NCBI RefSeq assembly: GCF_018282095.1
Contig: NZ_CP074126.1
Coordinates: 3,018,341-3,082,340, forward strand
Direction of reading: 5' to 3'
DNA length: 64,000 bases
Origin: Pseudovibrio brasiliensis
Lineage (GTDB): Bacteria; Pseudomonadota; Alphaproteobacteria; Rhizobiales; Stappiaceae
Shown here in pieces: positions 1 through 64,000 of this stretch (position 1 is the stretch's first letter; every line of letters begins with the position of its first letter). The notes below the pieces were generated by a model. The model saw nothing but the letters and a program-made list of their open reading frames with translations, did no database searches and was not told the origin of the DNA. The position numbers and the translations under genes were made by a program.

Positions 1-112
1 TAGCTCGATAGCTCGATAGCTCGATAGCTCGATAGCTCGATAGCTCGATAGCTCGATAGCTCGATAGCTCGATAGCTCGATAGCTCGATAGCTCGATAGC
101 TCGATAGCTCGC
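1..112. repeat. 8-bp tandem repeat TAGCTCGA, at least 13 perfect copies
   Basis: The window opens inside a head-to-tail array of the octamer TAGCTCGA: 13 perfect copies (1-104) and a final copy with one changed base (105-112). The left end is cut by the window edge, so the full copy number is unknown. The unit contains two overlapping palindromes, AGCT and TCGA. It is not a CRISPR array because there are no spacers. Such short-unit arrays change length by slippage; this one lies about 280 bp upstream of the next start codon, so any effect would be on transcription and not on reading frame. Confidence 0.95.
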
Positions 113-389
113 TCTCATGAGTGCTGCGGTTCATTGAAAGGATCGTGCCTGATTTGAAGCGGAGCGACTGTGAGTGAAGCTGGGATAGCAGAAGCAGACC
201 GTAAAGTGAGTCTTGATGTCTGCTTGTCGCCAATAAGATGAAGTAATTTTAGGATAAGGTAAGAAAAAATCTTCTGAAAAATCTGTAATGTCTTTACCTT
301 TATATTGTTGGGTGCAACAGGTTTACTGCAAAGGCACTCATACTCGATAAAAATGAAGTCGAAAGACCATTTCGAGTGACTGGAGTGTC
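113..389. other. Intergenic region upstream of the coiled-coil gene
   Basis: No gene is visible. A 7-bp inverted repeat (AAGGTAA at 256-262, TTACCTT at 294-300) encloses an A/T-rich loop. A GGAG sequence lies about 8 bases before the ATG at 390. No clear sigma-70 promoter was recognised. Confidence 0.4.
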
Positions 390-3300
390 ATGATGGGTAA
401 GGTTAGATTTGAAGATCAGGAAAATGAGCCTCAGGATCCACAAGTAGAGGCTTGGATCATTGGAATGATGCAGGAGATAAATGCCAAGGAATCTCCCAAG
501 CAGCCGGAACCATCATCTCAGAGTGTTGAGAATGGAGATAACGCAGATCATGATGCGTTTTACGAAATTCCACTATTTGATCTCGAAGAAGAAGCAAGTT
601 GGACAGATAAACTCAATGCTCTGGCGGCAGAGATAACGAAGCTGGTACCTAAAATTGGGCATGCAGACAAACTCGGAGAGAGTGTGCCTAATGGCCCGTA
701 CAAAGCCAAGTTTAAAAATGCACAAACCAAGTTCACCGATTTTGTACATGAGCTTGGAAATCAGCATGCAGCTCTTTCCTCGAAGAAGGGGGATGAAGAG
801 GGACTTGAAAGGCTTGGGACTGGAATTTTGGAGGCTCATTCACTTTACGGGGATGTTGAGGCACTGGTTTATAATGCCAACAAATCAATGGATGAGATCC
901 TTGCAGGACTGCGTGCTCAGTCTGCTAAGCTCAATTCAGAGTTGGAGATCCTTTATGGTGAGCGCACTGCTCTTGTGAAATCTGGCGTCAGTGTTGGTGA
1001 GGTTGATAAGGCCTATGCCACTGCACGGGAGGCCTTGCGTGACGTTAACACAGGTATCAATACGCCAAAACCAGAAATGGCTGAGCAGGCGCTGGACCGA
1101 CTAGCATCAACTAAAGATGACTTGGCTGCTGCTGTCCGCGCTGCAAAACGAGACGGGGAGGCTCGTCTTGATGCGGTTTTAATCAAGTTATCACTCGTTG
1201 AGAGGGACGTGAGCAAGACGGCTGAAAACAGAAGTGTTGTTGAAGACTCAAAGTTGTTCTTAAAGTGGTTTGATGTGGAGCATGAGGCGGCTCAGAAGTC
1301 GCTCAGACAAGCGAACTCAGCTGTTCATAGTGCAGACTATGTTGGGGTCGACAGGTTCATTGCAGAAGCGGAAGATCATCAAGCAAACATGCAGAGATTT
1401 GTTTTGCGTAAGATCCTCAATCCGGATCTGGATGATGAAACGGGTGATAGTGTTGACGAAACGAAACTGAAGGATCCTGAGCTAAAGCGACTTTTCAAAG
1501 ATACTACAACGATCCGCCGGCAAGCCGAGCAAACTTTTAAAGACAAAGACAAGGTTGCGGCCAGTGGGGTCAACATCAAACAATTTGAGCAAGAGTTCAA
1601 AAGTGTTATGTCTTTGACGAAGAACGCACAGGCTGACATCATTCATGGTGAAAGTCAGGAGGCCGCTGCAAAAAATGATAAGGCCAGAAGCAGTCTTAAG
1701 AGACTGGAGGATATCCGGCAAGAGACCGTTTCCGCAGCAAATATCGCCTTAGATCAGCTTGAGCAACTCAAAATTGCGGCAAAGCCTGCCTACGACTTTT
1801 ATCCGGAGCTACAGGCGCTTGCTCAAGAAAATGAGCAGTACCAAAAATCCTTAAAACGCTTCTCTAAACAAATTGCGGACTTTGACTTCTTTATCAAAAC
1901 TGCAGAGCACCATGTTCAGGCCGGAGAACTTATTGTGGCTGATGGCCAGATTGCGCTAGCACGTCGGCCTCTGAACAACTTGATCTATCGAGTGCAGGAC
2001 TTTACGCAGTTCACACCGGAAAAAGATCAGGGTGGAGCGGCTGGAAAGCTGGCTCGTCAAGTTGCTATGATGCGAGCGGATTATGACAAACTGGCTGCTC
2101 ACACCGGTGACTTCACCGACAATGAAGAACTCAAGATTTTCGAGAATTTTTCACAAAAGACAAAGCAGTTCCTAGATGGTGCAGATGAAGCCATCGCTGC
2201 GAACAATATCGAAGAAGCTTTCGATCATAAGGAAAACAGTCAAATCGCCATGGATGGCATGATGATCGCCTATGAGCGTGGGGTAGACACGTCTGCCAAA
2301 GTCAATCTGTTCATGAAAGATATTGAAGATGCGCAGTCGAAAATCGCAGCGCTTTATGGGCGCCGTCAGGAAATTGCCTATGACAAGCAAGCGACTGATT
2401 TTTTAAGTTACAACACTGCTGCCGGTGAAATTGTTTTTGAGGCGGAAGCACTTCTAAATGCTGGGCGCGTGAAAGATGCGCGAGGTATTTTGATGCAATT
2501 GCCCATAGCTCTGGCCAATATGGAAGCCTGTTTTGTTAAACCTAAAGGTTTGAGAAAAGGTAAGAAGGCAACGCCAGAGAGTTACGAGCCCGCTTCAGGG
2601 CCTCAATCAGAGGATCCTGCGGACTTAAATGTGTCGGAAGACTTGATCACTGATGGTGATACCTCTCAAAAAACACTCGAAAAATTGCTGGCTAATCTTA
2701 CCGCGCTTCAAAAAGGTCTGAGCGATGCTGAGACCAAGTGGCGCGCAAAGCTAGGGAATAATGTTCTCGGTGAATTTGATAGCATCCTGAAAGAAGCAAA
2801 GCAGCTTACCGTAGATGCGCAAGATATTGCTGATCGGGATACTGAGGATGAAGACGAAATTATCCCGGACCTTCAACTTGCTCTGTCGAGTGGGTATACG
2901 CTCTTTGGGCAGCTGCAAAGCATCTTTAAAACGAGATCAACCAAGTCTGTCGATGGGGGGAAGACTGAGGTTCTTGATCCTCCGATCTTTGATCAAGAAG
3001 AGCGGACGGTGATGAGGATTCTCAAAGACATGAAGCGACTTCGAGAAGGCATAGAGCGTGCCAATCTTAATTGGACTCCAAATCTGATGCCTGAGAAGAT
3101 TGCTGACATGAATGCTGCGCATCAATCGGCTCTCTCCAGTCTTGATAACGCAGATGTTTGGGCTGATCAGGGCGACAAACAGGCTTTTGAAATTTTGCCC
3201 CAGCTGAAGATCTACATGTCGGAGGCAAAGGCTGGTCTGACATTGATGCAAAAGATCTTTAAGACCTCCGAGGAGATCAAAGAGAACCTGCTGAAGTCGT

Positions 3301-4712
3301 TGAAGGACAGTGTATCCTATCATTTATCCCGGTTTGATACGGGTCTTGCCAAACTTGATGAAGCTGTTGACTGGGCTGTTGATCTCACAGCTGTTGAGGC
3401 GGCTCGCAACCAGGGGATAGCAGCTGTTAACGGCTTAAAGACAGCAGTTATGAACCGCGACGTGGAAGTTGCGAAGTTTCAAGTGGATGCAATCGAGGAG
3501 GCCGTTGTTGCATTGACGACCGCAGTTTCGGCGGCTCTTGACAACTTTCAGGAGCTTAAGAGTGAGTATGCTCTCAAAGTTTCCGATCTTGGTACTCGTC
3601 ACGCTCAGTTGTCTGGCCGTTCAGATAGTCTGCTTGGCAACGAGACCGAACTAAGAAAGTTCATGGAAAGTGATAGGATTGTAAGCAACTTGCTCAAGAC
3701 TGTGGGGCAGATGGTCGAGACATCTACTCAGGCCGAATGTGACAGTGATCTGGATGATATCGAAAGTTCGCTGGATGTTATGGAGGCTATACTCACTTTA
3801 AACGGCGATCTGGGTCTTGAGCCGGAAGAGCCAAAAGCAGAACCGACGGCGACTGCTAAGTTGAACGCGCGGGTTGCGAAGGTCAGGCAAGAGTTGCTCG
3901 CTGTTTATCATCAGCGCAATGAGATTGAGCATATCGCCGAGGCAGATCCTGTCGCTCGGAAGCATTTGAAGCAGCTTGATACTGCCTATAACGTCGCGGA
4001 GGAAACGCTCGTCTCACTTGAGGATGAAAAGTCGGTGGATCCTGAGCGCAGCTTTGAAGTGATAGATGTCCAAATTCAGGTTATGCAAACCAGCCTGAAT
4101 GAAATCAAAACAGTTGCAGCGAAAAATCCAGAGGTTGTGCTGGAAACAGAAGACCAGAAGACAACGATATTTGCCAGTCGGATTGGATCATTGCGGGATG
4201 AGCTCGCCGTTATGAGCAGTCAGGTCAGCGAGTTTAAGGATCCATATGAGCGAGAAACTTTCGAGAAGCTTGTGAGTGAGTTGGGTGAGATCGCTAAAGA
4301 TCTTCAGATTGCCTTGATCAACAGAGATTTTGCTGGCTGCGACAAACTTCTGCTAAAAGGTCAGACCCGGATTGATAAAGGGAAGAAGCTTTACAAACTA
4401 GGTCGTTTTACTGCTCAGGAGTTTGAGCAACTCAGAGAGTTTTACAGCACTTCGGTCGAAACTCTGAAACAACTGAGCGAGAAGCAGACTACGCTTAAAA
4501 CACAGAAGAAGCTTAATGTGTTTCAGGCCCAGCATGAAAAAGCAAGACAAGGCCTCTCCCGTATTCAGGTGTCGATAAAAGCAAACAGGGTGAAAGAGTC
4601 GCGCGGAGATATAGGTGAAGTCGAAAAGGCGCTTGCTGCGTTGAAAGACTTGTTCAAATCCAAGCGAGAGAAGCTGAAAGAAACTTTCTCGCGCAAGAAA
4701 GGGAAGAAATAG
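390..4712 (+). CDS. Giant coiled-coil protein of unknown function (1440 aa)
   Basis: I do not recognise a family. The protein has no signal peptide or membrane segment and is very rich in Glu, Lys, Ala, Leu and Gln, so it is probably cytoplasmic and almost entirely helical. Degenerate units of roughly 80-150 residues seem to recur, each opening with a long helix and a motif like LYGER, LYGRR or VYHQR (residues about 190, 655 and 1175), followed by a shorter helix ending in Leu/Ala-rich turns such as LINRDF or VMNRDV. This suggests a spectrin-like or helical-hairpin rod. Residues 725-770 are a low-complexity Pro/Ser/Glu linker. The C-terminus is Lys-rich (KRKKGKK-like). The start at ATG 390 is preceded by GGAG; an ATG directly after it is equally possible. 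It stands alone on the plus strand, converging with rlmB. A cytoskeletal or scaffolding role is only inference. Confidence 0.8.
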   Translation: MMGKVRFEDQENEPQDPQVEAWIIGMMQEINAKESPKQPEPSSQSVENGDNADHDAFYEIPLFDLEEEASWTDKLNALAAEITKLVPKIGHADKLGESVPNGPYKAKFKNAQTKFTDFVHELGNQHAALSSKKGDEEGLERLGTGILEAHSLYGDVEALVYNANKSMDEILAGLRAQSAKLNSELEILYGERTALVKSGVSVGEVDKAYATAREALRDVNTGINTPKPEMAEQALDRLASTKDDLAAAVRAAKRDGEARLDAVLIKLSLVERDVSKTAENRSVVEDSKLFLKWFDVEHEAAQKSLRQANSAVHSADYVGVDRFIAEAEDHQANMQRFVLRKILNPDLDDETGDSVDETKLKDPELKRLFKDTTTIRRQAEQTFKDKDKVAASGVNIKQFEQEFKSVMSLTKNAQADIIHGESQEAAAKNDKARSSLKRLEDIRQETVSAANIALDQLEQLKIAAKPAYDFYPELQALAQENEQYQKSLKRFSKQIADFDFFIKTAEHHVQAGELIVADGQIALARRPLNNLIYRVQDFTQFTPEKDQGGAAGKLARQVAMMRADYDKLAAHTGDFTDNEELKIFENFSQKTKQFLDGADEAIAANNIEEAFDHKENSQIAMDGMMIAYERGVDTSAKVNLFMKDIEDAQSKIAALYGRRQEIAYDKQATDFLSYNTAAGEIVFEAEALLNAGRVKDARGILMQLPIALANMEACFVKPKGLRKGKKATPESYEPASGPQSEDPADLNVSEDLITDGDTSQKTLEKLLANLTALQKGLSDAETKWRAKLGNNVLGEFDSILKEAKQLTVDAQDIADRDTEDEDEIIPDLQLALSSGYTLFGQLQSIFKTRSTKSVDGGKTEVLDPPIFDQEERTVMRILKDMKRLREGIERANLNWTPNLMPEKIADMNAAHQSALSSLDNADVWADQGDKQAFEILPQLKIYMSEAKAGLTLMQKIFKTSEEIKENLLKSLKDSVSYHLSRFDTGLAKLDEAVDWAVDLTAVEAARNQGIAAVNGLKTAVMNRDVEVAKFQVDAIEEAVVALTTAVSAALDNFQELKSEYALKVSDLGTRHAQLSGRSDSLLGNETELRKFMESDRIVSNLLKTVGQMVETSTQAECDSDLDDIESSLDVMEAILTLNGDLGLEPEEPKAEPTATAKLNARVAKVRQELLAVYHQRNEIEHIAEADPVARKHLKQLDTAYNVAEETLVSLEDEKSVDPERSFEVIDVQIQVMQTSLNEIKTVAAKNPEVVLETEDQKTTIFASRIGSLRDELAVMSSQVSEFKDPYERETFEKLVSELGEIAKDLQIALINRDFAGCDKLLLKGQTRIDKGKKLYKLGRFTAQEFEQLREFYSTSVETLKQLSEKQTTLKTQKKLNVFQAQHEKARQGLSRIQVSIKANRVKESRGDIGEVEKALAALKDLFKSKREKLKETFSRKKGKK

Positions 4713-4833
4713 TCTTCCTCTTTCCTGCTTGGTACGACAGCACATAGAACAATCGTGTGGTGATCACTCTTACTGCACATGTCTTTTGTTTGGGTACCTT
4801 GCAGAGTTCATGCAGGAACCGTGGGTTGTCGGG

Positions 4834-5703
4834 TTATGACAGCCCCATTTTCATACGCGCGACATAGAGGGAGAGGATCGCGGCGTTGGAGACGTTGAGC
4901 GATTTGATCTCTCCAGGCATGTCGAGGCGGGCGAGGGTGTCGCAGCTTTTGCGCACGCCCTCGCGAACGCCTTTTCCTTCAGAGCCGAGCACGAGCAGGG
5001 TCTTATCAGTAAAGGCGGTGTTCTCGACAGCTTCGGGGCCTTCACTGTCCAGAGCGATGGCCTGATAGCCTTTGTCGCGCATTTCTTCCACGAAGCGGGC
5101 CATGTTCTGAATGCGCACGTGTTTGATCATGTCCAGCGCGCCGCTTGCGGTTTTGGCAAGGACCGGACCTTCTTCAGGTGCATGGCGGCGGGTGGTGACA
5201 ACGGCATCAGCATTCAGCGCAACGGCGGAGCGGAGGATCGCGCCCACATTGTGTGGGTCGGTGACCTGATCCAGTGCGAGCACCAGCTGACCGTCTTTGA
5301 GTTCTTCCGGGCCATACTCGGGCAGGGCGTCTACCAGAAGGGCTGCACCCTGGTGGACGGCGTCTTTGCCGACGAGCTTGTCGATGTCGCGCGGGCTGGC
5401 GTCTTCGACCGGAACATCAATCTTCAGATTGCGCTCTTCCAGTCGGCGCAGGGCGTTTTGCGTCACAACGAGCTTGTGGCGTTGGCGCTCCGGGTTTTTG
5501 AAGGCTGCTTCAATGGTGTGGAGGCCATATATATAGAATGGGCCGTCTTCAGCAGCTGATTTCTTCTGCCAGGGCTTGCCTTTTGAAAAGCTGCCGCCAG
5601 AGGGTTTTCCGTCCGGGCGCTTTTTCTTATAGGGCCGGTCGTTGCCCTGTGTTGGGCTCCAACGGCTGCCGCCTGTGCTCTTTTGATTTTTAAAGTTGCT
5701 CAT
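4834..5703 (-). CDS. rlmB: 23S rRNA 2'-O-ribose methyltransferase, RlmB/TrmH (SpoU) family
   Basis: This SPOUT-fold enzyme family transfers a methyl group from S-adenosylmethionine to a ribose 2'-OH; RlmB modifies G2251 in the peptidyl-transferase loop of 23S rRNA. All three SpoU motifs are present: DPHNVGAILRSA (149-160), GSEGKGV (240-246) and SLNVSNAAI (268-276), which build the cofactor knot. An L30e-like substrate-binding domain (about 55-125) precedes the catalytic domain. The first 50 residues are a basic, low-complexity tail that is longer than in the E. coli protein (about 243 aa) and is common in alphaproteobacteria. It is encoded opposite to the tRNA-tuf block. A different TrmH-family specificity cannot be excluded. 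Confidence 0.9.
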   Translation of the reverse strand: MSNFKNQKSTGGSRWSPTQGNDRPYKKKRPDGKPSGGSFSKGKPWQKKSAAEDGPFYIYGLHTIEAAFKNPERQRHKLVVTQNALRRLEERNLKIDVPVEDASPRDIDKLVGKDAVHQGAALLVDALPEYGPEELKDGQLVLALDQVTDPHNVGAILRSAVALNADAVVTTRRHAPEEGPVLAKTASGALDMIKHVRIQNMARFVEEMRDKGYQAIALDSEGPEAVENTAFTDKTLLVLGSEGKGVREGVRKSCDTLARLDMPGEIKSLNVSNAAILSLYVARMKMGLS

Positions 5704-5997
5704 AGGCTCTCGATACTCTGGTCAAGATCAGGCTTCAAGGGAATAAAGAGGGGAGACTAAACATTCCTTTTTTATGCCTTTGAGAAAAAGAAAGTGCGCG
5801 GCCTTTTAAATGGGTTGAAGAGAGGTGCGATCAGATCGTTTTCCAGAAAAAAGAATTTACGTCAAAATTGCCGGGCTCATTGTGAAGAGCTGTGATTTAG
5901 CAAGGTTCTACGTAAAATCCGTCGGTTAGTTTTCCGACAAAAAAGGGGGAAAACTATCTGCCTTGTTGATTTTGCACAGGCACTTGCAAAAGAGGCG

Positions 5998-6026
5998 TTG
6001 ACAGATGGCGTTCTCAGCGGCATAAA
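5998..6026 (+). promoter_or_regulatory. Sigma-70-type promoter for tRNA-Tyr/tRNA-Gly/tuf
   Basis: A perfect -35 box TTGACA (5998-6003) is separated by 17 bp from CATAAA (6021-6026). Transcription would start near 6033, about 94 bases before tRNA-Tyr. It is followed by a G/C-rich stretch, as expected for a stringently controlled stable-RNA promoter. This is the best promoter match I saw in the window. Confidence 0.65.
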
Positions 6027-6126
6027 CCGCGCCACAGGACGCGGCGCAACTGCTTAGCGGTTAAGCGGCGTGTTCGGCAAAACGAGTTTCAAAAAGTTCT
6101 CTTTTGGAGAATTTTTGGTTGATCTC

Positions 6127-6211
6127 GGAGGAGTGCCCGAGTGGCTAAAGGGGGCGGACTGTAAATCCGCTGGCTATGCCTACGTTGGTTCGAATCCAAC
6201 CTCCTCCACCA
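6127..6211 (+). tRNA. tRNA-Tyr (GUA)
   Basis: The 7-bp acceptor stem GGAGGAG/CTCCTCC (6127-6133 with 6201-6207) is followed by discriminator A and an encoded CCA. The anticodon GTA sits in the loop of the ggact...aatcc arm. A long variable arm gives the type II length of 85 nt expected for bacterial tRNA-Tyr. The T loop is GGTTCGAATCC. It is the first gene of the unit that leads into tuf. Confidence 0.97.
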
Positions 6212-6230
6212 TCAACTTGAAATTGGAATT

Positions 6231-6304
6231 GCGGGTGTAGCTCAATGGTAGAGCAGAAGCCTTCCAAGCTTACGACGAGGGTTCGATTCCCTTCACCCGC
6301 TCCA
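6231..6304 (+). tRNA. tRNA-Gly (UCC)
   Basis: Acceptor stem GCGGGTG/CACCCGC (6231-6237 with 6294-6300), discriminator T and encoded CCA. The anticodon loop CTTCCAA gives anticodon TCC. It lies 19 bases after tRNA-Tyr and about 105 bases before tuf. The tRNA-Tyr/tRNA-Gly/tuf arrangement also occurs in E. coli (tufB locus). Confidence 0.97.
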
Positions 6305-6410
6305 AGGTCTGTTTCTTGCTGCTGAAGATGTCCTAAAAGAATCCTTGAGGTCTACTGATAGATTTCGGGCCTTGATCGACGGAACTACGATTAAATAGAG
6401 AGCTACGCCC

Positions 6411-7586
6411 ATGGCGAAGGAAAAATTTGAACGTAATAAGCCGCACGTCAACATCGGCACAATCGGCCACGTTGATCACGGCAAAACTACGCTGACTGCT
6501 GCGATTACCAAACAGTTTGGTGACTTCAAAGCATATGACGAAATCGATGGTGCTCCTGAAGAGCGCGCACGTGGTATCACCATTTCTACAGCGCACGTTG
6601 AGTACGAAACCGACGCTCGTCACTACGCACACGTTGACTGCCCAGGCCACGCTGACTATGTGAAAAACATGATCACCGGTGCTGCGCAGATGGACGGCGC
6701 GATCCTCGTTGTTAACGCTGCTGATGGCCCAATGCCACAGACTCGTGAGCACATCCTGCTTGCGCGTCAGGTTGGCGTTCCTGCACTGGTTGTCTTCATG
6801 AACAAAGTTGACCAGGTTGACGACGAAGAGCTTCTCGAGCTCGTAGAAATGGAAGTTCGTGAACTTCTGTCTTCCTACGAATTCCCAGGCGACGATATTC
6901 CAATCATCGCTGGTTCTGCTCTGGCAGCTCTGGAAGATCGTGATGCAAACATTGGTTCTGAGAAAATCGCTGAACTGATGGCTGCTGTTGACGAGTACAT
7001 CCCAACTCCAGACCGTCCACGCGATCAGGCATTCCTTATGCCAATCGAAGACGTGTTCTCCATCTCCGGTCGTGGTACCGTTGTTACCGGTCGCGTTGAG
7101 CGCGGTATCATCCACGTTGGTGATGAAGTTGAGATCGTTGGTATCAAAGATACAGCTAAGACCACCGTTACTGGTGTTGAAATGTTCCGCAAGCTGCTCG
7201 ATCAGGGTGAAGCTGGCGACAACATTGGCGCACTGATCCGTGGTGTTGGTCGTGAAGAAGTTGAGCGTGGCCAGGTTCTGTGTAAGCCGGGTTCCGTTAC
7301 TCCTCACACCAAGTTCAAAGCTGAGGCATACATCCTCACCAAAGAAGAAGGTGGACGTCACACTCCATTCTTCACCAACTACCGTCCACAGTTCTACTTC
7401 CGTACAACTGACGTGACTGGTGTTGTTTCTCTGCCAGAAGGCACAGAAATGGTGATGCCTGGTGATAACGTTGCTGTTTCAGTTGAACTTATCGTACCAA
7501 TCGCTATGGAAGATGGTCTGCGTTTCGCTATCCGTGAAGGCGGTCGTACCGTCGGCGCTGGTGTGGTAGCTGAAATCATCGAATAA
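6411..7586 (+). CDS. tuf: Elongation factor Tu, copy 1
   Basis: EF-Tu is the GTPase that delivers aminoacyl-tRNA to the ribosomal A site. The 391-residue protein shows the P-loop GHVDHGKTT, the switch II motif DCPGHADY and the guanine-specificity motif NKVD, followed by the two beta-barrel domains. The start ATGGCGAAGGAAAAA matches the family start MAKEKF. It is co-directional with the upstream tRNAs and with the downstream tRNA-Trp-secE-nusG. The protein is identical to the second copy at 23924-25099. At the DNA level the copies differ only at 11 silent sites in the first 180 bp and 2 near the end. That pattern indicates recent gene conversion. Confidence 0.98.
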
Positions 7587-7699
7587 AGACTTTTTAAGTC
7601 TTTACATATCGTGTCGCGGTGTGTATTGCGGCACGGTTCCTTCCGGCGAAACACTTTGTTGGTAGGAAAAAAAGGTTTTTGTCCCGAACGGGACATTGT
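7587..7699 (+). promoter_or_regulatory. tuf/tRNA-Trp spacer with two hairpins
   Basis: AAAGACTT TTT AAGTCTTT forms an 8-bp hairpin just after the tuf stop codon, but there is no T-run beyond it. TGTCCCG AA CGGGACA (7680-7695) forms a second hairpin 4 bases before tRNA-Trp. These are probable RNA-processing signals; neither looks like a strong terminator, which fits read-through from tuf into tRNA-Trp and secE. Confidence 0.4.
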
Positions 7700-7775
7700 A
7701 GGGGTATAGCTCAGTTGGTAGAGCGACGGTCTCCAAAACCGTAGGTCGCGGGTTCGAGCCCTGCTGCCCCTGCCA
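7700..7775 (+). tRNA. tRNA-Trp (CCA)
   Basis: Acceptor stem AGGGGTA/TGCCCCT (7700-7706 with 7765-7771, one T-G pair), discriminator G and encoded CCA. The anticodon arm ACGGT-ctCCAaa-ACCGT gives anticodon CCA. The T arm is GCGGG-TTCGAGC-CCTGC. A tRNA-Trp before secE-nusG is the usual bacterial arrangement. Confidence 0.97.
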
Positions 7776-7895
7776 TCTCTTCTTATCGAGAAAAATCTTG
7801 ATTAATCGAAGTTGGTGGCATATGAAGAGTTTTTCAGGGATAGGGCGCGTGGAAGAATCTACGCGCCCACCTGTCGTGTAATGGGCCGGGACCGG

Positions 7896-8087
7896 ATGGC
7901 AAAAACCAATCCTTTTACATTTATCCAGCAAGTTCGTTCGGAAACTGCGAAGGTGACTTGGCCGACGCGTAAGGAAACTGGTGTGACCACGTTGATGGTT
8001 TTCATCATGGTTTTCCTGGCGGCGATGTTCTTTCTTGCTGCTGACCAGCTGATGAGCTGGGGTATCAGCCTAGTGCTTGGCTTTTAA
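7896..8087 (+). CDS. secE: Preprotein translocase subunit SecE
   Basis: SecE clamps SecY in the inner-membrane translocation channel. The 63-residue protein begins MAKTNPFTF, contains the conserved amphipathic segment with VTWPTRKET (residues 19-27) and has a single C-terminal membrane span (about 30-55). The reading frame is open further upstream to 7812, but the ATG at 7896 gives the family's start and length; the upstream codons encode nothing conserved. It sits between tRNA-Trp and nusG as in most bacteria. Confidence 0.95.
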   Translation: MAKTNPFTFIQQVRSETAKVTWPTRKETGVTTLMVFIMVFLAAMFFLAADQLMSWGISLVLGF

Positions 8088-8125
8088 TAGCATTTCAGGC
8101 AATTCTAGTAGGAACAGGATTTAAG

Positions 8126-8659
8126 ATGGCTAAGCGCTGGTATATTGTTCACGCTTATTCGAATTTCGAGCGTAAAGTTGCTGAAGCGATTAAAGAAAGA
8201 GCTCAGCAGCAGGGTCTTGAAGATTCATTTGACGAAGTTCTGGTTCCGACCGAGAAATTCGTAGAAGTACGTCGCGGTCGCAAGGTTGATTCCGAGCGCA
8301 AGTTCTTCCCGGGATACGTTCTGGTGAAGATGGAAATGAGCGACGATGCTTATCACCTGATCAACGATACGCCGAAAGTTTCCGGCTTCCTTGGTAACGA
8401 CAAGAAGCCAATGCCGATTTCTGAGGCTGAGGCGCAGCGTATTCTTAATCAGGTTCAGGAAGGTGTCGAAGCTCCGAAACCTTCTGTCAGCTTTGAAGTT
8501 GGTGAGCAGGTTCGCGTCAGCGATGGCCCGTTTGCTTCCTTCTCTGGTCTCGTCGAGGAAGTCGATGAGGAGCGGGCACGTCTGAAAGTGACTGTGTCCA
8601 TCTTCGGCCGGGCTACCCCGGTTGAGCTTGAATACGGACAGGTCGACAAAGTCGGTTAA
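8126..8659 (+). CDS. nusG: Transcription termination/antitermination factor NusG
   Basis: NusG bridges RNA polymerase to Rho or to ribosomal protein S10 and increases processivity. The 177-residue protein has the NGN domain, opening with KRWYIVHAYSNFERKVA, and a C-terminal KOW domain with the motif GPFASFSGLVEEV near residues 132-144. AGGAACAGG precedes the ATG. The gene follows secE by 38 bp, and rplK follows after about 120 bp. This is the standard order. Confidence 0.97.
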   Translation: MAKRWYIVHAYSNFERKVAEAIKERAQQQGLEDSFDEVLVPTEKFVEVRRGRKVDSERKFFPGYVLVKMEMSDDAYHLINDTPKVSGFLGNDKKPMPISEAEAQRILNQVQEGVEAPKPSVSFEVGEQVRVSDGPFASFSGLVEEVDEERARLKVTVSIFGRATPVELEYGQVDKVG

Positions 8660-8779
8660 GTCCGGGTTGGGGCGGCAGGTGAGGTGCACTTTCGTCAGTG
8701 TGCCGGAAGCCAGACCGCCCGCTCTCTTATCCAGTGAAGCGCCTTGTGGTGGCTTCACAGATCCATTCTGGAGAGAATA

Positions 8780-9208
8780 ATGGCGAAAAAGATTGAAGGC
8801 TATCTAAAGCTTCAGGTGCCAGCAGGTTCTGCTACACCATCCCCACCAATTGGTCCTGCGCTGGGTCAGCGCGGTCTGAACATCATGGAATTCTGTAAGG
8901 CGTTTAACGCTAAGACCCAGGATGTTGAGAAGGGTGCTCCTTGCCCAACCACCATCACTTATTATTCCGATAAGTCTTTCACATTTGAGATCAAGACTGC
9001 TCCAGCTTCTTTCTTCATCAAGAAAGCTGCTAAGATCAAGTCTGGCTCTCAGACACCTGGTCGCGGTACTGTTGCGTCCATCACTAAAGCTCAGGTTCGT
9101 GAGATCGCTGAAGCTAAGATGAAAGACCTCAACGCTAACGACGTCGAAGCAGCAATGCTGATGATCGAAGGCTCCGCCCGTTCCATGGGTGTGGAAGTTA
9201 CGGAGTAA
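8780..9208 (+). CDS. rplK: 50S ribosomal protein L11
   Basis: L11 forms the base of the ribosomal GTPase-associated stalk and binds 23S rRNA helices 43-44. The 142-residue protein shows the proline-rich N-terminal helix region ([16 protein letters not shown], the thiopeptide-binding face) and the C-terminal RNA-binding domain ending RSMGVEV. The ATG at 8780, after GGAGAG, gives [11 protein letters not shown] as in the family; an in-frame ATG at 8744 would add 12 unrelated residues. It is followed by rplA after 6 bp. Confidence 0.97.
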
Positions 9209-9214
9209 TAGATC

Positions 9215-9910
9215 ATGGCTAAAGTAGGTAAGCGCATTAAAGCTGCTCGCGAAGGTGTAGATCGCAACAAAGAGTACGCAGTTAGCGAAGCTCTCGAGCT
9301 GATCAAGTCCAACTCCACTGCGAAGTTTGACGAGACTGTTGAAGTTGCAATCAACCTTGGTGTTGACCCACGTCACGCTGACCAGATGGTTCGTGGTGCA
9401 TGTGTTCTGCCAAACGGTACCGGTAAAACTGTACGCGTTGCAGTGTTTGCTCGTGATGCGAAAGCTGACGAAGCTAAAGCTGCTGGCGCTGACATCGTTG
9501 GTGCAGAAGAGCTGGTTAAAGAAGTTCAGGGTGGTACCATCAACTTCGACACCGTGATCGCAACACCTGACATGATGCCACTGGTTGGTCGTCTTGGTAA
9601 GGTTCTTGGCCCACGCGGCATGATGCCAAACCCTAAGGTTGGCACTGTGACCCCAGACGTGACCAAGGCTGTTAAAGACGCTAAAGGTGGTTCTGTACAG
9701 TTCCGCGTTGAAAAAGCTGGTATCATCCACGCTGGCGTTGGCAAAGCTTCCTTTGAAGCTTCCAAGCTGGAAGAGAACGTAAAAGCTCTCGTTGATGCAG
9801 TGATCAAAGCTAAGCCATCTGGTGCGAAAGGTACCTACGTTAAGCGCGTAGCACTTTCATCCACGATGGGACCAGGCGTAAAGGTTGAACTCGGCTCCAT
9901 TACCGAGTAA
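9215..9910 (+). CDS. rplA: 50S ribosomal protein L1
   Basis: L1 forms the mobile stalk at the E site and in many bacteria represses its own rplKA mRNA. The 231-residue protein has the usual two-domain signature, with [16 protein letters not shown] in the middle and the conserved ending [11 protein letters not shown]. It is only 6 bp after rplK, so the two are translationally linked. A terminator-like hairpin follows at 9931-9957. Confidence 0.97.
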
Positions 9911-9930
9911 ACACCTCGCCTATAAGAGTT

Positions 9931-9957
9931 ACCTCCCGCTTTTATGTGGGAGGTTTT
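9931..9957 (+). terminator. Terminator-like hairpin after rplA
   Basis: ACCTCCCGC (9931-9939) pairs with GTGGGAGGT (9946-9954, one G-T pair) and is followed by TTTT. It lies 20 bases after the rplA stop. It would separate or attenuate rplKA from rplJL. Confidence 0.7.
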
Positions 9958-10253
9958 ACCGCTGAAAGACTGTTATGGTCCTTCGGCATCCCTGTCCGAG
10001 ACTGCAGGTGCCAACATTTGTTGGTTTAAGTTTTCGCTAAGAAAGGCCTGCATAGATGGAGAAGAACTGATTTGGTTGATATGCACACTTGCACTTCAAC
10101 CTTGCGGTTCGAACCAAATTGCCTTGCTGCGTCTCTCCGGCGCGTAAGGGGACAGGACCCTAATCGTCGTTGTCGAGGTTGGGTTTAACCCAATTTTGAT
10201 GCGGCAAAGGCAAACCGGCGGCAATGAGAATTGCTGCCAACTGGAGAAGGCAA
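9958..10253 (+). promoter_or_regulatory. rplJ leader (candidate L10 autoregulatory region)
   Basis: About 300 bp without a credible gene separate rplA from rplJ. In many bacteria the L10-L12 complex binds a structured leader here and represses rplJL. The sequence contains GGGTTTAACCC (about 10180-10190) and other short inverted repeats, but I could not fold it to the known L10 leader consensus with confidence. A 67-codon open frame inside it shows no resemblance to a protein. Confidence 0.4.
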
Positions 10254-10772
10254 GTGGAAAGAGCGGATAAGCAAAAGTTCGTCAGCGATTTCAACGAAGT
10301 GTTGTCTAACACTGGTGTTGCTGTCGTTGCGCACTATGCGGGCCTTTCAGTTTCTCAGATGACTCAGCTGCGTGCTGATGCTCGTGAAGCTGGCGGCACC
10401 GTAAAGGTTGCTAAAAACCGTCTTGTCAAGCTTGCCCTTCAAGGCACTGAACTAGAGCACATCAGCGACCTGTTCAAAGGCCCAACTGTCATCGTTTATT
10501 CCGATGATCCAGTTGCTGCGCCTAAGGCTGCTGCTAACTTCGCTAAGGCTAACGAAGACTTCGTAATCCTTGGTGGTGCTCTTGGTTCAACTAACCTGGA
10601 CACTGCTGGTGTTAACGCACTGGCAACGATGCCGTCTCTGGACGAGCTTCGTGGCAAGCTGGTTGGAATGATCCAGACCCCAGCTTCCCGTATCGCTCAG
10701 GTTACAAGCGCACCGGCCGGGCAGCTTGCTCGCGTCTTCAATGCGTACGCCGAGAAGGACCAAGCCGCGTAA
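10254..10772 (+). CDS. rplJ: 50S ribosomal protein L10
   Basis: L10 anchors the L7/L12 dimers to the ribosomal stalk. The 172-residue product starts VERADKQKF from a GTG codon preceded by GGAGAAGG, which gives the family's usual N-terminus and length. An in-frame ATG at 10224 would add ten unrelated residues. The central motif [13 protein letters not shown] and the Ala-rich C-terminal helix that binds L7/L12 are visible. rplL follows 60 bp later. Confidence 0.96.
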
Positions 10773-10832
10773 GGCGGAACCACACAATTTTTGTCAAAAC
10801 CGAAAACGGTTCGAACAACAAGGTACTGAAAA

Positions 10833-11204
10833 ATGGCTGATCTCGCAAAGATCGTAGAAGAACTCTCTGCACTGACCGTTATGGAAGCTGCTGAGCTGTC
10901 CAAAATGCTCGAAGAAGAGTGGGGCGTTTCCGCTGCTGCTCCTGTAGCTGTTGCTGCTGTTGCTGGCGGCGAAGCTGCTGCTGCTGAAGAAAAGACTGAA
11001 TTCGACGTTGTCCTGGCTGACGCTGGCGCGAAGAAGATCAACGTAATTAAAGAAGTACGTGCGATCACCGGTCTTGGCCTGAAAGAAGCTAAAGAGCTCG
11101 TAGAAGGCGCTCCAAAAGCTGTTAAAGAAGCAGTTTCTAAAGACGAAGCAGAAGAGCTGAAGAAGAAGCTCGAAGAAGCTGGTGCAAAAGTAGAACTCAA
11201 GTAA
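10833..11204 (+). CDS. rplL: 50S ribosomal protein L7/L12
   Basis: L7/L12 is the flexible multi-copy stalk protein that recruits translation factors. The 123-residue protein has the N-terminal dimerisation/L10-binding segment, an Ala/Val-rich hinge (about residues 35-52) and the globular C-terminal domain with [20 protein letters not shown]. It is strongly acidic, as expected. A strong intrinsic terminator follows 20 bases after the stop. Confidence 0.98.
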
Positions 11205-11224
11205 TCCTGAGTTCTTCAGATATT

Positions 11225-11250
11225 GGTCCCGGAGTAATCCGGGACCTTTT
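11225..11250 (+). terminator. Intrinsic terminator after rplL
   Basis: GGTCCCGGA (11225-11233) pairs with TCCGGGACC (11238-11246) and is followed by TTTT. As in E. coli, partial termination here would set the ratio of ribosomal stalk proteins to RNA polymerase subunits. Confidence 0.85.
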
Positions 11251-11324
11251 CCGTACCCTGGCGGGTTTCCCGGCCGGGGTAAACGTCCCAACGGGGGAGG
11301 GTGCCTGACAGCGCCCTATTGTGG

Positions 11325-11379
11325 ACGGTTCTGAGAAGCTACGTTTTCTGCAGTGCAGGGCGTCGTTTTTCTGAACCGT
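11325..11379 (+). promoter_or_regulatory. Long-range hairpin in the rplL-rpoB spacer
   Basis: ACGGTTC (11325-11331) is complementary to GAACCGT (11373-11379), placing a 41-nt loop just upstream of the rpoB ribosome-binding site. The E. coli rplL-rpoB spacer holds an RNase III processing hairpin at the same place; an equivalent role here is inference. Confidence 0.4.
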
Positions 11380-11405
11380 CACCTTGAGTGATACGAGGAG
11401 CGACA

Positions 11406-14400
11406 ATGACGCAGACGTTCAACGGTCGCAAGCGGGTCCGTAAATACTTCGGATCCATCCGCGATGTAGCGGCTATGCCAAATCTTATCGAAGTGCAGAA
11501 GGCGTCTTATGACCAATTCTTGCAAGTTGATAAGGTAGAAGATAGCCGCGTTGACGAAGGCCTTGAGGCCGTATTTAAGTCCGTATTCCCCATTTCGGAT
11601 TTTGCAGGCAATTCCCTTCTTGAATTCGTAGATTACGAATTTGAAGCACCAAAGTATGATGTGGAAGAGTGCCGCCAGCGTGATATGACTTACGCTGCGC
11701 CACTGAAGCTGACGCTTCGCCTCATCGTGTTTGATGTGGATGAAGATACTGGCGCAAAATCGGTTAAAGACATCAAAGAACAAGATGTCTACATGGGCGA
11801 TATTCCGTTTATGACCGATAACGGTACCTTTGTGATCAATGGTACTGAGCGCGTTATCGTGTCTCAGATGCACCGTTCCCCGGGTGTATTCTTTGACCAT
11901 GACAAAGGTAAGACTCACTCTTCCGGTAAACTGCTGTTTGCTGCACGTGTGATTCCTTACCGTGGTTCCTGGCTCGATATTGAATTCGATGCCAAGGACA
12001 TTGTTCACGCACGTATCGACCGCCGTCGTAAGATCCCTGTGACATCCCTGCTGATGGCGCTTGGTCTGGACAGCGAAGAGATCCTGAACACCTTCTACAA
12101 GCGCATCGACTACGTTCGTGCGGGCGAGAATAGCTGGTCTGTTCCGTTCGATGGCGCGCGTCTGAAGGGCACCAAAGCCGTCAACGATATGGTTGATGCA
12201 GCTTCCGGTGAAGTGGTTGTAGAAGCTGGTAAGAAAATTACCGCTCGTACTATCCGTCAGCTGACCGAGAAGGGCGTTAAGTCCCTCAAGGGCACTGATG
12301 AGGATCTGTACGGCCAGTACCTTGCTGAAGACATTGTCGACATGGGTACCGGTGAGATCTACGCTGAAGCTGGTGAGGAGCTGACTGAAAAGCTGCTCCA
12401 CGAGCTGATCGAGCGTGGCTACCACGATCTTCCTGTTCTGGATATCGACTACGTTAACGTTGGTCCTTACATCCGCAACACTCTTGCTGCTGACAAAAAT
12501 GACAGCCGCGAAGGTGCTCTGTTTGACATCTACCGCGTCATGCGTCCAGGTGAGCCGCCGACCTTGGAGACTGCGGAGGCTATGTTCCAGTCTCTGTTCT
12601 TCGATGCTGAGCGCTACGACCTGTCCGCTGTTGGTCGCGTGAAGATGAACATGCGTCTTGACCTTGAGTGTGAAGACACTGTTCGTGTTCTGCGTAAGGA
12701 TGACATCCTGTCCGTTATCGGCCTGCTGCTTGACCTGCGTGATGGTCGCGGCGAAATCGATGACATCGACAACCTTGGCAACCGTCGTGTTCGTTCTGTT
12801 GGCGAACTGATGGAAAACCAGTACCGTGTTGGCCTGCTGCGCATGGAACGTGCGATCAAGGAGCGTATGAGCTCCGTTGAGATCGACACTGTGATGCCTC
12901 AGGATCTGATCAACGCAAAACCTGCTGCGGCTGCTGTGCGCGAGTTCTTCGGTTCTTCCCAGCTGTCCCAGTTCATGGACCAGACCAACCCACTCTCTGA
13001 AGTGACGCATAAGCGTCGTCTCTCAGCGCTTGGCCCAGGTGGTTTGACCCGTGAGCGCGCAGGCTTTGAGGTTCGCGACGTTCACCCAACTCACTACGGT
13101 CGTATTTGTCCGATTGAGACACCGGAAGGTCCGAACATTGGTCTGATCAACTCACTGGCGACTTTTGCGCGTGTGAACAAGTATGGCTTCATTGAGAGCC
13201 CATACCGCCGCGTGATTGACGGTAAAGTTACCAAGGACGTTGTCTATCTCTCCGCTATGGAAGAGAGCAAGTACTACGTTTCTCAGGCAAACGCTGAGAT
13301 GAACGAAGATGGTAGCTTCGTGAACGACCTGGTTCAGTGTCGTCACGCAGGTGAGAACATCTTGGTCACCTCTGACCGCGTTGATCTGATGGATGTGTCT
13401 CCGAAGCAGCTGGTTTCTGTTGCTGCGTCGCTCATTCCGTTCCTTGAGAACGATGATGCGAACCGCGCACTGATGGGTTCCAACATGATGCGTCAGGCTG
13501 TGCCGCTCGTTCGTGCGCAGGCTCCATTTGTTGGTACCGGTATGGAACCAATCGTTGCTCGTGACTCTGGTGCTGCTATCGGCGCACGTCGCGGCGGTGT
13601 GGTTGACCAGGTTGACGCAACACGTATCGTTATTCGTGCAACTGAAGATCTGGATCCTTCTAAGTCCGGCGTAGACATCTACCGTCTGATGAAGTTCCAG
13701 CGTTCCAACCAGGACACCTGTATCAACCAGCGTCCGCTGGTGAACGTAGGTGACCGGGTTCGCAAGGGCGATATCATTGCGGATGGTCCTTCGACCGATC
13801 TGGGTGATCTGGCGCTTGGCCGTAACGTTATGGTCGCGTTCATGCCTTGGAACGGCTACAACTTCGAGGATTCCATCCTTCTGTCCGAGCGCATCGTTCG
13901 CGATGACGTATTCACCTCTATCCACCTCGAAGAATTCGAAGTGATGGCGCGTGATACGAAGCTTGGCCCTGAAGAAATCACTCGCGATATTCCTAACGTT
14001 TCTGAAGAAGCGCTGAAGAACCTTGATGAGGCTGGCATTGTTTATGTTGGCGCTGAGGTGAAACCAGGCGACATTCTCGTTGGTAAGATCACTCCAAAGG
14101 GCGAAAGCCCAATGACACCAGAAGAAAAACTTCTGCGTGCGATCTTCGGTGAGAAAGCTTCTGACGTTCGTGATACATCCCTGCGTCTGTCTCCAGGTGT
14201 TGTCGGTACTGTTGTTGAAGTTCGTGTATTCAACCGCCACGGCGTTGAAAAAGACGAACGCGCAATGGCTATCGAGCGCGAAGAGATTGAACGTCTTGCG
14301 AAAGACCGTGACGACGAACAGGCAATTCTTGACCGTAACGTCTATGGCCGTCTGGCTGAGATGATCATGGGTCATGTGGCTGTTGGTGGTCCGAAGAACT

Positions 14401-15548
14401 TCCGCAAGGGTGTTGAGATCGACGGAAACGTTCTGAACGAGTTCCCACGTTCTCAGTGGTGGCAGTTTGCTGTCGAAGACGAGCAGCTGATGAGCGAGCT
14501 GGAAGCGCTTCGTGGTTCTTATGATGAGAGCCGTAAGCGTCTTGAGCAGCGCTTCATCGACAAGGTTGAGAAGCTGCAGCGTGGTGATGAATTGCCACCT
14601 GGCGTGATGAAGATGGTTAAAGTCTTCGTTGCGGTTAAGCGTAAGATTCAGCCAGGCGATAAGATGGCTGGTCGTCACGGTAACAAAGGTGTGGTCTCCA
14701 AGATCAACCCATGTGAAGACATGCCATTCCTTGAGGATGGTCAGCACGTGGATATTGTTCTGAACCCACTGGGCGTGCCATCGCGTATGAACGTTGGTCA
14801 GATTCTTGAAACGCACCTTGGCTGGGCTTGTGCCGGCATGGGGCAGAAGATTGGCGAGCTTTACGATGAATATCGTAAGTCTGGCGAGATCGAACAGCTT
14901 CGTGGCAAGGTCGTTGAGATCTACGGTGACAACATCAAGGGTGAGCCGGTTCAGGAATACGACGACGAAGGCATTGCTAAACTTGGTGAGCAGCTGCGTC
15001 ATGGCGTTTCCATCGCTACTCCGGTCTTCGATGGTGCACGTGAGCCAGACGTTGTTGACATGCTGAACATTGCTGAGATGAAGCCATCCGGTCAGTCAAC
15101 TCTGTTTGACGGACGTACCGGTGAGCAGTTCGACCGTCAGGTCACTGTGGGTTACATCTACATGCTCAAGCTTCACCACTTGGTTGACGACAAGATCCAC
15201 GCGCGTTCTATCGGACCTTACTCTCTTGTTACTCAGCAGCCGCTGGGTGGTAAGGCACAGTTCGGTGGTCAGCGCTTCGGTGAGATGGAAGTGTGGGCGC
15301 TTGAAGCTTATGGCGCAGCGTACACCTTGCAGGAAATGCTCACAGTTAAGTCTGATGACGTGGCTGGTCGTACCAAGGTTTACGAAGCAATCGTCCGGGG
15401 TGACGACACATTCGAGGCGGGTATTCCAGAGAGCTTCAACGTTCTCGTCAAGGAAATGCGTTCCCTGGGCCTCAATGTCGAGTTGCAGGATAAGGAACCG
15501 CGTCATTCGACCAATGATGACGCTGAAGCAATCGATGCCGCGGAATAA
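11406..15548 (+). CDS. rpoB: DNA-directed RNA polymerase subunit beta
   Basis: RpoB forms one pincer and part of the active centre of RNA polymerase. The 1380-residue protein starts [16 protein letters not shown] at ATG 11406, preceded by GAGGAG; a further ATG at 11388 would add six residues. The rifampicin-binding cluster is present near residue 515 ([16 protein letters not shown], then [12 protein letters not shown]) with the sensitive-type residues. The C-terminal region has the conserved [15 protein letters not shown] and [20 protein letters not shown] blocks. It is followed by rpoC after about 100 bp. Confidence 0.98.
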
Positions 15549-15649
15549 GGCCTTTCAAGGTATTTCGCTGTAAGTCATGTATTCATGCCGGAAGAGGGGA
15601 GCCTGCTAACTAGCACGCTCCCCAAACCGCGCATTTTAGGAGAGAGCTG

Positions 15650-18600
15650 ATGTCGCAAGAGGTCATGAACCTGTTCAATCAACAGGCTCCCGCACAGACC
15701 TTCGATCATATCCGCATCTCGATCGCCAGCCCGGAGAAAATTCTGTCCTGGTCGTTCGGTGAGATCAAAAAGCCGGAGACGATCAACTACAGAACTTTCA
15801 AGCCAGAGCGCGACGGGCTGTTCTGTGCTCGGATTTTCGGTCCTATCAAGGACTATGAGTGCTTGTGCGGTAAGTATAAGCGCATGAAATATAAAGGCGT
15901 TATCTGTGAGAAGTGTGGCGTTGAAGTCACCTTGTCCCGTGTGCGCCGTGAACGTATGGGCCACATTGAGCTTGCTGCTCCTGTTGCGCATATCTGGTTC
16001 CTGAAGTCGCTGCCATCCCGTATCGGCATGCTGCTGGATATGACGCTTAAGGATCTTGAGCGCATCCTGTACTTCGAGAACTACGTTGTTATTGAGCCAG
16101 GCCTTACTCCTTTGAAGCTGCGTCAGCTGCTTTCTGAAGAAGAGTATGTTGCTGCTCAGGACGAATACGGTGAAGACAGCTTCACTGCTATGATTGGTGC
16201 TGAAGCGATCCGCGAGATCCTGGCCAGCATGGATCTGCAGCGTGAATCTGAAAAGATCCGTCAGGAAATCGCAGAAGCAACCACTGAGCTGAAGCCTAAG
16301 AAACTGGCGAAGCGTCTGAAGGTTGTTGAAGCGTTCATCGAGTCTGGAAACCGTCCTGAATGGATGATCCTGACTGTTGTTCCAGTCATTCCACCGGATC
16401 TTCGTCCGCTGGTTCCACTGGACGGTGGCCGTTTTGCGACGTCTGACCTGAACGATCTTTATCGTCGTGTGATCAACCGTAACAACCGTCTGAAGCGTCT
16501 CATTGAACTGCGCGCGCCGGATATCATTATCCGTAACGAAAAGCGTATGCTTCAGGAGTCCGTGGATGCGCTGTTTGACAACGGTCGTCGTGGCCGTGTG
16601 ATCCAGGGTGCAAACAAGCGTCCTCTGAAGTCCCTCTCAGACATGCTGAAGGGTAAGCAGGGTCGTTTCCGTCAGAACCTTCTTGGTAAGCGCGTGGACT
16701 ACTCCGGTCGTTCCGTTATTACCGTGGGTCCTGAACTGAAGCTGCACCAGTGTGGTCTGCCTAAGAAGATGGCGCTTGAGCTGTTCAAGCCGTTCATCTA
16801 CTCCCGTCTTGACGCGAAGGGCTATTCTTCCACTGTTAAACAGGCGAAGAAGCTCGTTGAGAAAGAGCGTCCGGAAGTTTGGGATATCCTTGATGAAGTG
16901 ATCCGTGAGCACCCAGTTCTTCTGAACCGTGCGCCTACGCTTCACCGTCTTGGTATTCAGGCATTCGAACCAACCCTGATTGAAGGTAAGGCAATCCAGC
17001 TGCACCCGCTCGTCTGTTCCGCGTTTAACGCTGACTTCGACGGTGACCAGATGGCTGTTCACGTTCCGCTTTCTCTGGAAGCGCAGCTTGAAGCCCGTAC
17101 CCTCATGATGTCTACCAACAACATTCTGCACCCGGCGAACGGTGGTCCGATCATCGTGCCGTCTCAGGATATTGTTCTTGGTCTTTACTATCTGTCCATC
17201 ATGGCAGAGGGTGAGCCAGGAGAAGGCATGGCCTTCGGTAACATGGGTGAGCTGCATCACGCGCTTGAGAACGGTGTTATCACTGTTCACTCCAAGATCC
17301 GTGGCCGCTTCAAGACTGTTGATGAGCTTGGCAACCCAACCTCTGAAATCTATGAGACCACTCCAGGTCGTCTGATGATTGCAGAACTGCTGCCTAAGCA
17401 CTTCGAAGTTCCGTTTGACGTCTGTAACAAGCTGATGACGAAGAAAGAAATCTCTAAGATGATCGACACGGTTTACCGTGCTTGTGGTCAGAAAGAGACA
17501 GTCATCTTCTGTGACCGCGTCATGCAGCTGGGCTTCAAGAACGCATGTCGCGCTGGTATCTCCTTCGGTAAGGATGACATGGTTATCCCAGGCACCAAGG
17601 CGAAGCTGGTTGATGACACCGCGGCGATGGTTGCTGAATACGAGCAGCAGTACAATGACGGTCTGATCACCCAGGGCGAGAAATACAACAAGGTTGTTGA
17701 CGCCTGGGCGAAATGTACCGACAAAGTTGCTGATGAAATGATGGGCCGCATCTCTGCGACCGAGTTCGAAGAGGACACAGGTCGTCAGAAGCAGATGAAC
17801 TCTGTTTACATGATGGCTCACTCCGGTGCTCGTGGTTCTCCAGCACAGATGAAGCAGCTCGGTGGTATGCGTGGTCTGATGGCGAAGCCGGATGGCTCCA
17901 TCATCGAAAACCCGATTATCGCGAACTTTAAAGAAGGTCTGTCGGTTCTCGAGTACTTCAACTCCACCCACGGTGCCCGTAAGGGTCTTGCCGATACGGC
18001 GTTGAAAACTGCGAACTCCGGTTACCTGACCCGTCGTCTGGTTGACGTGGCACAGGACAGCATCATTCTTGAAGTTGACTGTGGTTCCGAAGGTGGCATC
18101 ACCGTTCAGCCAATCGTTGATGCTGGTAACGTGATCGCGACCCTTGGTATGCGTGTTCTGGGCCGTACGGCTGCAGAAGACGTGGTCAACAACAAGACCG
18201 GTGAAGTGATCGTTCCTAAGGGACGTTTGATTGACGAGAAGGACGTGGAGCTGATTGAAGCTGCCAAGGTCCAGATGGTCAAGATCCGCTCTGTGCTGAC
18301 CTGTGAAACCAAGACCGGTGTATGTGCGACCTGTTATGGCCGTGACCTTGCACGTGGTACTCCGGTGAACATCGGTGAGGCTGTTGGTGTTATCGCTGCG
18401 CAGTCCATTGGTGAGCCTGGTACTCAGCTGACCATGCGTACGTTCCACATAGGTGGTACGGCACAGGTTGTTGACAGCTCCTTCATCGAGTCTAACTTCG
18501 AAGGTACTGTGACAATCCGTAACCGCAACGTGGTGCGCGACTCTGACGGCAACAACATCGTCATGGCACGTAACATGTCTGTTGTGATTGTCGACAGTGA

Positions 18601-19852
18601 CGGCAACGAGCGTTCTTCTCACCGTCTGACTTACGGTGGTAAGGTCTTCGTTGACGAAGGCGACACCATTAAGCGTGGTGACCGTATTTCCGAATGGGAT
18701 CCATACACCCGTCCGATCCTGACCGAAGTTTCCGGTCGTGTAGGCTTCGAAGATCTGGTGGATGGTGCATCTGTTCAGGAAACCGCTGATGAGGCGACCG
18801 GTATCACCAAGCGTGTGGTCATCGACTGGCGTTCTGCTCAGCGTAGTGCTGATCTGAAACCTGCGATGGTTGTTCAGGACGAAAGCGGTAAGATTAAGAA
18901 ACTGGCTCGCGGTGGCGATGCACGTTCTCTGCTCTCCGTTGACGCAATTCTGTCCGTTCAGCCGGGCGACATGGTTTCTGCTGGTGACGTTCTTGCACGT
19001 ATTCCTCTGGAATCTGCGAAGACGAAAGACATTACCGGTGGTCTGCCACGTGTGGCGGAACTGTTCGAAGCACGTCGTCCGAAGGATCACGCGATTATCG
19101 CTGAGACCGACGGTACAATCCGCTTTGGCCGAGACTACAAGAACAAGCGCCGTATCATCATCGATCCTACCGATGAGAGCCTGGAGCCTGTTGAGTATCT
19201 CATTCCGAAGAACAAACACTTCCACCTGCAGGAAGGTGACACCATCGAGAAGGGTGAATACCTGATCGACGGTAATCCGGCACCGCATGACATTCTGGCG
19301 ATTAAAGGCGTTGAGGCACTGGCTGCCTTCCTCGTCAACGAGATCCAGGAAGTTTACCGTCTGCAGGGCGTGGGCATTAACGACAAGCACATCGAAGTGA
19401 TTGTTCGTCAGATGCTCCAGAAAGTTGAGATCACCGATCCGGGCGAAACAGAGTTCTTCTCTGGTGAGCAGGTTGATAAGATCGACTTCGAAGAAGCAAA
19501 CCAGCGTGCAATCGATAATGCACGTGACCCTGCTAAGGGTGTTCCAGTTCTGCTGGGTATCACCAAAGCAAGCTTGCAGACACGTTCGTTCTTCTCTGCT
19601 GCATCGTTCCAGGAGACAACTCGCGTTCTGACCGAAGCAGCTGTCTTCGGTAAGATCGATCCACTGGATGGTCTGAAAGAGAACGTGATCGTTGGTCGTC
19701 TGATCCCTGCGGGTACAGGCGGAGCGATGAACCGCACTCGTAAGATCGCGACCCTGCGTGATGATCTCATCCAGGATGCCCGCCGTGCAGCGTCTACTGC
19801 GAACACTGCGGACTCCATGCTGGAAGATTTCAGCCGCGGCGACCAGTTCTAA
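15650..19852 (+). CDS. rpoC: DNA-directed RNA polymerase subunit beta'
   Basis: RpoC carries the catalytic magnesium site. In the 1400-residue protein the active-site loop NADFDGDQM places the three aspartates at 462, 464 and 466. The N-terminal zinc ribbon has Cys 71, 73, 86 and 89, and the second zinc site lies in the segment with [13 protein letters not shown] (about residues 884-896). The start follows AGGAGAGAG by a few bases. A strong terminator lies 26 bp after the stop, so the beta operon ends here. Confidence 0.98.
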
Positions 19853-19878
19853 TGGTTCGGTAAAATACAATTCCGGTG

Positions 19879-19902
19879 AAGCCGCCCTTCGGGGCGGCTT
19901 TT
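19879..19902 (+). terminator. Intrinsic terminator after rpoC
   Basis: AAGCCGCCC, loop TTC, GGGCGGCTT, then TTTT. Perfect G/C-rich stem with U-tract. Confidence 0.93.
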
Positions 19903-19963
19903 CCATTTTGATGCGTGATTGGTGACTTGAATGAACAGGCCGATCCGCGATGAAGGAAATAAG

Positions 19964-20266
19964 ATGTCTGATCTGAACGAAATCGAAAACGGCGAAGACA
20001 CTCCTCCAGTTGTCTACCTGATCATGGGTCGTGCCTGGAAAGAGGAAGGCGGCGAAGAAGAAGATGGTGTTCCATTCCACGTCATGGTGACTGCACCAGA
20101 TGATGATGGTGCCGTTCGCCGTGCAGTGGAAGCGCTGGGTGAACAGGGTTATGCGGATGCAGCTCTGGATCAGCTCGGATATATCACTGAGGTTCCGGAG
20201 GAAGAGTTCTTCGTTCAGCCTTACAAAGATGCGCTTGCTGGCAATGTCTCTGTCATCACCTTCTAA
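19964..20266 (+). CDS. Small acidic protein of unknown function
   Basis: I do not recognise this 100-residue protein. It is acidic (runs of Glu and Asp at residues 6-13 and 30-37), has no signal peptide or membrane segment, and ends in a hydrophobic VSVITF. Its middle, VPFHVMVTAPDDDGAVRRA, looks like a small alpha/beta fold. I chose the ATG at 19964 because AAGGAAAT lies just before it; an in-frame ATG at 19931 has no ribosome-binding site. The codon use (CGT, CTG, GAA rich) is like the highly expressed ribosomal genes around it, and it has its own terminators on both sides. It is therefore likely a real, well expressed monocistronic gene. Confidence 0.75.
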   Translation: MSDLNEIENGEDTPPVVYLIMGRAWKEEGGEEEDGVPFHVMVTAPDDDGAVRRAVEALGEQGYADAALDQLGYITEVPEEEFFVQPYKDALAGNVSVITF

Positions 20267-20321
20267 GGTGTGTTGGCATTACGCTTTTAAGTGATGCGAG
20301 TGATCCGGTTTCGGATTTTTG

Positions 20322-20350
20322 AAAAGGAGAGGGAGACCTCTCCTTTTTTG
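20322..20350 (+). terminator. Intrinsic terminator after the small acidic gene
   Basis: AAAAGGAGAGG, loop GAGA, CCTCTCCTTTTTT. A long A/G-C/T stem followed by a six-T run. Confidence 0.9.
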
Positions 20351-20916
20351 TGTTTGGGGGGAGAGGGGCAGGGCGGTGCGTTGCCGGTGCAGTATTTGCA
20401 CTTAAGTGGCTAATTGAAATCCGGTTAAAGCCATAAGAATCAAATGGCTTGGGCAGGTGACGATGAGTCAGAGTGGGGATGTGCTTAACTTCCTTTTAAT
20501 CTTCAGAGTCAAACTGAAATGAACACTTAAGCGCTTCCAAATTTTGGGGTCTTTTGCGAGGAAATAGCTGAAATTGCCTGAATCTTGGGATACACCGCAT
20601 GAATCTGAGAGTCTTCGGCCAAGAATCTCTTGGAAGGGACTTGACGAACAGTGTCTTGATGAGTAGTTTCCGCGCAACCTTATGGCAGGCAGTAAGCAAT
20701 GTCCTTCTCCTGAGGCGCCTCGCCTCGGAGTACTGAAGCTTAAACGCTGTCGGGTTCAAAGGCGAATACAAGTCGAATGCAAGACCGCGGACCTGTCCGT
20801 GGTCCTCTGGTTTCGCAGCGCCCTCCGCGGATGTTTGTTCGTGGACTTGGTGCGCGTGCGTATGTCTACCAGAAACTGCGTCCGGTCGAAGAGCAAAAGT
20901 AGTTAAAGGGCAAATT
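20351..20916 (+). promoter_or_regulatory. str operon upstream region
   Basis: No credible gene lies in these 566 bp; the open frames present have no recognisable protein. A promoter candidate is TTGACG (20641-20646), 17 bp, TAGTTT (20664-20669). TGAGGCG/CGCCTCG forms a short hairpin about 50 bases further on (near 20710-20730). This would give rpsL-rpsG-fusA-tuf a leader of about 240 nt, long enough for S7-type feedback, though no specific binding site was identified. Confidence 0.5.
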
Positions 20917-21288
20917 ATGCCAACGATCAACCAGTTGATCCGCAAGCCGCGCCAGGTGCCGGCGAAGCGGAACAAAGTTCCAGCGATGGAAGCATGCCCG
21001 CAGAAGCGCGGCGTGTGTACTCGCGTTTATACCACCACTCCTAAGAAGCCAAACTCAGCGCTTCGTAAAGTGGCTAAGATCCGTCTCACCAACGGTTTCG
21101 AAGTTATTGGTTACATTCCGGGTGAAGGTCACAACCTGCAAGAGCACTCCGTTGTCATGATCCGTGGTGGTCGTGTAAAGGATTTGCCTGGTGTTCGTTA
21201 CCACATCATCCGCGGCGTTCTTGACACCCAGGGTGTTAAAGATCGTAAACAGCGTCGTTCCAAGTATGGCGCTAAGCGTCCGAAATAA
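20917..21288 (+). CDS. rpsL: 30S ribosomal protein S12
   Basis: S12 lines the decoding centre and is the target of streptomycin-resistance mutations. The 123-residue sequence begins [12 protein letters not shown] and contains [15 protein letters not shown] and [11 protein letters not shown] with lysines at the positions that are wild-type (sensitive) in E. coli, and the Asp of [10 protein letters not shown] that is methylthiolated in many bacteria. First gene of the str operon. Confidence 0.98.
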
Positions 21289-21298
21289 TAGGATATAG

Positions 21299-21775
<477 letters not shown>

Positions 21776-21799
21776 TCTGTCTAGATAGAGGCTGACGCT

Positions 21800-23875
21800 A
21801 TGTCACGTACGCACAAAATCGAGGACTACCGTAACTTCGGCATCATGGCACACATCGATGCTGGTAAGACGACTACTACAGAACGTATTCTGTACTACAC
21901 AGGTAAGTCCCATAAGATCGGTGAAGTTCATGATGGTGCTGCTACCATGGACTGGATGGAGCAGGAGCAGGAGCGTGGTATTACCATTACCTCTGCTGCT
22001 ACCACTGCGTTCTGGAACGACAAGCGCCTGAACATCATTGACACCCCAGGCCACGTTGACTTTACTATTGAAGTTGAGCGTTCCCTGCGTGTGCTCGATG
22101 GCGCTGTTGCTCTTCTGGATGCAAACGCTGGTGTTGAACCTCAGACTGAGACCGTATGGCGTCAGGCTGACAAGTACAACGTTCCACGCATGATCTTCGT
22201 CAACAAGATGGACAAGCTCGGTGCTGATTTCTTCCGCTGTGTAGAAATGATCGAGAAGCGTCTTGGTGCAACCCCACTCTGCCTGCAGCTGCCAATCGGC
22301 GCTGAGTCTGAGTTCCAGGGTGTCATCGATCTGATGAAGATGAAGGCACTGGTTTGGAATGGTGAAGCTCTCGGCGCAAGCTGGGATGAGCTGGACATTC
22401 CTGCGGACCTTGCTGACCAGGCTGCTGAATACCGCGATAAGCTGGTTGAAACTGCAGTTGAAGTCGACGAAGAAGCAATGGAAGCTTATCTGGAAGGCGA
22501 AGAGCCATCCTTTGAAAAGCTTCAGGCGCTGATCCGTAAAGGTACCATCGCTGGTGAATTCGTTCCTGTGCTTTGCGGTACCGCATTTAAGAACAAAGGT
22601 GTTCAGCCTCTGCTTGACGCAGTTGTTGACTACCTGCCTTCTCCAGTTGAAGTTCCTGCTATTAAAGGCATCGACGCTAAGACTGAAGAAGAAACTACCC
22701 GTGAATCTTCTGATGAAGAGCCACTGGGTATGCTCGCATTTAAGGTAATGAACGACCCGTTCGTTGGTTCCCTGACCTTCGCTCGTATTTACTCTGGTGT
22801 TCTGACAAAAGGCTCTTCTGTCATGAATACCGTTAAAGGTAAGCGTGAGCGCGTCGGTCGTATGATGCAGATGCACTCAAATTCCCGCGATGACATTGAT
22901 GTAGCCTACGCAGGTGACATTGTGGCTATCGCAGGCCTGAAGGACACCACCACTGGTGATACTCTTTGTGATCCTCTCAAGCCGGTTATCCTGGAGCGCA
23001 TGGAGTTCCCTGATCCGGTTATCGAGATCGCTGTAGAGCCTAAAACCAAAGGTGACCAGGAGAAGATGGGCCTCGCCCTGAACCGCCTGGCTGCTGAGGA
23101 TCCGTCCTTCCGCGTTAAGACAGATGAAGAATCCGGCCAGACTATCATTGCTGGTATGGGTGAACTTCACCTGGATATCCTTGTTGATCGCATGAAGCGT
23201 GAATTCAAGGTTGAAGCAAACATCGGTGCACCTCAGGTTGCTTACCGTGAGACCATCACCAAGCCTGCAGATGTGGATTATACCCACAAGAAGCAGTCCG
23301 GTGGTACTGGTCAGTTTGCTCGCATCAAACTCTCAATCGAGCCGAATGAAATCGGTGCAGGTTTTGCGTTTGATAACACGATCGTTGGCGGTAACGTTCC
23401 TAAGGAATACATCCCTGGTGTTTCCAAAGGTATCGAATCCGTCATGTCTTCCGGTCCACTCGCTGGCTTCCCGATGGTCGACATTAAAGCGGTACTCACC
23501 GATGGTGCTTACCACGATGTTGACTCTTCTGTGCTCGCGTTTGAGATCGCAGGTCGTGCAGGTTTCCGCGAAGCTGTGGCTAAAGCAGGTCCAAAGCTTC
23601 TCGAGCCTATCATGAAGGTTGAGGTTGTCACTCCAGAAGACTATATGGGTGACGTGATTGGTGATCTGAATTCCCGTCGTGGACAGATTGCTGGTACCGA
23701 AAACCGCGGTGTCGTGACCGTTATCACTGCTATGGTTCCGCTGGCCAACATGTTTGGTTACGTAAACAACCTACGTTCCATGTCCCAAGGACGTGCGCAG
23801 TATTCCATGGTGTTCGATCATTACGACCAAGTCCCGCAGGCTGTTGCTGACGAGGTTATGGCGAAATACGCCTAA
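21800..23875 (+). CDS. fusA: Elongation factor G
   Basis: EF-G is the translocase GTPase. The 691-residue protein has [19 protein letters not shown] (P-loop), [17 protein letters not shown] (switch II region) and [10 protein letters not shown] (base recognition), followed by domains II-V with the domain IV signature near [14 protein letters not shown]. Length and order match the canonical translational form, not a mitochondrial-type or tetracycline-resistance paralogue. Confidence 0.98.
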
Positions 23876-23923
23876 CCTCACCACAATTAGTCAAAGGGAT
23901 TCAAGAGAGAACGGAGAGATCCG

Positions 23924-25099
23924 ATGGCAAAAGAAAAATTTGAGCGTAATAAGCCGCACGTCAACATCGGCACAATTGGCCACGTTGACCACGGCAAAAC
24001 TACTCTGACCGCTGCGATCACCAAACAGTTTGGTGACTTCAAAGCATATGACGAAATCGATGGTGCTCCTGAAGAGCGCGCACGTGGTATCACTATCTCC
24101 ACAGCGCACGTTGAGTACGAAACCGACGCTCGTCACTACGCACACGTTGACTGCCCAGGCCACGCTGACTATGTGAAAAACATGATCACCGGTGCTGCGC
24201 AGATGGACGGCGCGATCCTCGTTGTTAACGCTGCTGATGGCCCAATGCCACAGACTCGTGAGCACATCCTGCTTGCGCGTCAGGTTGGCGTTCCTGCACT
24301 GGTTGTCTTCATGAACAAAGTTGACCAGGTTGACGACGAAGAGCTTCTCGAGCTCGTAGAAATGGAAGTTCGTGAACTTCTGTCTTCCTACGAATTCCCA
24401 GGCGACGATATTCCAATCATCGCTGGTTCTGCTCTGGCAGCTCTGGAAGATCGTGATGCAAACATTGGTTCTGAGAAAATCGCTGAACTGATGGCTGCTG
24501 TTGACGAGTACATCCCAACTCCAGACCGTCCACGCGATCAGGCATTCCTTATGCCAATCGAAGACGTGTTCTCCATCTCCGGTCGTGGTACCGTTGTTAC
24601 CGGTCGCGTTGAGCGCGGTATCATCCACGTTGGTGATGAAGTTGAGATCGTTGGTATCAAAGATACAGCTAAGACCACCGTTACTGGTGTTGAAATGTTC
24701 CGCAAGCTGCTCGATCAGGGTGAAGCTGGCGACAACATTGGCGCACTGATCCGTGGTGTTGGTCGTGAAGAAGTTGAGCGTGGCCAGGTTCTGTGTAAGC
24801 CGGGTTCCGTTACTCCTCACACCAAGTTCAAAGCTGAGGCATACATCCTCACCAAAGAAGAAGGTGGACGTCACACTCCATTCTTCACCAACTACCGTCC
24901 ACAGTTCTACTTCCGTACAACTGACGTGACTGGTGTTGTTTCTCTGCCAGAAGGCACAGAAATGGTGATGCCTGGTGATAACGTTGCTGTTTCAGTTGAA
25001 CTTATCGTACCAATCGCTATGGAAGATGGTCTGCGCTTCGCTATCCGTGAAGGCGGTCGTACCGTCGGCGCTGGTGTTGTAGCTGAAATCATCGAATAA
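23924..25099 (+). CDS. tuf: Elongation factor Tu, copy 2
   Basis: Second EF-Tu gene, in the classical str-operon position after fusA. It encodes the same 391 residues as the copy at 6411-7586. I count 13 nucleotide differences, all silent: 11 before the codon for Ser59 and 2 in the last 70 bp. The roughly 935 bp between them are identical. An AGAG-rich sequence (AGAGAACGGAGAG) precedes the ATG. Confidence 0.98.
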
Positions 25100-25111
25100 G
25101 AATTGAGTTCG

Positions 25112-25144
25112 AACTGCGGTTTGACCTTGAGTTAAACCGCAGTT
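25112..25144 (+). promoter_or_regulatory. Hairpin in the tuf-rpsJ spacer (S10 leader candidate)
   Basis: AACTGCGGTTT (25112-25122) and AAACCGCAGTT (25134-25144) form a perfect 11-bp stem with an 11-nt loop, ending 24 bases before the rpsJ start. There is no T-run after it, so it is not a standard terminator. A leader or processing role for the S10 operon is likely. Confidence 0.6.
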
Positions 25145-25168
25145 GCCTTGCTCAGTTAAGGATTAGTC

Positions 25169-25477
25169 ATGAACGGTCAGAATATACGGATCCGCCTGAA
25201 GGCGTTTGATCACCGTGTTCTTGACGCTTCCACTAAGGAAATCGTGAACACGGCGAAACGGACCGGCGCACAAGTGCGTGGACCAGTTCCGTTGCCGACG
25301 CGGATTGAGAAGTACACCGTACTTCGCGGACCGCATGTTGATAAAAAGAGCCGTGATCAGTTTGAAATGCGCACTCATAAGCGTCTTTTGGACATCGTCG
25401 ATCCAACTCCACAGACAGTTGACGCTTTGATGAAGCTCGACCTGGCTGCTGGCGTTGACGTCGAGATCAAGCTCTAA
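25169..25477 (+). CDS. rpsJ: 30S ribosomal protein S10
   Basis: S10 is part of the 30S head and, as NusE, a partner of NusB/NusG in antitermination. The 102-residue protein begins [19 protein letters not shown] and has the family motif [20 protein letters not shown], close to its C-terminal conserved HKRLLDI. It opens the S10 operon; TAAGGA precedes the ATG. Confidence 0.98.
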
Positions 25478-25498
25478 GTGCGGCAAGGGGACACAGTA

Positions 25499-26215
25499 AT
25501 GCGTTCTGGAGTGATCGCACAGAAGGTGGGTATGACCCGTATTTATAACGAGGCAGGTGAACACGTGCCCGTTACAGTACTGCGTCTAGACAACTGTCAG
25601 GTTGTTGCTCACCGGACGGCAGAAAAGAACGGCTACACTGCGCTTCAGTTGGGCGTAGGTGCGGCAAAAGTTAAGAACACGAACCGCGCGATGCGTGGCC
25701 ACTTTGCAGTTGCAAAGGTTGAGCCTAAGCGCAAACTCGCTGAGTTCCGTGTTTCTGAAGAGAACTTGATCGAAGTTGGTGCTGAGCTTACAGCTGACCA
25801 CTTCCTTAACGGTCAGTTCGTGGATGTAACCGGCACCTCTATTGGTAAGGGCTTTGCTGGTGCGATGAAGCGTCACAACTTCGGTGGTGGTCGCGCTTCT
25901 CACGGTGTGTCTATCTCACACCGCGCACACGGTTCTACCGGTCAGTGTCAGGATCCAGGCAAGGTGTTTAAAGGCAAGAAAATGGCCGGTCACCTTGGTG
26001 CGGAACGTGTCACCACTCAGAACCTGAAAGTTGTACGTACTGACGTAGAACGTGGTCTGATCATGGTTGAAGGTTCTGTTCCTGGTTCTAAAGGCGGTTG
26101 GATCCTGGTTCGTGATGCAATTAAGAAGTCTCTGCCAGAGAACGCACCTGTACCAGGTGCATTCCGTCAGAACTCTGCTGTTGCAGCGGCTGAAGCCGGG
26201 AAGGAAGGTGAGTGA
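25499..26215 (+). CDS. rplC: 50S ribosomal protein L3
   Basis: L3 reaches the peptidyl-transferase centre. The 238-residue protein starts [16 protein letters not shown] at ATG 25499 after AAGGGGAC; a GTG 21 bp earlier is open but gives an unrelated extension. The L3 signature [19 protein letters not shown] is present, as is the glycine-rich loop [14 protein letters not shown]. Its TGA stop overlaps the rplD ATG by one base. Confidence 0.97.
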
Positions 26216-26832
26216 TGGAACTCGAGGTTAAATCCCTCGGCGGTAACGCAGCGGGTTCGATCACAGTGTCTGACGAGATCTTTGGTCTCGAGCCACGTAT
26301 CGACCTGATCCAGCGCGTTGTTCGCTGGCAGCTTGCTAAGCGCCAGGCTGGTACACATAAAACTTTGGGTCGTTCCGAAGTTAATGGTACCACCAAAAAA
26401 TTCGTACGCCAGAAAGGTTCTGGCGGCGCACGTCACGGTAACCGTAAAGCACCTCAGTTCCGTGGTGGTGGTAAGGCATTTGGTCCAGTTGTGCGTGAGC
26501 ACGCTCATGATCTTCCTAAGAAGGTTCGTGTTCTGGGTCTTAAGCATGCCCTGTCTGCAAAAGCAGCTTCCGGCAACCTCGTTGTTGTTGAAGATGCGAA
26601 AGCAGCAGAAGCCAAGACCAAAGTTCTGAAGGACCAGCTCGGTTCTCTCGGTTTGACCAGTGCGTTGTTCGTGGACGGTTCTGAAGTAGATGCAAACTTC
26701 GGTTTGGCTACTCGTAACATTCCACTCGTAGATGTACTGCCAGTTCAGGGTATCAACGTTTACGACATTCTTCGTCGTGATACGCTTGTCCTGACCAAAG
26801 CGGCAGTTGCAGCTTTGGAGGAGCGCTTCTAA
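26215..26832 (+). CDS. rplD: 50S ribosomal protein L4
   Basis: L4 lines the peptide exit tunnel and in gammaproteobacteria represses the S10 operon. The 205-residue protein contains the tunnel loop segment [20 protein letters not shown] (about residues 62-81). Start ATG overlaps the rplC stop, and its own TAA overlaps the rplW ATG, so the three are translationally coupled. Confidence 0.97.
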
Positions 26833-27125
26833 TGAGCAAGCTCGTTCACTACGACAAAATCGTATCTCCGGTGATCACCGAGAAAGCTACTTTTGCCTCT
26901 GAAGAGAACAAGGTTGTTTTTAAGGTTGCTCTCACCGCAACTAAACCGGAAATCAAGGCAGCTGTTGAAGCTCTGTTTGGCGTAAAAGTCAAAGCAGTCA
27001 ACACTCTGGTTCGCAAGGGTAAAACCAAGCGCTTCAAAGGTGTTGTCGGCAAGCAGAACGACTTCAAAAAAGCTGTGGTCACTCTGGAAGATGGTCAGTC
27101 CATCGACGTGACGACCGGTCTTTAA
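26832..27125 (+). CDS. rplW: 50S ribosomal protein L23
   Basis: L23 sits at the tunnel exit and docks trigger factor and SRP. The 97-residue protein has the conserved PVITEKAT near the N-terminus and the loop GKTKRFKG. Overlaps rplD by one base and precedes rplB by 13 bp. Confidence 0.97.
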
Positions 27126-27138
27126 GGGGTAGGACAAA

Positions 27139-27972
27139 ATGGCACTTAAGACATTTAATCCGACATCTCCTGGCCGTCGTCAGCTGGTCCAGGTAGACCG
27201 TTCTGATCTTTGGAAAGGCAAGCCAGTCAAGAAATTGACTGAAGGTCTGTCCAAGTCCGGTGGTCGTAACAACTACGGTCGTAAGACTGCGAACAACATT
27301 GGTGGTGGTCACAAGCGTACCTACCGCCTGATCGACTTCAAACGTCGTAAATTCGACGTTGTCGGTACTGTTGAGCGTCTGGAATACGATCCAAACCGCA
27401 CCGCTTTCATCGCACTCATCACTTATGATGACGGTGAGCAGGCATACATCCTTGCACCACAGCGTCTTGCTGCTGGCGATAAGGTTATTGCTGGTGAAGC
27501 TGTGGATATTAAGCCAGGCAACGCTATGCCTCTGGCTTCTATTCCAGTGGGTACCATCATCCACAACATCGAGATGAAGCCAGGCAAAGGCGCGCAGATT
27601 GCACGCTCAGCTGGTGCTTACGCTCAGATCGTTGGTCGTGATGCTGGTTACACAGTCATCCGTCTGCTTTCCGGTGAACAGCGTCGCGTTCTTGGCACCT
27701 GTATGGCTACCGTTGGTGCGGTATCCAACCAGGACCACGCGAACATCAACCTTGGTAAGGCTGGTCGTTCCCGTTGGCTGGGTCGTCGCCCGCACGTTCG
27801 CGGTGTTGCTATGAACCCTGTCGATCACCCACATGGTGGTGGTGAAGGTCGCACCTCCGGTGGACGTCATCCGGTTACCCCTTGGGGTAAGCCGACCAAA
27901 GGCAAGCGCACACGCAGTAACAAGTCCAGCGATAAGTATATCGTTCGTTCTCGTCACGCGCGTAAGAAGTAA
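27139..27972 (+). CDS. rplB: 50S ribosomal protein L2
   Basis: L2 is needed for subunit joining and peptidyl-transferase activity. The 277-residue protein begins [17 protein letters not shown] and has the C-terminal signature [21 protein letters not shown] with the functionally important histidine. The RRQLV N-terminus and length match the bacterial family. Confidence 0.98.
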
Positions 27973-27984
27973 GAGGAACGGATC

Positions 27985-28263
27985 GTGGCACGTTCGATCT
28001 GGAAAGGGCCGTTCATCGACGGTTACCTCCTGAAGAAAGCGGATAAGGTTCGTGAATCCGGCCGGAATGAGGTCATTAAGACCTGGAGCCGACGTTCTAC
28101 CATTCTGCCGCACTTTGTGGGGTTGACTTTTGGCGTCTATAACGGTCAAAAGCACATTCCTGTTTTGATCAGTGAAGACATGGTTGGTCACAAGTTGGGC
28201 GAATTCGCTCCTTCTCGTACCTACTACGGTCATGGCGCTGACAAAAAGTCAAAGAGGAAGTAG
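27985..28263 (+). CDS. rpsS: 30S ribosomal protein S19
   Basis: S19 lies in the 30S head near the A site. The 92-residue protein begins from a GTG codon (GAGGAACGG before it) and reads [16 protein letters not shown], with the C-terminal [15 protein letters not shown] signature. 12 bp after rplB and 2 bp before rplV. Confidence 0.97.
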
Positions 28264-28265
28264 AG

Positions 28266-28646
28266 ATGGGCAAGCAGAAGCATGAGCGGATGCTCGCCGA
28301 CAACGAGGCGAAGGCAGTTTGCCGCATGCTGCGGGTTTCCCCGCAGAAGTTGAACCTCGTTGCTGCATCTATCCGCGGTAAGAAGGTTGGCGCAGCACTC
28401 GCTGATCTTACCTTCTCCCGTAAGCGCATTTCTGGCGACGTTAAGAAAACCTTGATGTCTGCTATTGCGAATGCGGAAAACAATCATGATCTCGACGTCG
28501 ACAACCTTGTCGTCGCCGAGGCGTTTGTTGGCAAGGCGCTTGTCATGAAGCGCTTCCAGCCGCGGGCTCGTGGTCGTGTTGGACGGATTATGAAGCCGTT
28601 TTCCAACCTGACCATCGTGGTTCGGGAAGTTGAGGAGACTGCCTGA
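28266..28646 (+). CDS. rplV: 50S ribosomal protein L22
   Basis: L22 forms part of the exit tunnel constriction. The 126-residue protein contains [19 protein letters not shown] and the hairpin-loop region with [13 protein letters not shown], the loop where macrolide-resistance changes occur in other species; no insertion or deletion is apparent. Overlaps the rpsC start by one base. Confidence 0.97.
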
Positions 28647-29362
28647 TGGGTCAGAAGATTAATCCGATCGGTCTTCGTCTTGGCATCAACCGGACTTGGG
28701 ACTCCCGCTGGTTCGCGAGCAAGAATGAATATGGCGATCTTCTTCATGAAGATTTCCGCATTCGCGAATACCTGCTCAAAGAACTGAAGCAGGCTGCTGT
28801 ATCTAAGGTTGTCATCGAGCGTCCGCACAAAAAGTGCCGTGTAACTATCCACTCTGGTCGCCCAGGTGTTGTTATCGGTAAAAAAGGTGCAGACATCGAG
28901 CGTCTTCGTAAGAAGCTGTCCGCGATGACTAACTCCGAAGTACACCTCAACATCGTTGAAGTGCGCAAGCCGGAAACTGATGCAGCTCTTGTTGCAGCAT
29001 CCATCGCTCAGCAGCTCGAGCGTCGTGTAGCATTCCGTCGTGCCATGAAGCGTGCAGTTCAGTCTGCAATGCGTCTTGGCGCTCAGGGCATCCGTATTAA
29101 CTGCGGTGGTCGTCTGGGCGGTGCGGAAATCGCACGTATCGAATGGTACCGTGAAGGTCGCGTGCCACTGCACACTCTTCGTGCAGACATCGACTATGGT
29201 ACCGCGACTGCACACACCGCTTACGGTGCTTGCGGCGTGAAAGTCTGGATCTTCAAGGGCGAAATCCTTGAGCATGATCCAATGGCTTCCGAACGTCGTG
29301 CGACCGAAGGTGGTGGCAAGAGCGAACGCCAAGGTGGCGGTCGTCGTGAGCGCGCAGCATAA
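28646..29362 (+). CDS. rpsC: 30S ribosomal protein S3
   Basis: S3 lines the mRNA entry channel. The 238-residue protein begins [20 protein letters not shown], has the KH-domain loop [17 protein letters not shown] and the C-terminal [11 protein letters not shown]-like motif (here [18 protein letters not shown]). The last 25 residues are a Gly/Arg-rich tail, as in other alphaproteobacteria. Confidence 0.97.
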
Positions 29363-29405
29363 GCTGCGCCTCCAACGGCTAAACTAGTTAAGCGAGAGAA
29401 AAGCT

Positions 29406-29819
29406 ATGCTGCAACCAAAGCGTACTAAGTTCCGCAAGCAGCACAAGGGCCGCATCCATGGCAACGCCAAGGGTGGTACGGACCTCAATTTCGGCGCCTA
29501 CGGCCTTAAGGCCATGGAGCCAGAGCGTATTACCGCTCGTCAGATTGAGGCTGCCCGTCGTGCAATGACCCGTTACATGAAGCGTGCGGGTCGCGTGTGG
29601 ATCAGAATCTTCCCGGATGTTCCTGTATCCTCCAAGCCGGCTGAAGTCCGTATGGGTAAGGGTAAAGGTTCTCCTGAGTACTGGGCGTGCCGGGTTAAAC
29701 CTGGTCGCATCATGTTCGAAATGGACGGTGTGTCTGAAGAAATTGCTCGTGAAGCAATGCGTCTGGCCGCTGCAAAACTCCCAATTAAGTGCCGGTTCGT
29801 CCAGCGCATTGGCGAGTAA
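29406..29819 (+). CDS. rplP: 50S ribosomal protein L16
   Basis: L16 helps position A-site tRNA. The 137-residue protein begins [16 protein letters not shown] and has [20 protein letters not shown] and [19 protein letters not shown], including the arginine (of RVKPGR-type loop) region targeted by hydroxylases in other bacteria. Followed by rpmC. Confidence 0.97.
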
Positions 29820-29842
29820 TCGGACATCGAAAGGAAAAGGCC

Positions 29843-30043
29843 ATGAAGGCTACCGATGTAAGAGCTAAGACCTCTGATGAGCTCAAGGCAAACCTGGAAG
29901 AGCTGAAAAAAGAACAGTTCAACCTGCGTTTCCAGCGGGCCACCGGTCAGCTCGAAAACACCGCTCGTGTTCGTCAGGTTCGCCGGGACATCGCGCGGAT
30001 CCAGACAGTACTGCGCGAAAAGCGCGTGTCTGACAACGCATAA
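29843..30043 (+). CDS. rpmC: 50S ribosomal protein L29
   Basis: A 66-residue two-helix protein near the tunnel exit. I start it at ATG 29843 ([18 protein letters not shown]), preceded by GAAAGGAAAAGG. The open frame continues upstream to 29789 but would overlap rplP and add unrelated residues. The family motif [18 protein letters not shown] is present. Confidence 0.96.
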
Positions 30044-30053
30044 GGAGCTAATG

Positions 30054-30296
30054 ATGCCAAAGCGTATTTTGCAGGGTGTCGTTGTTAGCGATGCGAACGA
30101 AAAGACAGTAACGGTGAAGGTAGAGCGTCGCTTTACCCACCCATTGCTGAAAAAAGTTGTGCGCCGTACGAAGAAGTATCGTGCACATGACGAAAATAAT
30201 TCTTACAAGGTTGGCGACACAGTTCAGATTGAAGAGTGTGCTCCAATCTCTAAGAATAAGAAATGGACCGTTGTTTCTTCGGAAGCAGCGAGCTAG
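30054..30296 (+). CDS. rpsQ: 30S ribosomal protein S17
   Basis: An 80-residue OB-fold protein that binds 16S rRNA early in assembly. It starts [19 protein letters not shown]; of two adjacent ATG codons (30051, 30054) the second has the better distance to TAAGGAGC. The conserved YRAHDE and [18 protein letters not shown] motifs are present. The frame is open upstream into rpmC but that is not coding. Confidence 0.96.
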
Positions 30297-30355
30297 TGAA
30301 CGCATCCAGCATTTCTAATTTTTTAGATTGCTGAGAAAGAACAAGGCGACGAGTC

Positions 30356-30724
30356 ATGATTCAGATGCAAACAAACCTCGACGTTGCCGATAACAGCGGT
30401 GCGCGTCGTGTCATGTGCATCAAAGTGCTCGGCGGCTCCAAACGGAAGTATGCTGGCGTTGGCGACATCATTGTTGTCTCCGTCAAAGAAGCAATTCCGC
30501 GGGGTCGTGTTAAAAAGGGCGACGTGATGAAAGCGGTCGTCGTGCGCACGGCTAAAGACATCCGTCGTGCAGACGGCAGTGTGATCCGCTTCGACCGCAA
30601 CGCGGCTGTGCTGATCAACAACAACAAAGAACCGATCGGAACACGTATTTTTGGCCCAGTTCCTCGTGAACTGCGTGGCAAGAATCACATGAAGATCATT
30701 TCGCTTGCGCCGGAGGTGCTCTGA
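30356..30724 (+). CDS. rplN: 50S ribosomal protein L14
   Basis: L14 forms an intersubunit bridge and binds the silencing factor RsfS. The 122-residue protein begins [20 protein letters not shown] and includes [15 protein letters not shown] and [11 protein letters not shown]. Its TGA overlaps the rplX ATG. Confidence 0.97.
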
Positions 30725-31041
30725 TGCCCGCGAAGATCAAAAAGGGCGACAAGGTCGTCGTAATTGCCGGTCGTGACAAAGGAAAGACTGGGGAAGTTCT
30801 CCAGATGATCCCATCCGAAAACCGCGCTGTCGTGCGTGGCGTAAACATGGTGAAACGTCACCAGCGCCAGACCCAGCAGAGCGAGGGTGGAATCATCACA
30901 AAGGAAGCTCCAATTCAGCTTTCCAATATTGCCATTGCTGATCCTAAGGATGGCAAGCCGACCCGCGTCGGTTTCACGACTAATGAAGCAGGTAACACCG
31001 TACGTGTTGCTAAGCGTTCAGGAGACGTGATTGATGGCTGA
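30724..31041 (+). CDS. rplX: 50S ribosomal protein L24
   Basis: L24 starts 50S assembly at the 5' end of 23S rRNA. The 105-residue protein has an N-terminal KOW motif ([20 protein letters not shown]) and the conserved [15 protein letters not shown]. The gene overlaps rplN by one base and rplE by 8 bases. Confidence 0.97.
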
Positions 31042-31591
31042 CGCTACTTACACTCCACGGCTCAAAGCGCACTACAATGACGTAGTGCGTGGCCAGCTTC
31101 AGGAGAAGTTTAACTACACCAACTCAATGATGATCCCTTCGGTCGAAAAGATCGTTTTGAACATGGGTGTTGGTGAAGCTGTTGGTGACAGCAAGAAGGC
31201 TCGTATCGCTGCTGAAGATCTGAGCTTGATTGCTGGTCAAAAGGCGGTTATTACCCGTGCTAGAAAATCTATCGCGACCTTTAAGGTTCGTGAAGATATG
31301 CCACTGGGTACTAAAGTTACACTTCGTCGTAACCAGATGTTCGAATTCATGGATCGTTTGATCACCATCGCGCTTCCGCGTGTACGTGACTTCCGCGGCC
31401 TGAATCCGAAGAGCTTCGACGGACGTGGCAACTACGCTATGGGTCTTAAAGAACACATTGTTTTCCCAGAGATTGACTACGATAAAGTAGATCAGATGTG
31501 GGGTATGGACATTGTTGTTTGTACCACAGCGAAAACCGATGACGAAGCGCGTGAACTGCTGCGCGCGTTCAACTTCCCGTTCCGCAAATAA
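31034..31591 (+). CDS. rplE: 50S ribosomal protein L5
   Basis: L5 binds 5S rRNA and contacts the P-site tRNA. The 185-residue protein begins [19 protein letters not shown] at ATG 31034, inside the last codons of rplX; a TTG three bases earlier is less likely. It has [19 protein letters not shown] and the loop [15 protein letters not shown]. Confidence 0.97.
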
Positions 31592-31624
31592 TAGCGGTAT
31601 ACGGGAAAGGAACGAGGACAGACG

Positions 31625-31930
31625 ATGGCGAAGAAAAGCGCGGTCGAGAAAAACAAGCGGCGCGTAGCTCTTGTTAGCAAGTTTGCTGACAAGCGTGCTG
31701 CCCTGAAGGCCATGGCCAAAGACGAGAGCTTGTCCCTTGAGGAGCGTTTCAATGCACGGCTTAAGCTTGCTAAGCTGCCGCGCAATTCCGCGCCTACACG
31801 GGTACGCAACCGGTGTGAAGTCACAGGTCGCCCACGCGGTTATTACCGCAAACTTAAGATGTCGCGTATTGCGCTTCGTGAGTTGGGTTCCCTGGGCAAG
31901 ATCCCGGGTCTCGTGAAGTCGAGCTGGTAA
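31625..31930 (+). CDS. rpsN: 30S ribosomal protein S14, zinc-independent form
   Basis: S14 packs into the 30S head. At 101 residues it is the long form without paired CxxC zinc-binding motifs, so no zinc-free backup paralogue is needed for this gene. The signature [20 protein letters not shown] is present near residues 60-79. Confidence 0.97.
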
Positions 31931-31942
31931 GGAGTTACTGCT

Positions 31943-32341
31943 ATGTCGATTTCCGATCCAGTCGGGGATATGATCACGCGCATCCGTAATGCGCAGATGC
32001 GTCGCAAATCTAAAGTAAGCACACCTGCTTCTAAGTTGCGCGCTCGCATCCTGGACGTTCTGATTTCTGAAGGTTACATCCGCGGTTACACCGCTGTTGA
32101 CTTCGGTGCAGGCAAGTCCGAACTTGAAATTGAACTGAAATACTTTGATGGCGAACCAGTGATCCGCACCATTGAGCGCGTATCTAAGCCTGGTCGTCGC
32201 GTGTATTCTTCAGTCAAGAACATCCCACACGTTGCAAACGGCTTGGGTGTGTCTATTCTGTCAACTCCTCAGGGCGTTATGGCAGACCACGATGCACGTG
32301 AGAAAAATGTGGGTGGTGAAGTACTCTGCCGCGTCTTCTGA
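31943..32341 (+). CDS. rpsH: 30S ribosomal protein S8
   Basis: S8 binds helix 21 of 16S rRNA and represses the spc operon in E. coli. The 132-residue protein starts [19 protein letters not shown] and ends with [19 protein letters not shown] and GGEVLCRVF. 12 bp after rpsN. Confidence 0.97.
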
Positions 32342-32385
32342 CGCGGCATTGCACGATTTAACAAAATAACAGACAGGTTGATCTT

Positions 32386-32919
32386 ATGTCTCGAATTGGC
32401 AAAAAGCCAGTCCCTGTGCCTAGCGGGGTAACGGCAACGATCAACGGCCAGAATGTTATCGTAAAAGGCCCGAAGGGGGAACTCTCCTTCGTGGTCAACG
32501 ATGTCGTTTCGGTCGAAATGACGGATGATGGTATCCGTCTTGATCCGCGCAACCAGTCCAAGACTGCGCGTTCTATGTGGGGTATGTCCCGCACCATGGT
32601 CGCTAACCTCATCACAGGTGTGACCTCCGGCTTCGAAAAGCAGCTGGCGATTACCGGTGTTGGTTACCGTGCACAGGTTCAAGGCAAAACTCTTAATCTT
32701 GCTCTTGGTTTCTCTCACGATGTCAAGTTCGACATTCCTGAGGGTGTAGAAATCAAATGCCCGAAGCCGACAGAAATTGTCATCAACGGCATTAACAAAC
32801 AGCAGATTGGGCAGGTAGCCGCGAACATTCGTGAATATCGCCCGCCTGAGCCATATAAAGGCAAGGGTATTCGTTATGCGGACGAGTTCATCGTTCGTAA
32901 AGAAGGCAAGAAGAAGTAA
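32386..32919 (+). CDS. rplF: 50S ribosomal protein L6
   Basis: L6 lies near the sarcin-ricin loop. The 177-residue protein begins [15 protein letters not shown] and ends with the family motif [14 protein letters not shown]. The middle [17 protein letters not shown] is typical. Precedes rplR by 11 bp. Confidence 0.97.
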
Positions 32920-32930
32920 CGGTACGGACC

Positions 32931-33284
32931 ATGGCGAATGGAAATTCTTTCGAACGTCGTCGCGCCCGTGTGCGCCGTTCGATCCAAAAGGTAGCGAATG
33001 GTCGTCCTCGACTGTCCGTTTTCCGCTCATCCAAGCAGATTTACGCTCAGATCATCGACGATTCCAAGGGTCTGACCCTTGCTTCCGCGTCTACCATTGA
33101 GAAAGACGTGAAAGTAGAATACGGCGGCAACAAAGATGCTGCTGCTGTAGTTGGTAAGCTGATTGCTGAACGCGCTATTGCTGCTGGCATTAAAGAAGTC
33201 GTGTTTGATCGTGGTGGTTACATCTATCATGGCCGTGTAAAGGCCCTGGCAGATGCAGCACGTGAAGGCGGTCTGAACTTCTGA
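32931..33284 (+). CDS. rplR: 50S ribosomal protein L18
   Basis: L18 binds 5S rRNA with L5. The 117-residue protein has a basic N-terminus ([20 protein letters not shown]), [16 protein letters not shown] and the C-terminal [20 protein letters not shown]. Confidence 0.97.
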
Positions 33285-33325
33285 TCGGCGCCTGTAGGTG
33301 CTCCTAGAGAACGGGAAACATTATT

Positions 33326-33889
33326 ATGGCGAGACAGGATAATCGGGATCGTGAAGAGCGCGACAGCGAATTTGTCGATAAGCTTGTTCACATCAACCGC
33401 GTCGCTAAAGTAGTTAAGGGTGGCCGTCGCTTCGGCTTCGCTGCTCTTGTAGTAGTAGGTGACCAGAAGGGCCGTGTAGGCTTTGGTCACGGTAAGGCTC
33501 GTGAAGTGCCTGAAGCCATCCGCAAAGCAACTGAAGCTGCTAAGCGTACTATGGTTCGTGTGCCACTTCGTGAAGGTCGTACTCTTCACCACGATGTTGA
33601 AGGCCGTCACGGCGCAGGTAAAGTTGTACTTCGTGCAGCTCCTGCTGGTACCGGTATCATTGCTGGTGGTCCAATGCGTGCGGTGTTCGAAACACTTGGT
33701 GTTCAGGACGTTGTTGCGAAGTCCCTCGGTACTTCCAACCCGTACAACATGGTTCGTGCAACCTTTGATGCGCTGAAAAAAGAAGACAGCCCGCGTTCTG
33801 TTGCAGCACGTCGTGGTCTCAAGGTATCTTCCTTGCAGGCTCGTCGTCGTGACAACGATGATGCGGCACCAGTAAAGGCTGAGGCGTAA
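33326..33889 (+). CDS. rpsE: 30S ribosomal protein S5
   Basis: S5 acts in decoding accuracy and mRNA unwinding. The 187-residue protein has the double-stranded RNA-binding-like domain with [18 protein letters not shown] and the loop [15 protein letters not shown]; the spectinomycin loop near residues 35-45 ([11 protein letters not shown]) looks normal. Tail is Arg-rich then acidic. Confidence 0.97.
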
Positions 33890-33927
33890 GCCTTAGCTTT
33901 GCTGACTGAAGAACAAGGGTTAGTGTC

Positions 33928-34122
33928 ATGGCTAATACTGAAAAGACTGTAACAGTCGAACAGATCGGTAGCCCGCTTCGCCGTCCTGCTGATCAGCGCG
34001 CAACGCTGGTTGGTCTGGGCCTGAACAAGATGCATCGTCGTCGTACTCTGAAGGATACTCCAGAAGTACGTGGCATGATCCGCAAGGTTCAGCATCTGGT
34101 TCGCGTTGTAGACGAAGCATAA
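33928..34122 (+). CDS. rpmD: 50S ribosomal protein L30
   Basis: A 64-residue L30 protein with the conserved [21 protein letters not shown] and [16 protein letters not shown] pattern (shown in part). It lies between rpsE and rplO, the standard spc-operon position, 19 bp before rplO. Confidence 0.96.
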
Positions 34123-34141
34123 GCGGACCGGGAGAACTACT

Positions 34142-34609
34142 ATGAAGCTCAACGAACTCCGGGATAACCCGGGTGCAAGTCAGGATCGTACCCGCGTAGG
34201 TCGCGGTATCGGTTCTGGTAAGGGCAAGACCGGTGGCCGTGGTGTCAAAGGTCAGAAGTCCCGTTCGGGTGTTGCTATCAAAGGCTTTGAAGGCGGCCAG
34301 ATGCCATTGCATCGTCGTCTTCCTAAGCGCGGCTTCACCAACATCTTTGCTAAGGACCTGAACATTGTGTCCTTGGGTCGTGTTCAGACAGCTATCGATG
34401 CAGGCAAGCTTGATGCTTCCGCACCGGTTACTGTTGAAGCACTTGTAGCAGCTGGCGTTGTTCGCCGCGTTCTGGATGGCGTTCGTCTGCTGTCCGACGG
34501 TGAACTTAAAGCCGCTGTAACATTCGAAATTGCTGGCGCTTCCAAAACTGCTGTTGCAGCAGTTGAAAAAGCAGGCGGCAAGGTCGTAATCAAGGAAGGC
34601 AAGGCTTAA
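34142..34609 (+). CDS. rplO: 50S ribosomal protein L15
   Basis: L15 is a late-assembly protein with a long Gly-rich basic extension: [20 protein letters not shown] near residues 20-39. The 155-residue protein then has [17 protein letters not shown]. Its stop codon lies inside a terminator-like hairpin before secY. Confidence 0.97.
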
Positions 34610-34626
34610 CAGCCTTGTCTTTTTTT
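34600..34626 (+). terminator. Terminator-like hairpin at the rplO-secY junction
   Basis: CAAGGCT (34600-34606), loop TAAC, AGCCTTG (34611-34617), then TCTTTTTTT. The rplO stop TAA forms the loop. The 7-bp stem with a long T-run looks functional, although secY is co-directional 30 bp later. It may partially terminate and lower secY-adk relative to the ribosomal genes. Confidence 0.65.
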
Positions 34627-34657
34627 CGGGGTGTATCCAAACTGACCGGAGCGCGGA

Positions 34658-35998
34658 ATGGCTTCTGCAGCCGAGCAACTTGCTTCAAACCTTAACTTTT
34701 CTGCCTTTGCTAAAGCCGAGGAACTGAAGAAGCGAATCTGGTTCACGCTAGGCGCGCTTCTGGTTTATCGATTCGGAACCTATATCCCTCTGCCTGGAAT
34801 TAATCCTGACGCGCTCGCACAGGCCTTCGGAAACGTACAAACTGGCATTGTTGGCCTGTTTAACATGTTCTCCGGTGGTGCTGTCGAGCGTATGGCTATT
34901 TTTGCCCTCGGCATCATGCCTTACATTTCTGCGTCGATTATCATCCAGCTTATGACTTCCGTTGTTCCTACATTGGAGCAGCTGAAGAAAGAGGGTGAGC
35001 AGGGCCGGAAAAAAATCAACCAGTACACACGTTTTGGTACAGTGATTCTGGCGACCTTCCAGGCTTACGGTATTTCCGTTGGTCTTGAAGCCGGTACGAA
35101 CATTGTTATCGATCCGGGCTGGTTCTTCCGTATTGCAACAGTTCTTACCCTTGTTGGTGGTACTATGTTCCTGATGTGGCTGGGTGAGCAAATCACCTCA
35201 CGCGGCATTGGTAACGGCATTTCTTTGATCATTTTCGCTGGTATTGTTGCCGGGCTTCCTTCTGCGATTGCTTCCACTTTGGAACTTGGTCGTCAGGGTG
35301 CTCTTGCAACTCCGATCATTCTGGCAGTTGTTGTACTGTCCGTTGTGGTTATCGGCGTTATCGTCTTCATGGAACGTGCACAGCGTCGCTTGCTGATTCA
35401 GTATCCACGTCGTCAGCAAGGTAATAAGATGTTTGAGGGGAACACTTCGTTCCTACCGCTCAAACTCAATACGGCAGGTGTTATTCCACCGATTTTTGCA
35501 AGCTCCTTGTTGCTGGTACCAGCGACTGTTTCCAGTTTCCAGGCGGGTGATTCCACTGGTTCTATGGCGTGGTTGACGACAATCACTGCGCTGCTGGGTC
35601 ACGGTCAGCCAGCTTACATGGTTCTTTATGCAGCACTAATCATCTTTTTCTGCTTCTTCTACACTGCGATTGTTTTCAATCCGTCGGAGACAGCAGACAA
35701 CCTCAAGAAGCATGGTGGCTTCATTCCAGGAATTCGTCCAGGCGAACGTACTGCGCAGTACATTGACCATGTGCTAACTCGCATTACGGTTGTCGGTGCA
35801 ATATACATTACTCTCATTTGTTTGTTGCCAGAGTTCCTGATCTCAGCAACGGGTGTGCCGTTCTACTTCGGTGGTACGTCTCTGCTCATTGTTGTTAGCG
35901 TCACCATGGATACCGTTTCTCAGATCCAGGGACACCTTCTTGCTCATCAGTATGAAGGCTTGGTGAAGAAGACGAAGTTGAGGGGGAAACGTAGATGA
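34658..35998 (+). CDS. secY: Preprotein translocase subunit SecY
   Basis: SecY forms the protein-conducting channel with SecE and SecG. The 446-residue protein has about ten hydrophobic spans, the first near residues 23-43, the second-span motif [15 protein letters not shown], and cytoplasmic loop motifs QYTRFGTV and [15 protein letters not shown]. Its end overlaps the adk start (ATGA), so the two are coupled. Confidence 0.97.
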
Positions 35999-36567
35999 GA
36001 TTGATTCTTCTTGGCCCTCCTGGTGCTGGTAAAGGCACTCAGGCAGGTCGACTTGTTGCGGCGCATGGTATTGTTCAGCTTTCCACTGGCGACATGCTTC
36101 GTGCAGCCGTAGCGGCTGAAACCGAAGTCGGCTTGAAGGTCAAAGATGTTCTGACACGTGGCGAACTGGTATCTGATGACCTGATTTGCTCTATCATTTC
36201 TGATCGTATTGATCAGGCTGATTGCGCAAAAGGTTTTATCCTTGACGGTTTCCCGCGGACCATTGCTCAGGCTGACGCTCTTGGCGAACTGCTTGAGAAG
36301 AAAGACCAGAGACTTGATGCTGTTGTTCAGTTGAAAGTTGATGAAGGTATCCTTCTTGAACGTATTGAAACCCGTGCTCGTGAGAGTGCTGAGGTACGTT
36401 CCGATGACAATGCAGAGTCTTTGAAGAAGCGTCTTGCAGTGTACAACGAGCAAACAGCTCCTCTCATTGAATACTACGGTGAGCGGAACATGCTGATGAC
36501 CGTTGATGGCATGAAGTCCGTTGACGAAGTTGCTGCAGAGATCGATACGATTTTGAGCACGGTTTAA
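35995..36567 (+). CDS. adk: Adenylate kinase (short-lid form)
   Basis: Catalyses ATP + AMP to 2 ADP. The 190-residue protein has the P-loop [10 protein letters not shown] (residues 7-16), the AMP-binding [10 protein letters not shown] and [10 protein letters not shown] (about 80-89). The lid between residues 125 and 140 is short and lacks zinc-binding cysteines, which is the common alphaproteobacterial form. Gene overlaps secY by four bases and its stop lies in the loop of a terminator. Confidence 0.97.
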
Positions 36568-36579
36568 TCCGTGCTTTTT
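36556..36579 (+). terminator. Intrinsic terminator overlapping the adk stop
   Basis: AGCACGG (36556-36562), loop TTTAAT containing the stop codon, CCGTGCT (36569-36575), then TTTT. Perfect 7-bp stem. Confidence 0.8.
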
Positions 36580-36580
36580 G

Positions 36581-36608
36581 AAGGCAGGCGCTTGCGCTTG
36601 CCTTTATA
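36581..36608 (+). terminator. Second hairpin after adk
   Basis: AAGGCAGGCG (36581-36590) pairs with CGCTTGCCTT (36595-36604) with one G-T pair and a CTTG loop, followed by TATAATAA. It directly follows the first terminator and could act with it; the trailing TATAAT also resembles a -10 box. Confidence 0.6.
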
Positions 36609-36619
36609 ATAAAGTATAG

Positions 36620-36659
36620 CCGGCGCACATCGACACCATAATCGATTGGCGCCGGTTTT
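36620..36659 (+). promoter_or_regulatory. Third hairpin, rpsM leader
   Basis: CCGGCGC (36620-36626) pairs with GCGCCGG (36649-36655); inside it ATCGA and TCGAT can extend the stem. TTTT follows. It lies 130 bases before rpsM. It could be a third terminator or an S4/S13-type leader element of the alpha operon. Confidence 0.5.
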
Positions 36660-36787
36660 CCTTGGGAAACCGAGGCTGATCTTTTTGCTGTGTGATGGTG
36701 CGCCTTCAACCTGCCGGGTTGTTGGTGTGTTATCGGCAAAAAATGGGAGAGGGGACAACCGTTCCCTCGTAATTGGAGAAAATAAAC

Positions 36788-37156
36788 GTGGCACGTATTG
36801 CTGGCGTCAACCTTCCGACGAATAAGCGCGTAGTTATCGCGCTGCAGTACATTCATGGTATTGGCCCAAAGTTCGCGCAGGAAATCACCGAGAAAGTCGG
36901 TATTGCTGCAGAACGCCGCCTCAACGAACTTTCTGACGCAGAAGTTCTGAAGATCCGTGAAGCAATCGACGCTGAGTACACCGTAGAAGGTGATCTTCGT
37001 CGTGAAACTGCAATGAACATTAAGCGTCTCATGGACCTTGGTTGCTACCGTGGCCTTCGCCACCGTCGTGGTCTTCCTGTTCGTGGTCAGCGCACTCATA
37101 CCAACGCTCGTACCCGTAAGGGTCCTGCAAAAGCGATCGCTGGTAAGAAGAAGTAA
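36788..37156 (+). CDS. rpsM: 30S ribosomal protein S13
   Basis: S13 bridges to the 50S subunit and contacts P-site tRNA. The 122-residue protein reads [20 protein letters not shown] from a GTG codon at 36788, with TTGGAGAA before it; the frame is open back to a TTG at 36773 inside that ribosome-binding site, which I reject. C-terminal tail [18 protein letters not shown] is typical. No rpmJ precedes it. Confidence 0.97.
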
Positions 37157-37220
37157 TTAGCCGGTTATCCGGTGGAGCCGCCGCACTACGGCGGTGAAGA
37201 TATCGAAGTTAGGAAATAGA

Positions 37221-37610
37221 ATGGCTAAAGATTCGACGCGTGTGCGTCGTCGCGAACGGAAGAACATTTCTTCTGGTGTCGCGCATGTGAACTCTACGTT
37301 CAACAACACCATGATCACCATCACCGATGCTCAGGGCAACGCGATCTCTTGGTCGTCTGCCGGCGCGCTCGGCTTTAAGGGTTCTCGTAAGTCTACCCCT
37401 TATGCTGCACAGGTCGCTGCCGAAGACGCTGGTCGTAAGGCTGCTGAACACGGCATGCGTACTCTCGAAGTAGAAGTACGTGGTCCAGGTTCTGGACGTG
37501 AATCCGCTCTGCGTGCGCTTCAGGCTGCAGGTTTCGTTATTACATCTATCCGTGATGTAACTCCGATCCCGCACAACGGTTGCCGTCCACGCAAGCGTCG
37601 CCGCGTCTAA
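37221..37610 (+). CDS. rpsK: 30S ribosomal protein S11
   Basis: S11 lies on the 30S platform near the E-site mRNA. I start the 129-residue protein at ATG 37221 ([15 protein letters not shown]), which follows TTAGGAAA; an earlier in-frame ATG at 37194 overlaps that ribosome-binding site. It has [19 protein letters not shown] and ends [18 protein letters not shown]. Confidence 0.97.
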
Positions 37611-37690
37611 CAGTTCGTTAGGCAAGTTTTCCACCCAGGCAAGGAATTGTTGGCCATTAGGCCTACGGGATAGCCAGAGGGTATTTAAAC

Positions 37691-38713
37691 GTGACAATTC
37701 AGAAAAACTGGCAAGAGCTTATCAAGCCAACCAAACTCGACATTCGTGCTGGCGATGATGCACGCTTCAAAGCTTCTGTGATTGCAGAACCGCTTGAGCG
37801 TGGCTACGGCCTTACTCTTGGCAACGCACTGCGCCGCGTTCTGCTGAGCTCCCTTCAGGGTGCTGCAGTGACCGCTGTTCAGATTGATGGCGTTCTCCAT
37901 GAGTTCTCATCTATTCCTGGCGTTCGTGAAGATGTGACCGACATCATCCTGAACATCAAGGAAGTAGCGCTTCGCATGGAAGGCGAGGGACCAAAGCGCA
38001 TGGTTCTGCGTAAGCAGGGTCCAGGTGCGGTCTACGCTGGTGACATTGAAACTGTAGGTGACATTGAGGTTCTTAACCCAGGTCTGCTGCTGTGTAACCT
38101 TGATGAAGGTGCGGAAGTTCGCATCGAATTCACTGTTAACACCGGCAAGGGTTATGTTCCTGCTGCCGCTAACCGCCCAGAAGACGCTCCAATCGGCCTG
38201 ATTCCGGTTGACAGCCTGTATTCTCCGGTTAAGAAGGTTTCTTACAAGGTTGAGAACACCCGTGAAGGTCAGGTTCTTGACTATGATAAGCTGACTTTGA
38301 CTGTAGAAACTGACGGATCTGTGATCCCTGAAGATGCAGTAGCTTTCGCTGCTCGTATCCTGCAGGATCAGCTGTCTATCTTCGTGAACTTCGAAGAGCC
38401 ACAGCGTGAAGTTCAGGAAGACACAGTTGCAGAACTTGCGTTCAACCCAGCGCTGCTGAAGAAGGTTGATGAGCTTGAGTTGTCTGTACGTTCGGCAAAC
38501 TGCCTGAAGAACGACAATATCGTATATATTGGCGATCTCATTCAGAAGACAGAAGCAGAAATGCTTCGCACACCGAACTTCGGTCGTAAGTCTCTCAACG
38601 AGATCAAAGAAGTTCTGGCGCAGATGGGCCTGCATCTCGGTATGGAAGTGGCAAACTGGCCACCAGAAAATATCGATGAGCTGGCTAAGCGCTACGAAGA
38701 CCACCAATATTAA
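37691..38713 (+). CDS. rpoA: DNA-directed RNA polymerase subunit alpha
   Basis: RpoA dimerises to start polymerase assembly and its C-terminal domain binds UP elements and activators. The 340-residue protein starts from GTG ([18 protein letters not shown]), has the dimerisation motif [18 protein letters not shown] (about residues 36-53) and a C-terminal domain with [19 protein letters not shown] and [17 protein letters not shown]. Confidence 0.98.
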
Positions 38714-38792
38714 AGGAACAGGAGCCGAGTGCTTTGCATGAGGTTCCGGCGGTCTGAAGCAGATCGCAATTGACTTAACAAAGGAGAGGGCC

Positions 38793-39227
38793 ATGCGCCA
38801 CGGTAAATCCGGCCGCAAGCTCAATCGGACGTCAAGCCACCGTAAAGCGATGTTCGCTAACATGGCAGCTTCGCTCATCCAGCATGAGCAGATTGTAACG
38901 ACGCTTCCGAAAGCAAAAGAGATGCGTCCAATCATCGAAAAGCTCATCACTCTGGGCAAGCGCGGCGACCTGCATGCACGTCGTCAAGCAATTTCCCAGA
39001 TCCGTGACACTGCAATGGTATCCAAGCTGTTTGATACCCTCGCAGAGCGTTATGCGGACCGTCAGGGTGGTTACGCTCGCGTACTGAAAGCTGGTTTCCG
39101 TCATGGTGACAATGCACCAATGGCTGTTATCGAGCTGGTTGACCGCGACGTAGAAGCTAAAGGCGCTGCAGACCGTGCACGCGTTGAAGCAGAAGAAGCT
39201 GCAGAAGCAACTGAAGCTGCTGCATAA
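38793..39227 (+). CDS. rplQ: 50S ribosomal protein L17
   Basis: L17 lies near the tunnel exit. The 144-residue protein begins [20 protein letters not shown] and has the conserved [11 protein letters not shown] segment and [20 protein letters not shown]. The last 20 residues are Glu/Ala-rich, as in related alphaproteobacteria. AGGAGAGG precedes the start. Last gene of the alpha operon. Confidence 0.97.
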
Positions 39228-39251
39228 GCTTTTCGCAAATGCGATTTTAAG

Positions 39252-39278
39252 AAGGGTGCCTCCGGGCACCCTTTTTTA
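39252..39278 (+). terminator. Intrinsic terminator after rplQ (end of the ribosomal cluster)
   Basis: AAGGGTGCC, loop TCCG, GGCACCCTT, then TTTTT. A strong stem-loop with T-run 25 bases after the rplQ stop. Confidence 0.93.
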
Positions 39279-39574
39279 TTGCCTGAACGAATTTCACCTT
39301 GAGGACGCCTGAAATCGAGAATCCTTATATGATCATAGGGTCGCGTTAGGGCAGTTTTATCAGGTGGAACAGGATTGGTATGTGGTGCACATTGTGCGCT
39401 AGGCATTGCAACTTAGGCTGGTGGAGAAAGAGACTAGCTACGTGAGGAAATTCGGCTAAATCACTTTGGTATTTTAAGATTTCTTCGATTTGAAAAGCAT
39501 TTTAAATATTTGTTTTAAGCAGAGATTAACACTATGGCCTGACTATGCTCCCAACGTATTACTCGGGGGCTAAT

Positions 39575-41773
39575 ATGCGTTCTAAATCTGATGAGAGCGG
39601 CTCTGTATCCTCACCAAGAGTCAAAAATTATTTTAATCGTATTGCTGTTCGTCTTCCATTCATCATGGTTGGACTTGCAATTATTGCGAGTGCCGTCGTG
39701 GCATTCCTTGGGTATACGCGTGCGGAAAGTGCGCTGACTGAAGCAAGCAAGAAGCAGCTGGTTCTTGTGGCTCAGGCTCGTCGGGATACACTCGATGAGA
39801 AGCTTGAGCGCGTTGATAGTGATATCAAGCGTCTGGTTAAGAGTAACGCCATGCGCGTTGCGATGACGGACCTGCTGGCATCCATGGACTCTCTGAGTGC
39901 TGACAAGGAAGACATCCTTGGTTACTTCCAGAAGAGTGGGTCTTCAGCAGCTGAGCGCTTGCAGTTGACTGGTAACGGTAACAAGACACTTTATTCCTGG
40001 CGCCATGCAGTGGTTCACCCTGACTTCGTTGCCAGTGTCACCGGTGGTGGGTATGCGGATATTTTGATCATGGACGCAAATGGTCTGGTGATCTACTCCG
40101 CAACCAAGTCCTCTGAGTTTCTTGAGAGTGTGAAAGAAGGAAAGCTTTCAGGGTCTCTGCTGAGCCAGGAGTTCAACAAGGCGGCGAAAGCATCCGAAGG
40201 CGATGTGATCTATTCCGAGATTGCTCAATATGAACCGGATGGAAAATCTGCTTCCCTTCTGATTTCTGCACCCGTGTTTGTCGAAGATTTCAGTCAGGTG
40301 GTCTTCAAAGGCGTGATCACTGTTCGTCTGGACTCCTCGTTCTTCGATAGCGTTCTGCAAAATCGTGAGAACATGGGTGAGACTGGTCAGACCTATCTGG
40401 CGCGTATTGATGGCACCATCCTTTCCAACCAGGCTCTTTCTGATGTTCCGACTGCTCTGGTGAAGAAAGATGATCCTGAAGTGGTCGAGAAGGTTGTTGC
40501 AGATCTGCGTGCGAACCCAGAGACAAATGTGGGCTTTGCTGAAGTTCAGGAGCAGTTCGTTCTGGCGCTGCCACTTGGTTTTGAGAAACTGCCAACCGTT
40601 ATTGTTGCAAAGACAAGTGTGAGTGAAGCACTGGCTGTGGTTCATGCACTTGCCAAAGAGATCATCATCAGTGGCCTGATCGTTCTGGCTGTTGTTGCTG
40701 CGATTGGTATCTTCATGGCACGTAGCCTGTCTACTCCGCTGAACCGCTTGTCCTTCAACCTGAAGCAGATCGCTAACGGTAATCTGGATGTTGAGATCAT
40801 CTCTGCGCAGCGCAAAGATGAGATCGGTGACATTGGCCGTGCAGTGCAGTCCTTCCAGGCTGGTCTGGTTCGTGCAAAAGAGCTGGATGAGAAGCAGGAG
40901 AGGGAACAGCAGGAACAGGAAGAACGTGTGAAGCGTGTTGATGCTCTGAATGAGAGCTTTGATGTGGGCGTTCGTGATATCCTGACCACTGTGACTGATG
41001 CTGGCGGCAATCTGGAAAGCACTGCGAAGAGCATGGCAAGCATCTCTGAGCAGACCAATACCGAAGCGCAGACCGTGTCTTCTGCTTCTGAGCAGTCTCT
41101 GATGAACCTTCAGGCTGTTGCTGGCGCTGCTGAAGAGCTTTCTGCAACGGTTGGTGAGATTGACCGTGAGGTTCGTCGTTCCGCTGATGTGTCCAAGCAG
41201 GCGGCTGAGAAGGCTGCTGCGGCTGAGGTCTCTGTTAATGGTCTGATGGAAGCTGCGCAGCGTATTGGCGAAGTTGTCTCCCTGATCAATGACATTGCAG
41301 ATCAGACCAACTTGCTGGCACTGAACGCTACCATTGAGGCAGCACGTGCTGGTGAGGCTGGTAAGGGCTTTGCTGTTGTTGCATCTGAAGTTAAGGGACT
41401 TGCGAACCAGACTGGTCAGGCGACTGGCGAGATCAGTGTTCAGATCCAGTCCGTTCAGGCTGAAACCGAGAAGGCTGTTGAAGCCATCAAGGAAATCAGC
41501 ACTGTTATTGCTGATGTGAATGAAGCGGCCACTGCGATTGCTGGTGCTGTTCAGGAGCAGGCTGTGACTGCAACTGATATCTCCAGCAACATTCAGCAGG
41601 TGACATCCGGTAGTTCTGAAGTGGCTCAGGCCATCACTCGTGTGAGCATGATCGCAAGTGATGCTGGTCATGAAGCGGAGAATGTTCTTGGTGCTGCAAA
41701 CCAGCTGACCCATCAGTCTGAAGAGCTGAAGGTGATGGTTGAAGAATACCTTGAGAACATCAGAGCAGCGTAA
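39575..41773 (+). CDS. Methyl-accepting chemotaxis protein
   Basis: A transmembrane chemoreceptor that controls CheA. The 732-residue product has membrane span 1 (about 27-46), a long periplasmic sensor region (47-360, probably a Cache-type fold, ligand unknown), span 2 (about 362-383), a HAMP linker (about 384-435) and the cytoplasmic signalling domain with the highly conserved hairpin tip around [20 protein letters not shown]. No CheR/CheB tethering pentapeptide is seen at the C-terminus (EYLENIRAA). I prefer ATG 39575 because GGGGG precedes it; an in-frame ATG at 39545 would add ten residues. It stands alone between the ribosomal cluster and degP, with its own terminator, and looks inserted into an otherwise conserved order. 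Confidence 0.93.
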
Positions 41774-41802
41774 TACCTGTCAGATCTGATTAAGATTAGT
41801 GA

Positions 41803-41826
41803 AGCGCCGGGGAGACCCGGCGTTTT
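41803..41826 (+). terminator. Intrinsic terminator after the chemoreceptor gene
   Basis: CGCCGGG (41805-41811), loop GAGA, CCCGGCG (41816-41822), then TTTT. Confidence 0.9.
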
Positions 41827-42036
41827 GCGTTTGTGGAGGTATGGGTGATTGGTGCCAAGCAAAATGCCATAAGCTGTAAATCCACATGGAGTTTTCGGGG
41901 ATACGAGCTGGCTGCCTAAAACCGACAGATTGGCCTTTTCATTTCCATATTGCAGACTTATCTGTAACCTGCTGCTCCCGAATTTTTTGAAAGAAAATCA
42001 TTTTGACGTGGGGGCTCTTGCCGAAGGGATTTAAGA

Positions 42037-43482
42037 ATGGGTCAAATCAGAAAGTCTGCTGCTCACTTGGTTCTTTGTGCGGTTCTTGGTGCATCTGGCG
42101 TGGTTGCGTCACAAGGTGCAGGCGCGCTGGCCAATGAGAAGACTGTTCCCACATCACAAGCTGAGATTTCGCTGTCCTTCGCTCCTGTTGTGAAGAAGGT
42201 GGCGCCGGCAGTGGTGAACGTTTATGCCAGCCGCACTGTTCAGGAGCGTCGCAGAGTTTCTCCGTTCTTTGATGACCCGTTCTTCCGCCGTTTCTTTGGT
42301 GAACAGTCAGATCGCTTTGCCCCACGCTCCCGCAGCCGTGTTCAGAGCTCTCTGGGCTCTGGTGTGATTGTTTCTGAGGATGGAACGATCATTACCAACC
42401 ATCATGTGATCGCAGGTGCGGATGAGGTCCGTGTCGCGCTTTCTGATCGCCGTGAGTTTGACGCAGACATCATCCTCATGGATGAGCGCACTGACCTTGC
42501 TGTGTTGAAGGTGCGAGATCCTGATGATGCTTTCCCGGTTGTGCCTTTTGCTGATTCTGATGGCCTTGAGGTTGGTGATCTTGTGCTTGCCATCGGCAAC
42601 CCGTTTGGGGTTGGCCAGACCGTGACACAGGGCATTGTTTCTGCCGTGGCGCGCAATCAGGTGGGTGTCTCTGACTATCAGTTCTTCATTCAAACGGATG
42701 CTGCCATCAACCCGGGTAACTCTGGTGGTGCACTGGTTGATCTGAAAGGGCGTCTGGTTGGTGTGAATACAGCAATCTTCTCTCGCTCCGGTGGTTCCAA
42801 TGGCATCGGCTTTGCAATCCCGGCCAACATGGTGGAAGTGGTTGCCTCTGCTGCGGATGATGGCGGTATTGTGCGACGCCCGTGGGTTGGCACCAACGTG
42901 CAGCCTGTCAGCTCCGACATTGCAGCGAGTTTAGGTCTGGAGCGTCCGAGCGGTGTGCTTGTGACGCGTATTCAGGATGGAAGCCCGGCTGACCGTGCTG
43001 GGATTCGCGTCGGTGATCTGATCCTTTCTGTCGGCGGCACAGAGGTTGATGATCCGGATGCCTATGGCTATCGCCTAGCCACCAAGAAGGTTGGCGGCAC
43101 CACCAAATTTGAGGTGATGCGCGGTGGTGAGCCGTTCATGGTTGAAATCAGCCTGGAGCGCGCGCCGGAAACTGTGGCAAGAGATGCTCGGGAGATCAAA
43201 GGGAACTCGCCATTTACTGGTGTTCGGGTTATGAATCTTTCTCCGGCGGTGGCTGAAGAGCTGCGTATGTACAACGAGTTCTCTGGTGTGGTGATTGCTG
43301 ATATTCAGGCGCGTAGTACTGCTGCCTATGTCGGCTTCAAACCCGGTGATATCGTGGTTGAGATCAATGGTGCGGAAGTGACAAGCACCAAAGACCTTTC
43401 CAAGCTGACAGCCAAGCGTCAGCGTACGTGGAACATCACCTTCAAGCGTGATGGTCAGCTGCGGCAGGTAAGTTTGCGATAA
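42037..43482 (+). CDS. degP: Periplasmic serine protease, Do/DegP (HtrA) family
   Basis: HtrA proteases degrade or refold damaged envelope proteins. The 481-residue protein starts with a signal peptide (hydrophobic residues 9-25, cleavage near AGALA, 28-32). The trypsin-like domain has the catalytic triad His123 (TNHHV), Asp153 (RTDLAVLKV) and Ser229 (GNSGGAL). Two PDZ domains follow, at about 285-370 and 395-480. The second PDZ domain assigns it to the DegP/DegQ class and not DegS. Which paralogue it matches (degP or degQ) cannot be told here. A Phe/Arg-rich segment (residues 77-88, FFDDPFFRRFFG) is the LA-loop region typical of the family. It is 57 bp upstream of rarA, probably in one operon. 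Confidence 0.93.
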   Translation: MGQIRKSAAHLVLCAVLGASGVVASQGAGALANEKTVPTSQAEISLSFAPVVKKVAPAVVNVYASRTVQERRRVSPFFDDPFFRRFFGEQSDRFAPRSRSRVQSSLGSGVIVSEDGTIITNHHVIAGADEVRVALSDRREFDADIILMDERTDLAVLKVRDPDDAFPVVPFADSDGLEVGDLVLAIGNPFGVGQTVTQGIVSAVARNQVGVSDYQFFIQTDAAINPGNSGGALVDLKGRLVGVNTAIFSRSGGSNGIGFAIPANMVEVVASAADDGGIVRRPWVGTNVQPVSSDIAASLGLERPSGVLVTRIQDGSPADRAGIRVGDLILSVGGTEVDDPDAYGYRLATKKVGGTTKFEVMRGGEPFMVEISLERAPETVARDAREIKGNSPFTGVRVMNLSPAVAEELRMYNEFSGVVIADIQARSTAAYVGFKPGDIVVEINGAEVTSTKDLSKLTAKRQRTWNITFKRDGQLRQVSLR

Positions 43483-43538
43483 TGCAGTCCTGAAGCATTG
43501 TTAGCTTCAAGGCTTGCGCAGAGGAATATTGAGAGACC

Positions 43539-44849
43539 ATGAGTGATCTGTTTTCCGCCAATGGGATGGATCAACTGGAAGACAGGCCGCTTGCTGACCG
43601 CATGCGGCCTCGTGTTCTGGAGGATGTTGTCGGGCAAGGCCACCTTTTAGGTGAAGATGGTATTTTAAGCCGTATGCTGCGTTCCGGCTCTCTTGGGTCT
43701 CTCATCTTCTGGGGCCCTCCGGGGACTGGTAAGACCACCGTGGCCCGATTGCTTGCCGATGCAACGGATCTGGAGTTTGAACAGATCTCTGCGATCTTTT
43801 CCGGTGTTGCGGATCTGAAGAAATGCTTTGAACGCGCCAAAGGGCGACGGATTTCGGGTAAGCGGACTTTGCTGTTTGTGGATGAGATCCATCGCTTCAA
43901 CCGTGCGCAGTTGGATAGCTTTTTGCCTGTGATGGAAGATGGCACTATCACACTGGTTGGGGCGACAACCGAGAACCCTAGCTTTGAGCTGAACGCAGCG
44001 TTGCTGTCACGCTCTCATGTACTCACTTTTCACTCTCTTGATGAAGATGCGCTGATTGACTTGCTCAAGCGGGCTGAAGAGGAGATGGGGCGTGAGTTGC
44101 CTCTGGACGAGGAAGCGCGTCTTTCACTTGTTCGTATGGCCGATGGTGATGGTCGTTCTGCGCTGACATTGTCCGAAGATGTCTGGCGGACGGCTGGTGA
44201 GGATGAGGTGTTTGATACTGAGCGCCTTGCCGAAGTTGTTCAGCGCCGGGCGCCGATTTACGACAAGACCAAGGATGGCCACTACAATCTCATCTCAGCG
44301 CTACACAAATCCATTCGTGGGTCTGATCCAGATGCCGCGCTTTATTGGATGTGCCGCATGCTGGAGGGCGGGGAAGATCCGCTTTACATCATTCGCCGCT
44401 TGACGGTGATGGCCTCTGAAGACATTGGCATGGCTGATCCGAATGCGTTGGTGCAGGTGAATGCGGCACGTCATGCTTATCAGCTGGTTGGCTCTCCAGA
44501 AGGCGAGTATGCGCTTGCGCAGGCTGCGGTTTATCTGGCGACGGCTCCAAAATCCAATGCGTCTTATCTGGCCTATAAAGCTGCGCGTATGGATGCGCGG
44601 GAGCATGGATCTCTGGTGCCGCCAAAGCATATTCTCAATGCGCCAACGACCATGATGAAGAAGATGGGATACGGTGCGAGCTACCGGTATGACCATGATG
44701 AGCCAGATGCGTTCTCTGGTCAGGACTATTTCCCCGAGAAGATGGGCCGGCAGAAGTACTATGAGCCGAATGCTCGCGGGTTTGAGCGCGATATTCAAAA
44801 GCGCTTGAGCTATTGGGATCGATTGAGAAAAGAACGCGGCAACCAGTAA
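43539..44849 (+). CDS. rarA: Replication-associated recombination protein A (AAA+ ATPase)
   Basis: RarA/MgsA (WRNIP1 family) acts at stalled replication forks and interacts with SSB and the clamp. The 436-residue protein has Walker A GPPGTGKTT (59-67), Walker B with DEIHRFN (115-121), the sensor-type VGATTENPSFELN segment and a C-terminal tetramerisation domain containing ALYWMCRMLEGGEDP and MASEDIGMADP. Length and motifs match the family. Part of the degP-rarA run conserved in alphaproteobacteria. Confidence 0.96.
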   Translation: MSDLFSANGMDQLEDRPLADRMRPRVLEDVVGQGHLLGEDGILSRMLRSGSLGSLIFWGPPGTGKTTVARLLADATDLEFEQISAIFSGVADLKKCFERAKGRRISGKRTLLFVDEIHRFNRAQLDSFLPVMEDGTITLVGATTENPSFELNAALLSRSHVLTFHSLDEDALIDLLKRAEEEMGRELPLDEEARLSLVRMADGDGRSALTLSEDVWRTAGEDEVFDTERLAEVVQRRAPIYDKTKDGHYNLISALHKSIRGSDPDAALYWMCRMLEGGEDPLYIIRRLTVMASEDIGMADPNALVQVNAARHAYQLVGSPEGEYALAQAAVYLATAPKSNASYLAYKAARMDAREHGSLVPPKHILNAPTTMMKKMGYGASYRYDHDEPDAFSGQDYFPEKMGRQKYYEPNARGFERDIQKRLSYWDRLRKERGNQ

Positions 44850-44965
44850 GGCTGGCCACTTGTTTTAGCGAGGGCCAAAAGCACTTTGCAGGCAAACACA
44901 TAAACTACACGTAACTTTGTTTGGGTTTCCCGTTTGCAATCGGGCATCCTTCTTCGCACACTGAC

Positions 44966-47386
44966 ATGAAAGAGAATCTGGTGTGCGGAATGAGGCAGCT
45001 TGAACTGAGACTTGGACTGGTGCTGTATGGCGGGGTTTCGCTTGCCATTTATATGCACGGCGTTACTCGTGAATTGCTCAATCTGCAACGTGCCTCCCAT
45101 GCTTTGCACCAGTTCCGTCGCGACCGTGAGCGCGGTGTGGAGAGCGACGTTGAGCTGGAAGGATCAGCGAAATCCTACTTTGATCTTCTGGAGAGCTTTG
45201 GTCCGCAGTTGGATCTGCGGGTTGTGATAGATGCCATCTCGGGCGCTTCCGCTGGCGGTGTCAATGCGATCATGCTGGCGCGGGCGCTGGCGCATGATCT
45301 TCCGCTTAAACACCACAGTGATTTGTGGCTGTCGCTTGCTGATGTGGACAAGCTGGCCAATGAAACCTCCGGGGTGAGCAAGCATGCCAAGCGTGTGCTT
45401 GCGCCTATTCTGGATAAGCTGCTGGTGTTTCTCGGTACCGATGTTCCGCACAACAAAGAGACACGCACCAAGCTGCGGGATTTCATCAGCTCCCGCTGGT
45501 TTACACCTCCGTTTTCAGGGGAGCGGTACTCCGGTTGGCTGGTGGATGCCTGCCGAGCCATGGATGAGTATGACCGTGGGGAGACGTTGATCCCTTATGG
45601 TCAGCGATTGGAGCTGTTTGTCACACTGACGGACTTTCATGGTGTGCTGCGCCGGATTGCGTTGCATGATCCTGATTTCATTGAGGAATTGGATCACCGC
45701 CGAATTGTGAACTTCAATGCCATCCATCGCGTGTCCAGCGGTTTGCATAGCCAGATGAGTGCGGAGTTCATTCCTGATCTGGTGTTTGCTGCGCGGGCCA
45801 CCTCCAGCTTTCCCGGTGCTTTCCCGCCCATGAGCGCAGCGGAGATGGATGGAGTGCTGGAGCGTCAGGGGCTGGAATGGAGTGGGCGCGAAGCATTCAT
45901 GACGAATGTGCTTCATGCCAATTGTGATGCCGAAGGAGAGCGGATCTTTATTGACGGCTCTTTGGTGATGAACAAGCCTTTCGAGCCGCTTATTGAATCC
46001 ATTGCGCAGCGACCGGCTGCCCGTGAGGTGGTGCGCCGATTGCTTTATCTGGATCCGTTGCCTTTCTCACATCGCGATGTGCCTACTGATCCTGAACCAC
46101 CGGGGTTCTTCAAGAGTATCTTTGCTTCTCTTGCTCACATTCCGCGCAATGAGCCAATTGGTGATGAACTGCAGGAGATTGAGCAGATCAACATGAAGGT
46201 GCGGCGCATTCAGGAAGTGGCTGATGCAGCTCTGCCTATGGTGCGCCGTGAAGTGCAGAGGCTGCTTGAAAAGCATGGCAGCTTGCCTGAAACAGAAGGC
46301 GATTTTTCTGTTGTGCGGCAAGGGGCTGAGCTGAGTGCGATGGAGCAGTCTGGCTTTGCCAATGCCGGATATTTGCAACTGCGACTGGGGCATCTGGCGC
46401 ATCGTGTTGTTTCTTTGATCTCCAACCTTTCTGGAGCGCAGCAGGAAGGCTGTATTGAGAAAGGGGCGGAGGTCGTTCAGTGGTCCTGGGAGAGTGTGGA
46501 AGAGGTTGTGGTGAATGCGTTGACCTTTTCCAAGGAAGAAGAAGGGGAGGCGCAGAGGGATCAGGCTAAGATCCTCAATGAATTGAAGAGCCTTGATGTT
46601 GACTATCGCATCCGGCAGCTACGCTTCCTGATCGAGCAGATCAACAAATTCTATCATCATGAAGAGATTGCCGGATCTGTTGAGTTCGCCCGCCATCTGG
46701 ATGTGTTTAAACGCGAGCTGTATGGGCAGATTGCCAACTTACGAAACCGGTGGTCAGAGGAGTTTTATGGCACCGAGACCATTCATCTGGCCACACTGCT
46801 CAAAGAGCCGTCTCCGCAGTTGGAGACTGTGCGCAAGGTGCTTGGTGTGCTCAGTCTGCGGATGGGGCTCTCTGATCTGGATAAACTGGCAGATTCCATT
46901 GTGTTTGAAGGTGTTGGCAAACTGGGGGATCTGAAAGCTGCGCAAGGAATCTTGGAAGGGTATATCGGTTTTCCATTCTTCGACACCAGCATGTTCCCGG
47001 TTCAGCAGGCGCTCGATGCGTTTGAGCTGCGGAAGATTGAAGTGGGACGGATCAGCCCTAAGGATGCGCAGTTGCTGAGCCCGGGCGGTGTTGATTTGAA
47101 AGGGGCGCAGCTGCAGATGTTTGGTGCGTTCTTCAATCGAGGATGGCGTGAGCATGATTATCTGTGGGGCCGACTGAACGCAGCTGAGCGTCTGGTGCGG
47201 TTGCTGCGTGATGTTTATCAGCAGTGCCACGGTTCAGCCCGTCCCATAGCGCCGGGGGATGATATGAACCTGAGGGCAATCTTCCTTGATATTCTTGAGG
47301 AGGAAGAGGGGCATCTGGAGGATCATGCGGAACTGGTGCAAGCGTGCCGTGATAAGGTTGATGAGGTCTTCTCTAAGGGATGTTAG
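44966..47386 (+). CDS. Large patatin-like phospholipase
   Basis: A probable cytosolic or membrane-associated lipid acyl hydrolase of the patatin-related family with a long C-terminal region. The 806-residue form has an oxyanion-hole segment LVLYGGVSLAIYMHGV (about 18-33), the nucleophile elbow GASAG with Ser95, and the dyad Asp in FIDGSLVMNKPF (near residue 328). The remaining 400 residues are mostly helical and Glu-rich, without other motifs known to me. The start is uncertain: ATG 44966 and ATG 44990 both lack a strong ribosome-binding site, and a TTG at 44921 is open. It sits between rarA and crcB in the same direction and interrupts the order seen in related genomes. Substrate unknown. 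Confidence 0.85.
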   Translation: MKENLVCGMRQLELRLGLVLYGGVSLAIYMHGVTRELLNLQRASHALHQFRRDRERGVESDVELEGSAKSYFDLLESFGPQLDLRVVIDAISGASAGGVNAIMLARALAHDLPLKHHSDLWLSLADVDKLANETSGVSKHAKRVLAPILDKLLVFLGTDVPHNKETRTKLRDFISSRWFTPPFSGERYSGWLVDACRAMDEYDRGETLIPYGQRLELFVTLTDFHGVLRRIALHDPDFIEELDHRRIVNFNAIHRVSSGLHSQMSAEFIPDLVFAARATSSFPGAFPPMSAAEMDGVLERQGLEWSGREAFMTNVLHANCDAEGERIFIDGSLVMNKPFEPLIESIAQRPAAREVVRRLLYLDPLPFSHRDVPTDPEPPGFFKSIFASLAHIPRNEPIGDELQEIEQINMKVRRIQEVADAALPMVRREVQRLLEKHGSLPETEGDFSVVRQGAELSAMEQSGFANAGYLQLRLGHLAHRVVSLISNLSGAQQEGCIEKGAEVVQWSWESVEEVVVNALTFSKEEEGEAQRDQAKILNELKSLDVDYRIRQLRFLIEQINKFYHHEEIAGSVEFARHLDVFKRELYGQIANLRNRWSEEFYGTETIHLATLLKEPSPQLETVRKVLGVLSLRMGLSDLDKLADSIVFEGVGKLGDLKAAQGILEGYIGFPFFDTSMFPVQQALDAFELRKIEVGRISPKDAQLLSPGGVDLKGAQLQMFGAFFNRGWREHDYLWGRLNAAERLVRLLRDVYQQCHGSARPIAPGDDMNLRAIFLDILEEEEGHLEDHAELVQACRDKVDEVFSKGC

Positions 47387-47439
47387 CTACACAGCACTTT
47401 GTACAAGACACACTCACCAAAATCCGATAGGGAAGGGGC

Positions 47440-47820
47440 ATGAAAAATCTCATCCTGATTGCACTTGGCGGCGGGGCAGGAGCGGTTTGTCGGCATCTGG
47501 TTTCAATGGCCGGCCTACGTCTTCTGGGGCCTTCTTTTCCTTGGGGCACTGTCACCGTAAATATTCTTGGTTCTTTGCTGATGGGGATCTTTGTTGAGGT
47601 TCTCGCACAGCGTCTGAATGCTTCTTCTGAACTGCGTTATCTGATTGCCACAGGCTTCCTTGGTGGCTTCACCACTTTCTCAACGTTCTCGCTGGATGTG
47701 GCCGTGTTGTGGGAGCGGGGAGAGCCGATTGCGACGGTTGCTTATGTGCTGGTTTCGATGATCCTGTCTGTCTCAGCCTTGTTTGCTGGTCTTTACATCA
47801 CGCGACAGGTTCTCGCCTGA
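47440..47820 (+). CDS. crcB: Fluoride ion channel CrcB/Fluc
   Basis: Fluc channels export fluoride as dual-topology dimers. The 126-residue protein has four hydrophobic spans and the signatures GGGAGAVCRHLVS (N-terminal), WGTVTVNILGSLLMG with the conserved Asn, and TGFLGGFTTFSTFSLD with the Phe-box phenylalanines and the central sodium-site Gly/Thr region. AAGGGG precedes the ATG. I see no fluoride riboswitch in the 53-bp spacer upstream. Confidence 0.96.
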   Translation: MKNLILIALGGGAGAVCRHLVSMAGLRLLGPSFPWGTVTVNILGSLLMGIFVEVLAQRLNASSELRYLIATGFLGGFTTFSTFSLDVAVLWERGEPIATVAYVLVSMILSVSALFAGLYITRQVLA

Positions 47821-48002
47821 TTTAGCAAGTTAGCAGCAAAAACTCATAGAAACTTGATGGTTTTTCGTTTTTGACGCGCTGAATCCGCGTGAAAGGCTTG
47901 CATGTTTGGGCGGCACCTGCCAAATGAGCGCCAACAGATTTAATAGGAACGGCTGGCGCATCCTTCGTGCTGCCGCCGCGATAAAGGTCAGGACCTTCAC
48001 TC

Positions 48003-49052
48003 ATGAGTGGCTCCCAGAAAAAAGCAGCGCCTCAGAACAAGGGTGGCAGCCCCGTCAAGATTGAGATGCGCCGCGTTGATGAAGACGACGCAGGCATCCG
48101 TCTGGACCGCTGGTTCAAAGAAAATTTCCCTGAGCTTGGCTTTGGCCGTTTGCAGAAATTGCTGCGGACAAAACAGGTTCGTGTTGATGGCAAACGTGCT
48201 GAAGCTTCCACTCGTTTGGAAGCTGGGCAGGAAATCCGCATTCCACCGCTTGGTGTTGAGCTTGCTGCGGATGACCGCAAAAACGCAAAGCCGCGTGCCC
48301 GTAAGCTGGTTGACAGTGATCGTGAAGCCATTGAGCAGATGATGCTCTTTGAAGATTCTCACGTCATGGTGCTGAACAAGCCTGCTGGCCTTGCCGTACA
48401 GGGTGGTTCTGGCCTTAAGCGTCACGTGGATGGCATGCTGGACGCCTTCACCAATCAGAAGGGTGACAAGCCGCGTCTTGTGCACCGTCTGGACCGTGAA
48501 ACCTCCGGTATTCTGCTAGTTGCGAAAACCCGCCGTGCAGCGCAGGAGTTGACGAAAGCGTTCCGTCATCGCAACACACGCAAGATCTACTGGGCGATGG
48601 TTGCTGGTGTGCCGAAGCCGCGTCAGGGCCGTATCTCGACTTATCTGGCTCGTGATGAGGGTGAAGAGCGTATGCGCGTTGCTCGTCATGGTGATGATGA
48701 GGCGCAGCACGCAGTCAGCTTGTACAACGTTGTTGAGCAGTCAGGCCAGAAGCTTGCATGGGTGACCCTGAAGCCTGTTACAGGTCGTACGCACCAGCTG
48801 CGCGCACATTCTGCTCATATTGGTCATCCGATCATTGGTGATCCAAAGTACTTCAACATTCAGAACTGGGAACTGCCGGGCGGCATTCAGAACAAGCTGC
48901 ACTTGCTGGCACGCCGGATTGTTATTCCGCATCCGTCAGGCAATGGTGTGATTGATGTTTCTGCGCCTCTGCCACCGCATATGCAGCAGACCTGGAACTT
49001 GCTTGGTATGGATGTGAAGGACTATGATCCTGAAGTGAATGAACCAGAATAA
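48003..49052 (+). CDS. rluC: 23S rRNA pseudouridine synthase, RluC/RluD type
   Basis: Isomerises uridines in 23S rRNA. The 349-residue protein has an N-terminal S4 RNA-binding domain (about 32-90, GIRLDRWFKENFPELGFGRL), then the RluA-family catalytic domain with HRLDRETSG where Asp164 is the nucleophile, and the C-terminal KPVTGRTHQLRAH. The short acidic tail is not conserved. RluC (positions 955/2504/2580) is more likely than RluD from the gene order before the HAD-ATP12 pair. The three genes are co-directional and closely spaced. Confidence 0.92.
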   Translation: MSGSQKKAAPQNKGGSPVKIEMRRVDEDDAGIRLDRWFKENFPELGFGRLQKLLRTKQVRVDGKRAEASTRLEAGQEIRIPPLGVELAADDRKNAKPRARKLVDSDREAIEQMMLFEDSHVMVLNKPAGLAVQGGSGLKRHVDGMLDAFTNQKGDKPRLVHRLDRETSGILLVAKTRRAAQELTKAFRHRNTRKIYWAMVAGVPKPRQGRISTYLARDEGEERMRVARHGDDEAQHAVSLYNVVEQSGQKLAWVTLKPVTGRTHQLRAHSAHIGHPIIGDPKYFNIQNWELPGGIQNKLHLLARRIVIPHPSGNGVIDVSAPLPPHMQQTWNLLGMDVKDYDPEVNEPE

Positions 49053-49080
49053 GCAATAGCAAAATAACGGGCTGATCTTC

Positions 49081-49761
49081 ATGTATCTCATTGTGTTTGA
49101 CTGCGACGGCACGCTCGCGGATAGCCAGGACAATATCATGATTGGTTTTACCGCAGCATATCGCTCCGTCGATCTGCCGCTGCCATCGCGTGATGAGATT
49201 CTTGAAACGGTTGGTCTGACGCTGCATGTTGCCTTTGAAAAGCTGTTGGGCCGGAAAGATCCTGAGCTGATCGATAGAATGGTCAAAGGGTACCAGCAAG
49301 TTGTTTGGGAAATGCGCTCCAAGGGGCGGGATTATGATCCGCTCTATGAGGGGGCAATTGAGGCTTTGAAAGAGTTGGAAGGCCGGGAAGACGTGCTTCT
49401 TGGAATCGCGACTGGCAAGCACTCCCGCGGAATGAAGCATCTGATCAGTTTGCATGAGCTGGAAGGTGTCTTCACCACAATGCAGACCGCGGATGTTGCA
49501 CCGTCTAAGCCAAACCCAGGCATGATTTTTCAGGCGATGAGCGAAACCGGCGTCGATCTTGAGAACACGATTATGATTGGTGATACGACCTTTGATATGC
49601 AGATGGCCCGCAATGCAGGCGTTAAATCTGTTGGGGTCACATGGGGTTATCACAGTGCTGACGATGTGAAGAGCGCTGGTGCCACCTATGTCATTGATCA
49701 CTTTAAGGAACTCATTCCGGTGCTGAGCGAGCACTTCAAGTGGAATAAGGAAATCGCATAA
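49081..49761 (+). CDS. HAD-family phosphatase (phosphoglycolate phosphatase-like)
   Basis: A soluble magnesium-dependent phosphohydrolase of subfamily IA. The 226-residue protein has motif I FDCDGTLAD with nucleophile Asp7 and acid/base Asp9, a helical cap (about 20-85), motif II IATGKHSRG, the Lys of SKPNPGMIF, and motif IV IMIGDTTFDMQMA. Substrate cannot be read from sequence. Its TAA overlaps the start of the ATP12 gene (TAATG). The same phosphatase-ATP12 pairing occurs in other alphaproteobacteria. Confidence 0.9.
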   Translation: MYLIVFDCDGTLADSQDNIMIGFTAAYRSVDLPLPSRDEILETVGLTLHVAFEKLLGRKDPELIDRMVKGYQQVVWEMRSKGRDYDPLYEGAIEALKELEGREDVLLGIATGKHSRGMKHLISLHELEGVFTTMQTADVAPSKPNPGMIFQAMSETGVDLENTIMIGDTTFDMQMARNAGVKSVGVTWGYHSADDVKSAGATYVIDHFKELIPVLSEHFKWNKEIA

Positions 49762-50555
49762 TGCGTGACATTTTTGAGCAGATTGCAGATGACATTGCAA
49801 AAGGGCCTGTTGATGCTGTTCAGGCTGCACGTGAGCACACGAAACGAAACCTGCCAAAGCGGTTTTATGAGCGTGTCAGCGTTGAGCTGAAGGATGATGC
49901 CTTTGCTGTTCTGCTGGATGGCCGTTCCATCAAAACACCGGGCCGTAATGCTCTGGTGTTCAAAGATGAAGTGATTGCAGAAGGTGTGGCTGCTGAATGG
50001 GAGCTGCAAGAAGAAGAGATTGATCCGGGCACAATGCCGCTTACACGCATTGCCCATTCCGCGATTGATGCCGTTGAAGAGAAATTCGCCGACGTCGCTG
50101 ATGAGATCACTCGCTACGCGGGGAATGATCATCTCTGTTACCGTGCTGACTCTCCTGCTGAACTTGTCGGTCGTCAGACTGCGCAGTGGGATCCTGTTTT
50201 GGGCTGGGCAGAGAAATTGCTTGGTGGTCGCTTCAAGTTGGTTGAAGGGATTATGCATGTTGCTCAGGATGAAGCTGTAACGGCAGCTTATCGTGCTGAG
50301 CTGGACAAGTATGACGCGCTGCAATTGGCTGCGATCCATACGGTGACGTCTATTTGTGGCTCTGCTCTTCTGGCATTGGCTCTGGCCGAAAAAGAGTTTG
50401 ATGCAGATGCTGTCTGGTCAGCTGCTCACGTTGATGAAGATTGGAACATCGAGCAGTGGGGACAGGACGAAGAAGCTGCCCGTATCCGTCGTTTCAAGAA
50501 TGATGAGTTCAATGCTGCTGCTCTTATTCTGGTGGGAGCGCCAGAAGAAAGCTAA
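49761..50555 (+). CDS. F1-ATPase assembly chaperone, ATP12 family
   Basis: ATP12 protects the F1 alpha subunit during assembly of ATP synthase; the family occurs in mitochondria and alphaproteobacteria. The 264-residue protein has the N-terminal RFYERVSVELKDDAFAVLLD segment, GRSIKTPGRNALV, AAEWELQEEEIDPGTMPLTR (typical W-x-x-Q/E-x-x-I-x-P-x-x-MP-x-T) and a helical C-terminal domain with RIRRFKNDEF. It is coupled to the HAD gene. A strong terminator ends the unit. Confidence 0.94.
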   Translation: MRDIFEQIADDIAKGPVDAVQAAREHTKRNLPKRFYERVSVELKDDAFAVLLDGRSIKTPGRNALVFKDEVIAEGVAAEWELQEEEIDPGTMPLTRIAHSAIDAVEEKFADVADEITRYAGNDHLCYRADSPAELVGRQTAQWDPVLGWAEKLLGGRFKLVEGIMHVAQDEAVTAAYRAELDKYDALQLAAIHTVTSICGSALLALALAEKEFDADAVWSAAHVDEDWNIEQWGQDEEAARIRRFKNDEFNAAALILVGAPEES

Positions 50556-50582
50556 GGCGTCTCTGATTGAGATTTGAACTTT

Positions 50583-50611
50583 AAAAGCGCAGTCAGTGGC
50601 TGCGCTTTTTT
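50583..50611 (+). terminator. Intrinsic terminator after the ATP12 gene
   Basis: AAAAGCGCAG (50583-50592), loop TCAGTGG, CTGCGC, then TTTTTT. Confidence 0.92.
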
Positions 50612-50799
50612 GTTGGGCGGCTCCTGCATATCGTAGAAAGAAATCAATAGTTTGTAGTATGTGGGTAATGGGATTTTATTTGCCGTGTTACTGTCGAATC
50701 TGTTCAACTGTGTGCTGCAGCCATCCGGCATAAGAATAGTGTTTAAAACGACACATCGCCAAACACGGTCATAATCACAAAAACTGAGGAATTCCGCCG

Positions 50800-51285
50800 A
50801 TGAAACATAATGAGAAAGTTATTGAGCGGCTTAACGAGGCTCTGAAGCTTGAGCTTGGTGCCGTCAATCAGTACTGGCTGCATTACCGCCTGCTGGATGA
50901 CTGGGGCTTTGGCAAACTGGCGCAGAAAGAGCGTGAAGAATCCATTGAAGAGATGGAACATGCGGACAAGCTGATTGAACGCATCCTCTTCCTTGGCGGC
51001 CACCCAAACATGCAGACTGTTGGCGCGCTTAAGATCGGCACAAACCTGAAAGAGGTTCTGGAAGCTGATCTGGCTGGTGAACATGAGGCGCGTGAATCTT
51101 ACAAGAAGAGCCGCGAGATCTGTGATGCCGAAGGTGACTATGTTTCCATGAAGCTTTTTGATGATCTGCTGGCAGATGAAGAAGGGCATATCGACTTCCT
51201 TGAAACACAGCTTGAGCTTCTTGAGAAGATTGGTGAGCAGCACTACGGTGCGCTGAATGCCAACTCGGCTGATGCGAGCGAGTAA
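50800..51285 (+). CDS. bfr: Bacterioferritin 1 (haem-binding type)
   Basis: Stores iron as a 24-mer cage. The 161-residue four-helix-bundle protein has all ferroxidase ligands: Glu18, Glu51, His54, Glu94, Glu127 and His130, plus Tyr25 and Met52, the axial haem ligand that lies between two subunits. The start ATG is preceded by a weak GAGGAA. It has 161 residues like the copy at 52124, which it strongly resembles, including the conserved GAVNQYW and LADEEGH segments. No canonical iron box was recognised upstream. Confidence 0.97.
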
Positions 51286-51311
51286 TTGCGCTAACTGATT
51301 GTTTTGATTTG

Positions 51312-51341
51312 AAAGAGCTGCCTATTGGGTGGCTCTTTTTT
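51312..51341 (+). terminator. Intrinsic terminator after bfr 1
   Basis: AAAGAGC and GCTCTTT flank TGCCTATTGGGTG, followed by TTTT. The stem is 7 bp and the T-run is good. Confidence 0.75.
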
Positions 51342-51377
51342 GTTGGGTTAAAGTTGTTTGTTCCCGGCTAGAGTGTG

Positions 51378-51407
51378 TGCCATTTGATTGGATTCAATCA
51401 AATGGCA
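51378..51407. repeat. 30-bp near-perfect palindrome
   Basis: TGCCATTTGATTG (51378-51390) and CAATCAAATGGCA (51395-51407) form a 13-bp perfect inverted repeat around GATT. The centre reads GATTC, a CcrM-type GANTC methylation site. It has no T-run, so it is either an operator for a dimeric regulator or the 5' hairpin of the structured region that follows. Confidence 0.8.
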
Positions 51408-51464
51408 AGAGTTCGCAAAAAAACTTATCCCCCTTGCCGAAAACCTCCTTAAGCTTGTTCTCGT

Positions 51465-51835
51465 GCCCACGCATTCGGGCAGGAGTGGACCGTCCATTCC
51501 GTGGCGTGGGCGGGGTTGGGCTACCGGCATGAGGTAACGTATCGTGTCGGGAGGTCCGGTGAAGCGCCATACCCTATTGAGACCACAGTGGTAGTAGGGA
51601 GCTTGGGGTCGTTCCGGAGGGCGTCCGGTGGTGACAGGAAACTGTCAAAGGCATGGAAGTGCATCTGTGATGCGCAAACGTGCCTGTCGCGTCTGTTCGA
51701 GAGGGAGCCCGCGTGTTCATGATAAAAGGCCCGGGCGAGGCGAACAGCCAATGCCGAAGAAACATTTTTAACAAGTAGCGCAGGCAGAGCCTGTTCGCCT
51801 TGCTCCACCCGTTTTAGCGGGAACTCTAATTCTCC
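51465..51835. ncRNA. Candidate structured RNA between the two bacterioferritin genes
   Basis: This stretch is dense in complementary segments. GCCCACGC/GCGTGGGC (51465-51472 with 51504-51511) encloses GGAGTGGA/TCCATTCC (51482-51489 with 51493-51500). CCCTA/TAGGG pair at 51572-51576 and 51595-51599. TGACAG-GAAA-CTGTCA (51632-51647) is a 6-bp stem with a GNRA tetraloop. AGGCA/TGCCT (51649-51653 with 51681-51685) encloses GCATC/GATGC. GCCCG/CGGGC pair at 51707-51711 and 51732-51736. CGAACAG (51741-51747) can pair either with CTGTTCG (51693-51699) or, extended to ten bp, with CTGTTCGCCT (51791-51800). No protein frame in it is convincing. It does not match my memory of RNase P RNA, tmRNA, SRP RNA or 6S RNA. 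A group II intron domain I remnant is possible but no reverse transcriptase or domain V was found. The strand is not established. Confidence 0.45.
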
Positions 51836-52123
51836 AACACCGCCTGCTACCAGCGCGGTGCTATAGGTGCTTTAGAGTGTATTGCCGACAAGCGCCTCCA
51901 GTTTCCGATAGGAATACGCGTAACGCAAAAGTTTAGAGCTTGGTGCCTGAATTTAAATGAATGCGGCATGCTTTAGGCTTCATTAGGAACGATCGGGGAT
52001 TTGGGTTGGCGGTGTGCTGGGCTGAACTATGTTTATGGGGTCAATACTCGTTTGGGGGACGGTTCTGAACGAGTTGCATTTTCATCTGCATTCCCAAAGG
52101 AGCAGTGCGCGCACTGAGATCTC
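51836..52123 (+). other. Spacer before the second bacterioferritin gene
   Basis: No gene seen. The sequence contains ACACCGC/GCGGTGCT (about 51838-51863), a further short stem, and AAAGGAG about 28 bases before the ATG at 52124. No promoter or iron-responsive box could be assigned with confidence. Confidence 0.35.
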
Positions 52124-52609
52124 ATGAAAGCAAAAGACGGTGTCATTGAACGTTTGAACAAAGCCCTTTCCATGGAGCTCGGGGCTGTCAATCAATACTG
52201 GGTGCATTTCCGGCTTCTTGAAGATTGGGGCTATACAAAGCTTGGCAAGAAAGAGCGCGCTGAGTCGATTGAAGAAATGCATCATGCCGATCGTTTGGTT
52301 GAGCGCATCGTGTTTCTGGAAGGCCATCCAAACCTACAGACCATTGCTCCGCTGCGTATCGGTACATCTGTGAAAGAAGTGCTGGAGGCTGATCTGGCTG
52401 GAGAGCGTGAGGCGATTGAGTATTACAGCGAATCCCGTGTGTTCTGTGAGCAGCAAGGGGACTTCGTGACTATGGCACTTTTTGACAGTTTGCTGGCTGA
52501 TGAAGAAGGACACTGCGATTTTCTTGAGACTCAGTTGGAGCTTCTTGAGCAAATAGGCGAAGAAAAATATGGATTGCTCAATGCGGGCAGTGCGGATGAG
52601 GCCGAGTGA
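52124..52609 (+). CDS. bfr: Bacterioferritin 2 (haem-binding type)
   Basis: Second 161-residue bacterioferritin. The ferroxidase residues Glu18, Glu51, His54, Glu94, Glu127 and His130, the Tyr25 residue and the haem ligand Met52 are all kept. Thus it is not the split heme-only/ferroxidase-only arrangement seen in some bacteria. It differs from the first copy mainly at surface positions (for example His53 for Glu53, Tyr100-Tyr101). The two may form mixed cages or respond to different signals; the spacer between them is unusually long. Confidence 0.97.
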
Positions 52610-52782
52610 GATTTGCTGATTTATCGGCGAAGAATGCTTGATTTCCCAAGGGTTATGGCGTGTTGGATTGAGGTGGTTTGCGGTTGCATCGTAAGAAGCT
52701 TCTCAATCCAACGGCTTACTAGTTTTTTTGCTTAGGGGCGTGTTAGGAGATAACTCAGTTAGATTGGGAGCTGAGATATCTT

Positions 52783-54315
52783 ATGAAGGAAGTTCTAGCT
52801 GAATTAGAAAAAAGACGTGATGAAGCGCGGCTTGGTGGGGGACAGCGCCGAATTGATGCGCAGCATAAACGCGGAAAACTCACCGCACGAGAGCGCATTG
52901 AAATTCTGCTAGATGAAGGTTCCTTCGAAGAATTCGATATGTTCAAGCAGCACCGCTGTACCGAGTTTGGTATGGAGGAGACGCACTTCCCGGGTGATGG
53001 TGTTGTTGCTGGTTGGGGTACGGTCAATGGCCGTACGGTTTACCTCTTCTCAAAAGACTTCACCGTGTTTGGTGGTTCGCTTTCCGAGACCCACGCAGAG
53101 AAAATCATGAAGATCCAGGATATGGCGCTGCAGAACCGCGCGCCGATCATTGGTATTTTCGATGCAGGTGGAGCTCGTATTCAGGAAGGTGTTGCGGCAC
53201 TTGGTGGATACGGCGAAGTGTTCTGGCGCAATATTCAGGCGTCTGGTGTTATTCCGCAGATCTCCGTGATCATGGGCCCATGTGCTGGTGGTGATGTGTA
53301 TTCCCCAGCGATGACTGACTTCATCTTCATGGTGCGCGATACATCCTACATGTTCGTGACCGGTCCGGATGTTGTGAAAACCGTGACCAATGAGACTGTG
53401 ACGGCTGAAGAGCTGGGCGGTGCGAGCATTCACACCACCAAGTCCTCCATTGCGGATGGTGCATTTGATAATGACGTGGAAGCGCTGCTGCAGATCCGCC
53501 GTCTGGTGGATTACCTGCCGATGAACAATCAGGCGCCATTGCCTGAGCTTTCCGTTTATGATGATCCGTCCCGTCTGGATGAGAGCCTCAACACGCTGGT
53601 GCCGGATAATCCGAACAAGCCGTATGACATGCGGGAGCTGATCCTGAAGACTGTTGATGAACAGGACTTCTTCGAAATTCAGGAGAGCTTTGCCGGAAAC
53701 ATCATCACGGGCTTTGGCCGTGTTGAAGGGCGTACCGTTGGTATCGTTGCAAACCAGCCAATGGTTCTTGCGGGCGTTCTGGACAGTGATGCGAGCCGTA
53801 AGGCTGCGCGTTTTGTGCGCTTCTGTGACTGCTTCAACATTCCGCTTGTTACATTTGTGGATGTTCCGGGCTTCCTGCCGGGTACAGCGCAAGAATATGG
53901 CGGGTTGATCAAGCACGGCGCAAAACTGCTGTTTGCTTATGGTGAGGCAACTGTTCCGAAGATCACTGTGATCACGCGTAAGGCTTACGGTGGTGCTTAT
54001 GACGTGATGAGCTCCAAGCACATCCGCGGTGATGTGAACTACGCTTGGCCATCTGCTGAGATCGCTGTGATGGGCGCGAAGGGTGCGGTTGAGATCCTGT
54101 ATCGCAATGAGCTGGGTGATCCTGAAAAGATTGCTGAGCGGACAAAGGATTATGAAGACCGGTTCGCGAACCCGTTTGTAGCGGCAGAGCGTGGGTACAT
54201 TGATGAGGTGATCATGCCTCAGTCCACACGGATGCGGATTTCTCGTGCACTGGCAATGCTGCGGACCAAGAACCAGCAGATGCCATGGCGTAAGCACGAC
54301 AATATTCCGCTCTAA
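52783..54315 (+). CDS. pccB: Propionyl-CoA carboxylase carboxyltransferase (beta) subunit
   Basis: Transfers CO2 from carboxybiotin to propionyl-CoA, giving methylmalonyl-CoA. The 510-residue protein has two crotonase-fold halves: the first with [20 protein letters not shown] and [13 protein letters not shown] (acyl-CoA oxyanion site), the second with [16 protein letters not shown] and [16 protein letters not shown]. Length and the [21 protein letters not shown]-terminus match PccB. It pairs with the alpha subunit gene at 57492. A closely related acyl-CoA substrate cannot be excluded. The plus-strand gene ends in a bidirectional terminator. Confidence 0.95.
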
Positions 54316-54342
54316 GACAGAGCTTGTGATTTCTGAAAAATG

Positions 54343-54376
54343 AAAACCCCGGCCTTCGTGAGAAGGTCGGGGTTTT
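54343..54376. terminator. Bidirectional terminator between pccB and the small secreted gene
   Basis: AAAACCCCGGCCTTC, loop GTGA, GAAGGTCGGGGTTTT (one G-T pair). The A-run and T-run on either side let it terminate pccB (plus) and the minus-strand gene that ends at 54418. Confidence 0.93.
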
Positions 54377-54395
54377 GTTGATAGGGGAGAGGGGA

Positions 54396-54414
54396 CTAAC
54401 TTGAGGCGAGTTAG
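54396..54414 (-). promoter_or_regulatory. 3' hairpin of small secreted gene A
   Basis: CTAACT...AGTTAG, 3 bases after the stop codon (minus strand). The equivalent hairpin follows copies B (54811-54833, TTCTAAC/GTTAGAA) and C (55220-55242, CTCTAAC/GTCAGAG, one mismatch). The pairing is kept although the sequence drifts. Confidence 0.65.
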
Positions 54415-54417
54415 ATC

Positions 54418-54717
54418 TTAGTTTTCGTCGTTTTCAACCACACAGGTGTAACCGATGAGGGAATGGTTGGAATCTTTGGTTACAACGTAGGCGCGCTGTG
54501 TTTCTTCGTGTGGGCCACAGAAGGAGCCATTTGCAACATAGCGATCGTAAAGACCTGGACCAGTTGCCAGAACGACTGCGCCTTTATCCTGAACCAGAGC
54601 CTTCACCTGGGAACCTGTGAGGTCTGTTGTGCTTGTGAGGGGAACATTCATTGCCTGAGCAACGGAAGCAGCGGAAACGAGGCCGAGTACGGAAAGGGTT
54701 AGTGCGATCTTTTTCAT
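54418..54717 (-). CDS. Small secreted two-cysteine protein A
   Basis: Unknown function. The 99-residue precursor has a signal peptide (MKKIALTLSVLGLVSAAS, cleavage after AQA at about residue 22). The mature 77 residues carry the family core VVLATGPGLYDRYVA and VVTKDSNHSLIGYTCVVE, with two cysteines (67 and 92). Gly35 and Ser86 stand where the paralogue at 56422-56724 has cysteines, with no gaps in the alignment. It is three residues longer than copies B and C after the signal peptide. An unknown periplasmic or extracellular role is inferred from the signal peptide. It is the last gene of the triplicated block and ends at a shared bidirectional terminator. Confidence 0.88.
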   Translation of the reverse strand: MKKIALTLSVLGLVSAASVAQAMNVPLTSTTDLTGSQVKALVQDKGAVVLATGPGLYDRYVANGSFCGPHEETQRAYVVTKDSNHSLIGYTCVVENDEN

Positions 54718-54759
54718 TGTATTAGCTTTCGGTTTTTAATTCTTATGGGAACTTGGGGA

Positions 54760-54787
54760 GGGAAAGGCCGGAGGCACAGCCTTTCCC
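54760..54787 (-). promoter_or_regulatory. 5' hairpin of small secreted gene A
   Basis: GGGAAAGGC (54760-54768) pairs with GCCTTTCCC (54779-54787). It ends 43 bases upstream of the start codon. Copies B and C have equivalents at the same distance with different stem bases. Confidence 0.7.
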
Positions 54788-54835
54788 TGGGGCTTTGTGA
54801 TGGGGCGTGCTTCTAACTTGGGGCGCGTTAGAAAA

Positions 54836-55126
54836 TCAGCTGTTCTTGTTGTCGACCACGCAGGTGTAACCAATGAGGGAATGGTTGGAGTCTTTGGTTA
54901 CGACGTAAGCGCGCTCTGTTTCTTCGTGAGTTGCGCAATAGGATGCGTTTGCGACAAAGCGATCATAGAGACCAGGGCCAGTTGACAGCACGATTGCGCC
55001 TTTGTCCTGAACGAGTGCTTTTGCTTCAGAAGCAGTCAGGTCACCGGTGTTAACCAGAGCTGCCTGAGCGATGGAAGCAGCGGAAACGAGGCCGAGTACG
55101 GAAAGGGTCAGAGCGATCTTTTTCAT
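54836..55126 (-). CDS. Small secreted two-cysteine protein B
   Basis: Second unit of the triplication, a 96-residue precursor with the same signal peptide (cleavage after AQA) and the core IVLSTGPGLYDRFVA, then KDSNHSLIGYTC. Cysteines at 64 and 89; the missing cysteine positions are Ala32 and Ser83. It differs from copy C at about a dozen residues, including ASEAKAL for ASQAKSL, a Ser/Ala change before TGP and a different acidic/basic C-terminus (VVDNKNS). The ATG is preceded by an AAAGTAAT sequence with no strong ribosome-binding site. Function unknown. Confidence 0.88.
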   Translation of the reverse strand: MKKIALTLSVLGLVSAASIAQAALVNTGDLTASEAKALVQDKGAIVLSTGPGLYDRFVANASYCATHEETERAYVVTKDSNHSLIGYTCVVDNKNS

Positions 55127-55168
55127 TGGGATTACTTTCTATTTTTACAATATGAGTTGTTTTTGAGA

Positions 55169-55198
55169 GGGAAAGACTGGGGAGAAACAGTCTTTCCC
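55169..55198 (-). promoter_or_regulatory. 5' hairpin of small secreted gene B
   Basis: GGGAAAGACTG (55169-55179) and CAGTCTTTCCC (55188-55198), a perfect 11-bp stem with an 8-nt loop, ending 43 bases upstream of the start codon (minus strand). Confidence 0.75.
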
Positions 55199-55244
55199 TA
55201 GGGGCTGATGGGGGAAGCTCTCTAACTTGAGGCGTGTCAGAGGC

Positions 55245-55535
55245 TTAGTTGTCTCTGTTTTCAACTACGCATGTGTAGCCAATGAGGGAGCTGTTGGAGT
55301 CTTTGGTTACGACGTAAGCGCGCTGTGTTTCTTCGTGGGAGGCACAGTAAGAAGCATTTGCGACGTAGCGATCGTAGAGGCCTGGACCAGTTGCGAGGAC
55401 GATTGCGCCTTTGTCCTGTACGAGCGACTTAGCCTGGGAGGCGGTCAGGTCACCGGTGTTCACTAGAGCAGCCTGAGCGATGGAAGCAGCAGAAACGAGG
55501 CCGAGTACGGAAAGGGTCAGAGCGATCTTTTTCAT
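55245..55535 (-). CDS. Small secreted two-cysteine protein C
   Basis: Third unit and promoter-proximal copy, 96-residue precursor. Signal peptide as in copies A and B. Core IVLATGPGLYDRYVA, then VVTKDSNSSLIGYTCVVENRDN, with Cys64 and Cys89; Ala32 and Ser83 replace the other two family cysteines. Upstream lies 550 bp of A/T-rich DNA, which probably holds the promoter for all three copies or for this one. Function unknown. Confidence 0.88.
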   Translation of the reverse strand: MKKIALTLSVLGLVSAASIAQAALVNTGDLTASQAKSLVQDKGAIVLATGPGLYDRYVANASYCASHEETQRAYVVTKDSNSSLIGYTCVVENRDN

Positions 55536-55578
55536 TTGTTTTACTTTCGAATTTATACAGTTTTGGTCATTGTTCAGA

Positions 55579-55606
55579 GGGAGAGACTGGGAGGAGCAGT
55601 CTTTCC
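55579..55606 (-). promoter_or_regulatory. 5' hairpin of small secreted gene C
   Basis: GGGAGAGACTG (55579-55589) pairs with CAGTCTTTCC (55597-55606) with one G-T pair, ending 44 bases upstream of the start codon. The conserved location and covarying stem support a real RNA element. Confidence 0.7.
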
Positions 55607-55608
55607 GA

Positions 55609-56086
55609 TGGGATTTTGCCGATCTTCATTATTATTTCGGCGCGTCTTTTGAATTTAGACTGATGGAAGGCAGTTTTTTGCCCTCTTACATCTTTTTGTC
55701 TTTAGTTATTGTTCTCTTTATCAAGCTATCTTTTGAGTTGTTACTCTAAATCGTTTGCTTGTTGTGTGTTGTTGTTCGTTGGTGATTGTATGTTTACTGG
55801 ATTTTTTTGAGTAAGATGTGTTCTGAAACACAAAATTATCTTTTCGCAACTTTGAATTTTGGTCGGTAACGAATTCGTGTCTTCGTGTTCTTGGGGAATA
55901 CTTGTCTGTCTGTGATGAAGCTCACACTTTTGCTTGTCAGTGGTGCAAAAAAGATGCTGCAACCAATTGTTGGTGACGCGAGCGGTGCTTCTGGCAGGAT
56001 TGGGGATGTGGATTATGGATTCGACAGCATAAGAAGAGGGGCGGGAAAGCCGCCTCTTTTTCCAATGTGTGGATGTTTTGCCGTTC
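55609..56086. other. A/T-rich spacer upstream of the triplicated genes
   Basis: No gene seen in about 480 bp; the open frames here lack any recognisable protein. It is markedly richer in A/T than the surrounding genes. A hairpin AAGAGG-GGCGG/CCGCCTCTT with TTT (about 56034-56062) lies at its right edge. The hairpin could end transcription of the minus-strand gene that stops at 56087. Confidence 0.4.
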
Positions 56087-56407
56087 TTAATCGAAGATGT
56101 CGGAGCCGAAGGGGCCTTCACCGCTGTTGTAGCCGGGTTCACATGAATAGCCGATGAAACAGCGTTTTTGGTCCTTCGTGGGGACCCACCGGCTCATTAA
56201 ACGCTCATAGGGTTGGCAGAACTGCAAGCCTGCTACAAACCGATCGTAAGTTCGGGCACCAGTACTCAATACGATGCCGCCAGCACGCTGAACAACTGAA
56301 CGTGCTTCCAGGCATGACATTTGGCGAGTGTCAGGGCGGGCAAATGCAGAGGTGGAAGCTATGAGGGCCAGAGTGCTCGTTAATACGAGTAGGGTCGATG
56401 TTCTCAT
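56087..56407 (-). CDS. Small secreted four-cysteine protein D
   Basis: A 106-residue precursor with signal peptide (MRTSTLLVLTSTLALIAS, cleavage near AFA at 21-23) and mature RPDTRQMSCLEARSVVQ. The family core is GGIVLSTGARTYDRFVA, WVPTKDQKRCFIGYSC. Cysteines at 32, 64, 83 and 89. The last 15 residues (GYNSGEGPFGSDIFD) are a Gly/Asp-rich tail not seen in the other copies. The start is ATG with GGAGG seven bases upstream; a longer frame to 56497 is rejected because it lacks that site. Unknown function; related sequences occur widely in Hyphomicrobiales in my recollection. Confidence 0.9.
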   Translation of the reverse strand: MRTSTLLVLTSTLALIASTSAFARPDTRQMSCLEARSVVQRAGGIVLSTGARTYDRFVAGLQFCQPYERLMSRWVPTKDQKRCFIGYSCEPGYNSGEGPFGSDIFD

Positions 56408-56421
56408 AGCTTCCTCCTTCT

Positions 56422-56724
56422 TTACTGGTTCTGCCGTGTGCGTGGTGAGCAGCGATAGCCGATCTGGCAGGCGTTGCTGTCTTTTGTCGGAGCCCACTCC
56501 CGGCGCAGGACTTCATTATGAAGGCAGTATCTGATGTCACTGACAAAGCGTTCGTAGGTGCGTGGCCCTGTGGTCAGGACAACACCACCTCGGCTGTTGA
56601 CCAGCTGTTTGGCTTGTTCACATGTCAGGTTGCGTGCATCTGGTCTTGCCTGCGCGTTGGCTGAGCCTACCCACATCAGGGTTATGAGGCTACCGGCAAT
56701 AATAGTGGCGGAGGCATTTCGCAT
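56422..56724 (-). CDS. Small secreted four-cysteine protein E
   Basis: A 100-residue precursor, 14 bp upstream of protein D (minus strand), so probably one operon. Signal peptide cleaved near ANAQA (21-26). Core GGVVLTTGPRTYERFVS and WAPTKDSNACQIGYRC, with Cys35, Cys67, Cys86 and Cys92. The same length and spacing as protein A (no gaps) make the family relationship clear. Function unknown. Confidence 0.9.
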   Translation of the reverse strand: MRNASATIIAGSLITLMWVGSANAQARPDARNLTCEQAKQLVNSRGGVVLTTGPRTYERFVSDIRYCLHNEVLRREWAPTKDSNACQIGYRCSPRTRQNQ

Positions 56725-56862
56725 GGGGTCTTTTGCCTTACAAAGCAGATAAAGAGAGGCTGATAATCAAGCCGCGTTCCATCCGTTTTGCAGGCAAAAG
56801 CCCAAAACTGCGAGTATCAAGGTGAGCCGTGGTTAGCTGGCTCTAAAGAAGAAATGACTGAT
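56725..56862 (-). other. Spacer between folB and the small secreted genes
   Basis: 138 bp without a gene. A ribosome-binding region for protein E lies at the left edge. Nothing else recognised. Confidence 0.3.
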
Positions 56863-57243
56863 TTAACTGTTTGCGGTAGGGCGGGCACGGGTAACTTCCA
56901 CCCCAAAGCCACCGGTATGAACGGGCACCGGAGCAGATGGTTTGTTCACTTTGACGGTGATTTTGGAGATTCGCGCATCCATAGCGAACACTGCATCGCA
57001 AATGGCTCCTGCAAGGCGTTCCAGCAGGTTAAAGCGGGAGTTGGTCACAACATCCTCTACTGTTTTGGCCAGTGTGCCGTAGCAAATGGTGTCTTCATAA
57101 TCGTCTGAAACAGTTGCTTTTTCAAAATCTGCCCAACAGGTGAGGTCAATGATAAAGCGTTGGCCCAACTTGGCTTCTTCATCATGCAGGCCGTGGAATG
57201 CAAAGAATGACAGGCCTTCCAGAAATATCTTGTTTTCATTCAT
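56863..57243 (-). CDS. folB: Dihydroneopterin aldolase
   Basis: Catalyses the retro-aldol step of folate biosynthesis (7,8-dihydroneopterin to 6-hydroxymethyl-dihydropterin and glycolaldehyde). The 126-residue protein matches the family: FAFHGLHDEEAKLGQRF near the start, the substrate-binding Glu in the LLERLAGAICDAVF segment, and the conserved Lys of KVNKPSAP. Its 3' neighbours are not folate genes. Divergent from pccA, so transcription goes away from the carboxylase. Confidence 0.93.
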   Translation of the reverse strand: MNENKIFLEGLSFFAFHGLHDEEAKLGQRFIIDLTCWADFEKATVSDDYEDTICYGTLAKTVEDVVTNSRFNLLERLAGAICDAVFAMDARISKITVKVNKPSAPVPVHTGGFGVEVTRARPTANS

Positions 57244-57491
57244 TGTTTGGCTCCTGAGGGGATCTTCACTGTTGGGGATCTGTGTTGCCAGAGCTGGCGC
57301 AGAAACACAACGTCTTTCCTCGGAAAATGCGCTGCATATAGATGAAAGAGCAGCTCAAATTGCGTTTTGGCAGCGTCTGTTGCCCCTACGAAAGTGCGAT
57401 GGTTCTTCGCCCTATTGTGAGGTTGCGGAAGTGTGTAGAGATGCCTACAACCCTGCACTGTAAATAAAGAAGGTGTGTATGTGGGATGGGC
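57244..57491. promoter_or_regulatory. Divergent folB/pccA promoter region
   Basis: 248 bp between divergent genes, so it must hold promoters for both. A weak GGGATGGG precedes the pccA start. No operator recognised. Confidence 0.35.
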
Positions 57492-59504
57492 ATGTTTTCA
57501 AAGATTCTGATCGCAAACCGTGGGGAAATCGCTTGCCGTGTTATCAAAACGGCGAGATCGATGGGGATCAAAACGGTTGCTGTTTACTCTGATGCGGACC
57601 GGGATGCGCTTCATGTGGAGATGGCTGATGAGGCCGTTCACATTGGTGAGCCGGCAGCAGCGAAATCATACCTTGTGATCGACAAGATTATTGATGCATG
57701 TAAACAGACCGGTGCTGAAGCTGTTCATCCGGGCTATGGCTTCCTTTCCGAGCGCGCAGAGTTTTGCGAGCGCTTGAAGCAGGAAGGTATTGTCTTTATC
57801 GGGCCGAATCCAAAAGCAATCGAGGTGATGGGAGATAAGATCACCTCCAAACGCTTTGCCGCTGATGCTAATGTTTCTACCGTACCAGGCTACATGGGCC
57901 TGATTGAAACTCCGGAAGATGCCAAGCGCATTGCCTCTGAAATCGGTTATCCGGTGATGATCAAGGCCTCCGCCGGTGGTGGCGGTAAAGGCATGCGTAT
58001 CGCCTGGAATGACGAAGAAGCCATGGACGGCTTTGATCGCGCCAAGTCAGAAGCTGTCAGCTCCTTCGGTGATGACCGCATCTTTATTGAAAAATTCATC
58101 GAGAACCCGCGCCACATTGAAATTCAGGTGATGGGCGATAAGCATGGCAATGCGGTCTATCTGGGCGAGCGTGAATGTTCTATTCAACGCCGCAACCAGA
58201 AGGTCATCGAAGAAGCGCCATCTCCATTGCTGGATGAGGAAACTCGTCGCAAGATGGGTGAGCAGGCCGTTGCTCTGGCCAAGGCTGTAGACTACGACAG
58301 TGCTGGTACTGTTGAGTTTGTGGCTGGGCAGGACAAGAGCTTCTACTTCCTTGAAATGAACACCCGCCTGCAGGTGGAGCATCCGGTGACTGAACTGGTC
58401 ACCGGTGTTGACCTTGTTGAGCAGATGATCCGTGTTGCCGCTGGAGAAGAACTCTCCATGAAGCAGGATGATGTAAAGCTGAATGGTTGGTCAGTTGAAA
58501 GCCGCATCTATGCGGAAGATCCTTACCGCAACTTCCTGCCGTCTATTGGTCGCCTGACACGTTATCGTCCACCTGTTGAAGGTGAGCATGACGGATACGT
58601 GGTTCGTAATGACACCGGTGTTGTTGAAGGCTCCGAGATCTCCATGTTCTACGATCCTATGATCGCGAAACTGGTGACTTATGCGCCGACCCGTGCTGAA
58701 GCCATTGAGGGTATGAGCACTGCACTTGATGAGTTCCAGGTGGATGGCATTCAGCACAACGTGCCGTTCCTTGCATCCTTAATGAAGCATCCGCGCTGGC
58801 GCTCTGGGCAGCTGGCCACGAGCTTTATTGCTGATGAATATCCGGATGGCTTTGAGCCAGCGACACCGGATGCGGAAGCCCGCAGTGTGTTGGCGTCTGT
58901 AGCGCTTTCCATGCACCTGATTGAGCGTGAGCGTCTGGATCATCTGCCGGGCCGTCTGCGTCCGCATCATGGCGGTGTGCGTCGTGAGTGGGGTGTGCTG
59001 ATCAATGGTGAGAAGCTGGATGCTGAGCTGATTGAAGGCATGGCTGTTACGCCGCTTGATATCGATGTTTGTGTCGAAGGCAGTCCACGTGCCCGTGTTG
59101 CTTCTTCCTGGGGTCCAGGTGACATGCTCTGGAAAGGGCAGGTTGGTGAGCGTAATGTGAGTGTTCAGGTGCGCCCGGTTGAAAACGGCTATCAGCTGGA
59201 CTGGCAGGGCTATTCTGTTGTTGCCAAGGTGATGACACCACGCAATGCTGAACTCGCTGCTCTGATGCCTGAGAAGGTTGCTCCGGACACATCTAACCTA
59301 CTCCTTTGCCCAATGCCGGGTCTTGTTGTCTCGCTTCACGTGGAAGAAGGACAGGAAGTCAAAGCTGGTGAGCAGCTTGCCATTGTTGAAGCCATGAAAA
59401 TGGAAAATGTGCTTCGGGCAGAACGCGATTGTGTGGTAAGCGCTATCAAGGCTGCTCCGGGCGACAGTCTGGCAGTAGATGCCGTTATCATGGAATTTGA
59501 ATAA
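57492..59504 (+). CDS. pccA: Propionyl-CoA carboxylase biotin-carboxylase/carrier (alpha) subunit
   Basis: ATP-dependent carboxylation of biotin, then transfer with PccB. The 670-residue protein has a biotin carboxylase domain (1-450) with the Gly-rich loop ASAGGGGKGMRIAW (about 155-170), the ATP-grasp motif EMNTRLQVEHPVTE, a central BT-type domain (about 480-590), and a C-terminal biotinyl domain with EAMKMEN, where the biotinylated Lys is residue 636. I start at ATG 57492 (MFSKILIANRGEIACRV), with an alternative ATG at 57486. The domain content matches PccA more than AccC or pyruvate carboxylase. It is separated from pccB by 3.2 kb containing minus-strand genes. Confidence 0.94.
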   Translation: MFSKILIANRGEIACRVIKTARSMGIKTVAVYSDADRDALHVEMADEAVHIGEPAAAKSYLVIDKIIDACKQTGAEAVHPGYGFLSERAEFCERLKQEGIVFIGPNPKAIEVMGDKITSKRFAADANVSTVPGYMGLIETPEDAKRIASEIGYPVMIKASAGGGGKGMRIAWNDEEAMDGFDRAKSEAVSSFGDDRIFIEKFIENPRHIEIQVMGDKHGNAVYLGERECSIQRRNQKVIEEAPSPLLDEETRRKMGEQAVALAKAVDYDSAGTVEFVAGQDKSFYFLEMNTRLQVEHPVTELVTGVDLVEQMIRVAAGEELSMKQDDVKLNGWSVESRIYAEDPYRNFLPSIGRLTRYRPPVEGEHDGYVVRNDTGVVEGSEISMFYDPMIAKLVTYAPTRAEAIEGMSTALDEFQVDGIQHNVPFLASLMKHPRWRSGQLATSFIADEYPDGFEPATPDAEARSVLASVALSMHLIERERLDHLPGRLRPHHGGVRREWGVLINGEKLDAELIEGMAVTPLDIDVCVEGSPRARVASSWGPGDMLWKGQVGERNVSVQVRPVENGYQLDWQGYSVVAKVMTPRNAELAALMPEKVAPDTSNLLLCPMPGLVVSLHVEEGQEVKAGEQLAIVEAMKMENVLRAERDCVVSAIKAAPGDSLAVDAVIMEFE

Positions 59505-59545
59505 GGAGTTGGCGCGGAGCCAATTCCTATCTTGAGGATTTGGCT

Positions 59546-60202
59546 TTGCGCACTCTGCTTTTTGATCTGGATGGAACGCTGACAGACCCTTTTGTCGGCA
59601 TTGTAACGAGCGTTCAGTATGCGCTTGAAAAGCTTGGCCGCGATGTTCCTCCAGCTGAAGACCTCGCCTTTGTTATCGGGCCTCCTCTCACAGAAACCTA
59701 TCGCCAGCTTCTCGATACAGAAGATGAAGAACTGATCCTTGAAGGCATTCGCTTGTATCGGGAGCGTTTTACGACTGTCGGTCTTTACGAAAACGAGCGC
59801 TATGAGGGGATTATTGAACTCCTTCAGGCTGCCAAAGACCGTGGAGATCGGTTGTTCGTTTGCACGTCCAAGCCTTGGGTTTATGCTGAAAAAATCATTG
59901 CTCATTTTGAGATGGATGGCCTGTTTGAAAAGACCTATGGCTGCGAGTTGGATATGACGCGCGGCAACAAGGTGGATCTACTGGCATACTTGCTGGAGCA
60001 GGAAGGTCTGGATGCGTCTCATTGCATTATGATTGGAGATCGTAAGCACGACATTATCGCTGCCAAGGAAAACGGCGTGCGGTCGATCGGTGTGCTCTGG
60101 GGCTATGGTTCAGAAGAAGAGCTTGCAGACAGTGGTGCTGATACTGTTGTCTCCTCTCGTGAAGAGTTAGCCGGTCACCTTGCCGCCACCCTTGTTGCCT
60201 GA
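59546..60202 (+). CDS. HAD-family phosphatase
   Basis: A 218-residue subfamily IA hydrolase: motif I FDLDGTLTD with Asp7 and Asp9, motif II CTSKPWVYAEKI, motif III Lys in the RGNKVDLLA segment, motif IV IMIGDRKHDIIAA. The cap region (about 15-75) is helical, resembling phosphoglycolate phosphatase and 5'-nucleotidases; the substrate is not known. I chose the TTG at 59546 because GAGGA lies eight bases upstream; TTG 59540 is the alternative. Follows pccA by 41 bp. Confidence 0.88.
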   Translation: MRTLLFDLDGTLTDPFVGIVTSVQYALEKLGRDVPPAEDLAFVIGPPLTETYRQLLDTEDEELILEGIRLYRERFTTVGLYENERYEGIIELLQAAKDRGDRLFVCTSKPWVYAEKIIAHFEMDGLFEKTYGCELDMTRGNKVDLLAYLLEQEGLDASHCIMIGDRKHDIIAAKENGVRSIGVLWGYGSEEELADSGADTVVSSREELAGHLAATLVA

Positions 60203-60226
60203 TCTCTTTTGTAATGAGTTGAGTTG

Positions 60227-60649
60227 ATGCCGATTTATTTTGCTTATGGCCGCCTGATGAACCCAAAGATTATGGCAAGCCGCTGCCCGCAGGCCAAACC
60301 GCTGGGACCAGCTTCCATGGATGGCTATCGCTTTATCATCACTACTGAAGGCGTCCCTTCCATGGTGAAGGCTCCTGGAAAGCGCGTGCATGGTATCTTG
60401 TGGGATTGCCGCATTGGTGATGTGACCGTTGTTGATGGAGCTGAGGCGCTTTTCCGCAAAGGGCTCGACAAAGTCTTTCTTCCCGTGCGCAGTGGCGGGC
60501 AGAACAAGTCAGCGATTATCTACCTGAGCCGGACTGCCAACACTGGGAAGCCGCATGCCAAAGCGTGGGAAGGTGTGTTGGAAGCTGCGGAACACTGGGA
60601 CTTTCCTGAAACGTACAGAGAAGAGCTGCGTCAGTGGGATCTGCGCTAG
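60227..60649 (+). CDS. Gamma-glutamylcyclotransferase-like protein
   Basis: A 140-residue protein that resembles the GGCT/AIG2 fold: N-terminal YFAYGRLM (usually YFAYGSNM), a central beta barrel and the WDC segment. The motif carries Arg in place of the usual Ser, so the activity may differ from glutathione or gamma-glutamyl-peptide cyclisation. The acidic catalytic candidate is Glu in VVDGAEALFRKG. Preceded by TTGAGTTG; ATG 60227. Downstream of the HAD gene and upstream of the riboswitch. Function uncertain. Confidence 0.75.
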   Translation: MPIYFAYGRLMNPKIMASRCPQAKPLGPASMDGYRFIITTEGVPSMVKAPGKRVHGILWDCRIGDVTVVDGAEALFRKGLDKVFLPVRSGGQNKSAIIYLSRTANTGKPHAKAWEGVLEAAEHWDFPETYREELRQWDLR

Positions 60650-60781
60650 AGTTTTGCGAGCTACAAAAGTGCATTTGTGGGCTGACAGACTGTTCACAAA
60701 TGTGTTTTCAGTTAGACTGAAAGACAACTCGTAATTTCCTGAGAATCTGTTAGAAAACAAGTCTCCCAAAGTTGGGAGATA

Positions 60782-60926
60782 ATTCTCAGGGCGGGGTGAA
60801 ATTCCCTACCGGTGGTGATGGTCCTTAGGGGCATAAGTCCGCGAGCGCCTTCTTTATTTGAGAAAGGGTCAGCAGATCCGGTGAGATTCCGGGACCGACG
60901 GTTATAGTCCGGATGGAAGAGAATGT
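60782..60926 (+). promoter_or_regulatory. FMN riboswitch (RFN element)
   Basis: Contains the conserved RFN blocks in order: CTCAGGGCGGGGTGAAATTC, CCTACCGGTGGTGATGG, AGTCCGCGAGCG, GGTCAGCAGATCCGGTGAGA, CCGACGGTTATAGTCCGG and GGATGGAAGAGAA. The first stem pairs TTCTC (60783-60787) with GAGAA (60919-60923). It controls the transporter gene at 61062 and would bind FMN to reduce expression. The leader of about 135 nt beyond it contains the expression platform, which I could not resolve into a clear terminator or sequestering hairpin. Confidence 0.97.
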
Positions 60927-61061
60927 AGGTGAGGGGTGTTCGGATGAACGCTGTTTGCTTGCGCGTCCTGATTCAATGAAACTTGGCGGTTTGCCGTCCT
61001 TTGGATCAGAAAGATTTCTTATGTTTAATCTGTTTTTGAATAGTGATTTTGAGGTGCGTGT

Positions 61062-61961
61062 ATGAGTACATCACGCAGTTCAACACGTGCGTCTGCTGCT
61101 GTTGTGGGCGCAAGCTGGATGGTGTTTGCTGGTGCAGCGTTTGCTGTGACCAACTCTGCCATGCAGTATCTAACCATGGTGCAAGGGCTGAGCTCCACCA
61201 GTGCAACCTTCTGGCAATACCTGATTTCGCTTCTTGCGATGGTGCCGGTGATCTGGCGCATTGGTGTTGATGGCTTGCATACTGAGCAATTGGCTCTACA
61301 CATCTTCCGCGTTTTTCTGGCTGCGCTGGGCGTGCAGTTCTGGGTTGCTGGTTTGGCAAATGGTGTGCCGATCTGGCAGGGTATCGCGCTTTTGATGACA
61401 TCCCCGTTTTTCGTGACGATTGGTGCCGCTGTTTTCCTGCGTGAAAAAGCGAGCGGGCAGCGCTGGGTTGCGACGGCTGTTGGCTTCGTGGGCGGGATGA
61501 TCATTCTCAGCCCGTGGGACGAAGCGTTCCAGCTGGTTGCGTTCCTGCCGATTATCGCTGCGCTGCTATGGGGTTCTTCCATTCTCTGTATGAAGAAACT
61601 GGAGGAAAGCGAGAGCCCTCAGTCGGTTACGCTTTATCTGCTTCTGCTGCTGACACCGGTCAATCTGGTTCTGGCGCTGCTGGCTCCAGGTGGTCTTTCG
61701 ATACCTGAAGGCATGAACATGTGGTGGTTGATCATTCTAGCAGGCCTGCTGGGTGCGATTGCACAGGGCTCGCTGGCGATGGCCTATGAGAAGGTGGACG
61801 CGGCTTACTTGCAGCCGTTTGATCACTTGAAGCTGCCGCTCAATGTTCTTTGTGGCTTTATCGTCTTCAGTTGGGTGCCTCCGGGCAACTTGTGGCTGGG
61901 AGCCGCGCTGATCATTGGCGCATCGCTTTACATTGTGCATGTGGAGCGCGAGCGAGATTAA
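61062..61961 (+). CDS. ribN: DMT/EamA-family transporter, probable riboflavin transporter
   Basis: Drug/metabolite transporter family with ten predicted spans (EamA repeats at about 15-140 and 150-290). The 299-residue protein has no substrate motif that can be read directly. The FMN riboswitch immediately upstream makes riboflavin the strongest inference, as for RibN described in alphaproteobacteria. Start ATG 61062, with GAGG nearby. A strong terminator follows the stop. Confidence 0.85.
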   Translation: MSTSRSSTRASAAVVGASWMVFAGAAFAVTNSAMQYLTMVQGLSSTSATFWQYLISLLAMVPVIWRIGVDGLHTEQLALHIFRVFLAALGVQFWVAGLANGVPIWQGIALLMTSPFFVTIGAAVFLREKASGQRWVATAVGFVGGMIILSPWDEAFQLVAFLPIIAALLWGSSILCMKKLEESESPQSVTLYLLLLLTPVNLVLALLAPGGLSIPEGMNMWWLIILAGLLGAIAQGSLAMAYEKVDAAYLQPFDHLKLPLNVLCGFIVFSWVPPGNLWLGAALIIGASLYIVHVERERD

Positions 61962-61965
61962 TTAG

Positions 61966-61995
61966 AAAGCCCGGCCAGGTTGCCGGGCTTTTCTT
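61966..61995 (+). terminator. Intrinsic terminator after the riboflavin transporter gene
   Basis: AAAGCCCGGC (61966-61975), loop CAGGTT, GCCGGGCTTT (61982-61991), then TTC TTTTT. The gene on the opposite strand ends close by. Confidence 0.9.
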
Positions 61996-62007
61996 TTTGT
62001 TTATGAG

Positions 62008-63273
62008 CTAGTTGAACCAGACAGCGAAGGCGCCAAAGTTCCTGCTTAAAGGGCGGCTTAAGGTGCGCATGAAGTCACCATCCCAGACTTCACCTTGCTC
62101 GATGTAGTTCACGGCGTTTGGTCCGGTGATGAAGAGAACAAGATCGAAGCTCTCTGCTGTTTCAAAGAACGACTTCATATTGATCCCGCCGTCAAACACC
62201 ATATGAGGGATCAACACTTCACCATTCAGAACTTTTTCTGAGGCTTTCACAGCTTCTAGCCAGCTGTCGATGGTTTGCTGTGTGACAGGGAGAGTCTGAA
62301 ATGGGCTTGTCTGGTTGGGGTTTGGGAGCCATTCGTGGTCGTTGTCGGTTTCTTTTTGAATGAGCTCCCAGGTTTCATAGTTCGTTTGCATAACCTGCAG
62401 CAGATTCTGACGGGTTGCTTTGAGGCGATCGGGGTTCTCTACTGTCCAGTTGATAGAATGCAGGAAGGTGATTGGGGTTGCGAGTGCACCCAAATCACGT
62501 GGATCGCCTACTTTTCCTTTTTCCTGCAGCTGTTTGCCATAGGTGGTGGCATCCGAACCAAAGACGCTATGGAACGTCATGTCATAGGTGCTCTCATAAT
62601 CGAATGCGAGCAGGAAATTGCCTACTGACATGAGAAGGTTAGAGTAGCCTTGCAACCACTTTGCGTCTGCCAGATCAAAGGTGATAGGAAACGTTGTTGT
62701 ATCATCCTCAAGTGTGAATGGGCTGCGTCTTGAAAGGCTTGAGAGGATTTCTGCGAGGTTTTCGTAGGGTTCAATGGTGCCGCTGTTGTCTGCATCCAGA
62801 TTGATCTTCAGAAGGTCAACTTGCAGTTTGACTGGTTGATCAGAGATGCCTGTCAGAGTGTCGTTGGCTTCTTTCAGCTGAGCGACGAACCCTTCCAGCA
62901 TCTCCCGCGTTTTTTGATAGGAGACTGGCTCCGGGGTTGGATTGGGGGCGACTGGAACGCGGAAAATCGGAAGGAATGCGCGTAGGCTTCTGTTGGGTGA
63001 AGTGTTTCCTGCACCGTACCTGTAAAGATCCTGCTGCAGACCTTGAAGGGCGTTCAGGAACTGAAGGGCGCCTAAAGCGAGTTTGGCCTGATTGTTTTCA
63101 GGATTCTGTGCAGTGTTTTTGCTGAATGTGGCAATGCCGGTCTGGTAGTCAGCTGCCTCGATGATCTCATTGAAATCAATGGTATAATCAGTTTTTGAGA
63201 GGGCTTGCGTCGGTAGAAGTGCCGTGGCTGCGGATAAAGAAAGTGCAGTCAGGCGGGATTTGAGAAAATTCAT
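62008..63273 (-). CDS. Secreted protein with an EF-hand loop, function unknown
   Basis: A 421-residue protein with a signal peptide (MNFLKSRLTALSLSAATALL, cleavage near ALS, 24-26). It has one good EF-hand loop, DADNSGTIEPYE (160-171), with the positions 1, 3, 5 and 12 ligands and Gly at 6, so it may bind calcium. The rest is mostly helical with Asn/Gln-rich segments, and a C-terminal hydrophobic AFAVWFN. I know no family for it. Gene is on the minus strand, monocistronic, ends beside the riboflavin-transporter terminator. Confidence 0.8.
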   Translation of the reverse strand: MNFLKSRLTALSLSAATALLPTQALSKTDYTIDFNEIIEAADYQTGIATFSKNTAQNPENNQAKLALGALQFLNALQGLQQDLYRYGAGNTSPNRSLRAFLPIFRVPVAPNPTPEPVSYQKTREMLEGFVAQLKEANDTLTGISDQPVKLQVDLLKINLDADNSGTIEPYENLAEILSSLSRRSPFTLEDDTTTFPITFDLADAKWLQGYSNLLMSVGNFLLAFDYESTYDMTFHSVFGSDATTYGKQLQEKGKVGDPRDLGALATPITFLHSINWTVENPDRLKATRQNLLQVMQTNYETWELIQKETDNDHEWLPNPNQTSPFQTLPVTQQTIDSWLEAVKASEKVLNGEVLIPHMVFDGGINMKSFFETAESFDLVLFITGPNAVNYIEQGEVWDGDFMRTLSRPLSRNFGAFAVWFN

Positions 63274-63433
63274 AAAGTCTCTCCTAAAGGTCTACCTATT
63301 AGATATGGGAATTGATGTTTTTTTTATGGCTTGCAATCTAAGGCTGTGGCGAGGCTGGGCAGTGTTGCCGGTTTCGTCGTCTGAAACGAAAAGGCTTTGC
63401 TTGTGAAGGCTTTAAGCGCACCGGGAGATAGCA

Positions 63434-63703
63434 ATGAAGACCACACACTTTTCCATCACGGGATTGGTGCAGGGTGTTGGCTATCGGGCCTGGCTTTATA
63501 AAAAGGCCGGGATGCTGGGTGTATCGGGTTGGTGCAAGAACAATGAAGACGGATCAGTGGAGGCAGTTGTTACCGGTGATCCGGAAAAAGTGGACGCCTT
63601 GCTGATGGCTGTTCAGCAAGGCCCTGTTGGTGCAGAAGTTGAAGCGGTCACGCTTTTGGGTGAAGCCCCTGAAGAGAAGGGCTCGTTCCGCATCGAGTAC
63701 TAG
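63434..63703 (+). CDS. acyP: Acylphosphatase
   Basis: Hydrolyses acyl phosphates. The 89-residue protein has the ferredoxin-like fold with the phosphate-binding loop VQGVGYR (catalytic Arg18) and GWCKNNEDGSVE with Asn36/Asn37, the water-positioning Asn. Length and motifs are typical. A GGGAG precedes the ATG. It converges with lipB at its end. Confidence 0.95.
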   Translation: MKTTHFSITGLVQGVGYRAWLYKKAGMLGVSGWCKNNEDGSVEAVVTGDPEKVDALLMAVQQGPVGAEVEAVTLLGEAPEEKGSFRIEY

Positions 63704-64000
63704 TTATTCACCCTCTGGCTTTTGCGCCAAACCGGATGGACCGATGGAATGCGTGGGGCCGAAGATCTCTTCGAACTGCTCGCGCAGAATGATATCCACC
63801 TCAGGCATCGTGAGCGGCAAGCCCAGATCAACGAAGCTGGTGACGCCATGCTTTTGCACGCCGCAGGGGACAATGCCGGTGAAATGTTCCAGATCTGGGT
63901 CGACGTTCAAAGAGATGCCGTGGAAGGTTACCCACTTGCGCAGGCGGATGCCGATGGCTGCGATTTTGTCTTCAACATCCTTGCCTTTTTCAGGTCGCTG
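63704..64000 (-). CDS. lipB: Lipoyl(octanoyl) transferase, C-terminal part
   Basis: Transfers octanoyl groups from ACP to lipoate-dependent enzymes. Only the last 98 residues lie in the window; the gene starts beyond 64000 on the minus strand. The segment reads [17 protein letters not shown] (catalytic-site Lys), [19 protein letters not shown] (catalytic Cys in VPCG). The C-terminal 40 residues are longer than in E. coli, common in alphaproteobacteria. Frame is open to the window edge. Confidence 0.93.

What the first reader, a model, noticed from the sequence alone, without database searches (positions are those of the whole stretch)
54396..56724. Five-member family of small secreted proteins with paired loss of two cysteines
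Five minus-strand genes encode signal peptide plus 70-80 mature residues sharing the core VL.TGP..YDRFVA ... TKDS....IGY.C. Proteins D and E have four cysteines (E: 35, 67, 86, 92). The three tandem copies (A, B, C) keep only the second and fourth; the first has become Gly or Ala and the third Ser. A and E align residue for residue without a gap, so both changes are exact substitutions. Joint loss suggests that Cys1-Cys3 form one disulfide and Cys2-Cys4 the other. I do not know a function for this family.
Basis: partly seen in the sequence, partly recalled or inferred. Interest (0 to 1): 0.75.

Follow-up and report, generated by a model that had tools for sequence, protein, structure and literature searches.

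The report
A bacterium close to the marine genus Pseudovibrio carries five related small secreted proteins of a family that the protein libraries searched do not hold; three of them lack one likely disulfide bond, are acidic and use the codons of heavily made proteins.

Summary
In detail: five minus-strand genes (E, D, C, B, A) at 54418-56724, C1 and C3 both absent in A, B and C, A and E in exact register. The family matched no entry convincingly in Pfam, NCBIfam, PHROGs or the PDB. It occurs in 87 of 87 genomes of the own family and 88 of 397 sampled in the order; in a class sample 3 of 385 matched, all of the same order, the own genome among them. But trees allow a single joint loss (AU p 0.29). 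Ten relatives of another family lack C4, carry an extra Cys after C2 and keep C1 and C3, which fits the pairing. AlphaFold gives a helix plus four strands for E and A; cysteine distances could not be read. Beyond the finding: two-Cys proteins are mostly acidic (median charge -3 against +4) and, in the genus, have higher codon adaptation; A-C reach the ribosomal-protein range. A conserved hairpin precedes A, B and C. Function is unknown; a non-enzymatic envelope protein is my guess.

The parts
56422..56724 (-). gene E: four-Cys member, 100 aa, signal-peptide-like N-terminus
   Evidence: AlphaFold model of the mature part, mean pLDDT 89.5
56087..56407 (-). gene D: four-Cys member, 106 aa from ATG
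55245..55535 (-). gene C: two-Cys member (C2 and C4 kept), 96 aa, CAI 0.70
54836..55126 (-). gene B: two-Cys member, 96 aa, CAI 0.76
54418..54717 (-). gene A: two-Cys member, 99 aa, CAI 0.70
   Evidence: AlphaFold model of the mature part, mean pLDDT 86.2
55580..55606 (-). hairpin upstream of gene C
   Evidence: inverted repeat I11, 90% complementary; conserved stem with compensating changes
55168..55199 (-). hairpin upstream of gene B, 12 perfect pairs
   Evidence: inverted repeat I4; the only exact match of the searched pattern in the genome
54759..54788 (-). hairpin upstream of gene A, 10 perfect pairs
   Evidence: inverted repeat I9
54343..54376 (-). terminator-like inverted repeat after gene A (15-nt arms, 93% complementary, T-rich after it)
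   Evidence: inverted repeat I3, sequence; not listed by the terminator scan
56040..56054 (-). terminator-like stem after gene D
   Evidence: consensus match only (6 sites found in the region, 4.3 expected by chance)
56863..57243 (-). folB (dihydroneopterin aldolase), co-directional neighbour upstream of E
   Evidence: Pfam FolB E 4.2e-36; found in 18 of 67 loci compared, all of the own family

Best explanation
The five genes belong to a family of small exported proteins, found so far only in one order (Hyphomicrobiales), that fold as one helix plus four strands. In most members two disulfides staple the fold: C1-C3 ties the start of the helix to the start of the last strand, and C2-C4 ties the loop after strand 2 to the same strand. 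C2-C4 is the staple kept in A, B and C. After duplication, a branch (A, B, C here, one protein of another genus of the own family, and a set in family f44) lost C1 and C3 together and became mostly acidic; in Pseudovibrio it also came to use optimal codons, which implies heavy production. I infer that the four-Cys proteins are low-abundance envelope proteins and that A-C are an abundant, simplified form doing non-enzymatic work (binding or packing) in the periplasm or outside the cell. Shown: homology, the joint Cys pattern, the predicted fold, codon bias, the charge difference. Inferred: the disulfide pairing, the direction of change (loss), export, high expression. The cellular role is a guess (about 0.3).
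For: Cys pattern 246 both / 42 neither / 0 single of 288; total Cys of the mature part even in 276 of the 277 CCCC or two-Cys rows. Ten relatives in family f44 lack C4 but carry another Cys 9 (nine rows) or 5 (one row) residues after C2 and keep C1 and C3, as expected if C1-C3 and C2-C4 are units. AlphaFold: E helix 11-21, strands 23-29, 32-37, 47-54, 62-70; A has the same elements shifted by two residues. CAI against 23 ribosomal-protein genes of the window: A 0.70, B 0.76, C 0.70, E 0.48, D 0.42; ribosomal leave-one-out median 0.72. Same split across loci of the own genus: 22 two-Cys median 0.66, 26 four-Cys median 0.50. Mature net charge: four-Cys median +4 (n 235), two-Cys median -3 (n 42); A -4, B -3, C -2, D +2, E +6.
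Against: The joint loss may be a single event, and joint loss with later re-pairing of C2 and C4 would look the same. Cys-Cys distances were not measured. Only one of five AlphaFold models of A is confident (86.2; the others 61 to 70), and two of five for E are poor. The codon test does not correct for shared ancestry; 5 of 20 long background ORFs of the window have higher CAI than B and 6 of 20 higher than A or C. Charge ranges overlap (four-Cys -5 to +11, two-Cys -9 to +8). One four-Cys protein of the genus, L021 1886-2314, also has CAI 0.70, so high codon bias does not need the Cys loss. No conserved operon partner points to a role.
Confidence: 0.6

Rival explanations
1. The pairing differs in the four-Cys proteins (for example C1-C2 and C3-C4); when C1 and C3 were lost, C2 and C4 simply re-paired. 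The joint loss then reflects one historical event and not the bond pattern.
For: One origin of the two-Cys state is not rejected, so there may be just one event; no distances were measured.
Against: None of 288 homologues lacks a C1-C2 or C3-C4 pair as a unit, and the ten relatives without C4 have a Cys close to C2 while keeping C1 and C3. The helix start and the start of strand 4 suit a C1-C3 bond, though this is only topology.
Confidence: 0.15
2. The two-Cys genes are an adaptation to heavy production: losing a disulfide eases the load on the oxidative folding machinery when a protein is made in bulk, and the biochemical role is unchanged from the four-Cys form.
For: Two-Cys genes have higher codon adaptation in the genus; fold prediction is the same for both.
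Against: The charge also differs, basic against acidic, which suggests a change of partner or place too; a four-Cys gene with equally high CAI exists (L021).
Confidence: 0.35
3. The proteins are inhibitors or toxins aimed at other organisms (small, exported, disulfide-bonded, duplicated in tandem).
For: Size, signal-peptide-like start, several copies in many genomes.
Against: Present in every one of 87 genomes of the family; the recurring neighbours are folB, carboxylase and other genes of the block, not immunity or transport genes; no phage match; Pfam toxin names only at chance level (Toxin_7, best E 0.025, 2 of 56 members). PADLOC was not searched.
Confidence: 0.1

Closest known systems
No family in Pfam-A, NCBIfam or PHROGs
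   Same: nothing found that covers the domain in the members as a group
   Different: Pfam: best over 56 members E 0.0083 (bpX5, 2 members); NCBIfam: best E 0.00017 in 1 of 56 members, to HisH, an unrelated enzyme; PHROGs: none for E and A, the only two scanned
Hypothetical protein WP_112715777.1 of Rhizobium sp. BG4 plasmid pRPC2
   Same: homologue of E by tblastn, 37.7% identity over 57% of E, E 7e-5
   Different: annotated only as hypothetical protein, in a stretch with Hsp20 and treY genes
Small disulfide-bonded periplasmic proteins of proteobacteria as a general class (recalled)
   Same: signal-peptide-like start, about 70-80 mature residues, even Cys number
   Different: no convincing sequence or fold match to a solved structure

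Membership tests
Any Pfam-A or NCBIfam family | score above the curated cut-off | tested here: not met
   for the five window proteins every listed match is below its cut-off. For the 56 members of A2 the tables give E-values only, cut-offs not shown; matches are to unrelated families in 1 or 2 members each
A fold already in the PDB | Foldseek or VIA-align match to a solved structure | tested here: not met
Sec-exported disulfide-bonded small proteins (descriptive class) | N-terminal signal peptide | tested here: inconclusive
   by eye: Lys/Arg start, hydrophobic stretch, small residues before the mature part; no signal-peptide predictor was available. A loose lipobox-like pattern fits 17 of 288, not looked into
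Sec-exported disulfide-bonded small proteins (descriptive class) | even number of conserved cysteines | tested here: met
   42 of 42 two-Cys rows have 2; of 235 CCCC rows 231 have 4, 3 have 6, 1 has 5
Sec-exported disulfide-bonded small proteins (descriptive class) | disulfides formed in the mature protein | not testable with these tools
   needs mass spectrometry or a solved structure

The most novel reading that the evidence does not exclude
An undescribed exported protein family, found only in one order, present in every tested genome of its home family and with a small fold not matched in the PDB, has split into a basic, weakly expressed two-disulfide form and an acidic one-disulfide form made at close to ribosomal-protein levels, with a conserved RNA hairpin before nearly every copy of the latter in the genus: a natural series for watching a protein shed a disulfide as its expression rises.
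Probability: 0.5. Interest if true: 0.55.

Novelty: new member of a known kind. Interest (0 to 1): 0.4.

Why it matters
A family found in all 87 tested genomes of its bacterial family, yet not matched in Pfam, NCBIfam or the PDB, deserves a name and a knock-out. If the codon signal is right, A-C are among the most heavily made exported proteins of this sponge- and coral-associated genus (habitat recalled), and the paired forms allow a direct test of what one disulfide buys a small exported protein.

Tried and rejected
Empty or rejected: Pfam, NCBIfam, PHROGs; PDB by sequence; PDB and viral folds (best E 3.2, none, 1.5 and 0.69); viral contigs (30 pattern stretches, no relative); phage records; Rfam over 53900-57600 (two matches, both far below gathering score). 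A conserved operon partner: neighbours in 67 loci compared; the genes that recur in 9 or more loci (folB, carboxylase genes and other genes of the same block) do so only within the own family, and one ABC-ATPase cluster recurs in 6 loci of four families without being specific. General-stress promoter (EcfG motif, recalled): 8 of 290 upstream stretches against 2.4 expected, none of them in the own genus, so not supported for these genes. Paper searches: zero, 1, zero, 14, zero and 815 papers; only listings and the openings of listed abstracts were seen, no paper was opened, and nothing seen treats this family.

Errors of mine: one search gave loci missing from the origin file (those after L137) a wrong default genus, so its g1 rows mix genera, on loci of the own genus only (named and unnamed), replaces it. 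One search was an uninformed pattern and found nothing. The ribosomal genes were recognised from operon order and recalled N-termini, with one Pfam match; some of the 20 background ORFs there may be antisense.

Rows dropped before counts: 11 of 299 (locus edges; frameshifted copies L027 and L147); 3 of 157. The 246 are 235 CCCC, ten without C4 but with another Cys, and one cut at a locus end (L204). In the hairpin alignment A5, 20 of the 22 upstream regions listed were used plus that of window gene C; the two of L072 were left out, and regions from f44 were not aligned (one search shows no such stem there).

Full report
What is there. Five co-directional genes on the minus strand lie between folB and a carboxylase gene (the carboxylase by recall). 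E and D are 14 bases apart; C starts about 550 bases after D; B and A each follow after a 118-base gap. The translations show a Lys/Arg start, a hydrophobic stretch and small residues before a shared core. No sixth copy was found in the genome. Named relatives place it in or beside Pseudovibrio, for example L037 of Pseudovibrio denitrificans with an identical E protein.

How far the family reaches. A profile of the five finds a match in 87 of 87 genomes of the own family and 64 of 297 sampled in the order; a broader profile finds 88 of 397 in the order, spread over 13 family labels. In a class-wide sample 3 of 385 genomes matched: the own genome and two others of the same order. In some searches only the 12 best first-look candidates per genome were scored, and at most 17, so weak relatives could be missed. 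Named homologues on plasmids and large replicons: 8 records, Microvirga 6, Methylobacterium 1, Rhizobium 1. No curated family was found that covers them.

The cysteines. From 452 hits in the fetched loci I kept 299 distinct domains, 288 of them near-complete. Both C1 and C3: 246. Neither: 42. Only one: 0. Of the 42, 22 come from the own genus, 19 from family f44 and one (L221) from another genus of the own family. In them position 1 is Ala, Thr, Gly, Ser, Asp, Lys or Val and position 3 Ser, Ala, Gly or Glu, so the change is old and the residues have drifted. C2 and C4 are present in all 42. Ten sequences of family f44 (L146, L148 twice, L150 twice, L151, L153, L154, L156, L157) lack C4 but have another Cys 9 residues (5 in L157) after C2 and keep C1 and C3. 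Both kinds of change treat C1/C3 as a unit.

How strong that is. On trees without the two columns the two-Cys state needs two changes, one forced by strong branches, and a single clade is not rejected (AU p 0.294, 32 rows against 122). As a rough gauge of mine, the stem of the Pseudovibrio two-Cys branch is 0.228 of a total tree length of 84.2, so two unrelated losses would rarely fall on the same branch; but this rests on a poorly resolved tree of 68 columns. I hold the C1-C3 / C2-C4 pairing at about 0.8.

Fold. AlphaFold models: mature E mean pLDDT 89.5, pTM 0.74, two of five models poor; mature A 86.2, pTM 0.71, only one of five confident. Both give a helix and four strands in the same register. 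In E, C1 (mature 11) starts the helix, C2 (43) lies in the loop after strand 2, C3 (62) starts and C4 (68) lies within strand 4. C3 and C4 are six residues apart in that strand and so should face the same side. Distances could not be read. No solved or viral structure matches.

Two classes. Codon adaptation to 23 ribosomal-protein genes in the window is 0.70, 0.76 and 0.70 for A, B and C, against 0.48 and 0.42 for E and D; ribosomal genes themselves range 0.58 to 0.82 by leave-one-out. Five of 20 long background ORFs exceed B. Over loci of the own genus, 22 distinct two-Cys genes run from 0.54 to 0.75 and 26 four-Cys genes from 0.38 to 0.70 (Mann-Whitney p 5e-8, not corrected for kinship). The one four-Cys gene at 0.70 (L021 1886-2314) sits beside the two-Cys rows in the first tree, which hints that codon optimisation came before the Cys loss; but its branch is long, and in the second tree it is flagged as joining other long branches. 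Mature net charge is +4 in the median of 235 four-Cys proteins and -3 in 42 two-Cys proteins, with overlapping ranges.

Hairpins. Upstream of A, B and C lies a stem of about ten pairs ending some 40 bases before the start codon. In 21 upstream regions of the genus (20 distinct) the nine-pair core is 95.9% paired, and five pairs have changes on both sides, against a mean of 1.8 in shuffles (1 of 500 reach it); sliding the partner drops pairing to 40-57%; the number of further pair types, 10 against 8.8, does not stand out (124 of 500 shuffles reach it). One row (L015) has a gap there and lacks the stem. The searched pattern, modelled on gene B's hairpin, matches only at that place in the genome; the stems before A and C differ from it. 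Its role is unknown; an mRNA stabiliser would fit the codon bias.

Mechanism, stated with its limits. I think these are exported, non-enzymatic mini-domains; no conserved set of catalytic residues stands out (positions of E conserved in over 85% of four-Cys rows, besides Cys: R27, G46, T52, G53, V61, D82, with R59 at 82%). A-C are the bulk form. What they bind is not known, and nothing in the neighbourhood tells.

Noticed in passing
window 54652-54717, 55061-55126, 55470-55535: The signal-peptide part of A, B and C is nearly identical in DNA (B against C 64 of 66 bases, 14 of 16 four-fold sites) while the mature part is not (21 of 38 four-fold sites); in another strain (Alg231-02) copies B and C share silent changes of their own, which looks like gene conversion of the 5' part.
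   Followed up: partly
window 54396-54414 and after the stops of B and C: A short CTAAC...GTTAG inverted repeat follows the stop codon of A, and a similar one that of B; C has only the GTTAG half by eye. It may be a processing or termination element.
   Followed up: no
L147 (G758) and L027 (G061): Two relatives look like frameshifted, decaying copies; the L147 copy has also lost C4.
   Followed up: no
L290 (Rhizobium sp. BG4 plasmid pRPC2): The homologue lies in a stretch with Hsp20 and treY genes, a stress-type neighbourhood; a motif scan did not support stress control of the window genes.
   Followed up: partly
window 25169-39227: A ribosomal protein gene cluster lies in the same window and served as the codon reference.
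   Followed up: yes
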